Positions 1 to 64,000 of a stretch of DNA of 64,000 nucleotides are shown here, piece after piece. Below the pieces are notes generated by a model, which saw only the letters and a program-made list of their open reading frames with translations, was not told where the DNA came from and searched no databases. Location of the stretch: assembly GCA_914767715.1 (NCBI GenBank), contig OU612066.1, positions 6,825,001 to 6,889,000 on the forward strand. Reading direction: 5' to 3'. Position numbers and translations under genes: made by a program. Position 1 is the stretch's first letter; each line of letters opens with the position of its first letter. The DNA is from Membranipora membranacea. Taxonomy: Eukaryota; Bryozoa; Gymnolaemata; Cheilostomatida; Membraniporidae.

Positions 1-241
1 ACGGTTGAAATTAAGTTAATATCATCATCATCCACAACTAAAACACACCAAAATCTAGAGCGGGAAATTTCAAGACCAGATAGTGTCACCACAGTGATAA
101 ATACAGAATATACGGATGAAGTGATTTTCGTGTGTGTGTGGAAGAGTGGTGTGATCGGACTAGTAATATATACTCTGTACCTGCTGGGCTCGGGCTCGGA
201 ATCGCAGACGTCTCCACATTTTCACCACTGTCTGACATCAT
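1..241 (-). CDS. 5' coding exons of an unidentified minus-strand gene (partial)
   Basis: I do not recognise this protein. On the minus strand an exon covers 246-181, behind a good acceptor (ctttgttgtag) and before a GTACAG donor. Two adjacent ATGs lie at 241-239 and 238-236. Translation from the first gives MMSDSGENVETSAIPSPSPA, a Ser/Pro-rich start, and ends in phase 1. A second exon begins at 37 after tttttag and continues in frame with VVDDDDINLIST to the window edge. The intron (180-38) is 143 bp. The joined frame and the acidic, low-complexity start look like the beginning of a cytosolic or nuclear protein, but only about 31 codons are visible. The rest lies to the left of the window. 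A plus-strand frame is also open here by chance. Confidence 0.45.
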
Positions 242-246
242 AGACT

Positions 247-1147
247 CTACAACAAAGACAGCAGGCAATTAATTCAACATCTTACCAACATAAGATACAA
301 GTGCTGTAACTTTTAGATATGCATTGCGCAAAGGGTAGCCTAGTAGATACCATAAACCTACTTGGATAGTTACCAGCTAATGTATATCACACTTCAAACA
401 TGTCAGACTTCCTTTGTCGAAAAGCAAAACACTGTTACCATCCAAGAGATAGGCCCTAGACCTGTTCTCATAGCCATATATTACATATTGAATGTTTCAG
501 ATTTCGTATGAGGTTCTGTGTGCACTGCCAAGCCCTGCTTCATAATTATCACAGAAGCGTGGATATTTCTCTTGTGTTATTATTTTAGAGCTAATTGCTA
601 TTGAAGCCCACTGTAATGATAGGTTATCCTAGTCTAGTCACGGCGGCCACTTTTTGTTGTTTTGGTTGTGGCTGCGTGACAAGGGTAAAGATATCCTATT
701 TGAGGGCCTGCAGAAGAAGTTTGAGTAAACAATAGGCCATCTAATAGACTTGTTTAGGATTATCAAAATTTTCTGACTCCATATAATATTCAAATCACAA
801 TATTCAGACAAGTTCCCCTATCATTACAATAAGTGTGTGAACAGAGAGTAGAGAACGCACCACGCACGCTCAGAGGGCCAGAGGTAATCAACCTCTAAAT
901 CTCTTTGAATCACTTGACTGATTGGGTTTAAAGAGCATTAATTTGTATAATTTCTAAGGTGTTGATTGTGAAGGCAAATATTGATTCCATCCGTTTGTTA
1001 ATTGAAGTGATAAATTTGATAGACAGTCTTCAATAAGGATAATGATGATCCTGAATAACTAAAGTGTGCTGACTAATTTTAAGATGAATTAAATCAACCC
1101 AAAGCATGTGGGCGGTTTATGTTTGCAAACTTTAAAGATTTTTTCAG
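247..1147. other. Non-coding stretch between divergent genes
   Basis: This is the region upstream of the minus-strand gene at the left edge. It also lies upstream of, or within an intron of, the plus-strand membrane protein gene. I find no convincing exon with matching splice sites. A CG-containing patch at 640-690 could be promoter sequence, but nothing decides this. Confidence 0.3.
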
Positions 1148-2483
1148 CAGACATCAGTTGCATCGGAGAGTGCATAGGACATTTAGGCAAAGTTAAACTG
1201 CCAAGTATTTGGTCTGATTTGAATGAAAGCAGAGAGAAATACATCATGGCAAGTATGAACAGCTCTGGCGAGTCAAGCGACCTGCTGGGAACTATATCAG
1301 TTTGTAACTTCACATTAAGAGGAAACCAGTACTATCTGTACACATCTGAAAAAAATAATCTCACTTTCACAAAATCAGGTATGGCTTCTTGTTTATAGTC
1401 CAGTAGCATTAATTTGAGACTGCTTTAGAGAATATTCGTGCAATACTTATTGCATGGCAGCCGACGGCTTTGCCAGTCCAATGATAGTTCGAATGGATAA
1501 AAGGTACTATTGAAATTATTGTAGAAGCGACAAGGTTCTGTATGCCACACACTGATGAAACAGACGATGGAGCAGCCTTGTATGTAGCTGTGGTTCTCAT
1601 GATACTCGCGATCGGTATAGCTTTACTTATCGGTATGACTGCGTTCAAAAGGAAACGATATGAGGAGTGGGACAGACAAGGTAAAAAGATATACCAATAA
1701 GATACAAGTTACTTTGACTAAACGACTTGTAAAGTATATGTTGTTCTGAACCAAATGAGTTATATTTATACTTTGAAGAATAAATTCATATTCATGACAC
1801 TATTGATTAACATCTTTCCAGCATTCAAATATGCAAAATCAAAGCAAGGTGTATTGTTTGACCTTGATTTGTTTGGATTGTACTTCCTCGTAAACGTTTT
1901 TTTTACAGCTGGGAATTATTTGACAACAATGTACAAAAGAAGATACCAGAGAGACCGTGAAGCATTGAGAAACAGCATGTCAATTCCTGTCAACATTGCA
2001 AGTAAGATGTTCAGTTCTGACCATATTTCGAGTAATTTCATGTCAATGGATTACTAAAGTTAAAAGCCCTGCAAGGGGATAGCCAAGTTAAATTTATAGC
2101 CTTGATTCCATAGGATAATTCAGATTTCTCTACCGCATACTTCCATAAACAAGCTATTATCTTTCTCTATTAAAGAATCGCTTGCCAAATATGAAGCGTG
2201 TACAAGGAGGTTATCACACCAACTACCTTTGGAGACCATACCACAAAATATGATGAATCGAATGAGAAGCAACTCGTTGCCTTTCACAGGATACCCACAC
2301 TCAGAATGTGACACAGATGATGGTATAACAATGAAACCTATTAACAACATGTGCAATGCCTCTTCATCTGTTAGTTCTGAAAGTAAAGTGCCTTGCACTT
2401 CATCCATCGGATTTGAAAGGCTTCCACTATTGGAAAACGTGTTTCGAGCAGCAACAATTCCTGAAATGGCATCAGAAACCTAA
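1148..2483 (+). CDS. Single-pass membrane protein, 3' exons (family not recognised)
   Basis: Four exons join in frame: 1148-1378 (or from 1151; acceptor cag/cag), 1525-1680, 1909-2001 and 2176-2483, with stop TAA at 2481. All internal junctions are phase 1. The first exon encodes an extracellular-looking segment with Cys residues and four N-glycosylation sequons (NES, NSS, NFT, NLT). The second carries a clear transmembrane helix (LYVAVVLMILAIGIALLIGM) followed by the basic stop-transfer KRKR. The remaining roughly 130 residues form a Ser-rich cytoplasmic tail without a recognisable domain. Extracellular segment, helix and tail suggest a type I receptor-like protein. The 5' exons, including any signal peptide, were not found. 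The frame upstream of 1148 meets a stop at 1090 without an ATG, so an upstream exon is required. The symmetrical phase 1 introns are typical of modular extracellular proteins. Confidence 0.6.
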
Positions 2484-2561
2484 GCAAACTCTAATTTTAT
2501 TTATCTATCAACAGACTGCCCATGTTTACACTGTCATAAGGTGATTTGAACTGTACATAGC

Positions 2562-2567
2562 AATAAA
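2562..2567 (+). other. Poly(A) signal AATAAA for the membrane protein gene
   Basis: AATAAA lies about 80 bp after the stop codon at 2481-2483, which fits a short 3' UTR. Confidence 0.5.
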
Positions 2568-3027
2568 TAGGGCTGGAACAGTGCATGTAATGCAAGAATA
2601 AATTTTCATCATCAGGTGCTTTGACAATATGCCGAATTTTTTCATCACTACAATGTCACTGGTGGCAGAGCTTAATGACCCCGCCATACAATTATCTTGT
2701 TCTTGCACAAGGAAGCCTGATTTTTCCAAAATAATAATTTAGTAAATGTTCTCTTGAATTTATCTAAAATATGCTCCACATTAACTTCATAACGCGGATC
2801 TTGAAAATTGGGTAGCTTTAAAATATGAGGTGAAGTCATTGAATATTCTGGGGTTGGGTGCGATGGCCAGGGATCCCTAATTCCAGGCGAGTGACCACTG
2901 TTCCACACCGATGTGTATTAATGACTAATAATGGAGAGGCATACTCAAGATGTTTTGAACTTTTTTTTATAATTAAATGGTTGTTATTAATTGTACATTT
3001 TATCATGTTTTCAGCTTCATACAGCAC

Positions 3028-3543
3028 TAGCCTGGGCAGGCTGTCGGGGGTGGGTGGGTGGGGAGGGGGGACAGCCTGGGTAAATCCATCGTGACATGAC
3101 ACAGACCTATCTATCATAAATTCAGATTTACGATATAGACTATAACTAACATATATATCTTTGTTAGTTTGACCAAGGAGTAGTCCTTGGTTTGACTTTT
3201 TGATTCTTCTTCTTATTTCATGTGATTCCCTGTTCATTTGGCATGTCATACTGTTTGTAAATCTACTACTTACTTAGGCTTAGCTAGTAGAGACTGGCTG
3301 GAGTGAAGTAAGTTTATTTAAATTCAGTATCGTGATCCACAGGCATCAACACACGGACATCAATTTTGTCTATTAGTCATATTGTGATCACATGACCAGT
3401 AGACCATAGAATAAAATCGGATAACTCTTATTCTAATCTGAATTCACAACTATTGTAACTTATTTTCAAGTTGTCCTCTATTTCCAAATGGATTTACCCA
3501 GGCTGTCCCTCTCCCCATCCAACCCGACAGCCTACCCAGGCTA
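3028..3543 (+). mobile_element. hAT-like MITE, copy 1 (516 bp) with target duplication
   Basis: The ends are long inverted repeats: TAGCCTGGGCAGGCTGTC at the left and its near reverse complement ending GGCTA at the right, each with a G/C-run and GCCTGGGTAAATCCAT inside. The sequence ATACAGCAC flanks both sides (3019-3027 and 3544-3552), an 8-9 bp target duplication. No transposase frame is present. The right half matches, in reverse complement, the interior of the shorter copy at 8079-8340. Small ORFs over this stretch are artefacts of the repeat. Confidence 0.85.
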
Positions 3544-5530
3544 ATACAGCACCATTTTCAAGGAACTGCAGCAAAAGGGTTTCACCTCAAAGGTTCATAG
3601 ACAAGGAATGTGTCAGAGCATAATTGATACTGTATTTGGAATCTCCATGCTTCATTACATATACCCTCCAACTTCTTATCACTCTGCTGCAATCCAGTGT
3701 TGAGAAATAGGCAACACATCTGATGGTTGTATAAACAAAATAATATGGGATATCCCCTAAGCTGTGACCTAGATAGAGGGAGTTCCCTACAGGTCACGTG
3801 ACACATTGCGTTGAAAAGCATGAAGTGCTTTAGTATTCTCGTATCTAATCAAGCTCTTGATCTAGACTTACAACTTCTAAACCCTTACATGAGCTCATAC
3901 AGATGTGTGTTAGGAGTGTCTCCAGCCAGCTATAAAAGCATCTGATTCAAGAAATTACTATAATTAGCTCACATAATGATCATCCCACATAATCATTGAA
4001 CTCTATCGACGTCATCAAATTTTCAGAGTTACCTCCACCTAACTCCAAATTCTTTTTCCACACTATTTTGAACAAGTTCTAGAATATGATACTGATAGCC
4101 TTGCAAAATGGTAGACAGATGTAATTCAGCATGGAAATTCCAAATCTGGCATCCATTATGCTCTGAACACAGTCCTTGTCTATGAAATCTTAAGCGTTGC
4201 AAGCAGGGTCATTTGGTATTTTTGGCTGGTTGGATCATTACAAATGAGATGCTAACTTTTTGCACACGATTGGTCCTTGAAATGATCAGTGGGCCTAAGC
4301 TGATTTGTGCCCCTTCAAAGATTTATAATGCATTTCCATCTTTTGCGCTAAGACTTTCTTTTTAGGTTTATCATAATCATATTATTACATCAATAGAATA
4401 TTAATTTTATGCTCTATATTGATTGTGATTTCCCTCAAAATCGTTCTGCGCAATAAAAGTGTCATATAGAAAACTCCATAAATATCGGGAATTTAGGGTG
4501 GGGTATCAAAATTCTAAAAGAGCTTAATACACAGAATTGTTTGTCACGACAAAGAATTTTACAAGACAACTTAGGAGACAGTTTGTAGATATATTATCGT
4601 CAAGTGGCTATCCAGCTGGATGAATAGCTGAATTTCCTACTATAACTTCCAACCATTGCTGTCACTGCTGCAACAACCTATCAGTTCATTATAATATCTG
4701 CTGTCAGAATGCCGTACGACCGGTTTTCAGCAGTAATATAGTATGCTGTTTTGAGCAGTGGGATCGGGTTGGGTTCAATTCGTGCACATGCATAAACACA
4801 GTTGAATAAAATTTTTTCAATGATACTTTTATCAACCATTATATGTATAAGTGCACATACATGTACGTACATTGCTTTCATCTATTGAGATTATCATTGT
4901 ACATAAATACTCGGCCAGTGAGTGGGATGGAAAATTGCCCCAACTGACAAGGACATATATAATGTTTGAATATTTATTCAGAAAGTGCATTATAAGAATT
5001 CATTACAAAAAATTATGGTGCTCTGAATGGGCACTAAAACCGTTGACGGTTGTTGTAAGTTGTGTGATAGGTGCTGTACGGAGTATGGGACATGTCTCAC
5101 AGCACTCAAACTGAATAGTCTTTTTACCCGATTTCGAGAAGGGACAACAACGTCTCTCAATGGCTTGTTTGCAAGAGTTGACAAGTTTTGCTGGTTTTAT
5201 GGTGGGTAGGTGTCATCAGCAGTTTGTTGGGTTACCCTGGTTTTCTGGGTGAACCGGGATGGTCTCAGTTTTCTTCAATCGGGTGGTCGCCACTCTAGTC
5301 GTGGCTCTCATGCATAGACTAACACACCGCAGCGTTTCTTTTTTATCACCATTTTTATCAATTAGCATTTAGGTTTTGCAGAAAGCTTATACAAAAAAAA
5401 TGATTAGTGAAGTGCCAGTGGGGTGAAGCCAGGGAGAATTCTCTCTGGTGAAGCTCTGTCCATCATCTTCTATCAATATAACCCCGCCCATCCCGTGCTG
5501 CATTTGAGCGAACCAGGGAGAATGAAAGCA

Positions 5531-5635
5531 TGGGCCCAGGGGACTTGCATGTCTTTACTTTGCCAATGTCCACTAGTTGGGTGGTTGATAGTGGAAATTG
5601 GCAAAATAAAGACATGTAAGTCCCAGGGGCCCATG
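5531..5635. repeat. Hairpin-forming inverted repeat of a dispersed family
   Basis: Two arms of about 47 bp, beginning CATGGGCCC and running through GACTTGCATGTCTTTACTTT and TTTGCCAATGTCCACTA, face each other across a spacer of about 12-20 bp. The right arm is the near-perfect reverse complement. A single-arm relative lies at 10890-10930, and a short GGGGCCCATGG piece recurs at 5764-5773. This looks like a non-autonomous foldback element. Target duplications were not resolved. Confidence 0.6.
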
Positions 5636-6321
5636 AATGAAAGGGGAGAATTATATGTGGGTGAGTGAACCCCTTCCATTCTCCCTGTGTGAAAGAAATC
5701 CAAAAACTAATGAACCAATAACTACTAGGTAACTTTACAAGAACTAGCCTAGGGGTTGGTTCCAGGGGCCCATGGTTGATCGGTGTAAACAAGGAGTCTA
5801 AGAAGTCTAACTCCTTGGTGTGAATGAATGAATGAAATTCTTCTCCTCGATTGAATACTTTAAGGAGCTGAGTCTGTCTAACTAGTGACTGTATTGTTGA
5901 TTGGCCTATAGCTTCTATGGGGATTTATTTAGCTAGTTATGTGGACAAATGCATGAAAATGTATTTGTTCTTTCAAGGGTATAGTTTGCACTTATCCATT
6001 CAACAGGGAACTCGCCCGATAGAAAAAAAGTTCAAGCAGACATGTGAAGAAAGTTTTTGAAATAAACCTGTGTTGAATCACTAGAATAACCTTATAATCC
6101 TCAAATCATTGAGTGTGGTATCAAATACCCTCATAATGTTATGTTGATAAGAAAATTGGCTAAGCACTGAAATAATATTTGGCGACACAGCAATATCAAA
6201 CACAGCCATTCAGTTCTGCAAAAATATATTGAGCATCACAATTCTACTTCAATTATTTAGCCCAAGCCAAGTATCATATTTTCCTTCATTTACTTTTTCT
6301 CTGTATTGAAAGAGGCTGACT

Positions 6322-9300
6322 ATGGCAAATAAATGGAACCTGCCCATCACTGATAGAAGAAGAGTGCTGGTAAGTAGTAAAACATTTAATAATCAACTTT
6401 CTAATCTTTGTTTGATTGAACTTATTATAAATTTAATTATTATTTATCATATATATATGAATATATATATATATGATTATTACTTACTTACTACTATTGG
6501 TAATTACCTACAATAAGCATTACTATTACCCTTAACTCTCCACCTAACTAGTTACTGTTAGTTGCTACCAGTACCAATATAGGCAACTGATTCGATTGAT
6601 ACCTATCCCCACCACCATTGCATTCAACTCAATTCATGATTTAACTACAATAGTTCCTCTGCTGATGCTTAGTTATTGCAGTCAGCTGGGTCATAGAAGC
6701 AATTTTCATATCATCAGCACGGTGTAGAGTCAGATTGTACATCTTTTGGAAGCGCAGTGAAAATTGTTCGCAGTAAGGCCATCTAGTTTATTTATGTCTA
6801 GCATGCTAAAATTTGTCTTATTCTGACATCTAACTCCTTGATGCAACTCACCTTTTTTTTTGAGCACTCAGTTCTATGTAAAAGTACAGAAAACCTGCTG
6901 TGCTACGTAAATGTAGGAGATTATTTCCAATCACATACTTTGTTGATTCCATACTACTCAAAATTGTTATAATCAATCAATATACTCGTATCGCCAGTCG
7001 TTTGAAATATCCATAGTATTGACTACAGTGAGATGCTGCTGCTGCTGTTGGTAATAATCCAAACCTGACTTGACCGTAGAAACATATTTTATTTCAGCAA
7101 TGGGGAACTTTCGCTAGAACCTGGTGGATATATGACGCTAATCACCAATGTCCTTTCAAAACTGCACCAAAATTATGTCTTTATCTCCGCGGAATGCACA
7201 AGCCTATATATCATCCAATCGGTAAGTGATTGCCGCAAGACGCATAAAACTGCGGTAGAATGTTTCATGCTTGCTCCGATCAACAGCAGATCACTCTCCT
7301 AATCTAGTATATTCCTAAGTGGATTTCATGTCAATTTTTTCACAAAATTGACTGTTAGTATTACCCGCTGTTGAGATTACCAATAGGCCTACCATGTTTA
7401 GTCATTTATTGTTTTAAAAATAATATAATAATTTTGAAAGGTGATCTTGGTGACCATGTAGTAGTTGTGAATACAAAACACATAAGTATGCCTGATCGTT
7501 TCTGGAGAGGGTGGAGACATTTTAGCCACAAAGGCTATGCTGGAAGTTTTAAAAGCGAAAGAGCATGGCAAGTTCACCGTCAGGACCCAACAGAGGTAAA
7601 ACATAAAATAAAATACATCTATATTTATATTGTTTGATTGTTGCTTCAGTGTCAGACTCACAACATGATCATCTTTTATCCACCATTGATGTTTGAAAGA
7701 TCTGTTTATTTATTGTTCAATGCTCACTTCATGGTTGTTTTGCAATGAACAAACTGATTTTTCAGGTTTTACGAAAGCAGATATACGCTACATTACCTGG
7801 TGTCTGGTCTCGGAAAAGTTGGATGTGCAGGTTACATCTCTACCCAGAGTTGGTGAGTTTTGCACCAGAATTCAAAACATTAAAATCGAGAGCATCAGTA
7901 ATCTCGCTAAATGTTTCCAGGTAGCTTCCTCCAGAACAATTTTCTATCATCGTCAATTTGTCCAGATCGCGCTGCATCCTGTCAATTTGGATGTACCGTA
8001 TACTTAATAGTGATCATTATAAGGTCAATGGGTTTCCACTTAAATATAGGAGTGGAGTTTCTCACCATTATGTCCTGTTAGACTGGGCAGGCGGTGGGGA
8101 GGGGGGGGCAGCCTGGGTAAATCCATTTCGTAAGAGAGGACAACTCATAAACGAATTGCAATAGTTTCGAATTCGGAATAAAATAAGAGTTGACCGATTT
8201 TATTCTATGGTCTATTGGTCATGTTAGCACAATATAGAAATATACTAAGTTGATGTCTGTCTATCGATGTCTATTGATCACGATGCTGAATTTACCCAGG
8301 CTGCCCACCCACCCCCGAAACGCCAGACTGCCCAGGCTAGTGTCCTGTCACACTCTGGATTTTATTGCTTTGCCAAAGCAATGACTTTTGGATGGTTTAT
8401 AACTTGTATCAATTTATTCCTATACAACCTGTAGATAGATTATCAAATGTTTGTCAATAATACCTGATACTCGGTATTAAATATGCTTTACTTAGGAAAT
8501 ACCCGAGGACATTATGAACAATATATCAGGACAAATAAGACAAGTGATGCCTGTACCAAAATCTCACAGTGAATACTCTAAAGAAGATCATGAAGACTTC
8601 CCCCGTCTATTTGAATGGTATGTATCATGTCCATAAGCGTGTTCAGAAGCATTATGTGTAGGAATTGTGGAAAGAGGCTACTGTAAACAGAGATTACATC
8701 CCACCTTCCCTGCTGTAGATATTTTGTGAAGAATGATACAAGGAGTTGTCGTGCTTTGAAAAGTGGGCAGATAACTCCCAATGACCAGTTATGTTCAAAA
8801 CAAGGTTATACTATAACTCTATGAGCAGGTGGTCTTCATTGTTGACAATAAGGCCATCCCAGGCCGTCACAGCTCCGCCAAACATCTTCTCTACTCATAA
8901 TGTATCACCATTTACGCATAATAAAAATCAGGAGTCAATAGACAAAAACCAACATGTTCTGTGAAAAGTAAATTTGTTACTTATAATCGATGTAAAATCC
9001 CATGCACAGTTGAGAGCTACTGTGTACGGGATTATACAATGAATTTTCTTCCACAAGTTCATGTCAGATATTGCCTAATATCAGATGGTGCTACTCAGAT
9101 AGATCCAAATCTATCTGAATAATTCCCATTTGGCTCAGTAATGACTAAAAAGTACTGTAAAGATCTATCCCTTATGTCATCATCAATCTAGACATGGTAA
9201 TGAGAATAAAAAATAAAAATAGCACCTGCCAAAATGATATCATAACAAATATTTATTTGCCAAAATTGCGAATGATTTAAAATGTGTACATCTTATTTCA

Positions 9301-9692
9301 CACAGTTCATTTTATCGATATGGACTTGGCTCACGATTTCGTAAAATGCGGAGAGTCGTCTTATGGAAACTTCAAGCATCCTTTGCTTCCTACAAGCCCC
9401 ACCATCAACTCATTCTATTTTGAGATACCGTAAGATGGCGGTTAGCACGCTTGATAGTCATCGCTAGGCCGTTGATGCCGCAGTTCGAGTTCGCAGTTGG
9501 GTTCGAGTCTCACTAGGGAGCATGATCAATAGATTGTTCCAGTCTCCAGCAATCTCAGTTGTATATACTACCTATATAATAATCAATTTTTCGTGTTTTA
9601 GGCCTGATGACTACAGAATCAGAGAAGGGAAAAGTTTTGAAAAGCTTCACGAATACATTACTGAGGATCATCAGGGTAAAAATAAAGACTAG
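6322..9692 (+). CDS. MRPL13: Mitochondrial ribosomal protein L13 (uL13m)
   Basis: This is a component of the mitochondrial large ribosomal subunit, homologous to bacterial L13. Six exons join without a frame error: 6322-6369, 7098-7221, 7441-7595, 7766-7852, 8496-8617 and 9602-9692, giving 208 aa and stop TAG. All junctions are GT-AG. Family landmarks in order are QWGTFARTWWIYDA near the N-terminus, LRGMHKPIYHPIGD, GDHVVVVNTKHISMP (the conserved L13 core strand), HKGYAGSF, then YPELEIPEDIMNNI, FPRLFEWPDDYR and a short charged tail. The length is slightly above that of vertebrate orthologues (about 178 aa), mostly in the C-terminal tail. The start ATG is the first in frame, and the MANKWNLP N-terminus matches the expected position relative to the FAR motif. 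Introns hold an hAT-like MITE copy (8079-8340) and a SINE-like piece (9436-9520). AATAAA follows at 9737. Confidence 0.95.
8079..8340 (-). mobile_element. hAT-like MITE, copy 2 (262 bp) in MRPL13 intron 4
   Basis: It has the same terminal repeats as the element at 3028-3543 (TAGACTGGGCAGGC at the left, GCCCAGGCTAG at the right). The 8-bp duplication TGTCCTGT lies at 8071-8078 and 8341-8348. Its interior aligns with the reverse complement of the right half of copy 1, sharing for example CGATTTTATTCTATGGTCTA. It lacks about 250 bp present in copy 1, so it is an internal-deletion derivative. It lies inside an intron and does not touch coding sequence. Confidence 0.85.
9436..9520 (+). repeat. tRNA-derived SINE-like fragment in MRPL13 intron 5
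   Basis: The A-box-like TGGCGGTTAGCACGC is followed about 50 bp later by the B-box-like GGTTCGAGTCT (9500-9510), the spacing of a pol III internal promoter. Acceptor stem pairing is absent, so this is not a functional tRNA. It is probably a SINE head or a tRNA relic. Confidence 0.45.
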
Positions 9693-9736
9693 TAGTAGGT
9701 TGTTTTCATTTTTTTCACACTTAAATATTGTTCACA

Positions 9737-9742
9737 AATAAA
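9737..9742 (+). other. Poly(A) signal AATAAA for MRPL13
   Basis: The hexamer lies 45 bp after the MRPL13 stop codon. Confidence 0.5.
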
Positions 9743-11379
9743 TCTTTGTACATAAGTTGACAAAAAACAACTTCATTCAATACTAAATTAAGGAAGCTTC
9801 ATTCAATGGTAGATAAAAGAGGATATGATGTTTAATGCTCTGTAGTTTGAGGGCACAAGATCAGAATTATAATCAAATCCCCTTTTTGATTTATAGTCCC
9901 ACTTTGAACCTAATAATGGATATGCCTGGCCAGTGATGATTCGATAAGGAATGCCTCATGTCAGTTAAGAGACCTTGGTCATTGTTTATTCATTTGATTA
10001 TCAACCGTTGTCATTAATGGCCAATAATGGAACTGTGCTAACACCGACTAGCCTCTGATTGTTGTGGAATGATGTGGTTTATAAGGAATTAAGTTAAGTA
10101 AATCTTCATTCGAGTAATTGATTGTTTTGTTATAGTAGATGATTTGCAATTTTGAGCCATAATTGTAGAGGATGGACAAGTCCTGCTTTGATCTAGGCCT
10201 ATCAGTGAACATCATGGGTCGCTTTATCAATGACCTATACCAAACAAGGATGTTAGGGGATGATATATATATATACTTTTATTGTCAGCAACAATTCATT
10301 ATTTCAAATGTTTTTCATGATGTGACATAAATGGCAAAAAAGAAAAATGATATCAGTCTTACTTTCTGATAGTGTGCAAGAAAGATGGAAGTGATCAGAC
10401 TTTAGCCACAGGAATGAAAGTCAGTTCAGTTTTAGTCTAGTTTTACCTAGTTTTTACCACCCTCCCTGGTTTTACCCTCAGGCAACAAACAATAAACATG
10501 ATGTGTTGGTTGTCCTCACCTGATAAATAGATTTTGTTAAGCCAGCTTTGCTGATATCTGATTGGTCTGTTATTAGCATGATGACCTAAACATTGGTCGG
10601 GAATGTTGTGATTTCCCTAACTTTGTTTTATTATCATGATGTTGGAAACTCCTCTAGCAGAAGTAATCCAGTTTCAAAAGAAATAAAATAGATTGCAGCC
10701 TAGATAGACAGGCAAAACTGTCACAGGTCTAAAGCCTCACACTTCACGCCTTCCTCCCCTCAAATGCAAATCTCAGCATATTCTTACACTACCACTAGAG
10801 GGTGAGTACTGAATATAATAAAGTAAGAGCAATAATCATAACAAGTTAGTAATAACTTAGGTCAATCAATCATCAATGGGGTGAGCACAAGGCATTGGGC
10901 CCCTGGAACTTGCATGCCTCTACTTTGCCAATGTCCAATAGTAACTGCCAAAAACACCTTCTTTACTGGTAGACCTGGGTCATTGACAAAAGGGTTGGCA
11001 CCAAAAGCCCATCACTGTATGTTGTGTTGTGTAGGCCTAAGATAGATAGATAGGACTACTCAATGCAACCTAGAAAGGGCTATGCTAAGCTGTTACCAGC
11101 ATTCCATATTTATTTCCTGCTCTCAGGGTCTTATTTATACCAAACCTAACCAAAGAGTACATTGGTTGTTGTGATAGTTGGTGCTGTCAGAAGTTGGGCG
11201 AAAAAAGACGCCTCATGTAAAGGAAGCCAATGAGGGAGTTCATCGATATAACACTCCAATCACTCAACAACATGAGTAGGTGAACTTCATAAAGGTTTGT
11301 TACCATTTGATACTATGTATGTTATACTTTTGACAGGAAAAGTTTTTGAGAAGAACTGACTTGAGCTAACGTATCAATC
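9743..11379. other. Intergenic region upstream of the thioester protein gene
   Basis: No exon was found. It contains a single-arm copy of the 5531 hairpin repeat family (GGGCCCCTGGAACTTGCATG at about 10897) and a short TA run near 10265. The promoter of the downstream gene should lie in the last part, but I see no decisive element. Confidence 0.4.
10890..10930 (+). repeat. Single-arm copy of the 5531 hairpin repeat family
   Basis: This stretch shares GGGCCC, CTTGCATG and TTTGCCAATGTCCA with the left arm of the inverted repeat at 5531-5635. No opposing arm is visible close by. Confidence 0.5.
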
Positions 11380-14300
11380 ATGGCGGGTCTCAAATCCTTG
11401 CCTACGATTCAACTTATACCCTGTTTTGTGCTGCTGTTTGGGATTGTAAGGTAAGATAATCAATCAACTTTAGCTACGTTTTGATTAAAAAATCAGGATA
11501 TATGATCTTTTTTGCTGTGAGTGAAACCACGGATTTTCGAAGTTGCCATGGTATGATACGAGTTAACTAAGGAATTTTGTGGTGAATGCTGCTCTCGATT
11601 TAATCATAGGCCTATGCGGAGAATGCCATATCTATTTATTAGTTAACAGGTTGTACAAAAAATGAGAAAACTCTTTATCGCCATGTTTTATAGCCAAACA
11701 GTAGATCCTGCTGTCTGTTTCGTTTCACACCATCATTTTTATCGATCCTCTGTTTTTCCAGCTGTGCAAACTATACTCTGATGGTGCCAAGTACAGTAAA
11801 TGCTGGTAGCACTCTGGATTGCTTACTCACTGTTTTATATGACTCTCCGAGCGATGTGACCACCACAGTAAGCAGTAGCAGCACCGGAGAAACAATATCA
11901 TCAGTGCAATCTCCTAACGGTAACGGTAAGTCACACACACACCACATACACACACACTCAATTATTTAATTACTTAGAAACCTCGGCTATCCATTCTGTT
12001 TATTTCAGCGCATAATAAGATAAATGCTTGTTAATCCAGAATTGGCTCCGACTCTTTATTCCACGATACTCTGAATGCTATAAATTTGACGACAAATTTG
12101 TCAGACAAGTCTGCTATATAAGGCTAACAGTAACAACATAGGGATTTTCTCACTGATATATATATTCATACCAACGTTTTTATATCTGCTTAGGAGCTGT
12201 AATTTATCACAATATGGATCTAACTAATTGTCATCGTTTTTATTTTCAAAGACCATTGGTTTTGTCTACGCCTGTCAACATAATCAAGACATACCTGGGT
12301 GGAAAATGTATAATAAAGTCACAAAATCAAACAAGTCATCATATTATGTATAAAGTAGTTTGCTGAGGTTACCAGTAAATTAAAATGTGGATTTGATTGG
12401 ATGTGGCTATGCAGTAATATTTTGCTGTAAATTTATTCAAGCTAGGTCGCTGTATCCCATCTCATTCATATTTCTTTATGCATTTATGTACCACGAGTGT
12501 ACGGTAGAAATAATTTCTTTTTAAATTTTGCATGCATTAATGGCAAAATAGCAGGTTTAATTATTCAAACAACCTCTGCAATATCTTGTTGTTGAGTAAT
12601 CTTTTTTTATGACATTTTGTTTATCTTCAGCTTATTACTACAGCTTGCAATACTTATCTTTTAATTATACTGCTATTTGAGTGTCATTGAATAGCAACAA
12701 TGTGACTAATACTGTTCTTATTGTTTGTAGGTGCAGTTACACCTATTAACATTCAGGTATGTTGTTGCCTTTTAGTAATTTGATACCTTCTTACGCGTCA
12801 ACTTTTAGTATTTAGTATGTTTGAGAGCAAAGTTGGCAAAGATCATCTTTACATGTCATTCAGGATTGAAATTGTTTATTAATGTTTATTACTAATCAGG
12901 GGACGTGCATTTTACATTCAGAAGAATTTATGATATTCTGATGTCATCTTGTCATACATGATTTATCGATGTCAGACAGGAGAGGCTTAATTTTATTTTT
13001 ATTTCTGGCTAGCAAATGTGTCATCCATCGATAAGCACTGCCATGTCTTTGCTGTTTTGAGTCTTCGGACTGAGACAGTAGCTTGTGACTTTGACAAACC
13101 TTTTTTAAACCAACCACATTTTGTGTGCTTACCTGAATGTTCCCCTACCCTAAAGGAGAAAAGTATTTGCAGGAGGAAAATTTCGTATTTTCACCCGTGC
13201 GAGAAATAGCTACTTTTTAGGCTAGTTAACATTAACTCATCTCTTTAATTTTAAAAGACTACCACCTCATCTAGCCAAATGAAGTGCTAGCTAACATTGA
13301 GTGACCCCCAAACTGTGCAATGCCTTTACTGGTCAGGCTCAGCGCCTTTGGGTCTATGCTCGACAGCGGGCACTGTGCTGACTCGTGCATCGACTGATCT
13401 TCTTGTGCGGATACTTTCCATATGTGTCCATCGGGACAGCCATCAGTTGTTGCTTTAAAATATAGATTGTATATTTGTGGCCATTTGTATTGTATAGTTG
13501 TTTTCTTCTTTACTACAGATTCCTGATGGTTATAGTGGTCAGTATGATCTTGAGATATCCAATGATGTTTTTACTGCGGAGGTGGAGTTCAAAGTAGTCT
13601 CAGTGCCATATGCGATACTTATCCAGACGGATAAACCAATCTACAAACCCTCTCAAACAGGTGAGGCCTATTTATCAATCCAATACACATGTGAATATGA
13701 CAGGGTCAGCTCCTAGGACCTGTCCCGCCTCGCAAAATATAAATAAGTTAATAATTATGGTCCATATTTAACGTGGAAACAGCCACTTGTGTGATTTTCG
13801 ATCTTTCTTGCACCATCTAAAGTGCATGATGCTGGTAATTGTGTAAAAAAGTACACATAATAATGTTATTTCAGCTTTCCAGGGTATAATTGTTATCACC
13901 CTGTTTGTTTAGCTGTAGTAGCACTGGAATAACTTCACTATAATCAATATCACTGTGAGATAATGATGAAAACTTGGGATTGTTGTTAGAATAGCAAAGT
14001 TTCTCGTTTTTCAACTTGATCATGAGTTCCTTGTTCAACGTAATAACTAAATATGTGATTTAATGTATTGACCTGCATTGTTATACAAGTCAAAATGGGT
14101 GGAGTTGCATTTTTGTAATAGGATAGAATCACTCACAAGGTATAAAATATAAATGTATAGGTCTCAAATCAATATGTCATCTCATATTTTTATCATGATG
14201 GAGGCCTTTTCTCATGAGTTTGTTGTCTCATATTTCAGTTAATATCAGAGTGGCTGTCATCGATCACAACCTGCTGCCAAGAAATGAGACAATAGATGTT

Positions 14301-17300
14301 ATCATCGAGGTTTGTAATCATCGCAATTGCAATTTATTCTTCTCATCCTGTTATACGAAGGTTATAGGCATTGGCTATAAATTAAAAAATATGAAATTAT
14401 GAAAAGTTAAAAATATATTATTAAATATTTTCATTACGGCTTAAAGATCAAGTTAAGATATCATGGGAGCCTCAACCCTATCATGTTCTAGCCTATGGTG
14501 TCAAATAATGGGGAGTAAGGCGATAATATACATCTAGTAATTATATTCTAATAAGGGTAAGGCTAAATTAACTGGATCTATTTAGAATGATATAGGTTTT
14601 ATGTGTGTAAAAATATGGTCAATTTGTGAAATAGTACATTACACCATTCAGTTGTCAAAATTGCAGGTGATGTGGAGAGGTGTTTTTGGTTTAAATTGAT
14701 GCTTAAAAGAGTTACTAGGTGAGGGATTCTATTTCACTGCCTCAAAAAACCAAACAATGAACTGGAACAGATCTAAAGAAAAAGGAATTGCTGCCTTGCC
14801 TGTATCGTGTGTCAAGACTTTTCTGTAAATATACATCGCTACTCTTCGGTGTTTCACTCAGTGACATGACATTGATTATTATCTGTATTGTCAGTATTTT
14901 CTGCATGTTGACAGGATGCTGAGGGGAATAAAATAAGACAGTGGAGAACAGAGAAACTAGAGATGGGATTAGCTCAATTCTCACTTCCTCTGTCCGATAG
15001 ACCTCCTCTCGGAGAATGGACTATTACTGTCTCCACTGATGTGAGTGGTCTTATAATATTGTTGCAATTTTATCTGTCTAGTGTTGTTGTTGATGCCTTG
15101 TGCATTCAAGGAACTCGAGTTTTAGGAGTGCAGTGATGCAGTTCAATATAACAGAAGCTAAACACTAAAATTTAGTGTCCTTCATGTTCTCATAGAGATT
15201 TGAATTCCGGCAACAAATTTATCGCATGAAGACCAACGATAGTGAGATACTGAGACACTGCGAGCCTTCCTATCATACCCAATGAACTTACTACTGTTTG
15301 TCACCCATACAATATCAGATAACTTAAAACTGCTCGCAAAGTCACACCTGGGCTTGAGTGAACAACGTACCAAGTGACTGACCTAAAATATTCCACTGTT
15401 CGGTGTCCTGGTACATGCTTAAATTGCTGCTTGTTTCCACAATAAAAAGCTACAATGGTTCCTGCCAGTACCTGATACGTACTGCCGCAACACTTCTAGG
15501 CCGAGGGCTTCATTTGGGATAGAGATCATTGATAAATATCACAGATCTATTTATGATTAAATAGCGCCTTAAAGGTTGTAATTATGTACACCAGTCCCAA
15601 TGTAGGCCTAGGCTGTACCATGCCGTTCCAGCGACTGAACCCCTTTCATAGCCTTAGGTCTGCACACATCATGATGGGTGCCTTTTGTAAACCCTTAGCT
15701 TTATGATATGCCACGAAGCCTATTGTATTTGTTCGATGCTCAATGTATTGTATTGAAGTAAGCCTGAGTCTATTGATAGAGCCGTGGCATGGTACACACT
15801 GATACACGGTCGTACAGTCATGTGTAAAGGCCTATAGAAGAGAATTGCTGCTCTGCACTAGTTTGTACTCAATAGCTAGTCAATACGCTGGGTAAACAAT
15901 GTCGTGTTTGCTTGTTTTTTCATTCAGTAGGTAGTTCAAAACCTTGAAAGTAGAACTAGAGCGCTTCATGAGGGATTCCTGATATGATAAGAAAATATAC
16001 ACAATGACACAAAGGACGCTCATTCAAGGATGCCATAATTGACTCATCGATAGATTACTACATAACATACATAACATGACACTTCCCTGTTTCTACAGAA
16101 TGACTGATTTTAGAGCCACCTCTCAAAATTTGCTCCAAAAGATGAACACTTATTGCTCTCATATATCGGCTAACATTGATGAAGAATGGTTTGGTGTCAC
16201 ACGTCACATTTTTATTGGTTTAATGCCTAAGGCAAACCATACACATAGTGGAAAATGGGAAATATACTCTTAGTTTGCAACCTTTATTGCTGGCGGCCCC
16301 ATATCTCCCAGGTTTCTGACACAAGCCACCCTATTTTAAGGTCTGGCGGTGTCAGTGTGTCGTGCACTTTTAAAGTTTGGCAAGACGTGCTACAGTCACA
16401 GACTGTACTGTTATATAGATCACCACTAGTTCACATTGCTTTGTAATATCAGACTGATGTGTAAAACAGATTCTCTCTTATTGTATGTTTATTTAGCACA
16501 TCGTTATAGGGAGCAAACTCAAAAAGCATTACTCAATGAGAGGGAGCATGTCAGTTTACTTGTCTAAGTATTTACAGCAGGTGCAGCCCACTGACATTAG
16601 CCTTAAATATAAGCATTTCATAGTAATGACGCAAATGTTTCCATTACATTTTTCAGACTGCACAACAAGAGAAGACAATCAAGATTGATGAATATGGTGA
16701 GATATTTCTTTTATTTTTTTCTTGTAAACTCTTTGGAGTGCTCATCAAGAACCAGACAACAATCTTTGTTTATAACCATCTTCAAGTCCACTCCTTCGCA
16801 AGAAAATTTAAGGTGGGCAGAATAAATTAAATAGATTTCCCATCTACCTCCTTAGCCTATCTTGACAAACGAAGTTGTCAAGACAGGACATTATATTTTC
16901 CACATTGGACTATTATTTTACCACTTACGGTCACAACACAGGGTCAACCAGGTCAACATTTCATTATATTCCTTTTCTACAGTTCTACCTAGGTTTGAGG
17001 TGACAGTAAACCTTCCATCTTACATTCTAAAGAGCTACCAAGAGGTCGATCTGGAGGTGTCTGCACAGTAAGTACCAGTGCCTTTCTCTTGAACAATGGA
17101 TGGAATATCCTTGTCCACAACTTTTTCATAATTAACTAGTACATGGTATCAACAGATAATGTAACTGCACTAAAATCGGTATTTTCGAGACTACCCAAAG
17201 ACCAATGTATGTTTAGTCAGGCAGTTACTTATGATTAAGAATTATCTTCCTGACTATAACATGCATCGGGGTTTGAGATGTCTTTAAATTGACAGATGTA

Positions 17301-20300
17301 GCATAAACAATAACCATAGCAGAGCTACTGAAAATGAAAATTTACTGCCAATAATGTAAGGAATTATTACCAAAAATACGATCATTTTTTGTCAAGAATG
17401 ACTTTCATCACTTTTACTAATTCCTTAGGTACACATACGGAGAGGATGTTATTGGAGATCTGTCTTTGGTCATCACGACCACAACTGGAACCATCACTAA
17501 AGATGGATACCAGGTAAACTATCCACCTGCTTCTCTGCTGTGAGAATAAAGTGTTACCAGTTTGAGGCTCGAATAGCTTGTATTGGCTTTCATAATGACA
17601 TTTTGATGTTGTAGTGTCAAAATGTCATGAAACTGAAGAAATTAAGAACTCGAGTGATATAACTTCATACATATCCGCTGCTTTATTTGAAATGTTGGTG
17701 TACTGTAAATTCTGTTTTCTTGCCAGAATTTGAATTAACATCTTCATATTGAAAAAAGTACTGCTGTTTTATTTTACTAACATACATGAAGCATCTGATA
17801 AGCATCTGTTAAATCTCCAACGCTGTAATATTACAGATTTCTGGCACCAAGTCCCTAACCTTAGCCTTGTCAGACCTACAGGAGCTTGGTTTGACTGACG
17901 GTACCTCTATGACAGTGCAGGCCTCAGTGTACGAGCCCTTATCTGGTAAAACTCTCTCAGGATCCTCTCAGACTCCTATAGAGAGCTCTCACTACCAGAT
18001 ATCCTTCATGGAGATAAACAGTAAATCCTACAGAGCCGGTCAGACCTACACATGCTATGTGAGTGTTTGAATTATATTATGTAATCATGTGCAATCAATA
18101 CCATTTGCAAGTGAAACGGAAATGGAACCTTGAATTATTCCGTTTGGTTTCATGTACTGTTTGTTGTATTTTGCTATTAGGTTGAGTCTCTATAGCTATA
18201 CTTTGTGAGAAGTGTAAGTGTTTGACAATTTTGTGCCAAAGTATACAGAATTCTAAGCTCTGTTACATTAACAAAAAATCATTAGTACTCGTAAAATACT
18301 TGGACAATGATAACATAACAATTAAGAGTTTTGCTGCTCAAATACAGATTGGCTCTGTTGGCTCATGCATTCTGTTTGACGACACTGATTCTTTAGACAA
18401 GTGCTTTTAATTCTTGATTTAGAATTTTTCACAAGTACCCATGTACCGTAGAAAATAGTAAGTGTTAATGAGATATATGCGTATGTGTGGGATGAGGTCA
18501 GTGTGGCTAAATGGGACTGGCTGATGACATCAATCGGTGCCTAGGCTCGATTCACTCACGAAAATAAACATCCGCTGTCAGAATTCATACACCACCTCCA
18601 CACATTTCTCCGTCGATACCATTTATCACCTTGGTTTATGCATGTTTCTCTTATGGTTTCTGCGAGAGTTTCATTAAGTTCTTGTCTTCTCTTATTCAGT
18701 ATGAGATAGCCAAGCCTGACGGATCTCGTGTTGATGATCAGGGTATGATTCTCACTGCTACTCTGAAGGGAGAATCCTACTCAGGTGGTTCTACAACATT
18801 AGAGACTGTCGATGTGCCTGTACCTACCGATGGTACAGTGTCCGTCTCAGTACAGGTCCCTGCAGAAATCGCCGACTACTACATGCTCTCACTGGATTCA
18901 ATGGTGAGGCCAAATGGAAATTTTTGGTTTGATGTATGGTATACTTTTACTCATGCCGGACTAGTGTCTTTTCATGACGTCACTTGGCAAAACACATTCC
19001 AAACCACTTGCTAATTGACTGAAAATTTCTATGCAGAAGGGACCTGCAACGATTATTGGCGCCAGTATTTCCTTTATATGTTTACTTCTCTCTATTCCCA
19101 AAATATAACGATTGCGTTAGTTTTAGGTTATTTTGATACAATTCCATAATGACAAAAAAAATTGTTTTCTGTAATTGATCTGTTCCTTTCTTCTTTAGCT
19201 GACTCTTAGTGATCAGACAACGAGAAAAGGCACTACAGAAGATCTGTCCAAGTTTGATTCTGTAAATGATGATGTATCTCTACAGATAAGCTCTGATGTG
19301 ACCGGAGTACCAAACGTGAATATAATATTATATAATGTTATCTATATTATACATAAATATTATAACTCTATATGTCATAACACAATGTTAACTCAGTTTG
19401 GATATTCTCTACTCATAGAGAAAATAGAATGCTGCTCTAATCGTAATTAATTTCTTATAAGCCAATATTTAATTAAGTCTAGGTATAATAATATTGTTGG
19501 ATAAAAGTACGAAGATCCATGATATAAGGCAATCACGAGGAGCCAAGACCTTACCGCTATTCATTTTTTCACTTCGCTCACCAATAGTGATTTTTTCACA
19601 TCCAGGTGGGAGATTCCGTAGCAGTCACAGTGTCATCCTCCAGCAGAACCGGAACATTTGTATACTTAGCCTCGTCTCGTGCTAGAATCATAGCATACGG
19701 CAGCGGTACGCTAGACTCGCCCACCTTCAATCTGCCAATAACACAGGAGTTTACACCACAGGCTACACTGCTGGTCTATGCTGTAGTAGGTGGTGAACTG
19801 CTGGCTGACTCCATTCAGTTTAATGTCGAGGGTACATTCCTAAATGAGGTAAGATTATTTATTGGCTTATTGCCAAGTAATGCCATCAATCATTATAGAC
19901 ATGGTTCGTTTAGAATTCAGATGCTTGGCTATGATCTGTCCCAGTATTTTACTTTCTAAAGCACTTATTCGAATTGTTTAAATTTATACACCAGAATCAT
20001 ATTCGTCACTGCTCTCTCTGTATGGCTCATTGCATGTTCTGTACTGACACATCTCTCATTGCTGATATTATAGGTTAGCCTGGAGTTCAGATCGAGCGCG
20101 GACTCCGTAATCACTGAGGCTAAGCCTGGTGACGATGTCAAGGTCAGGGTTGAGACCGAGGCTGGCTCCACTGTCGGCCTGCTGTCTGTAGATAAAAGTG
20201 TACTGCTTCTGGGCAGCGGTAACGACATCACCCAGTCGCAGGTAAATTAACTGCTGCTAATTTATTGCATGTATACTTGTCCAGTAGCTAGATTGTCTTC

Positions 20301-23300
20301 AATGATAAATATTGATCAGTTTCTCAATCTGGCACTTCACGACCTTGACTGGGACATGATTTTGACCTTGTGGATATGGATTTTCATTGCTGAGCATGTT
20401 CGAATGATTTCAATGCCAACAATTATAGCATTAAATTTTAGTCTATGTTCCCCACGGTCAGGCAATGTTTTACTGTTTTGATGATGATTTAATGAAATCA
20501 TGCGCACCAGGTTGTGCTACAATAAAGATGACAAAACATAATAGAATCAGTAGATAGACGATGATGGTGATGTTAAATGTTAAAATTACTTCAAATTTTA
20601 CATAACAGTGATCGCCTTTCTCAGCCAGTGTTATGGAGGAAAGAGTAAAAGAGTAATGTCAGTTTTGCTTGACGTATATGTGTGCATATCTTTATTATCT
20701 CACCTGGTATAAATTCTACACATGACTGTCCTCAGCTTGATATTGTTCCCTTTACAGATACTGACAGAGCTGATGGCCCTTGTACAGACTGAGTCCGAGT
20801 GTGGAGATAACGATGACAGCGAGCCGTTCCGATTCTTCTGGTTCCCTCGATTCGGAGGCTCATCTTCTGAGGATGTCGTCTCTGTAGGTCTTGATCCATC
20901 TCTCTCTTTTATGAGTTTTTTTGTAAATCTCGCTTTTCATATGCACATGTAATTGATATTCTAAGGTTTTGTTTTTACATTTATTAAAGGGCAACCAAGG
21001 TTTCGCAGCAATGCATTAATGGGTAGCAAATAATGTGCTGGGCAGCATCAGCTTTGTGCATTACGCGATGCAAAACTCAAAGTAGTTGCTGACTCTAAGC
21101 AGGGTAACACTTCAGTTTAGGGGAGGTTCCAAGACATTGCTGTAATGATGATAGAGCACAGGCTAAATAATAACAGGAACAGGAAACTGCTCTGTGGTTT
21201 TCTATTTTAGCTGAGTTTGAGTGCCTGATGGAAGAAATGTTTCACAAGAATTCTGGCTGAATAATCATCCGAATTATATTTTGTCTTTTTCCCCATGCAG
21301 AAGGTGCAATCTGCTATTAATCAATGGCCATCGATGAGAAGTTGTTTGAAACCTTGGTTGCACTTTAATATTGCAAGTTCATAATAATGCATTTCAGTTA
21401 TCGTAATTTTGCCGACCACTGCAGCTCTGGCCTTGTTGCAGAATATTTCACTCTTGATTACGCCTGACAGTGGTCAGTGAGATGATAATGATTTGGAAAC
21501 CCATTTCCGTTGAAACTCTTCCTTTAGAATAACTGTACTTGGAAACCAAGTTCCACTAAAAATATCTACCTTTACCGCTAATCGGTGCAAATACAGTCAT
21601 CGTCAGCAATGACGACAGCAATATTATAATATAACATCCCTCTGGTGCACAGCTGAACTTAATAGGCAGCATGATAAACTGTTACGGTGCAGGTGCACTA
21701 AATGCTGATTAGGTAAACATGATTGGTGAGAAAATGTCTTCAGTCAGATGTGGCACGGTCAGTTGTTACTAAATGTATGTTTGTGATGCACATTCCTAGC
21801 TTGAGTCGCAGTACCATGATAAGTCCAAATCATTTGAATTGCAGTACCATATCCAATTTTATTTAAAATAATATGTGCCTTGCAGGGTGCAGGATTGAAA
21901 GTCGTGACAGATGCTGATCTTAAAGAATGCAGACCTGGTAAGTTTTGGTGTGACAACAGTTTGTGGACACAAGCTTCTCTTGATGATTGTTTTGCAAGGA
22001 CTGCTATGATGCTATGACTTATCTTTAACATTTTGTAGCCTTGGACAAAAATAAGAACTGGCTTTGCAATATTTGAATTTCGAAAGAAAGATTCTGATCC
22101 AACAATATCAGTTTTCATAATATGAACATTGTGTAATATACTTTCAATGCTCCTGGCAATTCACTTTGCTCTTCCACTTACTACGCATTGTAACCTTATG
22201 ATTTGCATGTATGATTGTGATGTAATAATATGCCATGCTGTGAGATTGAGGATAGACTTGTACGCTTTATTTGATGGGAGGGATGTTTTCAGGTTTTTGC
22301 ACTCTTAACTGTATCTAGCAACCCTTCCGCAGAAAGGACTCGCAGATCAACTAAGGTTACCATCTGAGGCTCTCATATTCAGCCAAGAATAGCCATAATT
22401 TGTCAGACGGGCAGCAAGATAAATTTCTATTCATCTCGCAGCTAAATGCAGTTAAAATCTTGCAGTTTCAGCTCATAAAATGCAGCAGCTGCTAACAGTC
22501 AGGGAGTTATTTCCTCTTTCAAAAGAGTAGACGACTCAAATCTTGTTAACCGGCATTCATCTGTAGTTATCAACCTTAGCCTTGTTTCTCTTTTTCTACA
22601 CTGATATTCATGCATTTCAGAGCAGCCACCCTTTTATGTGGATTTTGTAATGAGAGATAGTATTGCGAAACCGCCTCGACCAGCTCAACTCTCTGTATCC
22701 CAATCTGAAGAAGCACCTACTGTAAAACAGAGACGACTTTTCCCAGACACCTTGCTTTGGCTTATTAATCACAGGTCTAATGGCTTCCAATTCATCTGTT
22801 CCGATGACTTTGACCTTGAAAATTTCCTTGTTTACATCTCCTCTCTTTCTCCTTGCTGTTTAATTTGTTCACTCATTTTCTATCATCCCAACGTCAGCGT
22901 CAGCGTCGTGGATCCTTTGATGTGAGAGTTGGAGGTTTGCAATGATGATCCCTCGTCTATCATCCTGCTATCAAACATGTGCTTGGCGTACTGTCAGATT
23001 ATCTAGCAGTCTGTCTTTGGTGATTTAAAGATTCATTCTGAGTGCTCATCGTAGCTATTCATATTACTTATTTTCACCCTCCCTAAGATCTTAATACTTA
23101 AGTCCACCTCTACTATAAATAACCCGATGCTGAATGATAGCTCTCATTAGGAGTCTAAAAGTAATGCTCTCCACGCACAGATTACGGATATAATATCTAT
23201 TATGATGGCTTTGTGCCTGCGATGTACTATGAAATGGAATACGCTATGGCCGGGGCTGCGCCTGAAGATGATGAAGACATGAAAGCCACTGAAAAGGATA

Positions 23301-26300
23301 ACTCAGGTTCTGTGAAAAAGCGACAACTGTTCCCTGAGACATGGCTATGGGACATATCGGCAAGGTATGAATAAACGCGTGGTGCTCCCTGCAAACAGAG
23401 CCCTTCTCTAGCTGCTCTTCTCTACCCAACCCTTTACTCATATATGTTGCCTGATCCTCTCCTTTAGAATGGACTTACTGACAAAATATGAAAGCTGTTT
23501 TACTCAAACCTTCTATTTTTTCTCCTGCCTCTAACATCCTCTCCGTGATGCATAATCCATTCTGAATCTGTCTCTAGGAATCAACCGATATTGTAACTGT
23601 TTTCAGTTAGTATAGCAAAGTTGGTTCTGTATGCATTGCTTTGCGCTTCGGCTGTAACCATGAAATCTCTGAATGGGTTTATCAGCTTTTCTTCTTCACC
23701 GCTATTCCACACAAATCTAACATAACATCTACCAGATTTTCACAAAAGATATTTTATCAACCATTGTGGTTATCTGCACTACAGTTAGTGGGAAAGGTAT
23801 GTTTTATCGATCATTGCCAGTCAGGAATTCAGAGGATCATAAGCTTTCCATGATTTGAATGTGCTGCTTCGACTGTGGATGGCTTCTTTTTTCTTCATAT
23901 AATAGTTGCCTACTAGTCATGCTTGGAATGTATAACCCCATGTCATGTTATCTCTAGATAATCTTATTTCTTATCACAATCTTTGCTTTGCAGTCTTCTA
24001 TCGTAATATGAGATTGCCAGGGGGTGTCAGCGAGGTGGCCAGTCATCGACCTCCTGGTGTTGGCTCAGATGATATAAGCGCACCAGTGGTGAGCAAGAGA
24101 CAGTACTTCCCTGAGACATGGCTGTGGGATTTCACCCTCAGGTACATGACAATCTCTATTTCCATATGTCTCCATCTATTTCACTTGATCATTTTTTCTT
24201 TCTATTGCTGTTGTTCAGATCACTTCTCATCAGTCAAATATCATCATCAAATTTTCTGCCGCATTTACTCATTCTCAAATTGAACTGATTGTTGGTTGGT
24301 TTGGTGATGAGTAGAGACTTCTATCTTAGTCTTTGGGAGATGGTTTGCATTTTTTGCTGTCAATGGATGGTGATATGATGTTTCCACTGAACAGGAGGAT
24401 ATGAATGCCTCCAAAATGAATTTACATTCATATCCATAAGTCTGTAATTAATGATTCGTGTCTACTACTCATCCCTCGGACGTATAAATTCTGTATTTTT
24501 TAATATCGCTACACCTTTGTTGAGATGGCGGAAAGAGAGACAGGTGGGGCCATCAGGTCATCTGAACTTGTGGGTGGTTATCAGACACCTTCATATGCTG
24601 GCTGAGGTACATGAGGACTCTTTATTTTCATGGAAAGCAGTATCACATTCTGCAGTATCAAAATTCACGCTTCTAAAGGAGTTTGGTGTTTATGCCTAGG
24701 TCAGTGATTACCCAGTATGTAGAAGTTTTTGTGGTGGTTTTCTACTTCCTTGATCCTTGTGAGAGGATCTGCAATCTAAACTATTCGCAGAACATGTACA
24801 TGTGTCTGTGAGGCTTCCAAAGTAAGTCTGCTTCTAACATAGGTTGCTGCCAATGTTGTACTACCTCCTTGCACTTGGTGTTATTTCAGATTTTACAGAC
24901 TACAACATTTTTGCGGAGATGGCAGATGTCCGCTTTAACAGAGAAGGTGCGGCAGTCATGCCAGATGAAGACTTCGGTAGTACTTATTCACCTTCAGTCG
25001 CTAAACGACAGTTTTTCCCTGAAACCTGGCTTTGGGACTTGATGCCCAGGTAGTATAGTAATAACAAACAATATGATCTTCTTCTTTATCACGATCATGT
25101 TTACCGGAAGTCATCTCAGTATCACCTCCCACATCTCAGTATCTCCTTCCACATCTCAGTATCTCCTCCCACATCTCAGTATCTCCTCCCACATCTCAGT
25201 ATCTCCTCCCACATCTCAGTATCACCTCCTACATTATCACTCTACTCCCTCACAATTTGCTCTCCTGCCATACTATATTTGAGTATTATAGCCCGTCATA
25301 TATCACTGTATCACAGTTGTTGCTGTTGGAAAGAGTTTTCATCGGTGATTCCCTGTGGTTGTCTAGCTCAGAGGTCTCTTTACTTTCATGGGAAGTAGTA
25401 TCACAATCTGCTTATTGCAATCCAAGTTTGGTGTTTATGTCTGGGTCAGTGATTACCCAATATGCAGAGGTTCCTTCTCGTGGTGGTACTGTCCTGTTTT
25501 GACCCTTGTGAGAGGATTTGCTCGCTAAACTGCCTCCAGAAGATGATTAGTTATCTGCATATGATGTGAGGTTTTGTGAGCCCATGCAGATAAGTAAATC
25601 TGCTTCAAATGATGGTTGCTGCCATTGTTGTACATACCTCCTTGTACTTGATGTTATTTCAATTTTTTACAGACTACGGCATCTTTTTTCCTGAGATGGC
25701 AGATATTGCTAATGTACGCTTTAAAGGAGAGGGAGCAGCAGTCATGCCAGATGAAGACTCTGGTAGTACTAATTCACCTTCAGTCACCAAACGACAGTTT
25801 TTCCCTGAAACCTGGCTTTGGGACTTGATGCCAAGGTAGTATAGTAATAGCAAGCAATATGATCTTTATCATGATCATGCTTATCGGAAGTAATCTCAGT
25901 ATCACCTCCTACATTATCACTCTACTCCCTCACAATTTGCTCTCCTGCCACACTATTCGAGTATCATAGCCTGACATATCACTGTATCACAGTCTATGTG
26001 ATTGGAAGAAGTTTTCATCGATGATTCTCTGTGGTTGTCCGGTTCAGGGTTTCTCCAGTGTCTGAAAGGTTGTAGTTAATTCCCTAATTAGTTAGCAGCT
26101 TTATTTATTACACAGTCAGGTATTATCATGCGTGGTGGTAGTTATTTTTGCGTCTGAGGTAAGTCCTGAACTTACCCATTTTTTGTTTTAGATCTGTTCC
26201 CTGTATTCGTTCCTGGTGTTGCTTTGCCAATGCCTATGCCTGAAGCCGAAAGAATTGAGATATCAGCGATTGCTGCTCCTGACTCAGGCTATACTAAAAT

Positions 26301-29300
26301 GAGCACAGCAATCCAGCAGCGGATGTTTTTTCCAGAGACCTGGCTATGGGACCTTTCTGCTAGGTATCCCTCCTTCCCTCATTGATGTTTTCCCAACCAA
26401 AGTCGGAATCCGCATGTAATCGTTCTCACTTCACAATTCCTTGTTTCTCACATTTCATTTCGGGGATGGTTTCCTTCTATATTTGTATATGTGGTGATTG
26501 TGTTGTTTTCAGTAAAATGTCTGTTTCAGCAAAACACTGGAGAAAAAATGTCAAATTTAATCAAAAGTAGATGTGTTACAAGTTTTGGTAGTCAAGATCT
26601 CAGCCCCCAGAAAGGCACTTTGAAGGGGTGTTAGATTTGGCTCAAGCTCCTATAAAATGCTTGCAATCATTATGCAAGTAAAAGTTGTAGGTCAGGAAAG
26701 CTAACTAGTACTTTGATATTTGATATGTTTTTGAAAGGTGTTCATCAACAAGAAAGCTAGAAGGGTTCTGAGTTGTTGAAAGTCTGCAGCACCCGAATAT
26801 GTACGATGTCTGCGCTTTTATGGCGTTTATTGTCCCTTTTTGTGTGTTAGTAGTTTTGGGGTTCAGAACTCTTATTCAGGATGATGCAGTGTGTAATATA
26901 CTCACAGCAATGCTTGTGGTATAAAGATAATGTGTCTAAAGTTTAATGGAGTCTGTCCAATACGAGAACTCAGCTACCAATTTTCTTTGTTCACACATCT
27001 CATCCGGAACACTCAGGCTGCATGGTCGCTGAATCAGACTGCATGGTTGCTGGTCTGTACTAGGAAATGGCTGATTCAAACTTAAGGAAAGAATTTGATA
27101 TCATCATTACAGATATGGTGATGTTTGATGGCCCTGTTATGATGATGGCGGCCGTCCCTCGATTTAGATCAAAAGCCGCATTACCACAACCTCCACCGCC
27201 CAGTGTTGAGGAGCCTGTAGTACAGAAGAAAAGGCTGTATTTCCCTGAGACATGGCTGTGGGATTTAGAGTACAGGTATTGCTTCAGCACGTGCTTGGAC
27301 TAGTTGCTCTACCCAGTTCTCAATCTATAGTTGAAATGCTCTGCTTGGGCTTTAGATTTGCATGATAGCTATGTAACATCATCATTGCCATAATACTACA
27401 GCATGTTTCAACAGAGCAACAGAACTTTTTGCAGGTGATATTTCATGAAAAAGAATTCTTTGGGAAAAAGAAATATTTTACTAGGCCCTGCTTCTGTTGC
27501 TGATATAGATTAAGCTAGTTGAGGTGTTGGGTTACTTTGGTCGATTACGTTCTCCTTCCATGGCTGATATTTGTGTGCTATCAATGAAATATTTACATTT
27601 TTAATTTATGAAATCAGTATGAGAGTAAGGCTGTGGTGGTAGCAACAACATATTGTCACCAACACTGTCTCATCTTTATTTAAAAAAAAACAGATAAACT
27701 TCTACACTCTAATTTCCATCACTACATGGCTGTTTTAAACCGTTTCTCTTCTCATTTCTTTTTTCCCGACTCCGTTCACACACTCTACCTATTCCTATAC
27801 CTACCTCATGTCTTTGTCTGCATGATTTGATACTAGCTGTATTTATGTCTGTTTTTTAATTAATTTAACAAAAGCATGTTTTTTTGACAAACCAAATTTT
27901 TTGTGGAAATTTTTGTTGCAAAAGTCTCTGTTTATGGTAATTGAATGCCAATGTCAAGTTCAAGCTCAATATTTGTCTTTTCAAAATTACAATCACTATG
28001 GTTCCATGGGTCGATTTTGTGGTTCACTCCAATTTCGAATGGTTAGAATCCAGTGGATTCTAACCGTTCCCATGATGGGAAAAACATTAAAAGAATCTGC
28101 CGCGGCCGAGATTTGAACCCCGGCCTCCCGCGTTAAATCCCTTTGAAGGCATTGTGTGCAACGCCGCTAACCATTCAGCCACTACCATTCAGCCACTACA
28201 CCAATTAGGAAATGCGTCGAATAAACACAGTTTGGATATTCGCGTCCAAAAAGTCATTCGTCACAATCGGAATTTGACTTTAATGCCATTTCCATGGGGC
28301 GATTACTACCGAAATCCTTACATAATCGATCCATGGAACCATAGTGATTGTCCTCCCCTCTCTACCAAAGAGAACACCACTACATCACGTGACGTACCAC
28401 TACATCACGTGACGTCATGTGACGTAGGCCTAAAAATGTGCAAATGGAATATATCATGATATGACTCTTACAAATTTGTCCTCATATAAGACCATTGTTT
28501 TTGACGCAGTGAGAGCGGTGTGTTATCACTCGATAAGACCGTACCTGATACCATCACATCATGGGTAGCTACAGCGATAAGCATGCATCCTACATCTGGT
28601 ATATCTGTAACACCACGCTCCACTGAGGTATGTATTACTAACATTGTATAAGATACACAAGAAAGTACTAACACGATAGAAATATGTAAAAGAAATTGTT
28701 CATCGATTTCTGGTGAAATTTTGAAACTGATTAACAAAAAAGACTATTTATTCCGTCAGACCCTAAACAACCCTCTAAATGAAAAGCTGAGATCAAAATT
28801 TAAAAACTTTAGGAATCTTGTGACTAAAGAGGCTCGAAGAGCAAAAGCCAATTATTATGAAAATCATTCAGGTCAACTACAGATATTAAAGTATTTTGGA
28901 AAATTTTAAATGCTGAAAGGGGAAAAAAGCCAAAGGGCTTCTCAAATCCAAAAGAAATTTCAGATGAGACTGATGGCGTAGTTCACACAGACAGTTTAAA
29001 AATAGCAAATAGCTTTAATCGCTATTTTACAGAAATTGGTCAGACTCTTGCCAGCGCTTTTAATGATTCACCTTTGATACCGGAAGCCCCATTGTCAAAA
29101 TCTACCCACGTCAATTTCATTTTTGAACCAGTTGATATAAGTATAACCATGTCAAACTTGATGGCAGTAAACCAACAAAAAGCTATTGAATGAATTGAAT
29201 TTTATTTTGGTAATTGTGTTAGAAACACATTTACAATTTTACTATTGGACTTGATCTCATCCCAGCTAAACTAATTAAATTAGCAGCCCCATTGATAGCT

Positions 29301-32300
29301 GAACCCTTGACCCAAATTATTTATAGGACACTCCAGTCTAGTGTGTTCCCTGATGCTCTCAAAACAGCAAAAGCTCTCCCTCTATTTAAAAAAGGTTGCA
29401 CTAAATCTCTTAAAAATTACCGCCCAATATCAATTTTATCTACTTTCAGCAAGATTTTTTGGCGTGTAGTTAATTCACAAATTACGGCCTTTTTAGAAAA
29501 CAATGATATTTTAAAAGCACCACAATATGGCTTTAGGAAACATGAAAATACTAATCAGGCAATTACATTGCTCACAGACAAAGCGTTAACAGCCATGAGC
29601 AATGGAACATCTGTGCTAGGTGTTTTTCTTGATTTTAGCAAAGCTTTCGATACCATTGACCATCATGTCCTACTTTCAAAATTAACCCATTTAAATTTTA
29701 ATCAAAGTGCAACTGAGCTAATCAGATCATACCTTGCTAATCGCCAACACATTACTGTGATAAATAATAACATATTTTCTGAGCCACGTTTTATAAACAC
29801 TGGAGTTCCACAAGGATCTATTCTAGGTCCAACATTGTTTTTAATTTATATTAATGATCTAGCCAATGCAACTAAAACTCTTGACCCAATTCTCTATGCT
29901 GATGACACAAATTTGTTTTTTGAAGCTTAAGATTCAAATCAGCACCAAATTGAAATTAACGCAGCTCTTATATCAGTTGCAGAATGGTGCAATAAAAATA
30001 AACTAACTTTGAATTTAGAGAAAGCCAACTACATAGTTTTTAAAAATCACCAAAACAAACGAACCTTGATGGCAAACTCAATCAAAATTTTTAACAAGCC
30101 CATGGAACAAGTTAAAAGCGTGAGGTTCCCTGGGGTCTATTTCGATGAGCATTTAACTTGGAAAACTCATATAGAACATCAGATGAAATCTCTTAGACCT
30201 GCGGCCTCTCTGATGTACGAAATTTCCCAATATCTGCCAAAATACGTTTTATTAATATTCTATAATTCCTTTATACTGTCCAAATTGAGCTATTGTATTG
30301 AGATATGGGGCGATGCAGCAGCGACCCATACCAATATAATATTGTTATTTCAACAACAAAATTGTTAGAATCATTTATAAGTCAGAAAGATTTGCTCCAT
30401 CCACTCCACTTTTTAATAAATCAAATATTTTCAGTATAAATGAACTTTATGAATTTAAAACATCAATCTGTGCCCATAAAACTTTTCACTTCTCTAATTT
30501 ACACCATCATTCCAATCATGTCTACAACACACGCTCATCCAACATAAAACTTCACCTCCCCAACTCCACAACCAGTTCTGGGCAACGAAGGGTCTCATAT
30601 CAAATGACAGCACTGTGGAACATGCTGTGTGACAACCTGAAAACAATGAAGAGTCAGGCCGCCTTTAAAACAGCTCTCAAGTGCCACCTCTTGGCTTTAA
30701 GGTTTGAACTTTCTTCATCGTAATTTAATTGATTTCCATTGCCGCGTCTCCTATGGCAATTTGGCATTACACCTCGACTAGCTGCGACATTGTCAAAGCT
30801 ATTGCGCATGTAGGCCTCATCACCGCTTAATATTTTTAGTTTACTATATCTTAACTTGTTTGATGAAAAAGAAACCAAACCATAAATTATTGAACCATGA
30901 TCATAATAATTTTTTCGTTTTTGAGTAGTCTTAGTGTGAAATATTAAAAGCATGTCTGGCATGGATTGATGATATTGGGCGGGTGGTCTACCAATTGGTT
31001 CTCTTTCACTAACTCCAATCTTCTTTTCAATTCAATCATTCATCTGATGCAGTTCCTTTACTATAACTGCTTATAAAAACGATGTTGAGACATACAACCA
31101 CTGATATTTATGTTACAATTATATTTATTATTAATTCATAATATATCTCAGAACATTCAACATGATATTAGCATTAGCATTAGATAACAGAAGACTTTAT
31201 TTTTGACTCCCCATAATCTAAAAAGTAAACTAATCCTTTTTTAAATGCATTTTCATAATGATTCATCATCCATACTGTAGTTGACTGTGAAGTTGGATTT
31301 CTTCATCACTCCTATCCTGCCATACTCAGCTGTGAAGGGAGAAGAACTGTACGTTAAAATCATCGCTAATAACTACGGAGATCTCGCCTCCGAGTCCTGC
31401 ACAGTCACTGTACAAGGGTATGTGTATACTTGTATAAACAGTTTTTTCAAAATGTTGGTTATCGGCTTTGAACTGTTATAAGCTGGCTTAGTATGTGGAG
31501 GGATGTTTCGTCATAAACTGAGACAGTTGATATTGAGCTATATGAATCTAGTTCTATGGATGAGGAATAGGTGGAATGTGTGTTTGGATGTTTGCGGAAA
31601 CTGAAAAATTGACCAGTAAAACTGTTGTAATTTTTTAAGATATGTTCTGCATAGTGCTTCCCATTGATATCGGTAAGAGAGTTCAAGCTTGGAGTTTTTG
31701 TTTTTACTGCAGGGCCAGCTCTGTATATATTTAGATCATAAAATCTGGTGGATAATTTTCCAAACATACTTTTTATGTGTTTGCTTCATTGCAACAAGAG
31801 GAAGTCCCTTCTCTCCTATATCATTCCTGTATAAACTACAACCGTAAAATTTCTTATTTTTAGCTCTGATGATTATGAGGTTAAGCTAAGCGAGAATGAT
31901 CTGTATATGCCCGGAGAGGATATATCTAGCAGAGTAGCAGTAGATAAAAGTGTGGGTACCACAGTGGGGGTGTGGTTACGCCCCTCAGTGATAGACACAA
32001 TCAAACTGTCAGCCTCCGCTAGCTGTGAGTCTGGGGCCGCTGACGCGTTTGAGAGAGAACTTCTTGTCAAGGTTAGTCGACTGTGGGGAATTTGTATACA
32101 AGTATTAAATTGCCTTCCTTTGAACCTCTGTAAGAAGGCTGTCAAGTATTATCACAAAACACATACTGAATCAAAATTCATTATAATTTTATTTTAAATT
32201 AAAAATATTTTATCTAAATTCTAAATCTTTGTCCATTAATTTGAATCAAACCTTCTCCACATATAAATTCATACAAATTTTAAGATTTAACTAGGATTAT

Positions 32301-35300
32301 GTTTGATATTTCTATCATGTTTACACAAATTGAAGTATTGATTTATTTTGTTACAGCCTGCTGGAATCCCTGTAGAAGTTTGTTCCAGTGAGTTCATACA
32401 GATAGAACAAGGAGGAGAAGATGTCACTCACACATTCAGCACTGCCATCAACACTGAATATGTCGCTGACTCGAAACGTGTACAAGTTATCGTAACTGGT
32501 AGGTAGTTCATTTTCTGCATATTAATATTAATTTGCTCGATGTCTACAATTTGTTCATGACAAAGTTTTTAATATCCTGTGCCATGATTTAGCTTATGTT
32601 ACATGAAAATGAGGTCTATAAAGCATGGTGTATATTAGAGAGATTGGAAAACAGCTATTCCATGGCATGTGTATCAACTAATGGGAAAACAGACTTATAA
32701 AACAATTGCATCATTTTATTTCCAGGTGATGTGATGGGACCATCCATTGAGGGTCTAGAGAGACTCATCCAAATGCCATTTGGCTGCGGAGAGCAAAACA
32801 TGATCACTTTCACACCTAACATTTTCGTTCGACGTTACCTCGCCAGCCTCGGAGATGCTGACGCTGACATCATCAAGAAGACAAATAACTTTATGGAGAC
32901 TGGATACCAGAAAGAGCTTACATACAAACACCCAGACGGGTCGTACAGTGCGTTTGGTACCAGCGATCCATCTGGCAGTACCTGGCTCACGGCGTTTGTG
33001 ATGAAGTGTTTCAGACAGGCCAAGGACTTTATAGATATAGATCAGGGTGTGCTCGATGCAGCTGTCAATTGGTTAAATAATCAGAAGAACCGTGAGGGAA
33101 TGTTTAACGAGCCTGGACGAGTCATTCACTCTGAAATGCAGGTGAGTAACATGTTTTTTCTGCTCCTGATATTCATTATAGTATTCGGGGCTTCCTGGAA
33201 CATTTGAAGAAAATAAGCTTTATTTCAACGCTCTGCTGACAATACATGAAAATAAAAAATAAAAAACCTCTTTCCACATCGAACCTATTAGAACCTTAAT
33301 CATATGAGCAAACCATGTGCTGCACATTATCATATGGTGATAAAATAAGTCTGTATGTTTTCTTATTTAATAGGGTGGTACATCTAGTGGTGTAACACTG
33401 ACAGCCTTTGTGGTGATCGCCATGTTAGAGGATGTCACTGGCTCAGACCTATTTACACGTATCAGTGCATTATCTGATACCGTCGCATATTTGGAAGGCA
33501 AATTCTCAGAGATGGAGAGTAAACCATATCCACTCTCAGTATTAACCTACGCACTAACACTGGCTCAGAGCAGCGAGGCTGGTAAATTCCTGGCAGCAAT
33601 GGAAGCTCTCCAACGAACCGATGGTAAATAAATCAAAATCAAATTCAGATATTGATAACATGACAACATCTGAATGCAGCAATGAAATATGTCACTCCTA
33701 CAATTACCTAGGAAACTAAACAATGTTATTGTTCCGCTTGGCTCTCATCCAACAGCCAAAACGAGCCAAAACGAGCCAAAACTAAAACCAAAACGTTGTG
33801 CAGTGATACAACAGCAGCTAACCATGTCGAAGCATGTTTATAATAGATTTGTATTAATTTGCATTATTTTTCAGGAGGACAGACCTGGTGGACTACTAGT
33901 GATAATACCGATACCGACACCAACGCAAAAGTAGCATTGGACATCATGATACCTGAACCAACAAGCTCTCCCAGCTCAGTGGAGATGAGCTCTTACGCTC
34001 TGTTGACTTATGTACATTCAAGTGATGTCAGTAAAGCCAAACCCATCGCCATGTGGCTCACTAAACAAAGAGGAGCCTCTGGTGGATTCCATGGAACACA
34101 GGTGTGTGATTAGTCTGAACCCCCCCCCAGACTCTTGAACCCCCCCCCCCCCTTGGCCGGATGTGTGATAGGGCCTGATCTCAGCTTCTGCAGTTGGCTC
34201 TAGATTGAGAATATTCTCTACGCAGAACAGAATTTACTGTCGCCTATATTTAAATATAATACTATTTACCTATGCTGTTGCTTGTCTTGTAAGAATTTAG
34301 CATTATTTTTTCAAAATTTTATTTCCAAAAAAAGGATGGTTATTTGCTGTTAAAGAACACTACTATTAAAAATGACTATTTTATATTGTTGTACAGGATA
34401 CTGTATTGGGACTGCAAGCCCTGGCAGCTTATGCTGAGACGGTGGTATCTGACAATACTAATCTGGATGTTGAGTTTAGTACTAATTCTAGTGATACCTT
34501 CAGTCATACAATCACCGCAGACAATGCCATAATCACCAAGAAAAACAGTGTAAGTTGCTCTCATCTCGACAAACACAGTCTGAAATACACCAAATAATAT
34601 GGGCGTCAACGTTCTTCCTAACAATGATCATATAGCTATAAACAACAGCTCACATTTCCCTTGCGCAACTCAACTATGTTATCCACCTTCCCCTTCCATT
34701 ATAAAGTCTATTTTTATCTCCTGCAATTTTTGTCCTTTCAGTTCAAACCAGCAGAGGGAATCAATGAAGTGACAGTCACATTATCTGGACTTGGGTCTGC
34801 TATCGTCAGTGTAAGTATTTTGGTTCATTTAAAGCTCATCGCAACCTTCTTGCTTGTTTTAGTAGTTGCCTTTCCAACAGAACTGTGAAGACAACTCCTT
34901 TATTGATAATGCTTATTACCAGAGAGGAGTACACCTCATACTTGATACATCATACCTCATACTCATTACTTTATATAGGATCTTCTAATTTAGCGAGTTA
35001 AAATTGGTGCTAGCTATCATAACATCGACCCCAAACTAGCTAAAGTCTAGCTAATATTTACGCCTCTAGGGCAGACATATGGTACTTCTATTATTTTGTT
35101 CAGGAAGAATGATATTCAGATATGCTAATGAGAATATTTCTTTGTATTATAGACATGTACTGGTTACAATGTGAAATCTTCAGCCTCACCGAAGCCAACT
35201 ACCAGAGTGACAACAGATGTAACGAAGCCATCTAGCGACTCGTCCACCTCCAAACTCTCAGCCTGTGTTGTGTTTATGGGAGAGGAAGGTACGTAAGCTA

Positions 35301-36471
35301 ATGAATTAATTGGTGTGCTTGTCAACGAAAATGAAAATTGTTACTTTTGATTCACAATATGATTCACTAGCTTCATTCAGTATCAAGAATATTGAATTTG
35401 TTACCATTTGACTTGTTGACTTCCTTATAGTGTACTCAGCTCAATAAGTCTGAATAAAGTGAAATGAGAATATAATTAAAAACTGGCCAAAGTAACCTAC
35501 ATACATTGTCTGAATTAACAAGATTTCTGATTTATAGACTCTGAGTCAAATGGAGTAAACTGTACATTTGATTTGATATAATTATTTTGATACATTTTGA
35601 TACATTTTGATTCATTTTGATTCATTTTCAGACTCTGGTATGGGTTTATTGGAGGTGAATATGGCCACCGGGTTCTCTGCCTCTGTTGATGATGTGACGA
35701 GAGTATCAGGAGATTTGGCTCTTATAGAGCAGACATCTGATGGACTAGCTGTGTACTGGAACGAGGTTAGTGATAGCGAAACTAATAAATAACATGCTTA
35801 ATTAGTAGTAAAAGGTACCTGGCAATGTTTGTTTATCTTTCACTGATGTGAACATACAAAATTGCCAACTACGATTTATAACACCTTATTTCAGCAATCC
35901 TATTGTCGTGAAATGAGTTAAATTTCTGTCAATCATTTGGTGATTGCTTGCTTACATACTGGTCAATTGGTTTATTTTAATATTTTTTATATAGTTATAT
36001 TATGTAGTTATAAACTGTTAACTAACAGTAATTTTGTTTTGTAGATCACAAGCAGCGATTCTTGTGTTGAGATTTACCTAACTCAGGAGAATGAAGTGAA
36101 AGAGGTTCAAGATACTTACGTTGTCGGTTCTCAATATTATAGCTCGGGTCAGTAAAATCTCTGTCACAAAGTTAATATAACTATGAAAGCTCATGACCTT
36201 CAATTCGATGTTAGAATGATTGAGTGTCGAATGGCGAGTTCCATGAAATGAGTCTGATATTGGAATTTTAACTTGACGATGTATCCAGGGCTTCATTTTC
36301 AGTTCAAAATCAACTTCTTCTATATTTTCAGAGTCAGCAAGCAGATCCTTCTATAACCCCTCAGTCGCTCGTCTTGTGTCTGATTGTACAGCTGATTGTG
36401 GAGGTGCAGCTCATGTGCAGCTTGCGTCTCTAAGTGTACTTTTGTCGTCAATGCTCTATCATTTCATGTGA
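11380..36471 (+). CDS. Thioester-containing alpha-2-macroglobulin/CD109-like protein
   Basis: This is a secreted or GPI-anchored thioester protein that traps proteases or tags surfaces. Constant exons: 11380-11450, 11762-11925, 12731-12756, 13519-13660, 14239-14309, 14915-15040, 16657-16696, 16983-17067, 17429-17513, 17837-18058, 18700-18903, 19199-19315, 19606-19848, 20074-20241, 20758-20883, 21886-21937, then one cassette (A-G), then 28510-28627, 31281-31417, 31864-32071, 32357-32498, 32726-33141, 33374-33623, 33875-34101, 34397-34549, 34742-34810, 35153-35288, 35632-35765, 36045-36147, 36332-36471. With cassette B the frame is intact for 1452 aa, the usual family length. Landmarks: signal peptide (residues 1-24), TDKPIYKPSQT in the MG domains, GLLSVDKSVLLL (MG6), a bait cassette at about 648-708, PDTITSWVA, thioester GCGEQN (930-935), catalytic His (VIHSEM, His1045), receptor-binding domain and a hydrophobic C-terminus. 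CD109 or an arthropod-type TEP are the nearest relatives; I infer CD109-like from the tail. Confidence 0.95.
20988..21364 (+). mobile_element. piggyBac-like MITE, copy 1 (377 bp), in a thioester gene intron
   Basis: The terminal inverted repeats are AGGGCAACCAAGGTTTC at the left and its near reverse complement (GAAACCTTGGTTGCACT) at the right. TTAA lies directly outside both ends (20984-20987 and 21365-21368), the piggyBac target signature. No transposase is encoded. It lies in the intron between the exons at 20758 and 21886. Confidence 0.9.
22621..22774 (+). CDS. Alternative bait exon A of the thioester protein (divergent)
   Basis: This 154-nt exon lies behind tgcatttcag. It enters in phase 1 and leaves in phase 2, like the other six cassettes. 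It encodes a variable part starting EQPPFYVDFVMRDSIAKP and ending with VKQRRLFPDTLLWLINH. The post-bait motif is degraded relative to the others (PDTLLW instead of PETWLW), and the donor GTCTAA is poor. It could be a divergent functional version or one that is decaying. Confidence 0.8.
23181..23364 (+). CDS. Alternative bait exon B of the thioester protein
   Basis: This is the longest cassette (184 nt; acceptor ccacgcacag, donor GTATGA). The variable part is rich in Tyr, Met and acidic residues (DYGYNIYYDGFVP, then EDDEDM), followed by VKKRQLFPETWLWDISA. It is the only cassette whose donor has G at +5. Using it gives the 1452-aa protein. Confidence 0.9.
23994..24141 (+). CDS. Alternative bait exon C of the thioester protein
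   Basis: This 148-nt exon (acceptor ctttgcag, donor GTACAT) begins VFYRNMRLPGGVSEVASH, is rich in Gly, Pro and Val, and ends SKRQYFPETWLWDFTL. Entry phase 1 and exit phase 2 match the other cassettes. Confidence 0.9.
24899..25049 (+). CDS. Alternative bait exon D of the thioester protein
   Basis: This 151-nt exon (acceptor attttacag, donor GTAGTA) begins DYNIFAEMADVRFN, continues GAAVMPDEDFGSTYSP and ends AKRQFFPETWLWDLMP. It is a recent duplicate of exon E. An alternative acceptor ten bases upstream (ttatttcag) would put the exon out of phase. Confidence 0.9.
25112..25231 (+). repeat. Six-copy 20-bp tandem repeat after bait exon D
   Basis: The unit CATCTCAGTATCTCCTCCCA repeats six times with one or two changes per copy, starting 63 bp downstream of the exon D donor. 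The matching place after exon E has only a single copy (CTCAGTATCACCTCCTACAT). The array therefore expanded after the D/E duplication, or shrank in E. Confidence 0.9.
25673..25835 (+). CDS. Alternative bait exon E of the thioester protein
   Basis: This 163-nt exon (acceptor ttttttacag, donor GTAGTA) begins DYGIFFPEMADIANVRFK and ends TKRQFFPETWLWDLMP. It is nearly the same as exon D but 12 nt longer, with a few substitutions in the variable part (GSTNSP against GSTYSP). The flanking introns are also duplicated. Confidence 0.9.
26192..26363 (+). CDS. Alternative bait exon F of the thioester protein
   Basis: This 172-nt exon (acceptor ttttgttttag, donor GTATCC) begins DLFPVFVPGVALPMPMP, continues with Ala/Ile/Ser-rich sequence and ends IQQRMFFPETWLWDLSA. 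The dibasic pair seen before FPETW in most cassettes is replaced by QQR. Confidence 0.9.
27113..27275 (+). CDS. Alternative bait exon G of the thioester protein
   Basis: This 163-nt exon uses the acceptor catcattacag at 27112, the only nearby AG that gives entry phase 1, and the donor GTATTG. The frame is also open further upstream, from 27064 after an in-frame TAG. It begins DMVMFDGPVMMMAAVP, runs into a proline block (PQPPPPSVEEP) and ends QKKRLYFPETWLWDLEY. Confidence 0.88.
27989..28351. mobile_element. TIR element carrying a tRNA-like sequence
   Basis: The ends are inverted repeats of about 32 bp with two mismatches (ACAATCACTATGGTTCCATG at the left). An internal palindrome lies at 28039-28064 (TGGTTAGAATCC and its complement). 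On the minus strand, about 28190-28095 looks like a tRNA: D-arm-like TGGCTGAATGGTTAGCGG, then a complete T arm (CCGGG-TTCAAAT-CTCGG). The acceptor stem does not pair, so it is a tRNA relic captured or amplified inside the element. It sits in the intron between cassette G and the next constant exon. Confidence 0.7.
28700..30723 (+). mobile_element. Decayed LINE (non-LTR retrotransposon), reverse transcriptase part
   Basis: The sequence lies in the thioester gene intron between the exons at 28510 and 31281. The reading frame shows reverse transcriptase blocks in order: a KAIGLDLIPAK-like block, LKNYRPISILSTFSKI, VLGVFLDFSKAFDTIDH, GVPQGSILGPTLFLIYINDL and the catalytic YADDTNLF box, followed by the typical C-terminal region (RRVSYQMTALWNML). 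It is broken by a 59-bp insertion with a stop (29188-29246), a TAA at 29928 and a frameshift near 30366. The endonuclease domain is missing, so it is 5' truncated. It looks like a jockey/CR1/L2-type element; the exact clade is not decided. Confidence 0.9.
32726..33141 (+). CDS. Thioester-domain exon of the thioester protein
   Basis: This is the longest constant exon (416 nt). It encodes MPFGCGEQN, with the thioester Cys-Gln pair at 32782-32799, and ends with EPGRVIHSEMQ, whose His (33127-33129) aligns with the catalytic histidine of C3. The spacing of 114 residues between the thioester Cys and this His is close to that in C3. Having the His predicts fast transfer to hydroxyl groups, as in C3/C4B and CD109, unlike human alpha-2-macroglobulin, which has Asn there. 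Confidence 0.93.
35586..35631 (+). repeat. 10-bp tandem repeat forming a splice acceptor tract
   Basis: About four and a half copies of TTTTGATACA/TTTTGATTCA end directly in the TTTTCAG acceptor of the thioester gene exon at 35632. Confidence 0.75.
36332..36471 (+). CDS. Last exon of the thioester protein, with probable GPI-anchor signal
   Basis: After the receptor-binding domain the protein ends with small residues (DCGGAA), then a hydrophobic run, LASLSVLLSSMLYHFM, and stop TGA at 36469. A small-residue site, a short spacer and a terminal hydrophobic tail without following basic residues form a GPI-attachment signal. This fits CD109 rather than soluble macroglobulins. Confidence 0.7.
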
Positions 36472-37383
36472 TGAACAAAACTAATCCTCTATTCATGCTC
36501 AATAATTATATATTTTTACTACACTGGCAACTACCATGTACATTTATCCTTGTAGTGGCCAAGCAAAAAACAGGCAATCCCTCCCCAAACTCTTTATACT
36601 CTGTAATTATAGTAAGATTTTATTTTGTTCCAGTAAATCTTCTCCTTCATTCAGCCATTGTTTCCATATTTTAACCTTTTCCTGTGACGCATCTAACAGA
36701 TCTGCTCATTTATAATACAATACATATATGTTGATCGCCGCTGCGAGGCGTTGTTTTTATTGACCCGATTATTTATTGGTTTGAATTTATTTTGTCATTA
36801 TTATTGCATAGTGAATAAAATAATGACAAGCAACAATAATCTACAATGTGTTCCTTGAACAGCAATATGAAAAAAAAAGGATTTCTCTGGCTCAAGGATA
36901 AAATAATAACGTAGAAATATCAATGCTGTACAGTGTGGAAAAAAACATTGGCATGATTTTGGTTTGTAGGTAAAAGAATTCATAATCCACCAAAAATAAG
37001 GCAACACTTCTATATTATGTTTTCTATATAGGTAGAATTAGAACTATGCTAGTGAGCAACCACCATCAAGCTTTTAGCTTTGTTTCATTTCATCATGCAC
37101 AGTAAAAATGGAATGAAAGAAATTGTGCGATTCAGCCATGTAGATACAACTATCGGAATAGCACAACACAAGAAAAACACAAGCAAGCATAAAAACCTAG
37201 AGATCGAGGAACAGTGGTTGCCTAGTTGACTTTTGGATGTTAATGCCACATTCCATCTACACAACGCTCATTATGTCACATTGGAAATCATGACTACGGA
37301 CGTGCCATAAAGGTGGTCATGTAAATACTTTTTATATTTTACTAAGTACAGAATTTGATGAGCTAGCTATGGAGGGTGCTGCG
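36472..37383. other. 3' UTRs between two convergent genes
   Basis: The thioester gene (+) and SSR1 (-) end tail to tail here, 912 bp apart. A plus-strand AATAAA lies at 36814-36819. TTTATT on the plus strand (for example near 36771) could serve as a minus-strand signal. No coding exon is seen. Confidence 0.5.
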
Positions 37384-40300
37384 TTATTCAGAGCCTGAAC
37401 CTGATCCGGCTGATCCTGCTGAGTCAGATTTATTTCCACGCCTTCGTGGAGAAGTTCTCCTGGTCAGATGCTCCTTAGGAATCCAGTCGTAATCTATATC
37501 GCCATTATTCTGTGTTCCCATCTCTACCTTTGGCTTTGAGCTAGTCAATCTCTTGGACTAATAATGATAAAAAAACATATTATTATGAGGATTCATTAAG
37601 ATTTCATTACAATTACTATCCAGTTACAAGTTAAACATTACAACATTTCTTTATTACATTTGAATGTTAATGCGTGTTTTGAAGGAGTTGTCCTTACATT
37701 TGTAATGAGGGGACAACACCAAAAGATTAAACTTCCTCGCATGCCTGTTTATAGTAAAATTTCATGCAGTTAAAAAATGAAGCTGGTCAATCGTTAGACC
37801 AAAGGAGTTAGACTCCTTGACTTCTTGTTTAGACAGACACTTACAGCGGATGAGAAGAGGGTCTGTTGAAGAACAACACAGAGAAGAAGAGCTAAAGCTG
37901 CCAGTGTGACATATAGGAAGAATCTGTAAAACAAATTAAGGTAATCAACATACTCGGATAAGTGCAGCAGGCGTAATTTGCTTTTTCAAGCAATCTCTTC
38001 TCTACCAACTCAATAGGAGGGCCAAGGCTAGTTGCAGAAAGAGATTGTTACAATGGCAGGCAGTGATGGTTTCTTTTGAATATATAGTTATTAGCTTATA
38101 TTTATTATTGAGAACAACCCAATGAGCTAGCGCTAAAATGTCTAATCTGACTTACATCTCAGAGTCAAATCCCTCGACTGGGTCGGTGATGTTTACTGTC
38201 TCGTTGAATACAGAGTCCATGAAAGATTTTCCTTCCTACAAATAATCATGATGATGTTGAAAAACCGGACATGACGAATCTGTGTATCTTCTGTTTTCTC
38301 CATCATGCACTATGCAGTGGAAAACCATTTAAATTTTCCACTCATTTGAGATGTCAATTTACATTATTTCATTGAAGTGTAGATGAATGACTGACCAATT
38401 CCATTTTCTTTAAAACCAGAGTACATTTTTCCAAAATTCAGGTTTGTAATTGTAGTGTTCATTAAGAACTTTCTATAGATGAAGCCAAAAGTGAGCAAGC
38501 AGAATCCAATCCATGGCTTCCTCAGCTTGATATTAATACATGAAGTTCCCAAGCAGTACATTGTAGATAATGACTTACAGCGTCTTGGTAGTGCAGGCTG
38601 ATGACGAGTCCAAATGGTCTACCGTTGAAGTTTTCACTTGGGATGAAAGAATACTCGAATGAAGCTTGTCTTGCGGGCTCTACTACTTTGTCAAATTTGA
38701 CAGCTGTGAACTACAAGACATAACAATGACTTTTGATCAACAACAGTATGGCATCGGTCTACACAGACATGCTAAGTACTTGAGAGTAAAAGATAAGTTA
38801 GGATATTGGGAGTACACTGCATTTTTCCAGCCCGTCAACATATAACCAGCATAAAAAAATGTGAATTTACTGCAGGTAAAATGAGACTGATGTGCCATCA
38901 AAGACATTAAGAATGTAAATAGATATCAGTATGTGAAAGCAATCTATAGTTACTCACATTCTGGATGAAGTAGTTGAAGTCTTGTGGATATCTGAATGAG
39001 GCTTCCATGGCATTAACGTGGAAGTTTGACTTTCCGGTGTTTTTGAATCCAACGAGAACATTAGCAATGCTTCCAGCAGCAAGGTTACCGCTATCATCAG
39101 GTTTGACGAACAGAAGCTGAGTTGCAGCATCTGGTGATTTCTTAAGGATACCATCATCTTCCTCCTCATCTTCCGCTTCAGCAGCAGCTTCAGCTAACTG
39201 TAAAGGTTAACATACAACATTGATATTTGGTCTATACAAAGGTAACATCTTGTAGATGACCAAAGTAAAACAGGAGAAAAATGATGCATTTGCAAAGCAA
39301 AGTAGCCAAGTTTGTTGAGGACAACAAGTCAGGATTAATCATATGGACAGAAAAGATCATCTGGGATTAGTACTATAATGATTATGTGTGGGTGACAAGG
39401 GGAAGAAATGAATGGACCCATGAGGTCAATCTGCCAACATGGCAGGAAACGTTCACTTTCAATTAATTATTCATTGATATTTTTGATTCAGAAATGCATA
39501 ATTTATTATTGCCTGATGGAATTCTTGAACCATCAGTTGACAGTAGTCTTTAGGTTTTAATATATCATGCTCTGTTATTGCCAGCCACTGGACTTACTCT
39601 CTTATATAATGATTATTTGATGTAACGGTAAAGCCTAAATAGCCCTCAGGCAAAAACAAATTTAACAGACATAAAAAAGACTGGTGAATAGAAAGCATTC
39701 AGAGAGACCTATATATTAGACTAACCTACAACGAAAAATTTACCTTTGCTAATAAATTCAATATATAAATTTATTAACTCCCCCTCCCCTTGATCATGGA
39801 TAGATTCACCCACCGTTTCCTCAGTAGCGGCATCTTCTAATGCTTCATCTTCAGAGGCTACATCAGCGTCTTCGATAACTTCATCCTCCTGAGCATAAGC
39901 GACTCCTGAAACAATCGGCAGACAGCAGAGTCAGATACCAGTTTACTATGTGCTTGAAGTTTAAAAAGTCGAAGACTCAATGCTTTAGAGTTATCGTTAC
40001 CCATAATGGTAATTACCAGAAACAAGGTAGGCCTATTTGAATAGGAAGACCAAGAAGTGGTTTTGATCTCTCATGTTGGAGCACTTATACTGTGATCAAT
40101 CCCTCTGATTAATCAGGTTTTACAGTTGTTAGTGATGCTCTGTTTGATTGAATGGTCTGGCCAGGTTTACCCTTAGTCTTTACCTAGCATGGGAAGCTTG
40201 TCAATGACTGGTGGTTTACACTGCACAGAACCAAGAAGGCACTGGCCATATTGACAGTCAAATCATACAATGAATGGATGGGTAGTGACTACAAGAGCAG

Positions 40301-40667
40301 ACTTACAATATATATATATTTATAATAATTAATTGAAAGTTTGTAAAATTGCATTATTTTCAATTTAGTTCACATACTTCTTTTCTATGGCTCATATATT
40401 ATTTTCAGTTTTCTGCAATTAAGTTGGATAGGTATGTTTACCATTGATTCACAAGAAATTCACAAATGATAAAGTGTAGAAAGACTTAGGAAAGTGTTTG
40501 GTTGACAGTTATAAGAAAATCCTCTTCAGCCAAAAGAGAAAAGTGGTTTCAGTTTGACTTCTGCAGAAGGAAGAAGTATCTAAAATGTTCTTACCATTGG
40601 ATGATTGCAGCATTACTGCTGGAAATGCCACTAGGCATACCAACAAGAAGGTGGAGAAGATCTTCAT
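37384..40667 (-). CDS. SSR1: Translocon-associated protein subunit alpha (signal sequence receptor 1)
   Basis: This is the ER membrane subunit of the TRAP complex, which helps secretory proteins through the Sec61 channel. Minus-strand exons in order are 40667-40595, 39905-39814, 39197-38958, 38710-38579, 38235-38156, 37923-37845 and 37557-37384, giving 289 aa, close to the human length (286). It starts with a signal peptide (MKIFSTFLLVCLVAFPAVML), followed by the very acidic luminal N-terminus typical of TRAP-alpha (Asp/Glu runs near residues 25-90). Then come the luminal domain (TGKSNFHVNAMEASFRYPQD, SEYSF-type FEYSFIPSENFNGRPFGLVI), the transmembrane helix (FFLYVTLAALALLLCVVLQQ) and a basic, phosphorylatable cytosolic tail (SPRRRGNKSDS) with stop TAA. 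All junctions keep frame. It is head to head with CENPJ, 2.2 kb away. Confidence 0.95.
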
Positions 40668-42869
40668 GGTGTGTGGAAGAGGTAGTGATGGACTTCTGTA
40701 GGTAAAAAACGGTGAGATGAAACTGATCTGCAGGAATCACAAATTCTGCTCTTCAGGATCTCATCTAGGATATGACGTATAGCCACGTCCAAGTGAGTGG
40801 TCTATTCTCTAATTGGTTACCTGTATCCTGTCAGCCAATCAACATCAGACTCGGTGTTTTGTTTGTTGATGAGTTGGCTTACGTTGGACACAATAGGAAT
40901 TGTTCTCTCTCTTCTCACTTTGAATTTTTCAAAGTGAAACTGCATAGGAGAGGTCACTTTTGTTTGACCCGCGTGATTCAATTGGTTGCTTTGGCTTCAC
41001 TGTAAACATTCTGAGTTAGAGTTGTGAATGATAGTAGTTTGTGAGTCACATCAATTATCAGGGTGGTGGAGCCAAAATATTTGAGCTGATTTCAAAAGTT
41101 AATAGTACACCAATCAATACTAATTGATTTGTTGCGCCAGATATACAGTGAATACTCCAGAGTAAGGTAAGTACTAGCAGTTAGTTAGCACAAACAGGTT
41201 GATCACAGGCCTACTTGCAACTTACTCACAAATCACCTTCGACCTTGAACAACAAATCTACCTACCTACAGTACTCAACATAGTAATTAAGTACCTACTG
41301 TGTAATATATTCTTGAACTGATGATTAATGACAAACCATCCAGAGCTCTTTTATCATCAAGCACTGTTAGGCTTGCCCAAGAATGAGAATAGAGAGGAGG
41401 GCAAGTCACAAATTGCCAATTCATTTTCAGATTTACTTCACTCACTGGGGTATTTTTGCAGTAGACAAGGTTGTCACTGTATCTGTCTGTGCATTGAGCT
41501 CCCTCAGTTCATTGGTCTGTGGTTAGATAAATGGATTCCTTTGCAGTTCGGTATGAAATCATTCCACTGTATCAACCAGAAGTCCAAGCAGTGCAATGAT
41601 GTTTAATTTTGATAATTAAACTCACTTTACTATCACTTGTGCTATTGAAGGGTAATACCATGTATATGCCATTCACGTACCTGTATAAATCTAACAATAG
41701 TACTCCGATCATAGTAGATTATGTCAGTTGTGGTAAGGTTGTCTGATGACGTATTTGATTAGGCCTCTATTTAAACTTCAGCAAATCACCTTAGTTTGAT
41801 GTCTCTTTTAGAATTTGTTACCAAATAATAAAAAGTAGGCCCGTCTAGGCGTATTTTTGTCACTGAGTGATAATAAGAGTGGCACTGGGTTTGGGAATCA
41901 GGATGGCTTAAAAAGTGTGGAACAAATCTTAAACTTTTAAAAGTTACAGCCATCGCATTTATCTCAAAACTATTTGAACTTTCTGTTTGAAAATACTCTA
42001 TACATATATGGCTTTCTACTTCTAAGATGAATGAAAGTATTTTCAATAGCTCTGAAGTTTATGCCAAAGTTGTTTTGAGAGTGATAGAGTGTGCCGACTT
42101 TCCCTTTCCTTACAATACGTACCAGTTAAACCAGTAATATTTTTGACAAGGCATTTTGGTGTTGTTAAATTATATATTCTGTGTAAAAATGATACAGCTA
42201 GAAACCATATCCTTATTGTCCGGATGAGATTATGCCTACTTGCTCTCTGATCTATTCTGAAACATTGCTATAAGGAAACAAAAGAAGGCTAGAAATTCAG
42301 AATTGTCATTTCATGACAACAAGAATTGCCCTCATATGTTTTCAAATGCCAGAGCAGCCTGATTAAAATGTATATTAGTTTACTCAATCATCGCACATTG
42401 TGATTGGAACCTGATCATGCCGTGAGGGCTCAGCTTATCTAACAGTGTTTACTAGTTTGCTTAGCGTCTTGTTTGCTTAGTGCAGTTGTGTGGCTAAATT
42501 TTAAATAGTAATAAAATGTCAATGCGTTTGTATGGATTTTAATTAAAATAGAAGTAGCTGAATGAAGGCTGAGATATAGTACACAGTCTCGGGCCATCAT
42601 AATGGCCTTTTAAAAAATGTGTATTACACTCATTAGGTCACCAAAACCATACTCCTGCCCATACCACTGATAGACAATCTGGCTGTGATTGCCAAGGCCA
42701 TTTCACAGTCTCTCTATGGGTGTTGAACGATCTGCAGTGTTATATGAATTAATTATCTGACATTGATATACTGTATTGTATAATTCTTGGTTGTAGACAT
42801 AGGAATACTCTTATTGCGGCAGCAGACCAGTATGGGTTAGCGTTTGGAATTAAATAAACAGGAGAAATA
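40668..42869. other. Shared upstream region of SSR1 (-) and CENPJ (+)
   Basis: This 2.2-kb region lies between the two start codons and holds no coding exon that I can support. A strong donor (AAGGTAAGTAC, about 41166) and an acceptor close to the CENPJ start (ttggttgtag, about 42797) would allow a non-coding first exon of CENPJ, but this is only a possibility. Confidence 0.4.
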
Positions 42870-45800
42870 ATGGCAGCTCGAAGATCTGGGGTGTTTTTGG
42901 AGTATGATCCAGCATCATTGCTTCCTAATGGTGAGTAGGCTAAATGTAGCTACTAAATTAACATTGGTGAATTAGCTCAGATGATATTTTACATGCTGTT
43001 GGTGGAAGAGAAATACGGGTTCACTGTTTCAATCACCTGTTCCATGTCTGGTTTGCCTGTCATTTATGTACAACTACGTACAACTACAGTGAGTGTAAAA
43101 AGTTTTGTGTCTGTGTATATTCTCACTATTTGCACTGCTCTCAGTTAATTGAAAGTAGTGGTTCCATTGAATTCCATATCTGGAATAGCATCATTAGCTT
43201 TCTTTTGCAAAACAAAGGGCTTGCAAAAATAGCCAGTCCCTAGTAGCAATCTAGAAATGCCCTAATCATCGAAACTGTATGGGGTATAATTACTGTTTGC
43301 AATTTTGTAAACAAGACAATTTCTCAGGCTAATTATTCATGCTACTAGGGACAGCCAATCAGATAACAGTCAGATGGGTCCCTGTGTTTAGTGACCTAGC
43401 CATATAACGCTATGATACTATTTCCATTCTAAGAGAAGAATCTAATTCAGTGAGTGGTTCATTCAGCATTCACAATTTATGATACAGGTGTGTTAATGCT
43501 GCCGTTCTATTACTGATAATGTCACTTTATTGATTTTGAGTGACAGCAGCTAAAAGCAAACATCCATAAAGAGCGGCCTGCTTCAGTGATGCAGGGGCTC
43601 ACCAGTTAATTCAGTCATTAAAAAATGACCGAACAAAGTGAAGGGATCATGAATAATTCATTTCATTGTTGAATATGTTCATAATGTTGGCAGTCCTTGA
43701 CCACATGCAGGAATAGCAATATCATCTTTGGAAATGATAATGAACGGGTAAATTGGTTCATGCAGTCCAACCAGTATTAACTTTTCCATAGTGAAAAGAG
43801 GAGACATAAGCTTAGTATAATATTTGTGACAACTGCAGTTTGAATAAATAATCATGAAGCTAAGAGTTCTCAGACACCTTGCATGAGGTCCGTATTTACA
43901 CAGACAGATGAAAAGTCTGTAGGTTTGTGCATACAATACTTCTCATCACACACAGCTATGGAGTGAGAAGAAAAAATCGGCTCTTAAAAGGGCACTGCAG
44001 GCAAAGGTCATGATTGATGATGGAAATTTAAATTAAGATTTTGAAATTGAAATAACACCAAGGCTTTAATAATGAGCCCATTCATAGTATTGTTTTGTCT
44101 GCTATTATATTTAATTCAACAGCTACCTTTGGCTGCGCAGCCATTGTGATTGAATTTCTTTGTCCAATCCAACTTGTTATGGCCCATGTATATTAAAACA
44201 ACAAGGTTTTAGAAAAACTCTTATGCGCCACGTTGATTTGCTGTAGTTGACAGTAGGTGACTGACTAATGCGGCAAGAAGCAAGAGGTTAGCTCTGAATT
44301 GTTGTCAGTGATATCTAGAAATTTCACATTGATTTACAATTTTGTCTTGTTATCTGAGTGATGTTTGTGCTCCCATTGTTTGCCAAGTTTGTATCGATAA
44401 CAATTTGCCGTAGAATGCTTGTTTAAATTGACTCGAAATTGCATTTTCAAAGGTAAGTCCATACAAAGTTAACAATTCAGCCAATCTCAACAGGGCATTG
44501 GTCGGGATATCATGGTTGAAGTGTGTGAAGTGATACAACTGAGGATATAACATAGAGTTTGATAATGTATCCAGGTGTATATAGGTACTATGTACTGTTA
44601 CTTTCATTTATTCAGCAGCACTAGTGTTGGAAATGTGAATTGGTTTGGTACTATTTTTATATTTTCATTCATTATTGTTTATGATGTCAGATTAACTTGC
44701 GTTACATCACTGCTGATTTCTCCATTTCAGCCAATGAGAGACTAACGTCGCTGCTGATGGATCCCCATCATGAGGAGGAGGCAGCACATGCTGACATGAC
44801 TCACATGCCCAGCAATATGCTGTCGATGGCAGCGGGAATGGATTTATCACAACTCAACGTCAACCATACTGACTTCAACTCGGCAATGAACTTAGCAAAG
44901 CAATTGGAGCTGCTCAAAGCCCAGGTGCGCTAAGCTTACATTTTTGAGCGAATTTTTTGGAATAACATTGTGCTCTTTATATTGATCCTCTGGGAATTCT
45001 TGTTTGTAAATGATCATTTTCCGTATTTATTAAGGGAGAAAGTATATAAATGCACATTTTAGATTTTAGTTAATCACCTGCTCCCGTCTCACTGGGGGGT
45101 ATGTTCTCTGAGATGCAAATATTCTTTGTTTCATTTTGTTGCACTCGACCCTCTGCACATTGTGGATGGCACATATAGTATTGTGAAATAGAGAATGTCA
45201 TGAATCCAGGTCTAAAACCTATCCTCTAACATCTCGTTAGTCATCAAATTACCTCATCAGCTTGATCGTAACTATGGTCGCCTTGTAATTTGATATTGCC
45301 GATAAGAACTAAACTAAACAATCAATTTATCTCAAGATAAAATCTACAATATTACCACATGACTTCTTTCCATACCTTAGACCGGCCCTATGCAGCAGCA
45401 GACAGCGGCCCAGCCTGCTGATCCCCCGGCGGGTACAGCTGATGTGATAGCTCAGGAGCAGGTGAAGCTTCTGGAGACATTCCAGAATATCCGACAGTGG
45501 CAGCAGCATCAGCAGGCAGCTCTGATGAGGCAGCAGCAGGCTCAGATGAGTAAACTACTCGCTGAGCAGGATAGGATAACTAATCTCATAGGTCAGCAGA
45601 GAGACGGACACTGGCAGAATACTCCTGGTATGTGTCTCCATAAATCAGAAAATATGAAATCGCTTGCAAATACAGGCACAAAGAGGTCTAAAATATTTGT
45701 TATATGGAATATGACTCATTTCACATGACGCATCCTTGTGACAGCAGGCTCGAAGAAAAAGAAAATTGAGATAACAAATTATCAGGGCGTGTATAAGTTT

Positions 45801-48800
45801 TACATAGTATTTGTTTGATTGCAACCAAACTCAAGTCGACATCTTATTTTGTAGAATCGAGTCCTAAGAAGGGGTCTGTAGGAGGATATCCGTCGGTATC
45901 TGCCTCGATGCCCTCCCCACATCACATGCAACCTTTCGGTGCTCTGCATCGATCAGCTAACAATCATCATGAGCTGGGTTATGATACAGATGATGGAGTT
46001 TATCCTCTACAGTCGGACAGTCAGGGTAATACCTCATCTCACTCTCACCATGTAAGTCATGCGCTAAATTCTCTAGACATTCTTTGCTACTGGATGCCAA
46101 AAAACTTGCCCATCGGTATGACCTAATCGACAATGTCTTGCCCAACTACTTTTGTGTATATGTTTTATGCATGGTCTGATGTGGCATCATTGACTTGATC
46201 AGCAAATAAATATATATATATATATATATAGAGACATCACAAGTTAACAATTTCTGTTGTTTCGACTCTTTTTAATAGCTTGGTTGCAAATGGTTTTACT
46301 GTGATAGGAACAATTTCCTATAGATGCTGTACTCATGATAACACTTTTTCAATTCAGGACACATCAGAAATAGAGTCATCAGATGAACAAAGTACAGCTC
46401 AGAACCATGACGAGGTGCCAATTAAAAGTGCAACCAAAACATTCGAACAACTCTTAGAAGAACAATTAGCCAATGAGGAGCAAATATCCGCAGGTGACCC
46501 AGCTGCCAAAAAGAAACCTGTCAAATACCTCAAACGAGGCGAAGGCCTTTCAAGATTTAATCTCAAGGAAAATATCACCCCACAAAAAGAATGGAAGCCA
46601 AGTACTAAAAATAGACAACCACTTGTGGATTATAGTAAACCTGTTCTCAAACCCAGATCTAAAGATGCCGAAAACAAGAAAACTACCACAAAGACATTAA
46701 GTAATAAAGCAAAAACTGCTGTTTCAGCTGTGGCAAGAAAAGTTGCCTCAGTGGTTCATTCTCCGAGTAAGTCATCTTTACGGAGGTCTAACACCATGCC
46801 CGCAAGGAGGCCTGAGGCTAAATCTACCACACAAACCAGGAGATTGTCTACCGAGAAAGCTCCTAATGCTGCATCACTGAAACAAAAGAGTCCACAAACC
46901 AATTCTCGCACCAGTAAACCTGCAGGTACACCAACGTCTCCCAGGAAATATGTATCGTCTCAGAGACCGAACTCTGCTATGGAAATGACTCAAAGCCATA
47001 TAGCTAAGCCATCAACATCGCCCAAGAAGAGATTAAGTCTAAGTTCCTCACCCACAAAACATTACACTCCCTCGACTAGCTCTATCAAGCAGTCAGGGAC
47101 GGGTGCTGCCAGCCTAATATCGAGGGTGCCAGTCTCGGAGAAGAAGCCTGTGGACTCATCGTTCTATTCTAACATACAGAACAGAGTAGAGAATGAGCCA
47201 GCAGAGAGTGAGGAATTACAGGTAATTATACACCAGCTTTCTCTATACAGGCAATCTGTGGCTTGCTGTATCTAACAGCCTACAGTGGAATTCCTTGTTT
47301 TTATAGTTGTTGACTTCCTTACTGAGGAAAGCTGTTGTAGATATTTGCTCGCCAGCATGACTGGTATGCCTATACATGATTGAAAGTTTCGGTTTGGACA
47401 TTTATAATGTAAAAGAGGTCACTGTACAATGATGCTGGAAAACAATGAAAAGGTTTCCAGTAAACTTGACTATTGTAGTTTAGTTATGTACAGCGAATCA
47501 TGTATATACATATCTGTCCTTGGGAGGCCAAACCTGGATGTATCCTCAAGTACATTGTTGATTTGTGAATTTACTAGCAAACTTCAGTGGAAAATACGTC
47601 ACTGCAAACTATGTACTTAAACTTTCACTTTTAATACCTGGTTTTGTTTGCTGAAATATGAGCTTATGGAAGCATTAACGTGCATAATAGTGGTTTATTT
47701 TCTGATTTATTGCATTGTTGCATTCAAAAGAATGATTACTAATTTTAATTAGAGTAAACTTAGTAAAGCTTTTAAATCCTTTATACAAATCTAGTATAAA
47801 GTGGCTGTCTGTATGATTCAGTTTGATAGAGAATTACTCATGAGGCAGAGACAGCACCTGAGTTATCAAGTACAACAGTAACAACACAATCAGCCTGGAG
47901 AATCAGGATGTCAAACCCTGTTTCCCTCCTTAGTGATAACCTTCATGGGTCACCTGTAAATCTGACACTGGGCGATCATAAGGCGTGTATGCTGTTTCCA
48001 TTGATTTGAAAATAAAATTTTGTAACTTTGAAATCACTTAGCTCTCTTGAATTGCTTAATATCTATCCCACTAAAGCATTGTATGAATTCATGTGGACGC
48101 TTGTGTTGAGTTCTAACTTGGTATTTGTAGGTTTTTGAGATGCTGGAACAGTTTGCCGATGGTGATGGCTCATTTAGAAGTGACTGCTCCATTGTCAAGA
48201 AGGCACTCAAACCTAAAGGTAGTACTGGACTATCGCCTATGATTAAGAGCCAGATCTCGGAACAAGCCACATCTAACCCTGACCATCAGGTAGAGGCCCT
48301 ACAGAAGAAAGCACATATAGAAGATGACATCATACCTTCAGTGTCTGATGTAGAGGAAAATCCAGATGCTGACAGGTAAAGTAATAGTATTCTGGTGTAT
48401 CCGAACCAGGCATGTCAAAGTTCAGAATTGTTCTATAAACTTTTTGTGGAAAAACCAAACCACTGATTCAATCGTTATTACTCATAGGGAAATTATTGAT
48501 CCTCAATTAATGATTTGACATCTCTTTGATGATAAACAATGAGATTTTGGCTATGTACCTGACATCTATTTGTTTGTGGTAAGCCTAAATTTTTTTGAAT
48601 TCGTCACTCATAGAAATTTCAAAATTTTAGAAAATGCTTCACATCAGTCTATTCTACATAGTGGAATTTGAAATATTTTAGCTAGCAAAATTTTGATCAC
48701 CAAATGTTCGAATGTTTGTAGTAATAAATAATGCTCACTTTTTATTCCACAGAACACTGGAACCACCAGATATAGCACCTGTAGAGACGATTAAGCCTTC

Positions 48801-51800
48801 CCTGTTACCCGATATGATGCATACCGCTGCCGATGCTCTAACTTCCGGTGTGAGATCATCAGAGATAGCTGATGATGACGATGAAGACTTAGCTCAACCA
48901 CTGAATGATTCTGGGATCACTGCAAGCTCTGATGCCGATGGGGCCGCTAATGAGGTTTGTTAGATACAAGATGGCCTAGAGGAGTTATGAGTTATCTGTG
49001 TGTTTTTTTCTACTTTGTATTCCCATGGCAGCATGTCTAACTTTCTCTACACGATCTTCTTTTTAGTCTCTGGTTAGTGAAGATGGTGGAGCACAGAATG
49101 GATATCCAGAATCTGATACACAGGAAGCTGAGGATGACCATCCTCCTCCCCCAGTGAAGCGTAAGATTGCCTACGCCAAGCCACCTCAGAAACTACAGGA
49201 GCATAGTGACAATATTCCTACAGACACTATGCCCCCTCTACACATCAGCCGGCCACATCGCCCTGAACCTCAGTCAGTCAGAGGTGAGCATAAGTGAACT
49301 ATCAACGGTTTTGGAGATTTCTCCACATTTCCAATCTGTATAATATGTTTTTTTTTTCAAATCTCAACTAAACATGCCTTCAGTGACCTGTTATGTGGCA
49401 TATGTGCTCCAATACAATGATTTATAGTTTTCATTCACTATCATGTTTTACAGAAGAGCCTATAGTTCCCTCAGTGAAGCCCATGTTCATAGATGAGAGC
49501 GCAGAGTGGGAAGATGAAAGTACCCTAAACACTCCTGCAAAACAAGCCATCAATTCCTACTTCCCTGAATATGATCAGACACCACACAAACCACAATCTA
49601 TTTCACATATCATCCAACCGCAAACACAATCAGCTGACTCCAAACCCCAGCCGACTAGGTCTTCGGTGACATCACACAGCCAATCAGCAACTAGTAAATC
49701 AGAATCAGGCCAATCAGGTAGTAAACCTCACTCAAGCAGCCAATCACAATCCATACCTGACAGACCTCATGTCCCGGAGCCACCAGAAGAAGAGGAAGAG
49801 GATGAGGTACCTCAGAGTCAGCTTCTACAGAAACTCTTTCCTTCAGTGAGTCTTACAACATGTACTTAGTAATAAAAACTGGTGCCGAGTGAGGGAGTCC
49901 CCTGTATGAGCTGTATGTATGGTCCCTGCACACAATCAAGTTAAGATATTGCATACTGTCTCTGCGGTCCATCAACTACTGAGGTTTGGTTGGCATCAAG
50001 GTGTGCTCCGACCTGTCTGCAAACAGAGAGCAACCTGGGGCATCTAATTTCGCTGTCCATGCTTCGGGATGTGGCGTGTGACGAGACATCTGATTTTAAT
50101 CAAGTTCTTATTACTAATAATAGGGTCTAAAAATCAATTGCAATTTCAATACACAAGGATCAACTGTTAATTCCATTTGTTCTTTTGTTTTAGTTGAAGC
50201 CACCAGTGCTGAGTCAGAAAGAAGAGAAACATGAATCTCCATTCCAGCCAATCAAGTCAGCTGATGCTCAGATATCAGAACTTAGGCGTTCTACAGAGGA
50301 CGCTCTGTCCAATAAGAAGAAGCTTACTTCTGTGCCTGTCGAAGGTCAGTAGTTTGTACCCTGTAAATAATTTATCAACTGTTTAGCGAAGAGAAGAATA
50401 ATAGTCATTGATCATATGCTGCTAAAGAATCCATATGTTTCATGCACCGCTCTGCAGAGTTGTTCCTCACAAGCTGATTATCATGTAACTGCGTTTATCA
50501 TTCTCTAGTTGCTGCAGACCGGGATGAGCTGACAGCCCCTACTCCTGATGCCCAGGCTCTGATAGCTGTGACACCAGCTCTCAAGTCTAAACTCTCTGAT
50601 CTGGAGAAAGAGATCGAGAGATTCAGAACAGAGAATACTGAGCTAGCTAAACTCAAGAGGGAAAGAGAAGGTATGTAAAGCTTAGCAATTGATCGATTCT
50701 GGGATATTCAATCCTTGACATGAATTGAGCTGAGTATTCATAGTTCTGCCGTGTCTGTGAAAGTTCTGCATGAACATTTTTAGATTATAAGAAATGGAGC
50801 AGATAGTTAATAAAAATTTTTAATTTCAGCATCATACCAATCTGCTTTAACTCAAACATGTAACTATACCACCTTACAGAAGCGGTAGCTAAGCTGAAGA
50901 AAGAGATGACAGAGTTTCAGTCTCAGAGAGATGAGGAACTGCAGAGACTCAATGAGTATAAAACTCAGGAGACTAAGAAACTCAAACATGATAAAAAGTT
51001 ATTTGAAGCTTGGCAGAAACAGCAGCAGACAGCTGCAAGCAAAAAGGAAAAGCAGGAGATCGAAGGTAAGCAACAGCATACAAAATTCAATATGACAAAT
51101 TTATCTTTCAGCTCTTTGAGAGAGCCACACAATGTTCCAGGCAAAGCGTAAAGTCTTGCAAATGTTTCACACCACTTAATAAAGCATCGATATAACTTTA
51201 GCCATTATTTTCGCTATATGTATAACACCTTTTGAATGCATTGTTGCAGCCTTGACTCATGAGCTGGAGGAATTAAAGGCAGAGACCAAGCGAAAAGAGC
51301 AGAGATGGACGGCTAACACTACTCGTCTGCGAGAGCGAGTCGAAACACTGGAGAAAGAAAAGCTAGAAGTCAAAGCAAGAGTCGAAGAATTAGAGAAAAT
51401 TAACTCGGCCCAGCAACAACTGTGGAAACAGGCCACAGAGAATAACAACACTAAACAGCAGAGCATTACTCAGGTAATTAAATATCATTTGTAACTCCTA
51501 TTATCCTACTACTTTTATGTGTCATATTCCATTTAATATGTCACTGATGGATATACTTCGCTTGTTTGTTAATTTGTAAATATCTGTTTTGTAAATCAGC
51601 AAATATGTTTTTCCATGTTTACGCGACAGAAAAATGCTTCTTTCTACTAAATGGAGACATTCCCTCGAGGTATTAGACCACTCGATAATATGGAGACTAT
51701 TTTATTGTGCCATAAGCCCTCAGACCTTTTAGCAGCTTTGTCACAGACTTCATATACAATTTAGCACATTGTTAAACAAGGATTAATATTATTTCACCTG

Positions 51801-54800
51801 GGTTGATTTTGTTATTACAGTCCTTTGAAATTGAAAACCATTACAATGTTGTCCGAATAAAAAGCATTATTTTCACTTGCCTTGACAAGTGGCAATCTAG
51901 TACATCATCAAGTAGAAATAATCACACATTCTGGCAGCACTTATATCTTCGTTCAAATATAGCGAACTGGCGTGGTCATAGAGCCAGCATGTATGGTACA
52001 TATTTGTTTTACGGAACACTTCCATCTAAGAATGCGGGCAATAGCCTTTTGTTATTGCTACTTGAACCTGTAAACAAGCCCATATTGACAGTTTGATCGT
52101 ATTTGGTCAGCATTCATGAGTCTGATTTTGTTCCCTTATTTTCAGGTTGCTAAAAAAGTTGATGAGCAGTGGGAGAAAATAATGGATTCGGCTGAGAACC
52201 CACCAAGCTCATCATCAAGTTCACGACAGGGACGAAAAACTCCTTTGTCTTCCAATACACACAGCCTCAATGTGCTTAAAAACAAGCCTAGTCAATCATC
52301 TACGAACAGTAAAACTGTCACTCACAGTCAACCTCAGAGCAATAACAATAAGCCATCATTGGTTGATAATAAAAGGGCTAAGAAACTAACCAGTGATCAT
52401 TCAGCCTCCTCTTCAGAGAGAGTGAGACCTGGAGCTGTAGTGAAGAGAGTATCTGCAGTACACACTGCTCCAGTAATTGGCAGCGCGTATACAGATGATA
52501 CAGACAATGATGTCACCACAGACAGTGACATGGCCCATACGGAGGAAGATGAGAAAACTAAAGGAAACGCTGTCGTTATCTCCCATCTCCTCGCTGATCT
52601 CGTCACTAAGAAGGAAAAGCCTTCAAAGTCCAGTCGAAATGTACGACCAGCCAGCGCTCAGGGACATCACAGCTCGAGCAGAGATAGAGGATTGTCCCGG
52701 GACAGGCACACCTCACACGAGAGGATGAGAGATAGACACAGGAGCCGAGATAGAAGTAAGAGAGAGCGGGAGGTACCAGCTCTGCCCCTACATGAGCAGG
52801 ATAGGCCAGAACCTGATGGCCGCAGCAGTCGACAGGGACGAGCTGATGATAAAACCTCAGATAGCAAATCTCATGGCAGGAGCTCACCTGTCAGACATGT
52901 GACAAGCAGTGACAGGCAAAGGTCATCAAGTGACAGGCACACTACTAGCACTGACAGGCACACTACTAGCACTGACAGGCATCCTACTAGCGGCGACAGG
53001 CATTCGACAAGCCGTGACAGGCATAGAAAGGGGGATATTGAGCCAAGTAAACCTGAGAGACGAAGTGGACAAAGTCTTGACAGGGGTAATAACACAGGCA
53101 GCAGTGAACCGCCTACTGTCATTGAGGTAAGTCACCGCCCATAGCGAGAATATCACTAGATCTCCACTAAACATTCATCCCTCAGGGCACAGATCAATTG
53201 TTACCCCAGACATGATGCCCTGCATACCAGGCGGACGTTAATACATATCTAAACTTAGTGAGCCTATTTGTGGAGCTCTATCCTTCAATGCTTCAAATTC
53301 AATTACATTGGCAATAATCACATCGGAAATTTTATGCTTACTCAGATGACTGTACAGGGTGACTCACTTTACCTGGGCCGAATCTTAGGTCCCTGTGCAT
53401 TTATTTCTATTTGTTCTTATTCAGCGAGCATTAATTTAATCTGGTACCTAATGGAATTAAATTAATTTTATTATATTTTCTTAATTAGTCATTAGCTAAG
53501 CAGCAATTTATATACACTTGTCTTGAAATGCTCATTTTCATCTTTACCGAGATCAAGGTCCTATTTTATTCCAGATTTTAGAGGATGGGCGAAGAAGCCG
53601 AACTGATAGGCCTAGAACCAGTCCTATAAAAGCAAGTCCCCATAGACTTAACAGGCACTCCAGTCCCATAAGAAGAGCTCAGTCTAGTAGGGACAGGTCA
53701 AGTGACCGCCCCACAATTAAGAGAGGTTTCAGCACTGAGGCTCTTGATGACAGGCGATATGATCACAAAGGTTTGCTGATAATAATGTAATTTCCAGCCT
53801 ATGCCTCCCACCACAAACTCAAAGTTAAAATAACAAGGATTGTAGCTGATGGGATTGTATATCAAGTTCCTCTCATTGATGATTGAAAATGGTTGTGTTA
53901 ATTTGTTTTTCTGTACACATTTTTCCATCATGAGCGTCTCACAACAAGTCTCTCACTTTGCAGATTAAGTTCTGCTGAAATAATTCTAAAAATCTATAAT
54001 TATAATTTGTGATTTCTTTCTACGTCACACAACGCGTAGAGTAATCATTCTCACATTGATTGCTTTATTTTCCAATCATCTTTGTATATGGTGTTCTAGT
54101 GCTGTGACCTTCTCTGAATTTTTTTTTTTCCACAGCTGATGATAAGAGCAGGGAAGATAATCCCTTGTCACCCTCGGGTCGTAGTCGTTATGAGAGAACA
54201 GACAGACACTCTTCACCAAGGGTGAGCCCTCGTAGGAGAAGTCCGGAGAGACGTCGGAGTCCAGAGAGACGGCGGAGTCCCGAGAGACGTCGCAGTCCGG
54301 AGAGGAAGCGAAGCTCTGAGAGAAGTGTGTCTGCTCGAGCTGGAAGTAGAGATAGGGGCTCTAATAGGTGAGCATGATAAACTACTGATTATTTGTGTGA
54401 AAATTGGATGGGCATAGTGTTTGAAATTTCAACCCAAACTCTTAAATTTCCTCAGACTTCCACTTGTCAGGTCTTCTCTAAACTGCTGCTCTAATATGAA
54501 AATTTAGGATAAAAAATAATGATCTTGAATCTATGGAATTCTTTTTCTCAACACATATTCACATATATTTTTTATTTTGTTGCAGAGCAAGTAGTAGGGA
54601 TCGGTTGACCCGTGTCGGCAGCCGGGAACAACTGACAAGGTCAACAAGCCGTGATCAGCTCTCTCGTGCAACCAGCAGGGACCAGCTACATCAGGGAGAG
54701 GGTCGGACTAGCCGCAGAAACGCCAGCAAGGATAGGGGAAGTAGAGAGAGGAGTATGAGTCGAGACACACTCGATGGGAGAATGAACAGTATTGGTAAGC

Positions 54801-57679
54801 TTCTTTCCTTTCTCTATTGTTCTCCGTAACAGAAAGACTTTCACTAAGCACGCTGATCTGCTTTCCATGTTGCATATTCCACATACCAGGTTATATACGA
54901 CGCTATGACATTTTGTAGACCAGGCATTAGTTGGAAAAATCATTTGGCTTGATAGTGATGTTTGGCCTCTTACTTCTTTGCTCCTAACAAACAATTCACA
55001 TCACACGTACATTAAACAAGGATTCCATTTTCTTTAGCAAAAAAGCTAGCTTGCAAGTTCCTCTTGTGCTATGTATTTCAGAAACTAAATTAAATGGTTT
55101 GATCGATGCACACACAAATAGTAAGTAGTGGTTGATGCCCGCTTGGCGGTTTGAGGATTTGCTTGCCATATGAGAATCAAAGATAAATGAGTTTGAGGTT
55201 GTTATGATCGAGCCATTACCATCAAAAAGCTTTACCATGTTGTGTATTCCAAGTGAAAAGACCTTAAAAATTCAATATTCCTGCTGGCACCTTTTGCAAA
55301 TTTGCTAGTATATCGTGGGATTACCAAATCATTCTTTGTATGGCAAGCTACTGTTTTATCGATAGACCTTTACACCTGTCATTTCTACTCATTATAATCG
55401 ATAAGCTAGACTGTCCCCTTTATTTTTCATCCTTCCATACTCTAAGTGGCGGTACTGAGTTGTTCTGTTGTGTGGCATGCTGGTTAAGTTTGGCGCTTTC
55501 TTATGCCCTGTAACGTACTTTGTGTGATTGGTTTTGTAGTCTTGTAGTCAAAATTGTAACCACTGTAGTATGGGAGGATGATAGATAAAACTTTATTATG
55601 TAGCATAATAACGTAACAAATCTGATGATTATATAATTCAATTATGTAGCCCTCTCAATATTATGCATCCAATGGGACTTTTTTATCCCCGAAGGGACAC
55701 CCTTCGCCGTGTTTCTATATTGCATGCATTGTGGCAGTTCCTTCTAGGAAACGAGTTTTACTAATTATAGTATTTGTTCCCCTATCAGTTTGTACTCATG
55801 TAAACATGAGGTAAACTGTTTTTTATTGTGATTATTATTTTCTTATTGTTATTGGTTTTCTCTCACCATCATAGTCTAGGGAAAGAGCTAACTTTAAATG
55901 TAATATGTGTCTCTTTTTAATTACGATGTTTGTGTCATCTATAGGAGGAGGCGGATCTAGTAAGGCCACAGTTAAGTCCAGCTCAGCCGGATCAGTGAGT
56001 GACGACTCCTCACCTATAAAAGCTCCTCGTCTACACAGGGGTGATGAGGCCGATCATCAGGAGATTCCATACTCTGATGGCAAGAAGGAGCGTATATACA
56101 GGTAAATATGAGTTTATTCAAGTTTTCTAACAATGGCGTCTGCGCTGGACCCCCAAGAAGTGTATCAAACACAATTCCTTTCCTTTCTCATTACTCAATA
56201 GCTGTTAGTCCTATGTTGAGAGTCTTGACTGTACAGATCATGAATAGCTGTGTATCTAAGGTACATTATGCTCTATTGAATTCTTATCCCTTTTCAGTAC
56301 TGGTGCTCGTGAGATATTCTTCCCAAATGGAACCCGCAAAGAGATTTCACCAGATGGTAAAAACATCGTGGTCAAATTCTTCAACGGTGACAGAAAACAC
56401 ATCCAACCTGATCAAGCTGTGGTAAGTTATCTTAATGTGTATTATAATAAAGTTAGGGTTGTGCCTTCCATCAACCCTCTATGTTATCAGGGAGGGTTGT
56501 TATGTTGATGTTATGATGTTATGTTATGGTTGAGCAGGATGTCATCAATTAGCTGGAGTTATCTTCACATCCAATAATAGCTGATAACTCTTAATGGTAT
56601 TATTTATTATACATACTTTTGAGGCTCATAATGTGAGAAATTCCCTCCACAGAGTTCAATAGATAGATATAGTCATATTATGCAAATATTTGAACTAATG
56701 AGCTTTCTGTGCTTTTTAGGTTTATTACTACGCAGAAGCCAAGACTACACACACTACATATCCAGACGGAGTAGAAGTTGTACAATTTGCTAAGTATGTT
56801 TCATCAGGTTTCATTGGTATAATTGTCTTGTGTAGTATCAAATACAGATGTTGGATCTTTGTACCAAATATAGCAAAACATTTCTTAAACCGAATAGTGA
56901 CAGCCCATTTGCATTTCGCTTCGTGAAAGCTGTTCAGTTCATACATTGGGGGTGTCTTTAATCAATACCCCATTTATTATACATTATATACGGTGTTTCT
57001 AGTAAGCAAATGGAGAAGACATTCCCGAGCGGTATGAAGGAGATAATATTCCCTGATGGAGCGATCAAGTATCTGCACCTGGATGGTAAAGAAGAGACCA
57101 CCTTCCCTGACGGAACGGTAGTACGAGTGGTGAATGGTGTCAAAATACTAGAGATGCCAAATGGGCAGAAGGAAATACATACAAATAATTATAAGGTAAG
57201 ATATTTCACTTTCATATCATGACTTCTCGTTAGAGCTTTGAGTGATTGTTTGCATCAGTATTCAGACTTCACTGTATAATTAGTCACACCCCAACTGACA
57301 CATCTGAACAAGGTACATATCATGTCTTTAAAGAGAACTTCAATATCAAAAGACTGTATTGAAGATACAATTTATTTTAATAATTCAAGTTTGTTATAGA
57401 TGCTCACAATTTAATCATTTCAATTCCAAGCATGTGGAGCTACCTTTCCATTCAATTCAGTAGTTCAAGTGTTAAAAGATACTAATTTAATGTCCTCCCT
57501 TTCTTCTGGATCAAAGTCGCTGCGTCTAACAACATGATTTTTATACTTAGAGGAGAGAATATCCAGATGGAACAGTGAAGACAGTGTACAATGACGGCAG
57601 ACAGGAGACCAAGTATTCTAATGGCAGAGTAAGAATCAAAGATGCTCACGGGAATATTATAGTTGACAGAATATCTTGA
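42870..57679 (+). CDS. CENPJ: Centromere protein J / CPAP (SAS-4), centriole assembly factor
   Basis: It binds tubulin and controls centriole length and pericentriolar recruitment. The 22 exons join in frame for 1878 aa: 42870-42930, 44731-44924, 45381-45627, 45855-46051, 46358-47221, 48131-48375, 48753-48954, 49067-49283, 49454-49845, 50194-50344, 50509-50670, 50880-51065, 51250-51473, 52146-53126, 53575-53770, 54136-54367, 54586-54794, 55945-56101, 56298-56421, 56720-56793, 57003-57195, 57551-57679. Landmarks: Gln-rich segment (exon 3), the PN2-3 tubulin-binding motif [12 protein letters not shown] (residues 289-300), coiled coil (about 925-1114), an Arg/Ser-rich segment (about 1115-1653) and the C-terminal G-box/TCP10 beta-sheet (about 1690-1878) with repeated FPNG/YPDG/FPDG turns that bind STIL. 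It is longer than human CPAP (1338 aa), mostly because of the Arg/Ser-rich part. The start ATG ([19 protein letters not shown]) is the only good candidate. Confidence 0.95.
42931..44730. other. CENPJ intron 1 (1.8 kb)
   Basis: This is the longest CENPJ intron. I see no exon, repeat or RNA gene in it. Short ORFs on both strands lack splice or family support. Confidence 0.4.
46208..46231. repeat. TA microsatellite in a CENPJ intron
   Basis: This is a pure TA run of about 24 bases. Confidence 0.8.
52918..53030 (+). repeat. CENPJ: In-frame tandem repeat in CENPJ (SxDRH units)
   Basis: The unit GACAGGCACACTACTAGCACT (Asp-Arg-His-Thr-Thr-Ser-Thr) and variants recur five or six times in frame, each with an RH dipeptide spaced seven residues apart. 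They lie inside the large exon 52146-53126 and lengthen the Arg/Ser-rich segment. Confidence 0.85.
54228..54330 (+). repeat. CENPJ: In-frame SPERRR tandem repeat in CENPJ
   Basis: Four consecutive copies of a six-residue unit (SPERRR), then SPERKR and SSER, are encoded in exon 54136-54367. The composition is that of RS domains of splicing factors. Confidence 0.88.
56298..57679 (+). CDS. CENPJ: G-box (TCP10 C-terminal) domain exons of CENPJ
   Basis: The last five exons encode the repetitive beta-hairpin domain. The preceding exon gives DGKKERIY. Then come [53 protein letters not shown] and [16 protein letters not shown], about one turn every 20 residues. In CPAP this surface holds the STIL proline-rich peptide. 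The domain is complete and ends [12 protein letters not shown]. Confidence 0.93.
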
Positions 57680-58964
57680 AGTCGGTGACGGTTACGTTGA
57701 TAGAAGATGAGTGAAGAATGTTAGTGGTTGCACTGGTAGTGATTCAAACTCAGGTGCAAACAAGAAAACCTTCCGTAGTTACAGTAATTATCATAGCCCA
57801 ATAACTGGGCGAGCACGTGGTCATACTCCACATATGAATCCTGTGCTCACTGGCTATTTGGAGCCAGAATTTATCTATTGTTCGGTCATATCTAGCTGAA
57901 CTAACTTTGTTTTGCTTGCTAGTACCATAGTATTTCAATTTGTAGTGCTTGCCAAAAATGATTTATACATACATATTGTATATGAGACAAAGTGTGAATA
58001 AGATATATTTATTACATATTATTTATAATGTACATAGTGAAGCGTTTTTGTGATAATGTTTGAGGCCATAATGGTACTGTATCTTTTCTTCTGTGAATCT
58101 TTATATGAGCGATGAGTGCTGGATGTTTTTGTATGTACATCCGTATTTTCTGATCCCAGATCTTTCTTGTGTTATGGTGCAAACATCAGATTTTTACATG
58201 TAAATATGAAATCTGCATAGCAATATTTTGTGTCAGACACGGAGGAAACATAAATTTAGGTTACTCGATCTCCTTTTTTTTTTTGTCGGTTTTATGAGTG
58301 TGAGATGTGTGATTAATGAATCTTTTAACTCGTTGGGTGTGATAATCTGTTTGAAAAATAAGTAAAATAAAAATCATACTGTTTGACAACTCCATTGACC
58401 ACTCATGTGGTTAATTGCTACTGATAAAAGTCTTGAATTAAAAATCCGAGGATATATCAGATCAGCTTCTCATCGTAGCTCATTTCCAACAATGCACATT
58501 GGGCACTTCATACAGAAAATTGACGAAACCTAGAACGTAACTCTTGGTAGAGAACACTATGGTCCTTTAAAATACTTATGGCATGGAGTTGATTTGTTTT
58601 TTGTTCAAGTAGGAGTTTTGTCCTCATGATGGGTACAAGTAAATGGATCATAAAATTCCCATTTCTCTTTATATGTTTGATGATTATATCAATAACTTTA
58701 AATGATAAAGGTCAAATGTTGCTATACAGAGTCATGGCCGATTGTGTTTGCTCGCACACAAAAGTAGAGCCATAGTAAAAGAGCATTAGTCCGTAAAAAT
58801 TCAATATCCATACAATATTTTGTATGTTAAGAATAACAGGTTTTTTTTCAGAGTCATTTACACTCTCAATTGAATTGCATGACTAGCTGGGGATTGCACT
58901 GAATGGCAAAAGTATAAGTCCGCAATTGTAATGCTTATACCTTAATGAGATTGGGTCGGAGTTT
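57680..58964. other. CENPJ 3' UTR and spacer
   Basis: AATAAA at 58366-58371, about 690 bp after the stop, is a likely CENPJ poly(A) signal. The remaining 590 bp precede the sulfotransferase start codon and should hold its promoter. No further gene is seen. Confidence 0.5.
58366..58371 (+). other. Poly(A) signal AATAAA for CENPJ
   Basis: The hexamer lies about 690 bp after the CENPJ stop codon, in an A-rich context (AGTAAAATAAAAATC). Confidence 0.4.
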
Positions 58965-60916
58965 ATGAAAATGATTGAGGTAATTGCAAATCGTCTTAGG
59001 AAAATAACGGTGAGTGACTCGAACCTGGTAATGGCTCAATGATAGACCATCGCACATCACTATTGCTTCCCATTATCATACTAAAACTCATCGATCTTAG
59101 ACAAAAGAGTGGGTTGTGTTTAGCCTATAGCATCAAATCATCAGTTAGGTGATTACATTGTAGTAATCGTTTTACCTTTACCTTTTAGAAGCTTCATAAA
59201 GCATATGCTTTATTGGTTGTCCTCGTAGTACAGACGATGGTGCTGTGCTATCACATATCTTCTCTCCCTCAAACTCCACAAACAACTGACAGGATTGCAA
59301 AAAACAGTGGCAATGTATTGAGAGAGTTAGGGCAGTTAGCTCACGATAATAGAATTTCAGTAGCCCATGATAATAGAAGGAATGAGGCGGAGCAGAATGA
59401 AGACCTTCACAGATTACATGTCTTGACCATCTGTAATCGCTCCTTTTTAAAAGTATGCAACAACAGCAACACTGTTCATCCATGGAGCCAGGGCTTGATG
59501 ATGAACTACAACATCACTTGTGGACTGGACACCATACAATGTATGGCAGGGAATACTCTAACAGGAACACAAACCACAAGAGAGAGTCTCACCTCTTTAG
59601 ATGATCTCCTCAGCCAAGTCAAGCACTTGTATCAGATTCATGAAGCACCAAAGCACAGAAATGAAACTATCCAAAGATACAAACAAGCTCTTGAAGACCT
59701 GAAGAGCAATTGGGCGAATCAAGCCAAGCTGGCTGCTAAGAAGATGCAAATGGTTTTACAGAATTATAATAATCTCCAAGGCTTACGACAAGCTTCTGTT
59801 AGAGTTTTGCCTCAGCAATGGATCAATCAAACTAGTTTGTTAAACAGAATTGAGCCAGATTTGACTGATCACACAGGTGATACGCAGAAAGTTGAGCTTA
59901 CCACATATCGAACAAGGAAAGATCCATCTTTAATTCCACAGTCATTGGCAAATCCAAAAGCTACTAGCATCGCGTTTGTAAAACCTTACAAAGTAGGAGG
60001 AACTGTGGTGGCTTCCCTTCTCACAATGTCTGCCTATCTTTACAACTTAGAGATTGGGACGTCAAAACGGTGGTTGGAGCAGAGTCAATTGAAAAATGAA
60101 CAAACAACATATTGTGCAGATATAGTCGGAACAGGTCATCCATTCAGCGGATTCTACGAAAACCTGCATGCCACTGCATCGGAGCTACTCAACTCATTCT
60201 TTTGCAGAGAAAAAGTCGAATTCATGATAATACGTGACCCTACAGACAGACTTTGGAGTGGATATCAACACAGTAGGCGTTACAACAGAACCCTCTCATT
60301 ACAGGAACATTTGGGGGAATCTGAAACAGTGCTATGTGAAGTTTCAGAACCACCACATGTGAAACTTTCTCAGAATGTCAGCCAAGCTCTAAAACTATCC
60401 GACAGATTACTTATGCTAGTATCGGATAGTGTGGAAACGATGGATAAATCTTTGATGCTTCTTTCTATAAAAGCAAACATGAGTGTTTGTGATTTCATGT
60501 ATGAGCCTTGCTCAGCCAACCAGGCCTGGTCAACAAGTAAATGTAATCACAAAACCACTGAAATCTCCTTATCCAATATGGAACTTCTAAAATATCAATC
60601 AACAATATCAGGTGAGAAGTTGTTTTATGATGTAATTCTCAAACGATTCCAGAAAATGATGATCAACAACACCATACTAGATGAGCGCCTAGCTTCTTAT
60701 AGACAAATTCGTACCAAAGCCTTAGCAGTATGTACAAGAAAATCTCCAGGATACAAGTATGCAGAGATATTTCTCACACTAGATCCTAGAGTAAGGCAGG
60801 TTACAGAAGCGTGGACTAAACGTTGGGTTCTCAAAGGTGAAAACTTGCATTCCATCGACCCAAGGTGGCTGTGTATGCAATGGTATTGTCATAACAATTT
60901 TCCAATTTTACCTTGA
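58965..60916 (+). CDS. Type II membrane sulfotransferase, galactose-3-O-sulfotransferase-like
   Basis: This is probably a Golgi enzyme that transfers sulfate from PAPS to a sugar. Exon 1 (58965-59009) encodes MKMIEVIANRLRKIT. Exon 2 (59189-60916) opens with KLHKAYALLVVLVVQTMVLC, a signal anchor. The joined protein is 590 aa, long for the family because of a stem region of about 230 residues with coiled-coil character. The PAPS-binding loop is FVKPYKVGGTVVASLL (from Phe278), matching the Gal3ST FLKTHKTGSST loop in position but with Val-Gly-Gly in place of Gly-Ser-Ser. The 3'-phosphate motif is IIRDPTDRLWSGY (Arg364). A C-terminal Cys-rich part follows (YEPCSANQAWSTSKCNH, then KLFYDVILKRFQK). 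Sequons (NRS, NIS-type) agree with luminal location. The substrate cannot be told. Other carbohydrate sulfotransferase families are possible alternatives. Confidence 0.75.
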
Positions 60917-61335
60917 CCTGGAAACTTTCATCTTGTGATTTTGAATTGAAAGTTCATTTTATGTTTTCCATCAATGTTGAAATATAACAAACAGCAACAT
61001 GCACGGTGTTCTTGTGATATTCAAGGCCTAGTGGTTAGCAACCCATACAGGCATTGCAGGATCAAGCATTAGATTAGATTAGATTAGTTCTACATTTATT
61101 GTGAGCAAGCAAAAATTGCATAAACGAACCTTTGAAGTTGCACATATAATTCTCACAAACATCTGAAGAAAATCTGTCAGGGACATAAAATAACTCTGCA
61201 TAACAATCCTAATAAGCTGAAGAATGCCCGGATAGGCTTACAGGAATTCACAGTTGAAATTACTGGTAGAGATTGCAAAGAGCGTCAGGTTTTGTAAATA
61301 AATAAGTAGAAAAGAGCAGAAAAAGGGTGGACTAA
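60917..61335. other. 3' region between convergent genes
   Basis: This stretch contains a short GATTA-type run (61071-61088) and AATAAA at 61297-61302, a possible sulfotransferase poly(A) signal. Nothing coding is seen. Confidence 0.4.
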
Positions 61336-62570
61336 TTACTCAACAGCTACACGATGTGTCCCCCAGCCATGGAAGCACTTAGTAAACCTTGGATGTTCTC
61401 GGCCCTTCATAGCCAGCAGCAGCTTCCTTGGTATGTCAGGTTGTTTTCTCTTCATATGTTCCACATACACCTGACAAAATGATACATATACTGTAATATG
61501 ACTTCATGCATACAAAGACCAGAAAATAAAAGATGATATTCTTTTCAAAAAATAGTTTACCTCTGCCACTGCACATTCAACCCAAATAAGTGTAACAAAC
61601 ATGGGACAGTGAATGGTAATGCATGTTAATTTGCTGCAATGTGTCAATATTACAAACATGCATCGCACATGTTTATGATTTCTATCGCCTCCTCTGAGAT
61701 GAACTGCAAGGTATATGATTAAACACAAACCTGAGCACTTTTAAAGCCAAGTTTGATTTCGATATCACTTGATTTTCTACCGAGCCAGAAGAACACCTGC
61801 TGTCCATTGTCTAATATCATAACATCGTCATCAGAAAGGTCATCCTGTAAGTGCAGACAAAACTCCATAAATTATAAAGTATTTGATATGACAGCTTGTG
61901 GACAGCATATTGCAAAAAATAGTTGCATGACATAGTTGTACTGGAGTTGCCTTGTCAGTGTAAAAGAGCAGGCAACTTCACATCAAAAATTACGAAACAG
62001 TCTTGGTGAGTTTTGTGGCTATGACTGCGACAAGACATACCTGGCAGAAATCTGAACATTTCTCTGATACTGTGAAGTAGCCCTTATCATTGGAGCATCT
62101 AAACAATCTCGCATAGTCCATAAATTCAGCATCCTGCAGAAAGTAAAAGAAGGCTGATTGGTATCTGGAGCTTAGAATCTTAGAGTAGAGATGGCAAACA
62201 TATATATGGCATGAGTCTAGTTATGGCGTTGTACATGTAACCTTGAAACCTAAAAAGTGTAAAATCCCAATGCCCAAACACAATTACACTAATAAAATAA
62301 GTTATAATGTGAATTAGGATTGTAGTTTACAGGAAAACTATATTGAACTGATACACAAACAGTGGAAGAATCTCTGCGGTACATGTTACTTTTTGTCGAG
62401 TTGCTATGCATCGGAGTGGAACAGGATGAAAGAGTAGTGATATTGGGATATTCCTCAAAACTTTAGTTAAAACTTACATGATCATAGGCTTTCTGTCCAC
62501 CTATTCCTACCCAGAAGAAGTTTTCAGGCTCCTCACCTTCACCGATTACCTGTATGGTGTATTCTCCTTG
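61336..62570 (-). CDS. Gelsolin/villin-family actin-binding protein, 3' exons (partial)
   Basis: Gelsolin-family proteins sever and cap actin filaments under calcium control. Four minus-strand exons join in frame: 62570-62478, 62133-62041, 61844-61731 and 61470-61336 (stop TAA), giving the last 144 residues. They cover the end of gelsolin repeat 5 ([20 protein letters not shown], then VGIGG) and all of repeat 6: [17 protein letters not shown], then the signature [20 protein letters not shown], then WLGRKSS and the long helix ending [13 protein letters not shown]. The acidic [12 protein letters not shown] carries the type-2 calcium ligands. After repeat 6 only about 20 residues follow ([16 protein letters not shown]), so there is no villin headpiece. 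The usual PPSFVGWF-type end is altered to [11 protein letters not shown]. The 5' part lies beyond the right edge. Confidence 0.9.
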
Positions 62571-64000
62571 CTGTAAAAAATAAGGTAAAATTTAATTGTC
62601 TTGAGGCATATTATGTGTACATTGGGGCTAGTGAAGGGGGGGTGCTGGTATCTGATGCATCTGATGCAATTGTACGAGATATCACGCTGTGTCATATCAA
62701 CAACAGCTTAGCAAGGCGTAATTTTATTTTGGAGAGAAGTTATCTAAGTGTTGATATAGAGCCCACTTTCCACCGCTAGTAAAATGACATAAAATTCATC
62801 ATAATATAGCTATATGGTTATATTACACGGATTGTCATGGACAAATGGGCTTTCATTTTCTTGTCCTATCATTGGTGCGTATTGGCAATAATTATGGACT
62901 GGGGCCCTGACATAATTTACATCATCCAGCATTAGTATGTAGTAATTATTTAAAGGAGAGTGACTTAAATTATTCTTTTGAGCACATGAACCTGTACTTA
63001 GAATGTGAGGTAATACTAGTTCTACAGTGGCTGTTTGGGAGGAGTTCAATAAAACAGGGTCTCAAACTCTCCACACTTACTATCTATTTTTTAAGAGGGC
63101 GTACTCATTTGTTGATTTTACTATAATATGGGAATATGGTAACTGGTAGTACGTGATTATAAGGGGCCAAATGGTTTCTTTCTACTTGAACACGACGTGC
63201 GACACAGGATAACACACCATTCGAGGAGGTAGCTTAAAGGGCAACCAAGGTTTCAAACAACTTCTCAATGATGGCCATTGGTTAATAGCAGATTGCACCT
63301 TCTGCATGGGGAAATAGACAAAATATAATTCGGATGATTATTCAGCCAGAATTCTTGTGAAACATTTCTTCCATCAGGTACTCAAACGCAGCTAAAAGAG
63401 AATACCACATAGCAGTTTCCTGTTCCTGTTATTATTTAGCCTGTGCTCTATAATTATTACTGCAAAGTCTTGGAACCTCCCCTAAACTGAAGTGTTACCC
63501 AGCTTAGAGTCAGCAACTACTTTGAGTTTTACATCGCGTAATGCACAAAGCTGATGCTGCCCACCACATTATTTGCTACCCATTAATGCATTGCTGCGAA
63601 ACCTTGGTTGCCCTTTAATACATCAGTGTTCTCTGAAGATGACTGTTTATCAAATTTACTCGTAAACAGCTGACAAAGTAAATGCTCAGGGAGTAGACTG
63701 GTTCAAAAAACTAGGATTGACCTCCAACAAAAGTAAGAATAAGCGGGACAATCCCAGCAATCAATAAATCTATCACCTTGCCATCAAGGTGTATGATAGT
63801 GTTGATAGCAAATGAGTTTATTGAACTTGATTTGACACATCTTGCTGCTAATTACTACCTATCTAATGAGGAAGAGGACCATTGTGTTTGGTAAACATCA
63901 CAGTACATAATTAGTATGACACTAATTATGGATAATTAGAATGTTTTGGGCACTCAAAATCATTACTTTGGTGTTTCAGGTGACAAAGAACAATAGTTCA
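62571..64000. other. Intron or upstream part of the gelsolin-family gene
   Basis: No further gelsolin exon could be recognised on the minus strand up to the window end. The stretch holds the 377-bp piggyBac-like MITE at 63238-63614. The next coding exon must lie to the right. Confidence 0.5.
63238..63614 (-). mobile_element. piggyBac-like MITE, copy 2 (377 bp)
   Basis: It has the same ends as the element at 20988-21364 (AGGGCAACCAAGGTTTC and complement). TTAA flanks both sides (63234-63237 and 63615-63618). Its body matches the first copy along the whole length in reverse complement, and the length is the same, 377 bp. No coding capacity is seen. Confidence 0.9.

Follow-up and report, generated by a model that had tools for sequence, protein, structure and literature searches.

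Results

A seven-exon array within a CD109-type thioester gene

How many of seven tandem exons that encode the same part of a thioester protein can enter one mRNA, and what would such a choice change in the protein? This question is raised by a window of 64,000 nucleotides of the Membranipora membranacea genome (C2:6825001-6889000 of 339,339,785 bases in 18 contigs). A sequence-only reading had proposed that a CD109-type gene in this window selects its protease bait among seven alternative exons. We assembled a splice-aware gene model from hand-picked open frames, using the sequence alone, and compared its product with Pfam and PDB. The modelled gene (coding span 11380..36471, plus strand) has 27 coding exons counting one cassette and is open from ATG to stop; with cassette B the protein has 1389 residues. 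It begins with a hydrophobic start, includes one thioester exon and finishes with a C-terminal hydrophobic tail. Between exons 2 and 3 the model uses a weaker donor and acceptor pair, the strongest pair being out of phase, and because of this difference in phase the model probably lacks at least one small exon of the N-terminal part at this point.

Pfam recognized MG2, MG3, A2M_BRD, A2M, TED_complement (9.2e-91) and A2M_recep in the model protein, which thus has the macroglobulin domains, bait position, TED with GCGEQ and receptor-binding domain of the A2M/TEP/CD109 thioester superfamily. In a phmmer search of PDB, human CD109 was the best match (8.2e-154, among the best 60 of 74 distinct sequences), followed by A2M (2.4e-120), Anopheles TEP1 (3.8e-100) and C3 (2.1e-80). 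The proposed CD109 type was therefore borne out by its best solved relative, and among solved proteins the product would be of the CD109 subtype, with A2M, insect TEP1 and C3 all more distant from it than CD109. The thioester exon (32726..33141, plus strand) carries an intact GCGEQNM and, near its end, VIHSEM (Cys 868 and His 982 of the model). This His lies 114 residues beyond the thioester and aligns with GRVIHS of CD109, a position that we take to be the catalytic place in C3. The last coding exon (36332..36471, plus strand) encodes a Cys pair and then the hydrophobic tail, whose mean hydropathy reaches 1.47 over 15 residues and which is plausible as a GPI signal.

The window has further features outside these coding exons. 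What looks like the remains of a non-LTR retroelement, with frames in pieces, occupies 28652-30720 in the intron after exon 28510-28627, and its frame 29223-29927 matches the reverse transcriptase RVT_1. Two inverted repeat copies (20979-21368 and 63234-63623) are 95% identical over 390 bases. An open frame on the minus strand (38910-39206) resembles TRAP-alpha (SSR1; Pfam PF03896, E 2.6e-9). Two open frames at 46232-47272 and 56962-57219 resemble CPAP/CENPJ (tubulin-binding PF25779 and Tcp10_C PF07202) and would form one CPAP/CENPJ gene. A single open frame of 575 residues (59189-60913), with no Pfam match at E 0.001, could encode a type II membrane sulfotransferase.

Layout and position of the cassettes

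The array is flanked on the plus strand by a constitutive exon at 21886..21937 (GAGLKVVTDADLKECRP), which ends in phase 1, and by another at 28510..28627 (SESGVLSLDKTVPDTITSWVA...), which starts in phase 2. Between them, and on the same strand, lie cassettes A (22621..22774, 154 bases), B (23181..23364, 184 bases; KKRQLFPETWLWDISA), C (23994..24141, 148 bases; SKRQYFPETWLWDFTL), D (24890..25049, 160 bases; AKRQFFPETWLWDLMP), E (25673..25835, 163 bases), F (26192..26363, 172 bases; QQRMFFPETWLWDLSA) and G (27113..27275, 163 bases; KKRLYFPETWLWDLEY). The array introns measure, in order, 683, 406, 629, 748, 623, 356, 749 and 1234 bases; the one after cassette D holds a short tandem repeat of the cacatctcagtatctcctcc type (25112-25234). 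The starts first read for the cassettes (22621, 23181, 23994, 24899, 25673, 26192 and 27113) are all AG acceptors, and the donor at 21937 and acceptor at 28510 agree with the gene model. For cassette D a second in-frame AG lies 9 bases upstream of 24899, at 24890, and the two acceptors give exons of 151 (24899-25049) and 160 bases.

In every cassette a variable stretch is followed by some version of KRQxFPETWLWD. The FPETWLWD motif is retained in six of the seven: in cassette A the sequence is KQRRLFPDTLLWLINH, where the usual W and D are missing, and cassette F reads QQRMFFPETWLWD, without the KR pair. An FPxTxx DNA pattern, made wide enough to take in cassette A, matched seven times on the plus strand of the 64 kb and never on the minus strand. 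A six-frame profile search (open pieces of at least 18 residues), with a profile built partly from the same cassette motifs, recovered all seven (E 1.2e-8 to 3.3e-12) and, at E < 2, one further, chance-level match (22495, E 0.57). Both searches thus uphold the seven tandem exons. The previously given length of about 35-45 residues suits the variable part (33-45 residues, taken as those ahead of the last 17, which contain the motif; E and F counted by hand) but not the whole cassette, which totals 50-62 residues.

In the alignment with CD109, cassette B covers the CD109 stretch that ends in RKHFPETWIW, in agreement with the proposal that the cassettes occupy the bait position in this fold. The variable stretches might instead serve mainly as recognition or adhesion surfaces, exclusive splicing then diversifying binding as in arthropod Dscam. 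Such a role would suit cassettes that differ in length and in net charge (0 to -8), in a protein that has kept its thioester and the His aligned with CD109; moreover, BgTEP2 of Biomphalaria glabrata is said, in excerpts of PMC7016707, to bind the surface of Schistosoma larvae. Nevertheless, the same position is a protease-sensitive bait in relatives, and we consider a mainly recognition-based function unlikely, if worth keeping in mind, next to the bait reading.

Only one cassette at a time keeps the reading frame

All seven cassettes are entered in phase 1 and left in phase 2, have lengths of 1 mod 3 and are bounded by GT-AG sites. Each single-cassette product is open to the stop of the model (7/7), whereas an early stop interrupts the cassette-free product and all those that include two to seven cassettes in order (121/121, namely the empty join and 120 ordered joins of two to seven cassettes, numbering 21, 35, 35, 21, 7 and 1, with D taken from 24890). 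Thus, among ordered choices, a full-length protein would be obtained with one cassette only. The one-of-seven choice that had been proposed is indeed required by the reading frame, and the tandem exons are homologous, share one phase and keep the frame when exactly one is included, as in a mutually exclusive array. We also considered that the cassettes are joined in tandem or are parts of separate neighbouring genes. We found no point in favour of this arrangement; none of the 120 ordered joins with more than one cassette keeps the frame, and the model places a single start exon, a single thioester exon and a single last exon around the array, so that it can hardly be entertained. The array very probably represents, as read from the genomic sequence, mutually exclusive alternative exons that choose the bait of a CD109-like thioester protein.

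The exons, their splice sites and phases, the frame logic, the position in the fold and the purifying selection on cassettes D and E described below can be read from the DNA; from them we infer actual cassette use, bait cleavage, an immune role and regulation of the choice. The exon ending at 21937 would be spliced to one of the seven cassettes, and this in turn to the exon starting at 28510. From the chosen cassette would come the bait loop, which would be exposed and sensitive to proteases, and also the opening strand of the macroglobulin domain that follows. The mRNAs would thus differ in the bait that they encode but not in the rest of the CD109-like thioester protein. Once the bait is cut, the protein would spring, and its thioester could bind to the protease or to a surface nearby. 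The simplest exclusion device, and the minimum one, would be the loss of misspliced mRNA through early stops.

Cassette donors score below constitutive donors (home-made score; 7 vs 25; p 0.014), which speaks for mutually exclusive use; with the same home-made score cassette acceptors are not lower than constitutive ones (p 0.95), which speaks against it. A search for docking and selector pairing, in this one species, set the first and last introns of the array against the six introns between cassettes. In a first pass with 12 shuffles the best median z was -1.50 for the first intron and -1.73 for the last. In a leave-one-out control the best of 114 tiles of the last intron scored -1.92, a value reached by one of 24 shuffled sets, and the best of 59 tiles of the first intron scored -1.33, reached by four of 24. 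A docking pairing in the last intron would therefore be borderline at best, and one in the first intron appears weaker. Neither Rfam, at its gathering scores, nor a tRNA scan gave any match in the window.

Two mechanisms of exclusion were rejected. Incompatibility of U12 and U2 sites does not hold as a general mechanism, as cassette F alone has a donor near the U12 consensus (1 mismatch); the donors of the remaining six have 3-5 mismatches, and acceptor 28510 is without a close U12 branch site (3 mismatches), all sites being scored with words that we assume to be the U12 consensus. Steric exclusion by short introns was also set aside, the shortest intron having 356 bases.

Selection on the cassettes

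Cassettes D and E, together with their intron flanks, are a tandem duplicate whose aligned pieces are 76% and 86% identical. Between the two cassettes we count about 10 nonsynonymous changes over 121 sites as against 11 synonymous ones over 32 (Fisher p 0.0005), which corresponds to a dN of 0.09 and a dS of 0.46; in their intron flanks K is 0.25 and 0.15. The pair is a recent duplication under purifying selection, and both copies seem to have been kept as protein. For cassette pairs other than D and E, dN/dS is largely saturated. Cassette A may be decaying, as its motif has lost the W and D and its donor (gtctaa) has the lowest score of the seven. The earlier count of at least seven variants is accordingly generous: the seven single-cassette frames are indeed open, but A looks degenerate and its donor is the weakest.

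These observations bear on the view that splicing draws on a single cassette or a few, the others being decaying leftovers of exon duplication, a question on which the frame logic cannot establish the use of every cassette. Besides the state of cassette A, two of the 17 motif matches found elsewhere in the genome look like broken cassettes, and in the excerpts of PMC7016707 transcripts are given for four of eight predicted variants of BgCD109. Against this view stand seven open frames out of seven with GT-AG sites in one phase class, purifying selection on D and E, and the FPETWLWD motif in six of seven cassettes. We regard it as improbable.

Cassettes at other TEP places of the genome

A PF00207 search of the genome gave nine matches, which correspond to the gene of the window and six other places. 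Sixteen 10-kb stretches around these six places were read with the motif profile, which was trained partly on the same cassettes; it gave 17 cassette-like matches, including two weak ones kept by eye (E 0.0014 and 1.7), while four others (E 0.47 to 1.7) were discarded as chance. The two that look broken lie at 15076 of the first C4 stretch and at 9352 of the C11 stretch. The remaining 15 are distributed as five plus one in two tandem TEP genes on C4 (C4:20532001-20582000; motif starts 10846, 11348, 12353, 13542, 14442 and 32721 of the joined stretch), two in another C4 gene, one on C9 with the motif FPETMLFD, and five plus one in two tandem TEP genes on C11 (C11:22710001-22760000; motif starts 8542, 9843, 11096, 12059, 12854 and 33085 of the joined stretch), where the motif has a FPESWLWS version. 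At least three other TEP genes thus have several cassettes (5, 5 and 2). Some C4 cassettes encode collagen-like G-x-P-G repeats; such baits might be lures for collagenases.

At all six places the cassettes lie ahead of a matching downstream exon, which opens in phase 2 in every case (6/6, by eye from the DNA). A candidate phase-2 donor is available in 15/15 cassettes, often beside GTs of other phase. A candidate phase-1 acceptor is top-scoring in 13/15 and present without leading in the other two, some of these acceptors being close to the motif and possibly wrong. A pattern search for the pre-array exon at these places gave no convincing match. Two motifs from one gene are more alike (mean identity 0.66, 42 pairs) than two from different genes (0.52, 189 pairs), which fits an expansion within each gene. 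The resulting seven TEP places and 22 cassettes (A counted) are a lower bound and not a census. It is possible, though in our estimation somewhat short of an even chance, that bait swapping is family-wide: across seven TEP places with at least 22 cassettes and four arrays (7, 5, 5 and 2), one shared frame class (entry in phase 1, exit in phase 2) would have persisted from a time before the genes separated, and each of them would have enlarged its own set, including the collagen-like G-x-P-G baits.

Discussion

The gene described here, which lies on a single long contig, is a further clean case of an innate-immune-type gene able to change its protease bait by splicing. Moreover, the recurrence of the phase pattern at other TEP places leads to a testable claim, that the swappable bait exon is old in the family and was expanded gene by gene.

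Among known systems, human CD109 (PDB 8s3o, 9fx2) is the solved relative with the best match, which extends over most of the length, and has the same RxxFPETWxW motif after the bait. The seven-member set had been thought novel, which does not stand: excerpts of PMC7016707 describe in Biomphalaria glabrata a BgTEP2 gene whose 12 tandem bait exons are mutually exclusive, span 30 kb and were recovered as transcripts, the C-terminal part of each being strongly conserved. BgTEP2 and our array thus share tandem, exclusive, bait-like exons with a conserved C-terminal part. They differ in that BgTEP2 is classed as an insect-type TEP and its 12 exons are seen in transcripts, whereas here seven exons over 4.7 kb belong to a CD109-like gene and are known from genomic sequence; the snail transcripts show the same arrangement in use. 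BgCD109 of the same snail, for which a GPI signal is stated, is like the gene described here in its CD109 type and in its alternative exons at the cleavage region, but eight variants were predicted and four found as transcripts, against seven cassettes here, and the authors doubt some of the predicted variants (excerpts of PMC7016707). The same text reports three variants of BgA2M and cites six variants of shrimp A2M-2. In the scallop Chlamys farreri, CfTEP (as cited there) has six mutually exclusive exons at the same site, compared with seven here, and seven isoforms are reported, several of them induced by immune challenge. In Drosophila Tep2, an insect TEP with five isoforms, the alternative exon 5 encodes a hypervariable bait-like region (parts of PMC5489563 and PMC7016707), so that it resembles our array in having alternative bait-like exons and differs in type and number. 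The array is therefore a clean new example of an arrangement described in snails, scallops and flies, and what appears to be new relative to these systems is the presence of several cassettes in at least three other TEP genes of one genome, their candidate splice sites being for the most part of the same phases.
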